DNA from: a virus | Reading direction: 5' to 3' (one strand) | Length of the DNA stretch: 26,278 nucleotides | Virus record (IMG/VR): IMGVR_UViG_3300043410_001478 | Location: 1 to 26,278 of that record | Part shown: positions 1 to 26,278 of the stretch, in pieces | How positions within the stretch are numbered: the stretch's first letter is position 1 | How the letters are laid out: each line of letters begins with the position of its first letter | Made by a program: the position numbers and the translations under genes | Notes under the pieces: model-generated | Told to the model about the DNA's origin: nothing | Database searches by the model: none | The model's input: only the letters and a program-made list of their open reading frames with translations

Positions 1-3000
1 AACGTGCAAAGCGCTGCATGAGCGCTGGCACGTTTTGCGCGAGGATCTCTTCTGCGAACTCGTAGGCCTTGTCAGGCGCAATCGTGCCCGTCGATGCCAT
101 GCGGATAAGGTAGGCCAGCTTGCGCTGGTCCATCTCACCTTCTTGGATCAAGTTGGCAACGTCGGCAGCGGTTTCGCCTACGCGGTCTTCTGGGCTCATC
201 CCAGCGCCGTTGACTGCGCCACCTTCTGCAAAGTTTACTTCTTCTGCGTTCAGCGTTGGCTCGGCTTCCTCAACCATGCCGCCCTCTGCCATATGAGGCA
301 TACCCTTGAGGATGTTCTCACGCATGGCCGAGGTGATTTGAATTACAGGAACATCAATTGAGTTCTCTGCAATCTTCTTCGCCATCGCAGCGCGAGCTTC
401 GGCTTCAGTGTCAAACATCAGACCCTTAGAATTGTAGTCTGAGCTTTTGACCATCCACTTACCCGAAACTGTCGCTGATGGATCGGTGATGTGCCAACCT
501 TCCTTGTTGATAGGAAGTTGGGTTTTCTCAATCTTCGCTTCAGGGTCCAGTTTCTTCAGCAACTTTTGCAACTGGGTTGGTACAATCTTGTCGTAGTAAC
601 CCTTCATGCCTTCGCCGCCAACAGAGAGGTCTTGGCCTTCAAGGTAATGAACAGGATTGCCAGACCCATATGTTTTAAGTTCAGTATCAAGAAGTTTTTT
701 CGCAACTTCTTTTCCAACTAAACCTTCCAGTTCATTTGGCTTTGTTGCTTTATCAACAACAAGTTGTCCATCCTTGTAAGCATATAATTTCCCAGTTTTA
801 GGGACATACTGAAGACTATCAATCTGCTTGCTCAAATCATATCGCTTGGCTTGCTCTACACCGGGCGTCCAAACAACACGATCATAACCGCCTTCAGCCG
901 CTTCTTTCAAAGCGCGCTTCAATGCAAGGTCTGTCCATGCAGCCGTGTTTGCGACGTAGGGGGCCGATGGAATTCCTTCCATACTTTTGAAGTACTTATC
1001 ATTCCATTCCAATAAGGTTTTAGCTTCATCAGGAGTAAGTATATTACTTTTCTCCCAATGTTTAATAAAGTCAGGAGGAACATTCCTCAATGCAACAGAG
1101 CCATCTTTTTCCTGCATAGCAACAGGAAGCAATTCTGCATTTGGTTGAATTTTATTTTTTAAGATTTCATCCACCGATGCTTGCAACTGTTTTGGTATCT
1201 CAGTTTTGAACCCAGCCTTTTTACCTTGTTGGCCCCAATCAGATTGGATTTCTTCAATGTGAAGAATCTTTTCACCGTTAGGACCAGTGCGGTCAGACAT
1301 GCGAAGATGTGCGAGGACATTCGGATCGTCCCGCCAATGGGCAGATTCAAACATAGGCTTGTTAGCTAAATGCTCAAAGTTCTTAACTCTTGCATGAGCA
1401 ATATCAGCTTCTCTTCTCAAAGCATTAACTTGCTCTTGAGGAATGTTTGATGTTCCTTCAAGCTCCGCAGCAAGAATATCATTATATGCTTTGGTGGCTT
1501 CTTTAGATCGCTGTTTAGCTGCTGCTAACTCTTCCAATGCTTCTTTGGTAGCTCCCGCACCTTTAGGAAGTTTCAACAACACCTCACGGTAGTTCTCACC
1601 ACCGGGGAGAGTGTATTGCTGAAACTTTGGAACATATTGGCTATCAATTCCAGCCCATTCACTCGTCACCATACTGCGCATTTCATCAATGTTTAGACGC
1701 TCGCCATCTGAGGTGAATGGTTCACCATAGACACGGCGGTATTCACGCTCAACTTGTTCATCAGAAAGTTTTGGATTGGTTGAAAGAACCTTTTCCTCAA
1801 CTTGCGGCATACGCTCACGGAAATACTGTGCAGCTTCTTCACGGGTCACAGATGGACGGCCAGCGAATGCTTCAGTAAAACCTTCCAATTCAGCAGGCTT
1901 CACGCCCTGCTTTGCGAGCATCGCAGCCATTTGCTCAGGCGTTCCCTTAGCCTGTGGCAATGCAAGCGCTGTTTCAGCGCCATGGCTATACAAGCCCATG
2001 TTGGTTAATTCACGCTCTGCAGCTTTCTCAACGACAGATTCTTTAGGCGCATTCTCTTCAAACCATTTCTTCACGCCTTCAACTGTAGGCTTTTCAAAGT
2101 CGGTCGAAGCAATGATGTCGCCTGTGTTTCGATCAGCCAACTCTACAAGCATTGGCTCGCCACGATAGGCCTTGTTGTGACCGCCAATAAGAGCTTTCAA
2201 CTGCTGATCAGTTGGAACATCAAATGATTCAAAACCAATGCCGGGTTTGTTGCGAATAGCATTGGTCTCATTCATGAAGCGCGTCATTGCATCTGTGCCA
2301 GATATACCTTCTGGCGCATCAATGATGTCTGATACTTCTCGATGATCGACGTTGCGCTCGCCCGCCATCCAATCGCGCTGACCTTCAACAGGTCGATTAA
2401 ACTCACCAACGCGTGCGTAATCATTTTGCACTTGATGGCGACCTGTGAAATCAAGCATTGAACCATCCGGCATAACATAGCCAGCTTCGCGGATGTCGCG
2501 TGTTTTTCCAAACACTTCAGCAGCCTTTGTCGCAAGATTGCTTGCTTCATGAACGGCTGCCTTTTCAGCACCCTTGATCACGGAGCGCGTTGCAGCGCCT
2601 GCGCCAAATGGCATTACAGCGCCAGTGGCCGCAACAGGCAGGATCTTCTCAAGCTGCTGCGCGATGTCGTCACGGCCTGCAGCTCGAGCTTCTGCAATCT
2701 TGTCCTTCAGCTCTGCGACGTCTTTGGCTGCGTAGAGATTGCCAACGCCGGGCAACATGCCACCGATGAACTCAGCGGGGTTTTCTTTGGCTGCTTCGTA
2801 CATATGGCTGCCGAGCTTGCCGACATCACTGGCCATCTGCGAGACAGGCGTCTCTGCGATATACTTGCCAGCCGTCTCAAGCGCCGGGCCTGTGCCTGCA
2901 GCAATGCCGCGTGCAGCGTCACCGACGCCTTCCCATGACGGACTGACAGCGCCCTGCTCTTCAGGCGGTACGATGTTGGCGCCGATGCGCCGAGCAGTAA

Positions 3001-3559
3001 CCGGGCCACCATCAGCGAAGCGCTTGTCATAACCAAAGAACGCGCCGGGCGAGCGCTGCGACGGATTATAGCTGACGCCGACATAGCCGCCGCCGTCTTC
3101 GCCGAAGCGCGCGGCGTTCACGCCATACTGCATGCCTTTCGGCGTATGCGTTGCTTTAGCACCGAAGTATGTGTCTGCGTCGAAAGGCTTGCCGCCAACG
3201 CCAACGCCATAGGCTGCAGGCGCGCCCTTAAAGGTTGGTTTCATGTAATGCGCCGACAGCGGGCCGACGCCGACGTTGCCACCGACCATCTGCACATCGC
3301 CAGCGACGCGATCGCCAGACGACACAAGCAGATTGCCGGATAGCGGGCCGTGCTGCGCGCCGACCATGCCGCTATAGCCGCTGCCTGCAACTGGATTGGC
3401 ACCAGCCATATGGCGAAGACCACCTATGCGCTCGTAAGCATCACCTGTGCGGATCTCGCGGCTGACGCGATTCATGCGCTGAGCTGCGCTCTCTTGCGGC
3501 TGCGCGTATGGGTCGAAGGCCGAAGGAACTGGCTCGAGCTTGAAATCATCAGGCGGCAT
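1..3559 (-). CDS. Large polyvalent phage protein, virion-associated (partial, C-terminus outside window)
   Basis: The reading frame is open from an ATG at 3559 to the left edge without a stop, about 1186 residues. The start overlaps the terminase stop by about 10 bases, so it belongs to the packaging operon. The N-terminus (about 60-180) is glycine-rich and beta-like. A module at about 360-410 has VMPDGSMLDFTG followed by DHREV. A second module spans about 760-1085: HIEEIQSDWGQQGKKAGF near 765-782, LALKRALKEAAEGGYDRVVW near 878-897, GGEGMKGYYDKI near 980, and ITSAMRENILKGMP near the end. These blocks recur in giant phage and conjugative-element polyvalent proteins, which are co-delivered with DNA. 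FADGG, MAEGG and FAEGG motifs sit near 180, 1089 and 1110. No catalytic function can be assigned. A structural, connector-linked or injected effector role is inferred from position. The EIQSDW region is much richer in A/T than the first 900 bases, which suggests mosaic origin. Confidence 0.85.
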   Translation of the reverse strand, partial: MPPDDFKLEPVPSAFDPYAQPQESAAQRMNRVSREIRTGDAYERIGGLRHMAGANPVAGSGYSGMVGAQHGPLSGNLLVSSGDRVAGDVQMVGGNVGVGPLSAHYMKPTFKGAPAAYGVGVGGKPFDADTYFGAKATHTPKGMQYGVNAARFGEDGGGYVGVSYNPSQRSPGAFFGYDKRFADGGPVTARRIGANIVPPEEQGAVSPSWEGVGDAARGIAAGTGPALETAGKYIAETPVSQMASDVGKLGSHMYEAAKENPAEFIGGMLPGVGNLYAAKDVAELKDKIAEARAAGRDDIAQQLEKILPVAATGAVMPFGAGAATRSVIKGAEKAAVHEASNLATKAAEVFGKTRDIREAGYVMPDGSMLDFTGRHQVQNDYARVGEFNRPVEGQRDWMAGERNVDHREVSDIIDAPEGISGTDAMTRFMNETNAIRNKPGIGFESFDVPTDQQLKALIGGHNKAYRGEPMLVELADRNTGDIIASTDFEKPTVEGVKKWFEENAPKESVVEKAAERELTNMGLYSHGAETALALPQAKGTPEQMAAMLAKQGVKPAELEGFTEAFAGRPSVTREEAAQYFRERMPQVEEKVLSTNPKLSDEQVEREYRRVYGEPFTSDGERLNIDEMRSMVTSEWAGIDSQYVPKFQQYTLPGGENYREVLLKLPKGAGATKEALEELAAAKQRSKEATKAYNDILAAELEGTSNIPQEQVNALRREADIAHARVKNFEHLANKPMFESAHWRDDPNVLAHLRMSDRTGPNGEKILHIEEIQSDWGQQGKKAGFKTEIPKQLQASVDEILKNKIQPNAELLPVAMQEKDGSVALRNVPPDFIKHWEKSNILTPDEAKTLLEWNDKYFKSMEGIPSAPYVANTAAWTDLALKRALKEAAEGGYDRVVWTPGVEQAKRYDLSKQIDSLQYVPKTGKLYAYKDGQLVVDKATKPNELEGLVGKEVAKKLLDTELKTYGSGNPVHYLEGQDLSVGGEGMKGYYDKIVPTQLQKLLKKLDPEAKIEKTQLPINKEGWHITDPSATVSGKWMVKSSDYNSKGLMFDTEAEARAAMAKKIAENSIDVPVIQITSAMRENILKGMPHMAEGGMVEEAEPTLNAEEVNFAEGGAVNGAGMSPEDRVGETAADVANLIQEGEMDQRKLAYLIRMASTGTIAPDKAYEFAEEILAQNVPALMQRFAR

Positions 3560-5009
3560 ATGGGTTCACCTTTGGCCGGTCGTCTCTGGCCCGTGGCTCT
3601 GGGGCCTCTGGGCGCGTGACGCGGATCATATCACGATCTGCGATGTAGCGAAGCCCCTGCACGCCGGCATCCATCATGTCGTCATGCGGGATCGAGCCGC
3701 TGCCCGAGAAGGTGCACATCTGCTCAATGAGCGGGTGCGCCCAGCTCACGAACTCACCGGGCACCTTGCTGCTCTCGGTGATCCACACGCGCCCGGCTGC
3801 GAATAGCGGCGAGATCGCGTGCAGGCGGTCGAGCTTGCCTGCGCGGCCGGGATTGTATGGGGCGGCGATGATGCCCTCACGGCCGAGCATCTGGCGCAGG
3901 CTAATGCCAGAGCCCTTGTCTTCGATCAGCAGCACGTCAGGCTTGCGGCCGCTGTCTTCCATGTAGCTGGGCCCGATCACGGGCTTGATCAGCGCCTTCT
4001 GACGCGGCGCGTACACCGCCTTCATTTCCTGCTTCACCCGGCGGATGAGATCGGGAAAGCCCAGCCGCTCTTGCCAGCAGTCGAGCAGGATGACGTCGCG
4101 TCGATCGGCGCGCGGGCTGAACACGCCCCAGACGACGCAGGCCGAATAGTCGGGGTCGCCCTTGGTGGTGTTGCCGGTCTCTTCGGTAAAAGCTGTGTCG
4201 AGCGACATGACCACGAACTCAAGCTCAGGCAGCTCGCCCTTCCATTGCTTGATCCACGAGCGGCGCACCACGCCCATTTCCTCGGGGTTGATGATCTCGG
4301 CGTGAATTTCCTGCCGGCCGATCGTCGTGCCTTCGTAGCGCAGGATCTGATCGCGGAAGGTTGGCGCGAGGTTGGCGAGGTTGTCGTAGGTCGAGGCGCG
4401 GGTGACGACGACGTCCTTGCCTTCGCGCTTCAGCAGGTTGCGGATGATGGTGTTAGGCTTGGGCGTGGTCGAGCAGATCAGCCGAGGCCGGGCGCCGAGG
4501 CGCATGCCAAACATGAGCAGGTCGAAGGCCTCGTCGGCATATTGCCACGCTGCCAGCTCGTCGAGCCATCCACCATGGAACTGGGGACCACGGAAGCGCT
4601 CGGGCTTCTCGGCCGTGATGCCTTTGATGGTCGAGCCGTTGACGAATTTCATCTCGACGTCCGACTTGTTGTAGGACGCGATCAGGTCACGCGGGATGAC
4701 GTTGAGCAGGCCGGATTCGCCTTCGAAGCACACGCCGATCAGGTCGCCATAGGTGGGGGCGGAGACGAGCCACCGGGTGTGGGGCTGCAGCGCTGCCCAG
4801 CTCCCGATCGTCTCGGCGGCTGTGCGGGTCTTCCCGGCGCCGCGCCCGGCGAGCAGCAGCCAGATGGTCCAGTCATCGCCGGCGGGCGGGATTTGATGTG
4901 GCAGGCGCTTGTTGAGCCAGCCGAGCTGCCAGTCAGCGACGAGCCGCTCTTGCGGACTCATGCGCTGCCAAGCATCAAGCAGTGCATCAGTTATCTTTTT
5001 TGCCGCCAT
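3549..5009 (-). CDS. terL: Terminase large subunit (DNA-packaging ATPase/nuclease)
   Basis: This is the motor and nuclease that pumps phage DNA into the prohead at the portal vertex and cuts the concatemer. The 486 residues are a normal full length. The N-terminal ATPase domain has Walker A GRGAGKT at 55-61 and Walker B GWLDEL with D150/E151, followed by a coupling-type STTPKP at 180-185. The C-terminal RNase H-like nuclease has acidic residues in MSLDTAF (D271), LLIEDKGSG (E363/D364) and HDDMMDA (D443/D444, D447). The ATG at 5009 lies inside the end of the small-subunit gene, overlapping by 23 bases, so the two are translationally coupled. The stop overlaps the start of the polyvalent protein gene. 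Both ATPase and nuclease residues look intact. Confidence 0.97.
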   Translation of the reverse strand: MAAKKITDALLDAWQRMSPQERLVADWQLGWLNKRLPHQIPPAGDDWTIWLLLAGRGAGKTRTAAETIGSWAALQPHTRWLVSAPTYGDLIGVCFEGESGLLNVIPRDLIASYNKSDVEMKFVNGSTIKGITAEKPERFRGPQFHGGWLDELAAWQYADEAFDLLMFGMRLGARPRLICSTTPKPNTIIRNLLKREGKDVVVTRASTYDNLANLAPTFRDQILRYEGTTIGRQEIHAEIINPEEMGVVRRSWIKQWKGELPELEFVVMSLDTAFTEETGNTTKGDPDYSACVVWGVFSPRADRRDVILLDCWQERLGFPDLIRRVKQEMKAVYAPRQKALIKPVIGPSYMEDSGRKPDVLLIEDKGSGISLRQMLGREGIIAAPYNPGRAGKLDRLHAISPLFAAGRVWITESSKVPGEFVSWAHPLIEQMCTFSGSGSIPHDDMMDAGVQGLRYIADRDMIRVTRPEAPEPRARDDRPKVNPYAA

Positions 5010-5418
5010 TGTTGGTCGCCTTTTCCGCCATGGCGATGAACGACATCAGCGCTTCGCTGGGGCCGCTGTTCACTTCGACCTTGGCCTCCAGCTCGATCTT
5101 GTCACCCCAGCGTTTGGGCGCGCGTTTGGCTGCGAGCCACTGCAGCGCGGCGAGGCGCACGCGATCGCCTTCGGCCGTCGCCTTGGTCGTGTTTTTGGCG
5201 ATCTCCGCGATCATGGCCGCGTCGTGATCGGCCAGCCCCTCGCGCGCGCGCGCGCACTGTGCGTCAAAAGCGGGATTATCCGCCATCCATCGGTAGACGG
5301 TAACGCGGCTTGGCATGTGGTCTGATTTGCAGATCTTGACGAGGTCTTCGCCCTCGATCATGCGCTCGCAGATCTCGTCTGCGATAGCCTGTGTGAACTT
5401 TGAAGGTCTGCCCGTCAT
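4987..5418 (-). CDS. terS: Terminase small subunit
   Basis: This is the DNA-recognition subunit of the packaging machine. It is 143 residues and opens with RPSKFTQAIADEICERM. A helix-turn-helix-like stretch follows (LVKICKSDHMPSRVTVYRWM, about 26-45), then a charged region with ALQWLAAKRAPKRWGDKIEL near 90-110. This layout is typical of phage small terminases with an N-terminal HTH and a helical oligomerisation part. The last 23 bases overlap terL. The SD upstream of the ATG is weak (AGGACAG). About 100 bases separate it from the GapR-like gene upstream, and I see no clear terminator there. Function comes from sequence pattern and direct linkage to terL. Confidence 0.9.
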   Translation of the reverse strand: MTGRPSKFTQAIADEICERMIEGEDLVKICKSDHMPSRVTVYRWMADNPAFDAQCARAREGLADHDAAMIAEIAKNTTKATAEGDRVRLAALQWLAAKRAPKRWGDKIELEAKVEVNSGPSEALMSFIAMAEKATNNGGKKDN

Positions 5419-5518
5419 GGCTGTCCTGCTATGTGATTGCCCGGCCTAGCGCTCGCCAACGAAGTGCGGGGTCGCGTCAAGCGCCAGACCGGGCTCTGTC
5501 CGAGGGGACGAGATTAAC

Positions 5519-5743
5519 TTATAGCGCCTGCATGTAAGTTGCAATCATGAGCTGCAGCTCTTCGCGTTCTGCCGGGGGCAGGCGCCGGAGCGCGATGACT
5601 TTGCGGATTATCTTTGGTTCGAAGCCTGAGTGCTTGGCCTCGGTGAGGACGTCTTTGATGTCGTCAGCAAGGGCTTTACGTTCTTCTTCGAGCCGCTCGA
5701 TGCGTTCGATGATGGATTTGAGCTGATTGTTTTCTGTGCGCAT
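5519..5743 (-). CDS. GapR-like (DUF2312/UPF0335) nucleoid-associated protein
   Basis: This 74-residue protein contains LKSIIERIERLEEERKAL, then DIKDVLTEAKHSGFEPKIIRKVIALRR, and ends ELQLMIATYMQAL. That is the full-length pattern of the DUF2312 family, whose founder GapR is an alphaproteobacterial chromosome-structuring protein. GapR clamps overtwisted DNA ahead of forks and RNA polymerase and stimulates type II topoisomerases. I chose the ATG at 5743 because a strong GGAGG lies seven bases upstream. A longer GTG start at 5803 would add 20 residues absent from the family. It lies between the HNH gene and terS in a leftward unit. A phage copy could handle positive supercoils during replication or transcription, or interfere with host GapR. 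The role is inferred; family membership is strong. Confidence 0.88.
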   Translation of the reverse strand: MRTENNQLKSIIERIERLEEERKALADDIKDVLTEAKHSGFEPKIIRKVIALRRLPPAEREELQLMIATYMQAL

Positions 5744-5835
5744 TGTATGACCTCCAGAATTGCTTGGGCCTGTTCCAAGCACCAACAGCACGGCTCTGCG
5801 CAAGGCTCGCCGGTCCCGAAAGAGCAGATCACCAT
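5608..5835 (-). CDS. Possible small Cys-rich protein overlapping the GapR-like gene
   Basis: A minus-strand frame opens at an ATG at 5835 (or 5853) just inside the end of the HNH gene. It begins MVICSFGTGEPCAEPCCWC and fills the 94-base gap before the GapR-like start, then overlaps that gene in another frame to 5608. The N-terminal 35 residues have five cysteines in a CxxxCCWC-type cluster and G/C-rich third positions like real genes here. The C-terminal half (Ser/Lys/Asn-rich) looks like a shadow of the GapR-like frame. No good SD is visible. It may be a real small metal-binding peptide or chance, and I do not recognise a family. Confidence 0.25.
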   Translation of the reverse strand: MVICSFGTGEPCAEPCCWCLEQAQAILEVIQCAQKTISSNPSSNASSGSKKNVKPLLTTSKTSSPRPSTQASNQR

Positions 5836-5837
5836 GG

Positions 5838-6326
5838 CTATGTCGCGCTGCATGGTTGTCTTTTAGCGCGATATGATGGGAACTTGGAAGGCCTTTTTTT
5901 CATGGTGATTTGACCTGTTTGGTCATATTCCTTTTTGGCCGCAAGGAAGGCATCTCGAGCCTCTTCGGGCGTATCAAACATGCCGAGATCGTAGATGACG
6001 CCATTGCGGGTTATGACTGCACGAGATTCACGCTTTCCAACAACAACGCCCAAATATTTTTTCTGGGTTTTTATGCGATTTTGGGCGTTCATGTGAACTG
6101 GAACGTCACGCAGATTTTCGAGATTATTGTTAGCTGGATTGCCATCAATATGGTCAATAACGTGCTCTGGGTCTTTGCCATAAGCAAGCTTCCAAACGAC
6201 CCTGTGAGCTGGGTATATGCCCCAGCCGGGGATAGTGACGTAGATGTATCCGTTGTGGTTTGGCTTGGCCGGGATTTGCACCTTTTCAAGCACTTCAATC
6301 GGCGGCAGCGGCTTTGGAATAGTCAT
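5838..6326 (-). CDS. HNH endonuclease with C-terminal AP2-like DNA-binding domain
   Basis: This 162-residue protein has an HNH nuclease core at about 40-84: AHRVVWKLAYG, then VIDHIDGNPANNNLENL with H59, N68 and later N80/N83. An AP2-like segment follows at about 92-135 (GVVVGKRESRAVI, then YDLGMFDTPEEARDAFLAAK). This is the usual plan of free-standing phage HNH homing endonucleases, which nick DNA site-specifically to spread themselves. Some HNH proteins encoded beside terminase genes instead assist packaging cleavage, so position leaves both options. The ATG at 6326 has a strong SD, AAGGAGG, eight bases upstream. A perfect dyad at 6339-6358 lies immediately upstream of that SD. Confidence 0.9.
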   Translation of the reverse strand: MTIPKPLPPIEVLEKVQIPAKPNHNGYIYVTIPGWGIYPAHRVVWKLAYGKDPEHVIDHIDGNPANNNLENLRDVPVHMNAQNRIKTQKKYLGVVVGKRESRAVITRNGVIYDLGMFDTPEEARDAFLAAKKEYDQTGQITMKKRPSKFPSYRAKRQPCSAT

Positions 6327-6338
6327 ACGAACCTCCTT

Positions 6339-6358
6339 GGCTATACCCTCTTATAGCC
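6339..6358. promoter_or_regulatory. Perfect inverted repeat overlapping a putative leftward -10 (operator candidate)
   Basis: Two 7-base arms, GGCTATA and TATAGCC, are perfectly complementary around a 6-base centre. Read leftward, the sequence contains TATAAG, a plausible -10. TTTGCA lies 16 bases upstream of it, inside the palindrome shared with the rightward promoter. A repressor bound here would block the HNH/GapR/terminase transcript. As RNA the arms could also form a leader hairpin just before the SD. The dyad is seen directly; its function is inferred. Confidence 0.5.
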
Positions 6359-6360
6359 TA

Positions 6361-6422
6361 AAAAATAATTTTGCAAAACATTGAAAAAAGTTCTTGTACC
6401 GAATCAAAAAATTCGTATGATG
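6361..6422 (+). promoter_or_regulatory. Early promoter repeat, copy 1, with GANTC in the spacer
   Basis: This 62-bp element is repeated at 7276-7337 with one mismatch. It contains the perfect palindrome TTTTGCAAAA (6369-6378), a -35-like CTTGTAC (TTGTAC 6394-6399), a 16-base spacer and a -10-like TATGAT (6416-6421). GAATC, a GANTC site, sits in the spacer at 6401-6405. Transcription would start near 6428, giving a short leader to the ATG at 6453. GANTC is the CcrM methylation site that GcrA reads at promoters in Alphaproteobacteria. Confidence 0.75.
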
Positions 6423-6452
6423 TTTCCTGTAACCCAGACCAAGGAGCCCAGC

Positions 6453-6650
6453 ATGACCGACCAGCCCACCCCCTCCATCGAGACCAAGGCCGTCACCTTC
6501 CGCAATTATGACGGCAAGGCCCATCGCGGCGTTATCATCAGCGGCACGCTCTTGGCCTGCTGCTCCTGCCCCGGCTCCCGCAACGGTCGCCTGACCAACG
6601 GCGCGAAGATCATCTGCGAAGGCCACGACAAGGCCAACTGCGGCAAGTAA
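6453..6650 (+). CDS. Small Cys-containing early protein, unknown
   Basis: This is a 65-residue protein, first of the rightward early genes. A TTG start further upstream (6381) lies inside the promoter, so I chose the ATG at 6453, which has AAGGAG six bases upstream. The middle is beta-like (AVTFRNYDGKAHRGVIISG). Then comes a cysteine group LLACCSCPGS and two later cysteines in IICEGHDKANC, which could bind zinc. I recognise no family. Being first after a strong promoter fits a host-takeover or regulatory peptide, but that is inference from position. A stable G/C hairpin follows the stop. Confidence 0.75.
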   Translation: MTDQPTPSIETKAVTFRNYDGKAHRGVIISGTLLACCSCPGSRNGRLTNGAKIICEGHDKANCGK

Positions 6651-6657
6651 CCCAACC

Positions 6658-6675
6658 GGGGGGCTGCGGCCCCCC
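6658..6675 (+). terminator. Intercistronic G/C hairpin with UGCG loop
   Basis: GGGGGGC and GCCCCCC pair as a perfect 7-bp stem around TGCG, a UNCG-type tetraloop closed by C-G. No T-run follows, so it is more likely a partial terminator, an RNA-processing or an mRNA-stabilising element than a classical intrinsic terminator. The next gene starts 20 bases downstream. Confidence 0.6.
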
Positions 6676-6695
6676 ACCAACCCAAGGAGACCAAC

Positions 6696-7025
6696 ATGAC
6701 CAAGGCAAAGCGCAACGACATCTTCCTCCTCGAGCACACCACGACGTGGACGGAGGCTAAGACGTTCAAGCAGAGCACCTCTTGCTATTACGTCCTCGCC
6801 AAGGCGACCAAGGTTGGCCGCGACGGCCTTGTGAAGGAATACACCCGCGCCCACAGCAGCTACACGGAGATCGTGGACAAGACCCGCGATCGTGTGCTGG
6901 TCATCAGCGACCCTGTCCTGCAAGGCGCAGCGCGCGACCTGTACGACACGCTGAAGGACGACTACTTCGGCGACATTGGCCGAGCGAAGAGCGCCATCCT
7001 CGACCGCGCAGAGGCCCTGCGCTAA
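6696..7025 (+). CDS. Early protein of unknown function, 109 residues
   Basis: The start is set by CCAAGGAGACCAAC directly before the ATG, the leader repeated through this region. The protein opens MTKAKRNDIFLLEHTTTW. It has a mixed beta/alpha composition, one cysteine (STSCYYVLAKATKV), and a helical C-terminal half with alternating charges (DPVLQGAARDLYDTLKDDYF, then RAKSAILDRAEALR). No catalytic motif, membrane segment or signal peptide is visible and I do not recognise the family. It sits between two hairpin-bearing gaps, so its transcript segment is flanked by stable stems. Confidence 0.8.
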   Translation: MTKAKRNDIFLLEHTTTWTEAKTFKQSTSCYYVLAKATKVGRDGLVKEYTRAHSSYTEIVDKTRDRVLVISDPVLQGAARDLYDTLKDDYFGDIGRAKSAILDRAEALR

Positions 7026-7032
7026 CCAACCC

Positions 7033-7053
7033 GGTGGGGGAAATACCCCCACC
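7033..7053 (+). terminator. Intercistronic G/C hairpin
   Basis: GGTGGGGG and CCCCCACC form a perfect 8-bp stem with loop AAATA, just after the stop at 7025. ATTTCCCTT follows rather than a clean T-run, so termination would be partial. It is one of four hairpins of the same style in the window. Confidence 0.6.
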
Positions 7054-7082
7054 TATTTCCCTTAATCCAAGGAGACCAGACC

Positions 7083-7283
7083 ATGACGACAGTAATCCGC
7101 TCCACCATTGCTGAAGACCGCCGCCGGATCTCTCAGGCGCGCATCCGCGAACTTGAAGCAGCCTTGCAGGAGGCGATGGATTTCATCGACCGATATGTCG
7201 ATGTGATCGACGGCCCTGACGGGCCAGAGCCCAACGAGGCCATGCAGGTCCACTGGCACCTAAATGACGTGCTCGAAAAATAA
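7083..7283 (+). CDS. Small helical early protein, unknown
   Basis: This 66-residue protein starts at an ATG preceded by CCAAGGAGACCAGACC. The N-terminal two thirds are one long charged helix (AEDRRRISQARIRELEAALQ, continuing into a Phe/Ile-rich stretch near 32-40), probably a coiled coil. An acidic, proline-containing tail ends LNDVLEK. The RIRELEAALQEA pattern resembles the ADRIEALEAAL segments of the gene family at 13.9-16 kb. The last codons overlap the second promoter repeat. Function unknown. Confidence 0.75.
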   Translation: MTTVIRSTIAEDRRRISQARIRELEAALQEAMDFIDRYVDVIDGPDGPEPNEAMQVHWHLNDVLEK

Positions 7284-7337
7284 TTTTGCAAAACATTGAA
7301 AAAAGTTCTTGTACCGACTCAAAAAATTCGTATGATG
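7276..7337 (+). promoter_or_regulatory. Early promoter repeat, copy 2, with GANTC in the spacer
   Basis: This is the second copy of the 62-bp promoter, 61/62 identical to 6361-6422. It has palindrome TTTTGCAAAA (7284-7293), TTGTAC (7309-7314), a 16-base spacer and TATGAT (7331-7336). The only difference is at 7318, where GAATC becomes GACTC (7316-7320). The GANTC motif is therefore kept while the CGAAT/ATTCG dyad is broken. It overlaps the end of the preceding gene and would drive the gene starting at 7371. Confidence 0.75.
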
Positions 7338-7370
7338 ATTCTCATAGACCAACCCAAGGAGACCAACCCC

Positions 7371-7565
7371 ATGTACGTCGCTCTTACCATCTTCGCCAAT
7401 ATGTCCTGCACCAAGATTGCTCGTGTTGTTCACCTGCAAGGTGAGCCTGCTGCCAATTGGCTGCGTCGCGCTGCCGAGATCCTTGGCCGCGAGCCAAAGC
7501 AGAACGACATGATTTTGAGCGTGCGGATCGACCGCATCGGCGACACCGTAGAGGCGTGGGGCTAA
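7371..7565 (+). CDS. Small early protein, unknown (stop codon lies in a hairpin loop)
   Basis: This 64-residue protein begins MYVALTIFANMSCTKIARVV at an ATG with AAGGAG upstream. An upstream in-frame TTG at 7296 lies in the promoter and is unlikely. It looks like a small alpha/beta fold (ANWLRRAAEILGREPKQNDM, then MILSVRIDRIGDTVEAWG). I do not recognise a family. Its TAA stop falls exactly in the 4-base loop of a perfect 7-bp G/C stem at 7556-7573, so a terminating ribosome would melt or be stalled by this hairpin. Confidence 0.75.
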   Translation: MYVALTIFANMSCTKIARVVHLQGEPAANWLRRAAEILGREPKQNDMILSVRIDRIGDTVEAWG

Positions 7566-7573
7566 GGCCCCAC
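7556..7573 (+). terminator. G/C hairpin enclosing the stop codon of the preceding gene
   Basis: GTGGGGC and GCCCCAC form a perfect 7-bp stem around TAAG, where TAA is the stop of the gene at 7371-7565. There is no T-run. It is followed by the standard leader AGACCAAGGAGACCAACCCC and the next ATG at 7600. It may couple termination of translation to mRNA folding. Confidence 0.55.
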
Positions 7574-7599
7574 CAATCCAGACCAAGGAGACCAACCCC

Positions 7600-7842
7600 A
7601 TGTGGCACACTTACACCTTCGAAGAAATCCAGATCCCCACCGAGCGCGGCATCGTCTTCTGCGACGGCACCTGCGACATTCGCTTCGACCGTGGCGGCAT
7701 CATCGACGTCGTTGACTGGAAGATCCGCATCACCGACGAGGACGGCGAAGACTTCCCCATGACCATCGTCATCCCCGACCTGCAAAAGCAGATTTGGGAA
7801 CAGATCAAGTGGCGCGCAGAAGAAGCTTGCTACGAAGACTAA
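7600..7842 (+). CDS. Small acidic early protein, unknown
   Basis: This is an 80-residue acidic protein with CCAAGGAGACCAACCCC before its ATG. It is predicted mostly beta (IVFCDGTCDIRFDRGGIIDV, then VDWKIRITDEDGEDFPMTIV) with a short C-terminal helix (DLQKQIWEQIKWRAEEACYE). Three cysteines are present but not in a clear zinc pattern. The strong negative charge would suit a protein that binds a basic host factor or mimics DNA; this is speculation from composition. It is followed within 17 bases by the next gene. Confidence 0.75.
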   Translation: MWHTYTFEEIQIPTERGIVFCDGTCDIRFDRGGIIDVVDWKIRITDEDGEDFPMTIVIPDLQKQIWEQIKWRAEEACYED

Positions 7843-7858
7843 TCCAAAGGAGACCAAC

Positions 7859-8134
7859 ATGACCAACCTTGCAGACCGCTACTTCGCCATCAAGAACGAG
7901 ATCGAAGCCCTCACCCGCCTGCTGGATGAGTGCAAGGCAGAGATCAAGGCCACTGGCCGCGACGAGATCGTCGGCGAACAGGCAATCGTCACCGTCGGCC
8001 TGTCCGAGCGCGTGGCTCTCGACCAGAAGGCTGTGAAGGCCATCCTGACCCCTGCCCAGATCATCGAGTGCTCCAAGACCACCCTGATCGAAACCATTCG
8101 CGTAAAGCCAACCGCAAACGTGCAGGTGTTCTAA
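7859..8134 (+). CDS. Small early protein with N-terminal coiled coil, unknown
   Basis: This 91-residue protein has AAAGGAGACCAAC before the ATG. Residues 1-32 form a charged helix (RYFAIKNEIEALTRLLDECK). A compact C-terminal region follows (QAIVTVGLSERVALDQKAVK, AILTPAQIIECSKTTLIETI, RVKPT). The pattern of a helical spacer followed by a substrate-like beta hairpin resembles several small phage proteins but I cannot name the family. The stop TAA overlaps the next ATG (TAATG), indicating translational coupling. Confidence 0.78.
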   Translation: MTNLADRYFAIKNEIEALTRLLDECKAEIKATGRDEIVGEQAIVTVGLSERVALDQKAVKAILTPAQIIECSKTTLIETIRVKPTANVQVF

Positions 8135-8334
8135 TGATCATCGAAACCTCATCAAACCAGCTCTATGAAGTCAAAGATCCGATTGACCCTAATCTTCGGC
8201 ACGTTTGGCTGGGCGTGCCAGTCAAGCGCGAGCGCTATGCCGAAGGCGACGCAATCAAGGTGCGCTTCGTGCCTAAAGCACGCGCCAGCGTCCGCCTGAT
8301 CCGCAAAGAAGCATGCCGTGTGGTGCAGCCATGA
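8134..8334 (+). CDS. Small basic protein, unknown
   Basis: This 66-residue protein starts at the ATG overlapping the previous stop and ends four bases into the next gene. The sequence is basic and beta-rich (IIETSSNQLYEVKDPIDPNL, HVWLGVPVKRERYAEGDAIK, VRFVPKARASVRLIRKEACR). A small OB/SH3-like beta barrel that binds nucleic acid is possible from composition, but no family is recognised. It depends on translational coupling because no SD other than the upstream coding sequence is evident. Confidence 0.65.
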   Translation: MIIETSSNQLYEVKDPIDPNLRHVWLGVPVKRERYAEGDAIKVRFVPKARASVRLIRKEACRVVQP

Positions 8335-8474
8335 TGACGATCTACTGGCAAGGCAAGCTTCTTGGATGGGTTCAGCGTTCCAAGGATGGCCGCTGGCGGG
8401 CTTTGACGCCCGCCGGTGGCCTGAGCCACCACCCATCCTCCCTTGCCGCTCTGGAGGCCCTGCAATGCTCTTAG
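8331..8474 (+). CDS. Very small protein, unknown (47 residues)
   Basis: The ORF starts MMTIYWQGKLLGWVQRSKDG and ends LAALEALQCS. It overlaps its upstream neighbour by four bases (ATGA) and its downstream neighbour by ten. Tight overlap on both sides and the phage-like small-gene context support it. The fold would be a short beta hairpin plus a helix. No family is recognised. Confidence 0.55.
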   Translation: MMTIYWQGKLLGWVQRSKDGRWRALTPAGGLSHHPSSLAALEALQCS

Positions 8475-8590
8475 AAGGCCTCCTGATCCTCACCGTCGCC
8501 TGCCTGATCTGGACAGGCATCGTGTTCTTCCTGTTTCCCGTAAAGGTCAGCCATGATCACCAACCTGCAAAGCCTGATGACGAAGCATAA
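8465..8590 (+). CDS. 41-residue single-pass membrane peptide
   Basis: The ORF starts at the ATG at 8465 inside the end of the previous gene and overlaps the next gene by 38 bases. Residues 2-25 are a clear transmembrane helix (LLEGLLILTVACLIWTGIVF then FLF), followed by a short polar tail (KVSHDHQPAKPDDEA). Small membrane peptides in phages can be holins, superinfection-exclusion factors or regulators. It lies in the early block rather than beside the lytic enzyme, so exclusion or host membrane targeting is at least as likely as lysis. Function is inferred from topology only. Confidence 0.65.
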   Translation: MLLEGLLILTVACLIWTGIVFFLFPVKVSHDHQPAKPDDEA

Positions 8591-8774
8591 CATCCGCCAC
8601 AAAGACCTTGCCTTCATCACAGGCCGCACAGAGCGCGCCGTGCACCAATGGGTGTACGGCATCCGCCCTCTGCCTCGATCGACCGCCCTGCTCCTGCAAG
8701 CTCTCGACGACGGCCGCATCGACGAGGCTTGGCTGGCCTCGAAGCTCGCGCGGCATCTGAATAGTCCAGCCTAG
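8553..8774 (+). CDS. Helix-turn-helix DNA-binding protein (XRE/Cro-like)
   Basis: This 73-residue protein has a HTH core: LMTKHNIRHKDLAFITGRTE then RAVHQWVYGIRPLPRSTALL, with the recognition helix around TERAVHQWVYG. Size and layout fit a Cro-like regulator. AAAGG lies upstream of the ATG within the preceding gene. It is the last gene of the rightward early block and faces the AT-rich 8775-8994 gap. It could repress the early promoters once replication starts, binding the TTTTGCAAAA palindrome or another site; the target is not shown by the sequence. Confidence 0.8.
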   Translation: MITNLQSLMTKHNIRHKDLAFITGRTERAVHQWVYGIRPLPRSTALLLQALDDGRIDEAWLASKLARHLNSPA

Positions 8775-8994
8775 CAACCCGTGCTATCCATTAACCCTTT
8801 GATTTTATTATATGATAATAGAATAGTAGAATAGTAATAATAATATTATATATGAGCTGAAAACGCCTTGGGGATATTTGGTATTGTGATGAGTAATAAT
8901 ATCTCCATTTTTCTCTTTTTAGGGTGCTATCCTGCTATCGTAACTTTCTGGCATGATTTCAATGACTTAGCTGGATAACAATTAAATATCCTGA
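8775..8994. other. AT-rich intergenic region with short repeats; candidate replication origin
   Basis: The 220-base gap lies between convergent genes. Bases 8791-8860 are nearly all A/T, including tandem GAATAGTA (8821-8828 and 8829-8836) and runs of TAA/TAT. GTGCTATCC occurs at 8781-8789 and 8924-8932, TGCTATCG at 8933-8940, and TGACTATCC at 8992-9000 running into the primase gene end. An unwinding-prone core flanked by iteron-like repeats next to the primase-helicase fits an origin. No clear intrinsic terminator for either side is seen. No gene longer than a few codons is supported. Confidence 0.45.
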
Positions 8995-11241
8995 CTATCC
9001 TGTAGACTTATAGGTCTTCACGACCTTGCCGTTTTTGGGGTGTTTGGTCTCTGCCACGGTGGCGCCGCCGACCTTCACCAGCTCATCAAGAGCCTTCTCA
9101 ATGTCGGCCTTCTTGTTCTTGCGGAGACGATTGCAGATCACGCCGAGCGTCTCGCCATCATCGCCAGAGATCAACGTCATGATCTTGGCGCGCAGGGCCA
9201 TCAGAGGGCTATCCTTCTCGCGATCATTGGATGTGACAAGGCGCATCTTTTGCTCGACATCACGTCGAACAAAAGCATAGGCCCAAAGTATATGCTCCTC
9301 TGTGCGCAACCCATGAGGAGCCGCAAGGATCAACGAGATCTTGCTGACCTGCTCATAGGCACGAAGAGCCAGCGCCTCCAACCCGGTGGTGGCTGTGTGT
9401 TCCTCTGCCATCTGCTCAAAGGCATCAATGATCTGCTCAAGCAAGTTCAAACCCTCCACTGTCGTGGGGATTGGAATGCGGTCATCGTAAAACTCGACGC
9501 GCTCAAATGTCGTGAGATCCACACGTCCCCCAGAGTAAAGGTTCTGGAATGTGCGCTGCATAGCCTCTGGCATGGGCACGGGCTTGAAGTTCCTTTTTAA
9601 GGGCGGATTGGTCTTATGCTCATAAATGATCAGCGAGCGGCCAATGAAGCCGTTGGTGGCATTGTAAAAGTCCACCGCCTCATTGAATGTCTCGAGCGTG
9701 GCATAGCCGATCAGGCTGATGAAAGGCTTCTCAATGCCTCGGTCGATCGTCTCAAGGTGCCTCTTGAGGGAGAGAGCTTTTGCCACCATGCCGGGCGATG
9801 GATTGTCCTGCCCCTCGATTTGCTTCAACTCCTTCTTGAGGCTGTTGCGGATCTCTTCCTTCATATCGCCTGTGACCAAATAGAATTTTGTAGCCTTGGA
9901 ATAGGCTGACATGAGGCACCCGACGATGCCTTCAAGATACGAACTGGTCCCGGTCTTCTGGGCGTTTTTGATCTTCTTGAGCGTAAAACCGACCTCGTCG
10001 ATCGCGTAGAAGGATGCCTGATTGCGCACCATGTTTCGCACGATCTCCTGCTCAGATTTGATGGTGCCGTGCACAGCGCGCTCAATATGTGCAGCGCGCA
10101 TGATGTCATTGACGCAGGCAAGTTGCGAATCTTTGCCGGTGCCAGATGCTGCAATGCAGAAAATGAACATGTTGGCTGTGACGCCGTCTCGATCGTCGGT
10201 GTAGCGAAGGCCCACAAGGTTTGCGATCGACATCAGAGCCGATGCAACGGAGAGATGTTCACGCACGCGGCGGCTATTGGCCTCAATCCATGCAGCAACC
10301 TCGCCCACAAAGCCCGGCGGCCGCTTTAGGTCGATATGGCCGATGTCGAGCACTTGCGGTGGCTCGGGCACTTCGATGTCGCTGTCGAAGGTGACCGGCT
10401 GCTTCCAACCAGCCTGCTCGGCATAGTGAATGAGCGTGCCGAGCGTCACCGGGTTCGCTGACTTTCCGAAACTGTGCCAGCGCTTTTCAAGAGCGTGCCG
10501 GCCGGGATATTTTGTGCCGCGTGCTGACCATTGGTCCCACACGTCAAAGGCTGTGCCACCCGTTGCGTGGTGCATGGCCATGCCGCACTTGACCCATGTT
10601 TCGTGGTCAGTATCTGGGTCGATGTGAGAAACCATCTCGGCAAGATCTTTGTGGGAAACGTCAAAGAAAGAGCCCTGCACTTCGGCGCGGTGGAACTCAG
10701 GCTTGCGCAGGGCCTCGATCAGGTCTGCCGGTGCGTTGTCGATGTCTTCGACCGATCCATAGGCGACTTCGTAGCGGTTGCCGGAGGCGTGCAGGCTGCC
10801 GGGCCCAACCACATAGCCGCTGCTCTTGAAGTCAATGCCGGGGTAATCTGGATGGTGCTGCATGAGGGCGATGCCCTCTGGCAGGTGAAAATAAAGGTGT
10901 TGAGATCCGCCACCGCTGCCGGTGTTCACGATCAGTCCCGCCTTTTCCACAGCAGGAAAATCGTTCTTGAGTCGTTCGTATGAGGCAACGCCGTCGTTGC
11001 GAGCGTCGATGTCGATGACGAAAAGACCGCGCATCAAGACGCCGTAGCCTGTTTTGAATTGTCCCATTTCCTCCATGGTCTCGATCTGCTCTTCAGACCA
11101 GACAGGTGTATGGATCCAATTTGCCGCGCGTGGGTGCTTGCCTGCCATATTGCAGTCTTTTGAGCCGCACCCGCACTGGCCTTTGACAATCGGATGAAGA
11201 CCGAAAACCCGGTGCCCCGCCTCCCAGAAATCTCGATACAT
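8995..11241 (-). CDS. Bifunctional primase-polymerase / DUF3987-like helicase replication protein
   Basis: This 748-residue replication initiator-type protein combines priming and unwinding. The N-terminal prim-pol domain (about 1-165) has CGCGSKDC and GKHPRAANW, catalytic D77 and D79 in FVIDIDARNDG, GSGGGSQHLYFHLP with H115, and D137 in GIDFKSSGYVVGPGSLH. A PriCT-like linker follows (HETWVKCGMAMHHATGG at about 212-228 and SARGTKYPGRHALEKRWHSF at about 238-257). The ATPase domain starts near 305, with P-loop AASGTGKDS at 363-371 and a candidate Walker B SFYAIDEVG. The residue after the P-loop lysine is Asp, not the usual Ser/Thr, although Ser follows it. The ATG at 11241 abuts the stop of the upstream HTH gene, so both form one leftward unit. 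It is a plausible initiator for the AT-rich region just beyond its stop. Confidence 0.9.
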   Translation of the reverse strand: MYRDFWEAGHRVFGLHPIVKGQCGCGSKDCNMAGKHPRAANWIHTPVWSEEQIETMEEMGQFKTGYGVLMRGLFVIDIDARNDGVASYERLKNDFPAVEKAGLIVNTGSGGGSQHLYFHLPEGIALMQHHPDYPGIDFKSSGYVVGPGSLHASGNRYEVAYGSVEDIDNAPADLIEALRKPEFHRAEVQGSFFDVSHKDLAEMVSHIDPDTDHETWVKCGMAMHHATGGTAFDVWDQWSARGTKYPGRHALEKRWHSFGKSANPVTLGTLIHYAEQAGWKQPVTFDSDIEVPEPPQVLDIGHIDLKRPPGFVGEVAAWIEANSRRVREHLSVASALMSIANLVGLRYTDDRDGVTANMFIFCIAASGTGKDSQLACVNDIMRAAHIERAVHGTIKSEQEIVRNMVRNQASFYAIDEVGFTLKKIKNAQKTGTSSYLEGIVGCLMSAYSKATKFYLVTGDMKEEIRNSLKKELKQIEGQDNPSPGMVAKALSLKRHLETIDRGIEKPFISLIGYATLETFNEAVDFYNATNGFIGRSLIIYEHKTNPPLKRNFKPVPMPEAMQRTFQNLYSGGRVDLTTFERVEFYDDRIPIPTTVEGLNLLEQIIDAFEQMAEEHTATTGLEALALRAYEQVSKISLILAAPHGLRTEEHILWAYAFVRRDVEQKMRLVTSNDREKDSPLMALRAKIMTLISGDDGETLGVICNRLRKNKKADIEKALDELVKVGGATVAETKHPKNGKVVKTYKSTG

Positions 11242-11441
11242 CAGCGACCCCCGAACAAATAATCAGCAAGGATTTCAAGGGTTTCAATGGCAGGCTTTTT
11301 GTTTTTGCCATTGGCGATTGATCTGATGGTGTTTTCGTGAAGAGCCACCAAACGAGCGACCTTTGAGAGGTTCCGATCAGCAAGAGCCGCAACCACGCGC
11401 TCGCGAAGATCCTCATATTGTTTTTGCAATTGTCTATCCAT
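11241..11441 (-). CDS. XRE-family HTH transcriptional regulator
   Basis: This small repressor-like protein of 66 residues (from the ATG at 11441) contains RERVVAALADRNLSKVARLV then ALHENTIRSIANGKNKKPAI and TLEILADYLFGG. This is the standard five-helix HTH layout with recognition helix HENTIRSIANG. An upstream GTG at 11477 would extend it but falls inside a 25-bp dyad, and an ATG at 11453 is also possible. I prefer the shorter form. It is transcribed leftward, coupled to the primase-helicase, and divergent from the Sak4 operon. It is well placed to control both directions. Confidence 0.82.
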   Translation of the reverse strand: MDRQLQKQYEDLRERVVAALADRNLSKVARLVALHENTIRSIANGKNKKPAIETLEILADYLFGGR

Positions 11442-11467
11442 GTTCGCTTGCATCCATGTGTGATAAT

Positions 11468-11492
11468 TGACACCCACATATTGTGTGCGTCA
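11468..11492. promoter_or_regulatory. 25-bp dyad operator candidate between divergent genes
   Basis: TGACACCCACA (11468-11478) and TGTGTGCGTCA (11482-11492) are inverted repeats matching at 9 of 11 positions around a 3-base centre TAT. Half-sites of this length and spacing suit a dimeric HTH repressor. The dyad lies just upstream of the HTH gene start and about 95 bases upstream of the Sak4 gene, so autoregulation plus control of the rightward recombination operon is a natural reading. It is a direct sequence observation; the binding partner is inferred. Confidence 0.6.
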
Positions 11493-11502
11493 CAGGCTGG
11501 TG

Positions 11503-11532
11503 TTGACTTTGACCTGAGATTCGTCTTAGGGT
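11503..11532 (+). promoter_or_regulatory. Weak candidate rightward promoter for the recombination operon, with GATTC in the spacer
   Basis: TTGACT (11503-11508) followed after 18 bases by TAGGGT (11527-11532) could act as -35/-10. The -10 is poor. GATTC, another GANTC site, lies in the spacer at 11518-11522, as GANTC does in the two early promoters. TTGAC matches the alphaproteobacterial -35 consensus. The poor -10 could mean dependence on an activator. Confidence 0.35.
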
Positions 11533-11562
11533 CAACCCGTTGAGAAGAGAAAGGAGATGCCA

Positions 11563-12318
11563 ATGAGCATTCTTTCAACGGTTGGCAAACCCGCTGACCG
11601 CCCTGTGATCGTCACCATCTGTGGTGACAGCGGCCTTGGTAAAACCACCTTGGCCTGTACGTTCCCCAAGCCAATCGTGATCCGCGCTGAAGACGGTTTG
11701 CAGGCGATCCCTGCAAAGCAACGTCCTGATGCGTTCCCGGTCTTGACCGGGCCCGATATGCTTTGGGACCAACTGAAAGCTCTCATCCATGAGGACCATG
11801 AATACGAGACCTTGATCGTTGATTCGGTCACGGCCTTGGAACGCATGTTCACGCAATATGTGGTTGAGACAGACCCCAAGAAGCCCAAGGGCATCCAACA
11901 GGCTTTGGGGGGATATGGTGCAGGGCGCGATGCTGTCGCTGCCATGCATGCGCGTTTGCGCAAAGCTGCTGGCATCCTTGCTGAGAAGCGTGGCATGCAT
12001 ACGGTCTTTGTGGCGCATGCTGACACGAGCCGCATCGAGCCGCCGGATGATGACGCTTACATGCGTTATACTCTGCGCCTGCATGAAAAGTCGATGCCTG
12101 CCTATGTCGATGACGTCGATGTGGTTGGCTTCTTGAAGCTCGAAACATTCACCACTGGTGAAGGCGAGCGCAAGAAGGCGATCTCTGACGGCACGCGCGT
12201 GCTCATCTGTCACGCAACTGCCGCCAACGTTTCGAAGAACCGTTTCGGCATCACTGAGCCGATCAATGTCGAGATCGGCGTTAATCCCCTCACAGCACAC
12301 ATTGGAGCACTGTCATGA
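11563..12318 (+). CDS. Sak4-like RecA-fold ATPase (AAA_24 family), single-strand annealing recombinase
   Basis: This 251-residue P-loop ATPase has Walker A GDSGLGKTT at 21-29, Walker B TLIVDSV with D87, and a RecA-like sensor region TVFVAHADTSRI. The family is the phage nucleotide-binding protein group that includes Sak4, which anneals single-stranded DNA in homologous recombination with an SSB partner. I prefer the ATG at 11563, six bases after AAGGAG, over the ATG at 11557 that directly abuts the SD. The SSB-like gene follows with a 4-base overlap, the usual Sak4-SSB pairing. The candidate promoter and dyad lie just upstream. Confidence 0.88.
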   Translation: MSILSTVGKPADRPVIVTICGDSGLGKTTLACTFPKPIVIRAEDGLQAIPAKQRPDAFPVLTGPDMLWDQLKALIHEDHEYETLIVDSVTALERMFTQYVVETDPKKPKGIQQALGGYGAGRDAVAAMHARLRKAAGILAEKRGMHTVFVAHADTSRIEPPDDDAYMRYTLRLHEKSMPAYVDDVDVVGFLKLETFTTGEGERKKAISDGTRVLICHATAANVSKNRFGITEPINVEIGVNPLTAHIGALS

Positions 12319-12845
12319 GCTTTTGGAACCTTGAGAACCTTCCTGAGAACGGCGAGTTTGAAACAGGCGGCGGCGACATCAAGCCGATCCCTGCGGATAC
12401 GCAGTGCATTGCTGCGATCGACGAGGCAAAGTGGGATCACGATCGCGACGGGCACGAATACATTTCGTTGCGTTGGAGCATCTTGCAGCCTACCGAATAT
12501 AACAACCGAAAGGTGTATCAAAAGCTTTGGGTGAAAGATGCTGATCCCAAGGCTAAGGATCCTGCTAAAAAGAGAGAAAAAGCAATCCGCATGTTGACCG
12601 CAATTGACTTCAACGCAGGTGGGAAGTTGCGTGCTGGCGGTGAAGAGCCGACTGATGAAGCAATGACGCTGCATCTTTGCGGCAAGCCCATGATCATCAA
12701 GGTCATGGAGTGGAAGATGGATGATCCTGTGACTGGCGAAGTCAAAGTTGGCAACTGGGTTGGTGCTGTGTCACCAAAGCATAACAAGCCGATTGTGACC
12801 AAGCCTGTGACTAAACCGATCGTCACGGAAGACGCACCGTTCTGA
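12315..12845 (+). CDS. Phage ssDNA-binding protein (DUF669-like)
   Basis: This 176-residue protein follows the Sak4-type ATPase with ATGA overlap. It opens SFWNLENLPENGEFETGGG, then a beta-rich core (CIAAIDEAKWDHDRDGHEYI, SLRWSILQPTEYNNRKVYQK, LWVKDADPKAKD), typical of DUF669 OB-fold proteins. The C-terminus ends TEDAPF, which mimics the acidic DDxPF tail by which bacterial SSBs recruit partners. It probably coats phage single strands and delivers them to the annealing ATPase. The tail preceding it has a KPIVTKPVTKPIVT repeat, a flexible linker. Confidence 0.85.
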   Translation: MSFWNLENLPENGEFETGGGDIKPIPADTQCIAAIDEAKWDHDRDGHEYISLRWSILQPTEYNNRKVYQKLWVKDADPKAKDPAKKREKAIRMLTAIDFNAGGKLRAGGEEPTDEAMTLHLCGKPMIIKVMEWKMDDPVTGEVKVGNWVGAVSPKHNKPIVTKPVTKPIVTEDAPF

Positions 12846-12904
12846 CGAGCTGTTCCTGAGCATGAACTGAAACTGCTCACCTAATCCAGACCAAGGAGAT
12901 CAAA

Positions 12905-13129
12905 ATGGATAGCATAGACGTAGCCCGTATTGTCACAGCTCTTAATCAAATTGCTGACGAGCTAGACTACATCAGCACAAGAGACATTGGCCACGATCTG
13001 CGCGACCAGTTCGCGATGGCGGCGCTGCCTGCGATCATCAGCAAACAAGAAGAATACTTTGCTACGCAAGCTGCTACGATTGCATATCACATTGCCGACG
13101 CAATGCTCAAAGCGCGGGAGGAGAAGTGA
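12905..13129 (+). CDS. Small phage protein, unknown (74 residues)
   Basis: The ATG is preceded by AGACCAAGGAGATCAAA, the recurring leader. The sequence DLRDQFAMAALPAIISKQEE followed by IAYHIADAMLKAREEK is an arrangement I have seen in many small alphaproteobacterial prophage proteins near recombination genes, without known function. It is predicted all-helical. The C-terminal codons (KAREEK, GCGCGGGAGGAGAAG) also form the SD of the next gene, which overlaps by one base. Confidence 0.78.
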   Translation: MDSIDVARIVTALNQIADELDYISTRDIGHDLRDQFAMAALPAIISKQEEYFATQAATIAYHIADAMLKAREEK

Positions 13130-13479
13130 TGATCTCCAAAGATAAACTTTATCGCACCCGCGATGGCCGTGAGGTTCGCATCTATGCGACTGATGGCTAT
13201 GGCGACAATAAAGTTCATGGCGCTGTCAAAGAGGATAGTGGGTGGTTTATCTATGCGTGGTACGAAGACGGGCGATACGCTTTGTCTGATTACAAAGGAC
13301 GGCACGATCTCATTGAAGTGAAGCCCCGCATCAAGCGCACGGTGTGGCTGAATGTGTATGACAACGAAGTCATTCATGGCGGCTGGCGTACAAAAGAAGA
13401 AGCGCAGGGTTATCACGAAAAGAACCGCATCGCGTGTCTGAAACTTGATTTGGATTTTGAAGAGGGAGAAGGGCTGTGA
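13129..13479 (+). CDS. Unknown phage protein with YRTRDG-type domain
   Basis: This 116-residue protein has its start at the ATG at 13129, with GGAGGAG upstream inside the preceding gene; an adjacent GTG is less likely. The N-terminal domain (about 8-70: LYRTRDGREVRIYATDGYGD, VHGAV, GWFIYAWYEDGRYA, DLIEV) is a small beta-sheet unit that is repeated in divergent form in the next gene. The C-terminal segment (TVWLNVYDNEVIHGGWRTKE, then AQGYHEKNRIACLKLDLDFE) is a second small domain. No catalytic motif. Function unknown; the domain pair is common in phages. Confidence 0.78.
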   Translation: MISKDKLYRTRDGREVRIYATDGYGDNKVHGAVKEDSGWFIYAWYEDGRYALSDYKGRHDLIEVKPRIKRTVWLNVYDNEVIHGGWRTKEEAQGYHEKNRIACLKLDLDFEEGEGL

Positions 13480-13910
13480 TTGATATCACTAAGCAATACC
13501 GCACGCGCAGCGGTATGACCGTGAGTGAACTACGGCATGCTTTATTCAATACTGTTGAAGGAAAAATCCATGCTGCGCGGCCTATCTACACGCAGTGGAA
13601 TCAGGATACAGGCAAGTGCGTTGTCCTCGGCCGCGAAGAATATGATTTGATGGAGGTTGAAGTGACCAACGAAGAGTTGTTTGAGACACTGAACAAAGCA
13701 GAAGAGATGAGCCTTGAGAATTGGCGCATGTACCGCACCATGTACAACGCCGAGCTTGGCAAGCTGCAAGACCGCATTAAGCAACTAGAGGACACTTTGG
13801 AGCGCATTGAGGATATCACAATAGACTCTGCTTTTGATAAGATACAGCGCTTGGGCATCATCATGGCGTATGCATTCAATGCCCGCATGGGGAATAAGAA
13901 AGATGGATGA
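13476..13910 (+). CDS. Unknown phage protein: YRTRSG domain plus coiled coil
   Basis: This 144-residue protein begins at a GTG with GAGGGAGAAGG just upstream. Residues 1-60 (QYRTRSGMTVSELRHALFNT through EEYDLMEV) match the layout of the preceding protein's N-terminal domain, so the two are paralogues. A long charged coiled coil follows (ELGKLQDRIKQLEDTLERIE). The C-terminus MGNKKDG overlaps the next gene's start, a diverged form of the repeated GEKKD junction that organises the genes up to 16.0 kb. Confidence 0.78.
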   Translation: MIDITKQYRTRSGMTVSELRHALFNTVEGKIHAARPIYTQWNQDTGKCVVLGREEYDLMEVEVTNEELFETLNKAEEMSLENWRMYRTMYNAELGKLQDRIKQLEDTLERIEDITIDSAFDKIQRLGIIMAYAFNARMGNKKDG

Positions 13911-14211
13911 TCTTGTGAAGCGGCTGCGCAATCCAAAAGGGGACAGTGGCTCTGACTTCAATGCTACCTATTGGGTGGGGTTGATTACTGAAGCCGCCGA
14001 CCGCATTGAGAAACTGGAGCGTGAAAAGGCTTCTTGGAAAGGAGCGTATGACGGTGCTGTTTTAGCATTGACTGAACGCAACAAAGAACTGGAAGCGGCG
14101 CTGCGGGAGATTGCAGACGGCCCGCGTGACGCAGATAAATCTTATGCTGAATTGTTCGTAGAGGTCTGCATGGAAGCCCGCGCTGCACTAGGGGAGAAGA
14201 AAGATGACTGA
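13903..14211 (+). CDS. Small MDDLVKRLRN-family coiled-coil protein (copy 1)
   Basis: This 102-residue protein opens MDDLVKRLRNPKGDSGSDFN, nearly identical in its first ten residues (and in DNA) to the gene at 15455. Then come AADRIEKLEREKASW, a coiled coil (LALTERNKELEAALREIADG), and the tail AARAALGEKKDD. The ATG at 13903 overlaps the previous stop; an upstream in-frame start would extend it into that gene. The last codons CTAGGGGAGAAGAAAG are the SD for the next gene. Such modular small proteins are common in alphaproteobacterial phages and their role is unknown. Confidence 0.78.
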   Translation: MDDLVKRLRNPKGDSGSDFNATYWVGLITEAADRIEKLEREKASWKGAYDGAVLALTERNKELEAALREIADGPRDADKSYAELFVEVCMEARAALGEKKDD

Positions 14212-14473
14212 CATTTTGAAAAGGCTGACGGACTACATCGCACAATGCCCATCCGCAAATGGCCGGACATTCCATGAAATGGATGAAGAGGTTTTGATCG
14301 CTCAATCCGCTGATGAGATCGCAAAACTACGGGCTGCGCTGCGGAAAATTGCTGCCATTGAAGATGAGCATATCAACGTGCCAAAGACTAATGAAGGTGC
14401 AAACCTTTGGGCTTGCCTAGCCATGTGCGTTGAGCTTGCTGAAACCGCATTAGAGGAGAAAAAAGATGACTAA
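14204..14473 (+). CDS. Small helical protein of the GEKKD-tail family
   Basis: This 89-residue protein starts MTDILKRLTDYIAQCPSANG, then SADEIAKLRAALRKIAAIED and LAMCVELAETALEEKKDD. It shares the plan of its neighbours: an N-terminal xDxLKRL motif, a short coiled coil with LRAALRKI, and the EKKDD end. The start ATG lies within the previous gene's tail, seven bases after GGGGAG. Function unknown. Overlaps on both sides make it a clear coupled cistron. Confidence 0.78.
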   Translation: MTDILKRLTDYIAQCPSANGRTFHEMDEEVLIAQSADEIAKLRAALRKIAAIEDEHINVPKTNEGANLWACLAMCVELAETALEEKKDD

Positions 14474-14723
14474 AGCTGAAATCTATGAAAACGCCTTGCG
14501 TACCATTGCCCGCCATGCGTTGCGGCGCAGGATGGTTAAAGACCCTATGCCTTTGAAGGAGTTTTATGACCCTTTGTGTGGCATTAATAAGCTGTCAGCA
14601 TTTGGGGGCTGGGATGAGTTCCTTGCCAGCAAAACGCGCCGCAATGAGCTTGCTGAAATCTTTGAGCAGCTTGGTGACATTGCCGTGAAAGCTTTGGAGG
14701 ATGGGGAGAAGAAAGATGGATGA
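14466..14723 (+). CDS. Small protein of the GEKKD-tail family, unknown
   Basis: This 85-residue protein opens MTKAEIYENALRTIARHALR, then RRMVKDPMPLKEFYDPLCGI, and ends IAVKALEDGEKKDG. It is helical and has no recognised domain. The SD GAGGAG is encoded by the Glu-Glu codons of the previous gene's tail with a 7-base spacer. Its own tail again encodes GGGGAG for the next gene. The central part differs from its neighbours, so only the ends are conserved in this array. Confidence 0.77.
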   Translation: MTKAEIYENALRTIARHALRRRMVKDPMPLKEFYDPLCGINKLSAFGGWDEFLASKTRRNELAEIFEQLGDIAVKALEDGEKKDG

Positions 14724-14946
14724 TTACGATGATCGTGAAGCCGCAGAAGCTTTTGACTGGGCGATGCAATGTAAAGAAGATGAAACGGAGAAGATGAAAG
14801 CCCGCATTGAGCAACTGGAAGCGGCGCTGCGGTTTTATGCAGAAAACTGTAGCGGTGACATGAAGGTTTACAAAACCATCATCGGGCCTTCAGGAGACTA
14901 CGGTGACGTTGCTAAAGCTGCACTAGGGGAGAAGAAAGATGACTGA
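14716..14946 (+). CDS. Small coiled-coil protein of the GEKKD-tail family
   Basis: This 76-residue protein opens MDDYDDREAAEAFDWAMQCK, then KMKARIEQLEAALRFYAENC and VAKAALGEKKDD. The RIEQLEAALRFY segment is shared in style with other family members. The ATG at 14716 has GGGGAG seven bases upstream; a start at 14701 would include the SD itself. It overlaps its downstream neighbour by eight bases. Function unknown. Confidence 0.77.
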   Translation: MDDYDDREAAEAFDWAMQCKEDETEKMKARIEQLEAALRFYAENCSGDMKVYKTIIGPSGDYGDVAKAALGEKKDD

Positions 14947-15247
14947 TGTAATTGATCTCAATTTGCGCCGTCCACCTGTAGTATACACAATTAACATTGC
15001 TCATCATTATGACGGAACACTTGAGTTTGAAATAAAAGATGTGGCTGATGATCCGCGTAGTCGTGACGCAGTCATACACGCTTTCAAAAGAATTAGCGGC
15101 GCTGAAGAACGTATTGAAGCATTAGAACAGGCATTGAAGCATTACGCTTGTGATTGCGTTGATCCAAGCTGTGAAGCTGGTGACAATGAAAGCATTATGT
15201 GCGGCCTAGCTGCCCGCACTGCATTAGGGGAGAAAGCTGATGAATGA
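14939..15247 (+). CDS. Small protein of the GEKKD-tail family, unknown
   Basis: This 102-residue protein has a distinctive N-terminus (MTDVIDLNLRRPPVVYTINI, then HHYDGTLEFEIKDVADDPRS) that looks like a beta hairpin. A family-type coiled coil follows (AEERIEALEQALKHYACDCV) with four cysteines in the C-terminal third (CDCVDPSC and later SIMCG), then ARTALGEKADE. Cysteine spacing could allow metal binding. The start overlaps the preceding gene by eight bases with SD GGGGAG at 14926-14931. Confidence 0.77.
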   Translation: MTDVIDLNLRRPPVVYTINIAHHYDGTLEFEIKDVADDPRSRDAVIHAFKRISGAEERIEALEQALKHYACDCVDPSCEAGDNESIMCGLAARTALGEKADE

Positions 15248-15455
15248 TTGGAACCCTATAGAAACCGCGCCAAAGGATGGAACGCATTTCCTTGCATATT
15301 GGCCAAAACATGAGCTTGATCCGCATATGAAGCAATATCACGTTTGTCACTATGCACATGGCGCTATTTGGCCCTGTTGGATTACTGAAAACGATTTACC
15401 AACTCATTGGATGCCTTTGCCTCCCCCGCCAACAGATGAACAGGAGTGGGACTGA
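15240..15455 (+). CDS. DUF551-like phage protein
   Basis: This 71-residue protein contains DWNPIETAPKDGTHFLAYWP at the start and WITENDLPTHWMPLPPPPTD at the end. This is the diagnostic WxPIETAPKDGT...THWMPLPxPP frame of the DUF551-type small phage proteins. The domain is very common in early regions of phages and prophages, with no established biochemical function. SD GGGGAG lies seven bases upstream within the previous gene. Its stop TGA overlaps the next ATG. Confidence 0.88.
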   Translation: MNDWNPIETAPKDGTHFLAYWPKHELDPHMKQYHVCHYAHGAIWPCWITENDLPTHWMPLPPPPTDEQEWD

Positions 15456-16036
15456 TGGATGATCTTGTGAAGCGACTGCGGAACACAGGTGAAGGCGACC
15501 TGTATTTTGTTCCATATACAACAAAGGTGCTTATTGATACTGCCGCCGACCGCATTGAGGCGCTGGAAGCGGCGCGTGACGGCGCATACACAGAACGCAA
15601 TCGCTTAGTCGCACTTCTTGCCAGCATCTATCCATCTGGCGTGAAGAAGACAGCAATACCCGGCTGGGATGAGGCGTGGCACGGATGCGTTTATATTGAC
15701 CTACCAGTAGGACAAGCGTCATGGCACTTCCACGATAGTGAAGCGCATTTGTTTGCTCATTTGCCTTCGTATGAAGGTGAATGGGATGGGCATACAACGG
15801 AAGAAAAGTATGAACGTCTTCTTCTTGCAGGAAGCCATGCCAATCAAAAAGATGAATTGCTTATAGATTACATGAAATTTGCAGATGAATTAGTAGTGCA
15901 AACAAAAACACAGAAAGCCCGCATTGAGGTGCTGGAGAAGGCGCTGCGGGAAATTCATGAATATCCAATGGCGTTTGCAGCGCGACAGATTTTGTTCAAA
16001 GCACTAGGGGAGAAGTATGATCCTTCAACTGACTGA
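15455..16036 (+). CDS. MDDLVKRLRN-family protein (copy 2) with WDGHTTEEKY region
   Basis: This 193-residue protein begins MDDLVKRLRNTGEGDLYFVP, repeating the start of the gene at 13903, then AADRIEALEAARDGAYTERN. A middle domain follows (GWDEAWHGCVYIDLPVGQAS, then WHFHDSEAHLFAHLPSYEGE and WDGHTTEEKYERLL) that I recognise from other small phage proteins without a known function. The C-terminal coiled coil KARIEVLEKALREIHEYPMA leads to ALGEKYDPSTD. It appears to be a fusion of the short-family ends with an inserted domain. The last codons contain the SD for the next gene. Confidence 0.78.
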   Translation: MDDLVKRLRNTGEGDLYFVPYTTKVLIDTAADRIEALEAARDGAYTERNRLVALLASIYPSGVKKTAIPGWDEAWHGCVYIDLPVGQASWHFHDSEAHLFAHLPSYEGEWDGHTTEEKYERLLLAGSHANQKDELLIDYMKFADELVVQTKTQKARIEVLEKALREIHEYPMAFAARQILFKALGEKYDPSTD

Positions 16037-16232
16037 GCTAATCCCAATGACAACGCCGCTTGGCAAAGGATATGCGATCCTTGTAGAAGGCGGACAGCAT
16101 GATCAGTATTGGACGGTTGCGCTTGAGAGCGGCGCGCTCGTGACGTTCAGACAAGATCAAATCAGGATCGCAAAAAGCTACACACACAGCCGAGGCATAA
16201 CCAACAAACAAATGCGGAAGATCATCAAATGA
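16017..16232 (+). CDS. Small phage protein, unknown (71 residues)
   Basis: The ORF starts at the ATG at 16017, four bases after GGGGAG in the previous gene; an internal ATG at 16047 is an alternative. The core reads GYAILVEGGQHDQYWTVALE then ALVTFRQDQIRIAKSYTHSR and GITNKQMRKIIK. It is a compact beta-rich unit with a basic C-terminal end, possibly nucleic-acid binding. No known function. It overlaps the glycosyltransferase start by four bases. Confidence 0.75.
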   Translation: MILQLTELIPMTTPLGKGYAILVEGGQHDQYWTVALESGALVTFRQDQIRIAKSYTHSRGITNKQMRKIIK

Positions 16233-16942
16233 TCCACTTCATATACCCAGTAACCGACAAGACTCGCCCGTGGTCAGTAGTCAATACGTTGGCCGTGAAG
16301 CTTGCGCGTAAGCACAACCCAGATGCAGAGATCGTTGTGTGGACCAACAAGTCTGAGCGCGTGCCTGACATCCATGCAAAGAATATTCGCGTGCGCCAGA
16401 CAACGCTGCCAGACGAGATCAGGGGCGTTAAGATCATCTATCCACAATATGTGGCCGACGTGTTTCGCCTGCAGCTCTTGAGCATTTATGGCGGCGTCTA
16501 CATGGACACAGACATGCTGTCGCTACAGCCCGTGCACCAACTCGTCGAAGACAGGTTGATCCTGTCGTGGGAGACGGCTGAAGAGAAGTCGATCTGCAAT
16601 GCGCTGATGTTGGCCAATCCCGGTAATGCATTCGTCGATGAATGGTTGGCCAACATGCCACGCGCTTTGTCATCGCCGATCTGGGCATATGGCGGTGTCG
16701 TCCTTCCCATGTTGATGGTCTCTGGCCCAACATTGTGGGAGCATCGTACCATCATGCCGCACACATTTGCCTGCCCGCTTGACCTGTCAAAGAACTGGAT
16801 GTTCGACCCAGCGCTGAAGGAAGAGGCGAAACAAAAGATCTCAAGCGACACGCATGCCATCCACGTCTTTGAGACATATTGGCGCGATCAGCTCAACACC
16901 GGCAACGGCTGTCTGTTTGATGAATTAGAGGAGCATGTCTGA
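16229..16942 (+). CDS. Glycosyltransferase with DXD motif (GT32 / Gly_transf_sug type)
   Basis: This 237-residue protein has the GT-A fold hallmarks of the sugar-binding DXD family. They are IVVWTN near 35-40, YVADVFRLQLLSIYGGVYMD at 74-93, and DTD at 93-95 for metal and nucleotide-sugar binding. C-terminal VFETYWRDQ follows HAIHVF. The reaction would be transfer of a hexose from a nucleotide sugar to an acceptor. In phages such enzymes modify virion DNA bases, virion proteins or host surface glycans. It lies between small early genes and the YqaJ exonuclease, which hints at DNA-related or host-modifying use rather than virion assembly, but the acceptor is unknown. The stop overlaps the exonuclease start by one base. 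Confidence 0.85.
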   Translation: MIHFIYPVTDKTRPWSVVNTLAVKLARKHNPDAEIVVWTNKSERVPDIHAKNIRVRQTTLPDEIRGVKIIYPQYVADVFRLQLLSIYGGVYMDTDMLSLQPVHQLVEDRLILSWETAEEKSICNALMLANPGNAFVDEWLANMPRALSSPIWAYGGVVLPMLMVSGPTLWEHRTIMPHTFACPLDLSKNWMFDPALKEEAKQKISSDTHAIHVFETYWRDQLNTGNGCLFDELEEHV

Positions 16943-17808
16943 TGGAACAACGCAGTGAAGGCTGGTTTAAACAGCGTAAGGGCCGCGTGACTGGATCGAG
17001 CGTTGGCGCGATCCTCGGCCTGTCACCGTTTATGAAGCCGGATGACGTGATGCGCCGCATGGTGCGTGAGTATCATGGCGCGAAGTCCGAGTTTCAAGGC
17101 AATGCAGCAACGCAGTGGGGCACGATGAACGAGCCCGGCGCGCTTGTTGAATATGAGATGGAGACGGGCTGCAAGGTCGAGCTGTGCGGCTTCTACACCT
17201 ATGAAGATTGGTTTGGCGCATCACCAGACGGCCTTGTCGGCAGCAACGGCCTGATCGAGATCAAGTGCCCATACAGCATGCGCAAGGGCGAAGGACGGTT
17301 CAAGAGCGCCAAGGAGCAGATGCATTACTATGCGCAGATGCAGGTGCAGCTATTTGTGACCGGCCGCGACTTCTGCGACTTCTATCAGTGGTGCCCGAGC
17401 ATGACGGCTCTTGAGGTTGTGCAGCGTGATGAGACATTCATCACCAATGCCATGAAGGAACTGCGCGCCTTTTATGAGGCCTATCTGATTGAGGTGACAA
17501 AGCCTGAGCGCCATCTTGCGCCTAAGCGCGCAGAGTTCGACGCGCCGCAGATCATTGCCGAATATGACGACACGATCGAAGCGATCAAGCTTTATGAAGA
17601 ACGCAAGAAGGAGCTGCTTGACAAGCTGGTCGAGATCGCAGGCGGTCGTGATGCAATGTTTGGCACGCGCAAGCTCACCATGACCAAGCGCGATGGTGCG
17701 ATCCCTTATGCGAAAATCGTGAAAGAGCACCTGCCGGATCTGAACCTTGAACCCTATCGCGGCAAGCCCGTTGAATATTGGATACTGAGCAATGGGAAAG
17801 AGAAGTGA
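16942..17808 (+). CDS. YqaJ-family recombination exonuclease (lambda Exo-like)
   Basis: This 288-residue 5'-3' exonuclease resects double-stranded ends to feed strand annealing. The N-terminus RSEGWFKQRKGRVTGSSVGA is the typical YqaJ opening. The PD-(D/E)xK core has E64, D96 in ASPDGLVG, and E106/K108 in GLIEIKCP. A helical C-terminal part (AIKLYEERKKELLDKLVEIA) closes the family-length protein. It should work with the Sak4-type ATPase and SSB-like protein about 5 kb upstream on the same strand. All catalytic positions appear intact. Confidence 0.92.
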   Translation: MEQRSEGWFKQRKGRVTGSSVGAILGLSPFMKPDDVMRRMVREYHGAKSEFQGNAATQWGTMNEPGALVEYEMETGCKVELCGFYTYEDWFGASPDGLVGSNGLIEIKCPYSMRKGEGRFKSAKEQMHYYAQMQVQLFVTGRDFCDFYQWCPSMTALEVVQRDETFITNAMKELRAFYEAYLIEVTKPERHLAPKRAEFDAPQIIAEYDDTIEAIKLYEERKKELLDKLVEIAGGRDAMFGTRKLTMTKRDGAIPYAKIVKEHLPDLNLEPYRGKPVEYWILSNGKEK

Positions 17809-18301
17809 CCTCCCCCGTAGCAAGATGGATTTCTACAGCACGCCTTACGAGGCTGTGCTGCCATTGCTTAAGCACCTGCCTGCGGGCACTGCGTTCTGCG
17901 AGCCGTGCGCTGGCGAGGGCCATCTTATCACCCATCTGGAGCGGCATGGTCATCGCTGTGTTGCTGCTTACGACGCAGATGCCCGGTCATCGTACACACA
18001 CCATGATGCGGCGTTTCTTACGCACGCGGATGTGGGTCAGGCCACGCATATCATTACGAACCCGCCGTGGTCCCGGCCTGTGCTTCACCAGCTCATTGAG
18101 CGGTGTTCAATGCTGCGCCCGACGTGGTTCCTGTTCGATGCCGACTGGATGTTTACTAAGCAGGCCCGTCAATATCTCGACAGGTGTCATTTAATTGTCA
18201 GTGTGGGGCGCGTGAAGTGGTTCGGAAATACAGTTGGCAAAGACAACTGCTGCTGGTACAAGTTTCACAGCCCAACTAAAGAGACCAGATTCCATGCTTA
18301 G
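17792..18301 (+). CDS. SAM-dependent methyltransferase with NPPW motif (probable DNA adenine methyltransferase)
   Basis: This 169-residue class I methyltransferase has SAM-binding motif I FCEPCAGEGHL (E37-G43), an acidic residue ending strand 2 (AYDAD) and catalytic motif NPPW at 90-93, typical of N6-adenine or N4-cytosine enzymes. VGRVKWFGNT follows near the C-terminus. It lacks an obvious target-recognition domain, so specificity cannot be read. The ATG at 17792 overlaps the exonuclease gene; the ATG at 17825 (MDFYSTPYEA) is an alternative closer to homologues I recall. It is too short and wrongly organised to be a standard CcrM (DPPY), yet adenine methylation is relevant because the phage encodes a GcrA-like protein. 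Confidence 0.83.
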   Translation: MGKRSDLPRSKMDFYSTPYEAVLPLLKHLPAGTAFCEPCAGEGHLITHLERHGHRCVAAYDADARSSYTHHDAAFLTHADVGQATHIITNPPWSRPVLHQLIERCSMLRPTWFLFDADWMFTKQARQYLDRCHLIVSVGRVKWFGNTVGKDNCCWYKFHSPTKETRFHA

Positions 18302-20036
18302 ACCATACCAACAAGAAGCGCACGACAAGATCATCAAGTGGATCAAGAAGACCACCGAACCTTGCATGATTGAAGCAGCGACTGGCGCCGGCAAAAGCCA
18401 CATCATCGCAGAGCTTGCAAAGACTGTTCATGAGATGAGCGGCAAGCATGTGCTGTGCATCGCGCCTTCCAAGGAGCTAGTCGAGCAGAACCACGCGAAG
18501 TATCCCGGCGATGCTTCCTTCTTCTCGGCGAGCGTTGGCATCAAGTGCCGCGAGCATCCAGTTGTGTTTGGCACGCCTGTGACTGTGCTCAATAGCATTG
18601 AGCGCTTTGGCAATGAGATCGGCATGATCATCATTGACGAGTGCCACGGAATTACGCCCACGATCCGCAAGATCATCGAGCGCATACCCAACCCCAACAT
18701 GCGCGTTGTTGGCATGTCAGCGACGCCCTACAGGCTCGGCAGCGGCTATGTATTCAAGCAGTGGGAGAATGGCGGCCAAGCAAGCAAGAACGGCTTCTTT
18801 ACGCGCTGCGTCTATCGTATCCGCGCTCATGAGCTGATTGAGCAGGGCTACCTGACACCGCCGCTGATTGGTGACTTGAATGCCGAAAGCTACAAGACCA
18901 AGCATCTTCAGTTGAACAAGATGGGGCAGTTTGATGCCGCCGATGTCGAGCAGGCCTATCTCGGCCATGGTCGCAAGACGGCACGCATCATTGCTGACAT
19001 CGTCGAGCAGTCGCGTGATCGGCGTGGTGTCCTGATTTTCGCAGCGACTATTGCGCATGCCGAAGAGTGCCTTGCCAGCCTGCCGCCAGAACTGTCTGCG
19101 ATTGTGACCGGCGAGACGCCCAAGAAAGAGCGCGAGCGTATCTTGGCTGACTTCAAGGCTCAACGCATCAAATACATCGTCAACGTCGCTGTGCTCACGA
19201 CAGGCTTCGACGCAACGCATGTCGATGTGATCGCCATGATGCGCGCGACGGAATCGGTCGGCCTGATGCAGCAGATCATTGGCCGCGGCCTGCGTCTTCA
19301 TCCAGAAGGTGGCAAAGAGAACTGCCTTGTTCTGGATTATGCCGAGAATATTGAGCGGCATTGCCCAGACGGCGATATATTCAACCCTGAGATCAAGGAG
19401 AAAAAAAATGGAGAAACTGAAAACCTTCTTACATGTCGCTGTCCAGTTTGCGATGTCGATAATGTTTTTCGTGCTAGGCCTAACCCTGATCGCTACGGAG
19501 TTAATCTTCGGGGCTATTTTGTGGATCTTGATGGCATTGAGGTCCAAGGCGACTTCGGTCCCATTCCTGCGCACTTTGGACGACGCTGCACGGCAACGCA
19601 TCTCATCGGTAACGAACTTCGTCAGTGCTCGTACCGTTGGACTTCGAAGCTATGCATTGCATGCGAGCACCCGAATGACATTGCGGCTCGTCGATGCGAG
19701 GCTTGCAATGAAGAGCTGGTGGACCCGAACGAAAAGCTGAGACTGGCTGCAGAACGCAAGATCCGCGACCTGAAGCAGTGGCGCACTGAAAAGGTCGTCG
19801 GCTGGAAGGTTAACCTGAGCGTAAGCCGTTCTGGCAACCCCACAAAGATGGTCAAGGTTGTGACGGAAGATCATTCCTTCACCTTCTGGGTCCAGCTCGC
19901 GCCGAAGCACCCCGACGCTCGCGCGTTGTTGAACATGTTCAATGCGCTTGAAGGTTCGGCACCTTGGACGATCACCTATCGCAAGGTGGGTGACTTTTAC
20001 GAAGTGAGGGCTTTCAATCTTGAAATTGCCGCATGA
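18294..20036 (+). CDS. Superfamily 2 DEAD/DEAH-type helicase with C-terminal zinc-ribbon region
   Basis: This 580-residue helicase has Walker A ATGAGKS at 29-35, motif Ia APSKELVEQ, motif II DECH at 115-118, motif III SATPYR at 142-147, motif V TTGFD near 302-306 and motif VI QQIIGRGLRLHP at 326-337. The C-terminal part has cysteine pairs (CRCPVC at 381-386, then GRRC, and CIACEHPNDIAARRCEAC) and LVDPNEKLRLAAERK, suggesting DNA or partner binding by zinc ribbons. I chose the ATG at 18294, preceded by AAAGAGACCAGATTCC; an earlier start would lie deep in the methyltransferase gene. It likely remodels forks or branched DNA for recombination. An alternative-frame membrane ORF begins within it at 19408, right after an A8 run. 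Confidence 0.93.
   Translation: MLRPYQQEAHDKIIKWIKKTTEPCMIEAATGAGKSHIIAELAKTVHEMSGKHVLCIAPSKELVEQNHAKYPGDASFFSASVGIKCREHPVVFGTPVTVLNSIERFGNEIGMIIIDECHGITPTIRKIIERIPNPNMRVVGMSATPYRLGSGYVFKQWENGGQASKNGFFTRCVYRIRAHELIEQGYLTPPLIGDLNAESYKTKHLQLNKMGQFDAADVEQAYLGHGRKTARIIADIVEQSRDRRGVLIFAATIAHAEECLASLPPELSAIVTGETPKKERERILADFKAQRIKYIVNVAVLTTGFDATHVDVIAMMRATESVGLMQQIIGRGLRLHPEGGKENCLVLDYAENIERHCPDGDIFNPEIKEKKNGETENLLTCRCPVCDVDNVFRARPNPDRYGVNLRGYFVDLDGIEVQGDFGPIPAHFGRRCTATHLIGNELRQCSYRWTSKLCIACEHPNDIAARRCEACNEELVDPNEKLRLAAERKIRDLKQWRTEKVVGWKVNLSVSRSGNPTKMVKVVTEDHSFTFWVQLAPKHPDARALLNMFNALEGSAPWTITYRKVGDFYEVRAFNLEIAA
19408..19740 (+). CDS. Candidate overprinted membrane protein inside the helicase gene
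   Basis: A second frame within the helicase gene opens at an ATG at 19408 with a perfect AAGGAG (19395-19400) seven bases upstream. It encodes 110 residues starting MEKLKTFLHVAVQFAMSIMF. Residues 9-46 are almost entirely hydrophobic (SIMFFVLGLTLIATELIFGA then ILWILMAL), enough for two helices with a single Glu between. A basic, Arg-rich tail follows (RQRI, SARTVGLRSYALH, SWWTRTKS). This topology would suit a small holin or membrane effector, and no obvious holin lies beside the lytic enzyme. The helicase frame is clearly the ancestral one, so this is either true overprinting or chance. Confidence 0.35.
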   Translation: MEKLKTFLHVAVQFAMSIMFFVLGLTLIATELIFGAILWILMALRSKATSVPFLRTLDDAARQRISSVTNFVSARTVGLRSYALHASTRMTLRLVDARLAMKSWWTRTKS

Positions 20037-20448
20037 CATCCCGGTCTATGGTGACCAATCCTTCAGAGGTGATTGCCCGTCTGAAACAGCGGAGCAGGTC
20101 ACGTTCTTTGCGCGGATCCGTCGCAAATATCCCAACACATGGGGCAAGCTTGCGATCCATCCGCGCAATGAGGGCAAACGTACTCACTTCCAAGTGTCGC
20201 ATCAGAAAGCTGAAGGCATGACGGAAGGCGCACCTGACATCGTGATCCCCGGCAATCCATCTTTTGTGTGTGAGTTGAAGCGACGCGATCACACCAAATC
20301 AAAATTCCAACCGGGACAAGAAGAATATTTGCGTCTTGTGCAAGCAATAGGAGGCTTCGCCTGTGTGGCGTTGGGTGTCGATGCGGCAGAAGAAGCGTTC
20401 AATGAATATATGGGACGGTATTCAGAGACCAAGCGAGAAGATACATGA
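20020..20448 (+). CDS. VRR-NUC domain nuclease
   Basis: This 142-residue nuclease of the PD-(D/E)xK superfamily has E25 in ETAEQVTFF, HPRNEGKRTHFQVSHQKAEG near 47-66, GAPDIVIPG with D73, ELKRRD with E85/K87, and Q100. VRR-NUC enzymes cut branched or flap structures, and phage copies commonly sit beside an SF2 helicase as here. The start is a TTG at 20020 overlapping the helicase end, with GAGGG nine bases upstream. No in-frame ATG gives the full family N-terminus. The helicase-nuclease pair probably resolves replication or recombination intermediates. Confidence 0.88.
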   Translation: MKLPHDIPVYGDQSFRGDCPSETAEQVTFFARIRRKYPNTWGKLAIHPRNEGKRTHFQVSHQKAEGMTEGAPDIVIPGNPSFVCELKRRDHTKSKFQPGQEEYLRLVQAIGGFACVALGVDAAEEAFNEYMGRYSETKREDT

Positions 20449-20656
20449 AGTTCTATCAGGCGAGCTGCACTATGAGCTGGCACAGCCTGCAATCCAATCT
20501 GCGTGCCGTCTTCAGATTTACGAAGGCGCGTGCGAGATCCTGAAACTGCCGGATGTTGAGACAAGGAGAGCAGCACTGCAAAAAGTTCCGGCGTTGATCA
20601 GGCCATATGTAGAAGAGGAGGCAATGAGGCTTTGGAGAATCAGAAATGATGTTTGA
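20402..20656 (+). CDS. Small helical protein, unknown (84 residues)
   Basis: From the ATG at 20402, preceded by GAAGAAG, the protein reads MNIWDGIQRPSEKIHEVLSG, then ELHYELAQPAIQSACRLQIY, EGACEILKLPDVETRRAALQ, and KVPALIRPYVEEEAMRLWRI. It is all-helical with a conserved-looking RPxVExExxRLW end that I recall from other small phage proteins of unknown role. It overlaps the VRR-NUC gene by 47 bases and the next gene by 11. An ATG at 20363 is possible but has no SD. Confidence 0.75.
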   Translation: MNIWDGIQRPSEKIHEVLSGELHYELAQPAIQSACRLQIYEGACEILKLPDVETRRAALQKVPALIRPYVEEEAMRLWRIRNDV

Positions 20657-20894
20657 GTTCATCCTCAACATACCTGTGCGAAGCACAAAACTAAAACCGC
20701 CTGAATTGATCCATCGGATCATAGGCAACCACAAAGCAAAGAGCCTAGAGGAGATTACGCAAGAGCTACAATCCAGAGACTACATCATCGTCGATGAACT
20801 GTATCCCAACGAGCAAGGTGTTTTTGAAAGTCACGGACCCCTTGCACTAAATCATCGCTACATCGGCAAAATCAAAGAATGGAGCCCAAAATGA
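20646..20894 (+). CDS. Small protein, unknown (82 residues)
   Basis: This 82-residue ORF starts at ATGATG at 20646, with GGAG upstream in the previous gene. It reads MMFEFILNIPVRSTKLKPPE, then LIHRIIGNHKAKSLEEITQE, LQSRDYIIVDELYPNEQGVF, and ends IGKIKEWSPK. The mixed alpha/beta sequence has no recognised motif. The LEEITQELQSRDYIIVDEL stretch resembles a small winged or regulatory unit, but this is not strong enough to assign. It overlaps the DUF6378 gene by four bases. Confidence 0.72.
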   Translation: MMFEFILNIPVRSTKLKPPELIHRIIGNHKAKSLEEITQELQSRDYIIVDELYPNEQGVFESHGPLALNHRYIGKIKEWSPK

Positions 20895-21307
20895 ACCATA
20901 AAGACATCCTCATGCACTCAGCAGTCGTCGTGAACGATCGCGGCGAAAAATATGGCGATCCTGAGTTCCTGTTTGAAGTTGCTGCACAAATGGCAACATT
21001 GATTACAGGCAAACATCTCACAAAATACGACATCACAAGTGTTCTCGAATCCGTGAAGCTTGCGCGTCGCCGTGTGAACCCCACACTGGACGACAACTAC
21101 ATAGACAATGTAAACTACACTGCTTTCTCGGCGCAGTTTGCTGGGGAGGCATTCACCGCAGGTTCGCCTGCTCAACCCACTGAAGAGGATGACGTCGTCG
21201 CTATGGCAAAGCGACTTGCACCCATAAAGAAGGAAACTTCTAATGCGCAATACGATGTTAAGTTTGACGGTACTAACACTACTATCAAACCCAGCGAAGG
21301 CTATTGA
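20891..21307 (+). CDS. DUF6378-like phage protein
   Basis: From the ATG at 20891 (GGAG seven bases upstream), this 138-residue protein has the family signature VNDRGEKYGDPEFLFEVAAQ, then LTKYDITSVLESVKLARRRV and NPTLDDNYIDNVNYTAFSAQ. Such helical proteins with YGDP and DNYxDxxxYxA motifs are frequent in phages and are classed as DUF6378; a nucleotide-pyrophosphohydrolase-like (MazG-fold) role is a guess from the helical YGD/D pattern. The last 65 bases overlap the transglycosylase signal-peptide region in another frame. Confidence 0.82.
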   Translation: MNHKDILMHSAVVVNDRGEKYGDPEFLFEVAAQMATLITGKHLTKYDITSVLESVKLARRRVNPTLDDNYIDNVNYTAFSAQFAGEAFTAGSPAQPTEEDDVVAMAKRLAPIKKETSNAQYDVKFDGTNTTIKPSEGY

Positions 21308-21800
21308 AGAAGAATGGACGGGACACTTCTTCATGACAGACAAAACCTATGTCGCAATGGCGGCAAAGAACAATGTCTGGAATGTAAGTGCCTCGAAAGT
21401 TCCTGATAGCAAGCAGCCAGTTGCTGATGCAGTAGCACGCATCGCAAAGGAAGAACTCGGTGAGAAATGGGTGCAGAGTGCGCTCAAGCTCGCCAAGATC
21501 GAGAGCAATTACACCTGCAGGATCAACGGCCCTCGCACGGCGCATGGTCATGCAAAAGGTGTTTTTCAGGTGATCGACAGCTCGGCGCGTGCGCTTGGCT
21601 ATGATCCAAAGAGACTTCATGAGTGCGACCATGGCATTCGTGCCGGCATTGCACACATGAAGAGATGCCTCGAAGCAGGCGTTGCTGACCACAGGCAGAT
21701 GGCCGCGTGCCATGTTGCTGGTTGGGCAGGATGGAATGTAAAGCTTGCTCGTCGCCACGAGAGGTACAAGCAGCAATACATTCAACTTGCAATGCGATAA
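21243..21800 (+). CDS. Secreted lytic transglycosylase (SLT/lysozyme-like endolysin)
   Basis: This 185-residue peptidoglycan-cleaving enzyme has an N-terminal signal peptide: RNTMLSLTVLTLLSNPAKA with a plausible AKA cleavage after residue 20. The transglycosylase domain starts near 75, with catalytic E87 in LAKIESNY, then HGHAKGVFQVIDSSARALGY. Cys at 92, 128, 142 and 156 could form disulfides in the periplasm. The signal suggests Sec export rather than release through a classical holin. Alternatively it could be a virion-entry enzyme, though the plus-strand non-virion location argues for lysis or host entry remodelling. AAGGAA lies upstream of the ATG. A UNCG hairpin follows the stop. Confidence 0.87.
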   Translation: MRNTMLSLTVLTLLSNPAKAIEEEWTGHFFMTDKTYVAMAAKNNVWNVSASKVPDSKQPVADAVARIAKEELGEKWVQSALKLAKIESNYTCRINGPRTAHGHAKGVFQVIDSSARALGYDPKRLHECDHGIRAGIAHMKRCLEAGVADHRQMAACHVAGWAGWNVKLARRHERYKQQYIQLAMR

Positions 21801-21806
21801 TCCGGT

Positions 21807-21822
21807 GGGGGCTACGGCCCCC
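21807..21822 (+). terminator. G/C hairpin with UACG tetraloop
   Basis: GGGGGC and GCCCCC pair perfectly around TACG, giving the unusually stable C(UACG)G loop, seven bases after the transglycosylase stop. CTCC follows rather than a T-run. It is the fourth hairpin of this type in the window and sits 30 bases before the GcrA-like gene, whose leader CCAATGAGACCAGACC resembles the early-region leader. Confidence 0.6.
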
Positions 21823-21851
21823 TCCTCAACCCAAACCAATGAGACCAGACC

Positions 21852-22208
21852 ATGTTAGATGAAATCAAAAAACTCTGGACCAAAGGCCTATCTGTCAATG
21901 AGATTGCAAAAGAGTTCGGCGTCACCAAAGGCGTTGTCTCAGGCGTCATGCATCGAGCAAAGAAGGAAGGCGTTGTGTTTGCGCCTCGCACATCTGGTTC
22001 GATCCGTAAGAGATCAATCAGCAAGACGGTTGATAAAGAAGCAAAGCCTGTCAGCAATGTTGTGAAGCTTCGTCATGACTCATGTCGCTTCATCCTCAAC
22101 AGCGACATGTCGCAGCCGATCTTCTGCAGCAATACGATTCATTATAGGTCGTATTGCGAAGAGCATGCTAAGATTTGCTATGTCCCGATCGTGAGGAAAG
22201 CAAAATGA
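21852..22208 (+). CDS. GcrA-like cell-cycle transcription regulator
   Basis: This 118-residue protein has the two-part GcrA layout. The N-terminal HTH (EIKKLWTKGLSVNEIAKEFG, then VTKGVVSGVMHRAKKEG) matches the GcrA pattern LxxLWxxGLSxxxIAxxxGVTxxxVxGxxHR. The C-terminal cysteine motif has C78 in SCRF, C92 in FCSN, and C102/H105 in YCEEHAKICYVP, as in the sigma-interacting end of GcrA. GcrA is an alphaproteobacterial factor that binds methylated GANTC at promoters and recruits sigma-70 RNA polymerase. The middle linker here is short and basic. With two GANTC-spacer early promoters in this genome, it may act on phage as well as host promoters. Start by leader similarity. Confidence 0.9.
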   Translation: MLDEIKKLWTKGLSVNEIAKEFGVTKGVVSGVMHRAKKEGVVFAPRTSGSIRKRSISKTVDKEAKPVSNVVKLRHDSCRFILNSDMSQPIFCSNTIHYRSYCEEHAKICYVPIVRKAK

Positions 22209-22459
22209 CGGACCTGATCAAGAGACATGGCTGGCACTGGTCTTTTGGTATCCTGCGCAGGCCTGAGATGGATCTCACCAAACCAGTGGTTGCTTATTGT
22301 TATGAGAACCCAGACGGCGACCTGATCTATTCGCAGCGCAAAGAACACAAGTACCAGATGTACATGGACAGCCGCGTCGATGAAGACACGGGCGAGGAAT
22401 ATTCGTGCCTTGCACCTATCCCGAGGAGACAATCGTATAAGAGGAGAACGGTAAAATGA
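22205..22459 (+). CDS. Small protein, unknown (84 residues)
   Basis: From the ATG at 22205, with GAGGAAAG just upstream, the protein reads MTDLIKRHGWHWSFGILRRP, then VVAYCYENPDGDLIYSQRKE and HKYQMYMDSRVDEDTGEEYS. It is rich in aromatic and charged residues, with no signal peptide or known motif. It overlaps both the GcrA-like gene and the SGNH hydrolase by four bases, so the three are one coupled unit. A start at 22175 would extend into the GcrA-like gene without an SD. Confidence 0.72.
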   Translation: MTDLIKRHGWHWSFGILRRPEMDLTKPVVAYCYENPDGDLIYSQRKEHKYQMYMDSRVDEDTGEEYSCLAPIPRRQSYKRRTVK

Positions 22460-22869
22460 TCGACTGTGCGGTGATTGGAGACAGCATTGCTGTTGGTGTG
22501 AACCAGCATCTTCGCTGTGAACAGATGGCTGTTGTTGGCAGAACAACAGGCATGCAAGCTGGCATCATGAAATGGGTGAACCGTGACCTCGTCGTTATCT
22601 CGCTGGGATCCAACGATCCAATGTCACCAACCTTGTTGCAAGATCTGCGACGGGTGCGGTCGAGAATTGTCGCAGAGAGGGTTGTGTGGCTGGTGCCGTA
22701 TCATAGGCACGCAGCCGGAGCCGTTTACAGGGTGGCAGAAGAACGGCGGGATGGGTTGGTTGATTTGCGTCTCTTCGACACCAGAGACAAAGTCCATCCG
22801 CTCAATTACAGAGACGTTGCAGCAGACATCAAAGACCCAGCACCAGCCATGAAGTTCATGCTGAAATAA
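22456..22869 (+). CDS. SGNH/GDSL-type hydrolase
   Basis: This compact 137-residue hydrolase has the SGNH blocks in order: catalytic Ser in GDSIAVG (S10), Gly in VVGRT (G28), Asn in SLGSND (N53), and D111/H114 in DKVHP. The reaction would be ester hydrolysis, for example deacetylation of peptidoglycan or surface polysaccharide. No signal peptide is visible. It is shorter than typical esterases of this group but has all blocks. The gene lies downstream of the transglycosylase and GcrA-like protein and ends directly against the convergent virion block, with no gap. Confidence 0.82.
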   Translation: MIDCAVIGDSIAVGVNQHLRCEQMAVVGRTTGMQAGIMKWVNRDLVVISLGSNDPMSPTLLQDLRRVRSRIVAERVVWLVPYHRHAAGAVYRVAEERRDGLVDLRLFDTRDKVHPLNYRDVAADIKDPAPAMKFMLK

Positions 22870-24870
22870 TTAGCGGTTCAAGATCCCAGCGTTGACATCA
22901 ACGTCTTTTCCCGTCTCATCAGTGAGCGCACGCGAAACGGGAATGCCAGCACGATACAAAGCCTCACCCGTCACGCGGGTGGGGTTTCTCACATAGTTCT
23001 CGTAACGACGAGACCAGTTGGCGATGTCCTTGGCAGTTGCAGGTCGGCTCATCACGCGCGTGAAGACGTTACCGCCACCAATTCCAGCAATGACCGAGAT
23101 GGGATCGCTGAATACATTGTAAAGAGATGCACCGCCAAGGATGGTCTGGCCAGACCCTGATGGGTTGCCAAACTTGTTGAGGTTCTTGAAACGTCGAGCA
23201 ACTTCCGACACATCATTGAGAGCCTGCAAGAGCTGCGGCTCGTCCTTAAAGATCATAGCCTTCGCGCGCGGGCTCAAGCCGCTGATGCCCTGCGGACCAA
23301 GCCAGCGGTCTGGAGAAAACCGACCATCTGCATCACGGCCAAGGCGCAAGAGAATACCGGCCTGAAAGGCTTTAAGGCCCTGCGGATCCATGACGCCGAT
23401 CGCGCGTTGCACCAGCTTGTTATTCGCCAAGCCTCCGGTACGAGCCGCTCCATAAAGACGGCTGAAGATTTGTTCGTCGCTGACGGCTTCATCGGTCTTG
23501 CCGACGATCTTCTGCAGCTTCTCGCGCATGTTTGCCATAGCACGATATTCGCGGTCGGCTTTCTGTAGAAAGAATCGAGCGGGCTCTCCGCCTGCCGCTT
23601 CCGCAATGTCGAGCACGTCGTTCTGGAGAGCCTTATAGAGCTTGTCTACGTTGGCGTCTTTTACGCCCTTGATCATGTTCTCAGAGCGAAGATTGCGCAG
23701 CTCAGTGTAAAGTGTCTTTGCGCCTTCGTAGGTCAGACCTTCCTTAGATTGAACAGCGGGAAGGATCAGGTCGATTGCAGGCGTCGAGCCAGACAGCTTT
23801 GCCCCAGCGCGTTGGGCCATCACGTCAGCAACAGCATTGCGCGTGTTGTTGAGCGGTGCGGTGACGTCAGGATTGGTAAACAGGCTGCGCACTTCAGTGT
23901 AGGCTTCATCAGCCTTCTCACGCACACCCTTGGTCATCCAGTTTTTAAGCTGCGCACCAATTGTCTGACCAGCCTGCTCAGTGGTCATCTGAGGCACAAG
24001 GTTGTCAATGGCATCTTCTAGGGATGCGGTCGCACGCTGACGAGCTGTGATCGCGGCCTCGCCGGCAAGCGGGACGTTTTCAGCGATCTTAGTCGCGCGT
24101 TGGAGCATGGGGCTTTCGGTGATCGCATAATAGGGCAACTCGGCACCGAGACGTTCAGCGGCCTGCACCGCTTCAGGCACGGCAGGAGCAGCGCGCTCAG
24201 CAGGTGCCGCAAAACGCCCAAAAACGCCGCCTAGACCGCCTCCGATAAGCGCTCCTACACCAGCCTCTCTCGCACGCTCTTCGGCTGTTATGCCCTGCCC
24301 AAAGCCTGTGGCGGCGCCATAGCCAGCGCCTTCAAGAGCACCAAGGGCGGTGCGACCAAGAACACTGCTGCCTTTGCCAGCCAGCCCCATGGGCAGATAG
24401 AGCTGCGGCACGATGGCTGCGCCCTGACCAATCGTAAACGCGCCGGGATAGGCTTCCTGCGCGGCTTCGCGCTCGCCTTCCATCTTCATGCGCTCTCGCG
24501 TGATTGCCTCTCGGCCCGCTTCAGTGAACGGCAAAGCACCGGCGCGGCCCATCGCGCCAATGTCTTCGCCGAAGGGCAGCATGCTCATAGCGCCACGGCC
24601 GATCGGATCTGCCTTGCTTGCCTTCGCCACGCGCTCGGTGCCGATGTAAGAGCCAGCGGCGTCATACATAGGCACTTCGACATATTCAGGCTCTGCCTTC
24701 ATGCTTTCTTCGACAGAGCGACGGCCTTCAGCGCGCAGCTGCTCGCGCTCGCTCGGCTCAAAAGCGCTGACGTCATAACCGTTTGCCTTAAGCTTCGCGG
24801 TCAGGTCAGCCTTTGTCGTCCCTTCAGGGACATTCTGGATGATGGTCCCATCAGGAAGACGGACGTCCAT
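22870..24870 (-). CDS. Internal virion / DNA-ejection-type protein
   Basis: This 666-residue protein opens MDVRLPDGTIIQNVPEGTTK then ADLTAKLKANGYD, a leader module I recognise from internal and ejection proteins of short-tailed phages. A glycine/alanine-rich, membrane-insertion-like region follows (about 150-220: LGALEGAGYGAATGFGQGIT, VGALIGGGLGGVFGRF). Then comes a long helical section (AAERAAPAVPEAVQAAERLG, NAVADVMAQRAGAKLSG) and C-terminal GSGQTILGGASLYNVFSDPI. Such proteins sit in the capsid and enter the cell envelope with the DNA. The ATG overlaps the stop of the upstream gene (TAATG). Assignment is by composition, leader and position, not a firm family hit. Confidence 0.7.
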   Translation of the reverse strand: MDVRLPDGTIIQNVPEGTTKADLTAKLKANGYDVSAFEPSEREQLRAEGRRSVEESMKAEPEYVEVPMYDAAGSYIGTERVAKASKADPIGRGAMSMLPFGEDIGAMGRAGALPFTEAGREAITRERMKMEGEREAAQEAYPGAFTIGQGAAIVPQLYLPMGLAGKGSSVLGRTALGALEGAGYGAATGFGQGITAEERAREAGVGALIGGGLGGVFGRFAAPAERAAPAVPEAVQAAERLGAELPYYAITESPMLQRATKIAENVPLAGEAAITARQRATASLEDAIDNLVPQMTTEQAGQTIGAQLKNWMTKGVREKADEAYTEVRSLFTNPDVTAPLNNTRNAVADVMAQRAGAKLSGSTPAIDLILPAVQSKEGLTYEGAKTLYTELRNLRSENMIKGVKDANVDKLYKALQNDVLDIAEAAGGEPARFFLQKADREYRAMANMREKLQKIVGKTDEAVSDEQIFSRLYGAARTGGLANNKLVQRAIGVMDPQGLKAFQAGILLRLGRDADGRFSPDRWLGPQGISGLSPRAKAMIFKDEPQLLQALNDVSEVARRFKNLNKFGNPSGSGQTILGGASLYNVFSDPISVIAGIGGGNVFTRVMSRPATAKDIANWSRRYENYVRNPTRVTGEALYRAGIPVSRALTDETGKDVDVNAGILNR

Positions 24871-26153
24871 TATTTCAGGTCTCCAAAGTCAACAACCTTG
24901 CCGCCGGCTGCAGGTGCAGGAGCGCCCGGTGTTTCTTCACCGCGTTTACGATAGCGCTGCGGACGCTCAACAGTCGATTGAAGATCCTTGCGAAGGAAAT
25001 CAAGAGTGGTGAGGCCCGGTTTCGCATTGACAGCATCAAGCTTTGGCAGCGTTGAATTGAGCAGGCGGCGTTCGAAGTCAGTGATCGCGCCTTGGCCTTT
25101 GAGCAACTCAGACTTGAACGCCTGCAACTCAGACAAAGCCTGCTCGTAATCCTGACGAACCTGTTCAGCCGTTGTGCCAAACGTGGCTGCAATCTTTCGA
25201 GACCAACCTTCAGGTTTGCCTTGAATGTTGCCAATAGCGCCCATCTTAGCGAGCGTTTGATATGCATTTGCTGCGCGCTCAAAGATTGGCTGGATGCGAC
25301 GAGCACGTTCAGCGCCTTGCTCAGCAGCTTCAATCGTATCGGCAACTTTGGTGCCCATGCGCTCTTTGTATTTCTTGATAGCCTCACGCCCCATGGCTGT
25401 GATTTCGGGCGGGATTTGAGCTTTGCCTTCATCGGCACCAGCTTTGGGCATCGTTTCAGGCGTAATCTCACGACCGGTCATGTCGTAATATTTGCCGTTC
25501 TTAAAGATGCCTGAAACTTTCTCGCCATCAATTTCAAGCGTGACAGGCTTGCCTGCGGCCGCAGCGGCCGCCTCAGTTTGTGCTTGCTGAAGCTTCAGCA
25601 GATCAGATGCAGACACACCACCCGTGCCCATCTCAGCGGCCAGCTTGGCGCGTGCGAGCTGGAGCTGCATCATCTTATCTTGGCGATCGCGCTCGGCCTG
25701 TGCGGCCTTCTGAAGAGGGCCAGCAACGGCTGTACCAGCCGCGCCAATGCTTTCCATCAAAGCGCCAGAGCGAGTTGGTGCTGCAAGAGCGCCAGCGGCT
25801 TGGAACAGCAAAGATGCCTTGTCGATGTCCGACATGCCCTTCTGGCCATACTGCTGCGCTTGCTGGTTGATAATGTCCATCTGCGACTGCAAACCAGCAC
25901 GACGAGCGGCAGCCTCTTCAGCCAACTGTTGGTATAGAGCGCCATATGGAGATCCGGCCGGGAACATGGCTGCCCCAGACAAAGGCGGAGCGGCTGGACG
26001 ACCGGGCGCAGCGCCCTGCACAACGCCGGGGCCACCAGCGCGAACAGATGCTGCATTCATTGCTGCAATACGATCCGGCGACACAGGATATGTGGCAGGC
26101 GCCTCATCATCAGGCAGGTCATCAATGACCTGTTGGACGGGGTTCTTAGCCAT
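24870..26153 (-). CDS. Virion-associated coiled-coil protein, unknown
   Basis: This 427-residue protein has a low-complexity N-terminus rich in Ala/Pro/Gly (GGPGVVQGAAPGRPAAPPLS). It continues with GALYQQLAEEAAARRAGLQS and QMDIINQQAQQYGQKGMSDI, then GTAVAGPLQKAAQAERDRQD and KMMQLQLARAKLAAEMG: long Ala/Gln-rich helices typical of phage internal virion or tail-tube components. A small beta segment (VTLEIDGEKVSGIFKNGKYY) and a helical C-terminus (GAITDFERRLLNSTLPKLDA) follow. TAATG junctions link it to both neighbours. I recognise no named family; the role is inferred from operon position beside the ejection-type protein. Confidence 0.72.
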   Translation of the reverse strand: MAKNPVQQVIDDLPDDEAPATYPVSPDRIAAMNAASVRAGGPGVVQGAAPGRPAAPPLSGAAMFPAGSPYGALYQQLAEEAAARRAGLQSQMDIINQQAQQYGQKGMSDIDKASLLFQAAGALAAPTRSGALMESIGAAGTAVAGPLQKAAQAERDRQDKMMQLQLARAKLAAEMGTGGVSASDLLKLQQAQTEAAAAAAGKPVTLEIDGEKVSGIFKNGKYYDMTGREITPETMPKAGADEGKAQIPPEITAMGREAIKKYKERMGTKVADTIEAAEQGAERARRIQPIFERAANAYQTLAKMGAIGNIQGKPEGWSRKIAATFGTTAEQVRQDYEQALSELQAFKSELLKGQGAITDFERRLLNSTLPKLDAVNAKPGLTTLDFLRKDLQSTVERPQRYRKRGEETPGAPAPAAGGKVVDFGDLK

Positions 26154-26278
26154 TACTTAGGACTCCCCAGCAAGTTGCTAAGAGCAGCAGCGCTCATGCC
26201 AGCGCTTGCGAGCTGTGCGAGAGGCGATGCAGAATATTGCTGGCCCATGCCAGTTGTTGTTTGAGCTTGAGTGCCACC
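26153..26278 (-). CDS. C-terminal end of a virion-type protein (partial)
   Basis: The last 41 codons of a leftward gene enter from the right edge and end in TAA overlapping the next ATG. The visible tail is Gln/Thr/Ala/Gly-rich: GGTQAQTTTGMGQQYSASPL then AQLASAGMSAAALSNLLGSP. This composition fits internal virion or tail components and matches the low-complexity start of the next gene. Nothing more can be said without the upstream sequence. Confidence 0.75.
   Translation of the reverse strand, partial: GGTQAQTTTGMGQQYSASPLAQLASAGMSAAALSNLLGSPK

Follow-up and report, generated by a model that had tools for sequence, protein, structure and literature searches.

The two 62-bp repeats described here, W1 and W2, are best read as tandem early promoters of a tailed phage in which a GANTC site in the spacer is likely to be a working element, methylated by CcrM and read by GcrA. 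The window, meaning the whole stretch of DNA that was analysed, corresponds to an IMG/VR record 26,278 bp long. What the sequence points to is most likely a known mechanism newly found in a phage family, namely sigma70 promoters of the GcrA/CcrM type. The original prediction had tied the site to CcrM/GcrA control. This is favored by the enrichment of GANTC in related spacers, the fit of the sites to an extended GcrA motif, a free central base between fixed flanks and a two-domain GcrA encoded by the phage, but GANTC is not obligatory in the promoter family.

The anatomy of the repeat pair was predicted correctly: the copies agree at 61 of their 62 positions, the sole mismatch (A at 6403, C at 7318) is the N of GANTC, and in both copies the site lies by its coordinates between TTGTAC and TATGAT. 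A weaker similarity (89% over 90 bp) continues up to the ribosome-binding sites.

6361 to 6422, plus strand: W1, putative promoter repeat, copy 1, with a start predicted near 6428
6383 to 6396: AT-rich box of W1
6394 to 6399 and 6416 to 6421: W1 -35 (TTGTAC) and -10 (TATGAT), spacer of 16 nt
6401 to 6405: W1 spacer GAATC, in the context CGAATCA, the complement of TGATTCG (the preferred extended GcrA site)
7276 to 7337, plus strand: W2, putative promoter repeat, copy 2, with a start predicted near 7343
7309 to 7314 and 7331 to 7336: W2 -35 (TTGTAC) and -10 (TATGAT), spacer of 16 nt
7316 to 7320: W2 spacer GACTC, in the context CGACTCA, the complement of TGAGTCG, which fits YGAKTCK
7337 to 7341: second W2 GANTC (GATTC), just 3' of the -10 and conserved in the relative L011/L258

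The second GANTC of W2 (7337-7341) was absent from the original prediction, which had remarked on a CGAAT/ATTCG dyad surrounding the spacer site. CGAAT-N6-ATTCG is indeed intact in W1 and broken in W2, but it is not conserved in relatives. Since the relatives often keep GANTC and not the dyad, a dyad operator was rejected as the main feature.

TTGTAC-16-TATGAT is plausible as a promoter with a weak -35, a reading backed by its homologues. TATGAT matches the consensus at five of six positions and TTGTAC matches TTGACA at only three, which is why a strict scan with the E. coli consensus left both W1 and W2 unflagged. With a weak -35 and an unflagged scan, the label of promoter comes from comparison, position and the -10. 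The comparison draws on a family box, GAAAA[A/T]AGTTCTTG, found before short genes with AAGGAG-type ribosome sites in L008, L011 and L013 and, elsewhere, in 2-4 copies per contig; that homologues of W1 and W2 precede short genes with ribosome sites supports their being promoters. Searches for the exact W1/W2 promoter core in viral contigs gave no match, and when the primase, an early protein and the promoter DNA served as queries, useful relatives were few or absent. The genes downstream of the two repeats are as follows.

6453 to 6650, plus strand: first gene under W1, 65 aa
6696 to 7025, plus strand: early gene, 109 aa; L008, L011 and L013 have a similar gene in second place of their early regions
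7083 to 7283, plus strand: early gene, 66 aa, its 3' end overlapping the W2 repeat
7371 to 7565, plus strand: gene of 64 aa, the first under W2; L019 has a similar gene behind a GANTC promoter
7600 to 7842, plus strand: early gene, 80 aa
7859 to 8134, plus strand: early gene, 91 aa, conserved in relatives

Strong evidence that GANTC matters in these spacers comes from the related promoters. Viral contigs were scanned for the box together with a ribosome site, leaving the spacer free and GANTC unselected, and removal of spacers more than 80% alike left 45 family-like promoters. GANTC was present in the spacers of 23 of these non-redundant promoters, against 1.6 expected from contig density and 3.0 from spacer shuffling (the largest count among 300 shuffles was 8), and clustering at 60% identity still left 10 of 26 against 1.0-1.7 expected. 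Among all 256 gapped words of the form XYNZW, GA.TC ranked first in the spacers, and the next two words overlap it. The prediction that relatives of the repeat retain the site thus holds for these 23 of 45 promoters and fails as a rule: GANTC is absent from about half, including all those of G005, G007 and G008, and broken versions of the site occur in L019 (CAAATCA) and L216 (CGAATTA). Such a pattern indicates a site that is frequent and apparently selected, but optional.

Could these sites simply have been inherited, as a functionless GANTC in an ancestral promoter that was copied? The copies within one genome are clearly paralogous and many of the contigs are close relatives, and yet we consider this very improbable. 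The distance of GANTC from TTG falls into two clusters, 4-7 and 12-14 nt, in different spacer sequences, which argues against simple inheritance of one sequence. When the two main offset clusters were aligned, with 13 and 16 distinct spacers, the C before GANTC, the GA, the TC and the purine after it proved invariant in 29 of 29 spacers, most other positions varied, and the N was A in 24, C in three, G in one and T in one; the rest of the spacer has diverged where CGA.TC has stayed. The original idea of a working GANTC in these promoters is strongly supported by comparison, with GANTC enriched in the spacers, its N free and its flanks fixed. Also against mere ancestry, a distant lineage (L218 and L222, with a terminase only 25% identical) carries the same box and has GAATC right behind TTGAC in six of six tandem promoters, five of which have a second GAATC near the predicted start; the genomes of this lineage show no GANTC depletion. 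Separately, the repeated promoters of an 89-kb contig (L228, L294) carry GAATC close to the start (GCATAACAGAATC) and not in the spacer.

The genome-wide background, too, speaks against a site kept without function. GANTC was counted over the whole 55.8 kb, as the original prediction had proposed, and is depleted, with 57 sites against 107.7 expected. In the window alone there are 26 against 48.7 expected under a Markov model, and its coding sequence has 21 against 58.4 in synonymous shuffles (0.36 of expectation, z -5.9). Of the window's five non-coding GANTCs, four fall within W1, W2 or the right early promoter (at 6401, 7316, 7337 and 11518), and the depletion elsewhere makes their retention in promoters more telling. 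Depletion itself was rejected as a sign of GANTC-promoter use: Caulobacter phage RW is depleted as well (0.52), and no such promoter was found when it was searched. Hosts bearing CcrM are also GANTC-depleted (PMC3973325). In the coding sequence of the window CCNGG is as depleted as GANTC (41 against 84.2, z -6.1), which suggests that another site is avoided as well.

The sequence around the site allows a closer comparison with GcrA. Activation by GcrA in Caulobacter goes with TGATTCG and more broadly with YGAKTCK, an extended motif that the same report gives as unconfirmed in Brevundimonas (PMC7987155). YGAKTCK or its complement is found at 20 of 21 promoter sites, compared with 39 of 169 other GANTCs, these being the non-promoter sites of the window phage, G003 and G004 (p=8e-11). 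TGATTCG itself accounts for 15 of the 21 and 11 of the 169, the commonest phage form, CGAATCA, being its complement. When CGANTCA is the context, a YGAKTCK site survives with A or C at the N and with no other base, so the difference between W1 and W2 is the one change tolerated there. The position is also familiar: GANTC lies at about -27/-28 relative to the predicted start of W1, close to the -28/-29 of ctrA P1 in Caulobacter, where promoters that have GANTC between the -35 and -10 are regulated together as a class (PMC4287350).

These same data bear on a site that works without methylation, at which a phage or host regulator would read C-GAATC-R (TGATTCG) and the match to GcrA and CcrM would be a coincidence. 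Most sites are indeed one word, CGAATC(A/G), with the constant flanks expected of a protein site, and the phage has other HTH proteins. We nevertheless regard this as unlikely, since the center takes all four bases, as for CcrM, with the natural W1/W2 pair as one instance, since the fit to the published GcrA site (20 of 21) does not depend on orientation and the GATTC and GACTC variants follow the same extended rule, and since the phage family carries GcrA.

A third GANTC promoter may drive the long operon on the right, in a region that reads as follows.

11241 to 11477, minus strand: HTH repressor-like gene, divergent from the right promoter
11503 to 11532, plus strand: putative right early promoter, with TTGACT (11503 to 11508), GATTC (11518 to 11522) and TAGGGT (11527 to 11532), spacer of 18
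11557 to 12318, plus strand: gene for a Sak4-like ssDNA annealing protein, which opens the long right operon

Its GATTC is in the same place in L003, L301 and G003, whose spacers otherwise differ, and the spacer is without GANTC in L216, G004, L261, L244 and L014. The right-promoter site is thus supporting but weaker evidence, being kept in only part of the group. Most relatives share the GTTGAC...GTCAAC dyad that the promoter overlaps (window 11502-11536), and the divergent HTH repressor probably uses it as its operator. Further along, at 13881-16027, seven short repeats of the GGGGAGAAGAAAGATGACTGA type stand at gene ends in a run of small, apparently related genes.

The prediction of a GcrA-like protein encoded by the phage proved accurate: the product is a homolog with both domains of GcrA.

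21852 to 22208, plus strand: phage GcrA, with a DNA-binding domain at residues 4-40 and a sigma-interacting domain at 68-116

It matches Pfam PF07750 (9.3e-14) in two stretches and, in the PDB, 7ye1 (6.3e-8) as well as 5yiu and 5yix, so that both Caulobacter GcrA domains are matched. An AlphaFold model is confident only for about residues 1-45, and a fold search with it was uninformative, its C-terminal half being of low confidence. The gene lies near the end of the right operon. Full-length GcrA is also encoded by G003 and G004, and the box promoters of full-GcrA phages have GANTC in eight of eight cases, compared with five of 15 in other large contigs (p=0.0026, uncorrected for relatedness). 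Short GcrA-like proteins that keep only the C-terminal, sigma70-interacting domain and lack the DNA-binding one occur in L313 (G006), L314 (G007) and L316 (G027); these are possible competitors of host GcrA for sigma70. No match to a CcrM-family methylase (N6_N4_Mtase, PF01555) was found in G000, G001 and eight relatives, where positive controls did match; the host is therefore the most likely source of any GANTC methylation. A small methyltransferase-like protein at 17792-18301 (CEPCAGEG and NPPW motifs, PHROG 799, no Pfam match) leaves slight doubt on this point.

A second IMG/VR record (G001, 37,077 bp; L024; L322, L323) is 100% identical to the window at 1-4687 and 23437-26278, and the overlap at both ends means that the two records close a circle of about 55.8 kb, circular or circularly permuted; the genome of the relative G003 is 55.4 kb. 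The genes for a terminase, a primase, the Sak4-like annealing protein, an SSB, a RecE-like exonuclease and a helicase mark it as a tailed phage. By terminase its nearest isolates are the Caulobacter phages RW, KcrB, RLK and GB2A (48%), and together with the presence of GcrA this suggests that the host is probably an alphaproteobacterium. A search for the host by terminase in GTDB genomes was set aside, as its one 80% match lies on an Opitutae-binned contig that is probably a stray viral contig; the other matches reach at most 52%, mostly in betaproteobacterial bins.

Proteins of the GcrA family bind methylated GANTC and domain 2 of sigma70 and stimulate open-complex formation (PMC4287350, PMC7987155). 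Applied to the phage, this would have host CcrM methylate the promoter sites, and GcrA, bound to the methylated site and to sigma70 region 2, help RNA polymerase to open promoters that fit the consensus poorly in the -35 and often in the -10 too. Host GcrA would act first, and phage GcrA, encoded late in the right operon, would then probably reinforce it. A rule that GANTC promoters have weaker -10s was rejected, as only a trend was seen (p=0.064) and W1 and W2 themselves have a good -10.

The good -10s of W1 and W2 might work without an activator, and the sign of the switch could be the opposite: as has been suggested for the gcrA promoter of Agrobacterium, full methylation would silence promoters that fire on un- or hemimethylated DNA. 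Alphaproteobacterial promoters can be repressed by methylation (PMC11514494), and for ctrA P1 hemimethylation is the activating state (PMC4287350). However, the extended motif is that of GcrA-activated genes (PMC7987155), and the -10s of many GANTC promoters in the family are poor (e.g. AACAAA, GACAAA), which suggests a need for help; we judge the opposite sign to be decidedly unlikely. If activation by GcrA on methylated DNA is retained, the promoters might even serve as a methylation-based timer of early genes, an idea that we hold to be rather unlikely. Phage DNA would arrive methylated from its previous host and GcrA would fire the early promoters on this template; replication without matching CcrM activity would then yield hemi- or unmethylated daughters, early transcription would fall and the late program would follow. 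The sigma-domain-only GcrA of some relatives would compete for sigma70 and push the switch.

Promoters activated by methylation are well-known cell-cycle devices of the host. Phage GcrA homologs have been known since phiCbK, to our knowledge with no demonstrated target, and a literature search on phage, GcrA and early promoter found no paper. For phage GcrA, the family of uncultivated viruses described here provides a definite candidate to act on, namely the tandem early promoters that these phages carry themselves. Its retention of GANTC in many of them suggests that these phages may start gene expression through the host's DNA-methylation switch and, if true, the timing of phage infection would be linked to the methylation state of the host. 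Natural variation within the family (a changed N, a lost site, two positions of the site, GcrA either complete or truncated) opens the mechanism to direct tests.

The closest parallel is with the GcrA/CcrM sigma70 promoters of Caulobacter crescentus (ctrA P1, podJ P2), which likewise have GANTC between the -35 and -10 in a YGAKTCK context and are served by a GcrA with DNA-binding and sigma-interacting domains. Unlike them, the putative promoters described here are phage-borne and tandem, stand before short early genes and share the GAAAA[A/T]AGTTCTTG box. As for phages, a GcrA family protein is encoded by phiCbK-type phages (gp222; PMC3556154); the section that describes it proposes that it directs the cell cycle of the host, and mentions no promoter of the phage as a target. 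Here, by contrast, a phage with GcrA also has GANTC in early promoters of its own. A known system in which the phage brings its own GANTC-specific methylase likewise engages GANTC methylation, and differs from the present family, in which no methylase of the CcrM family was found.
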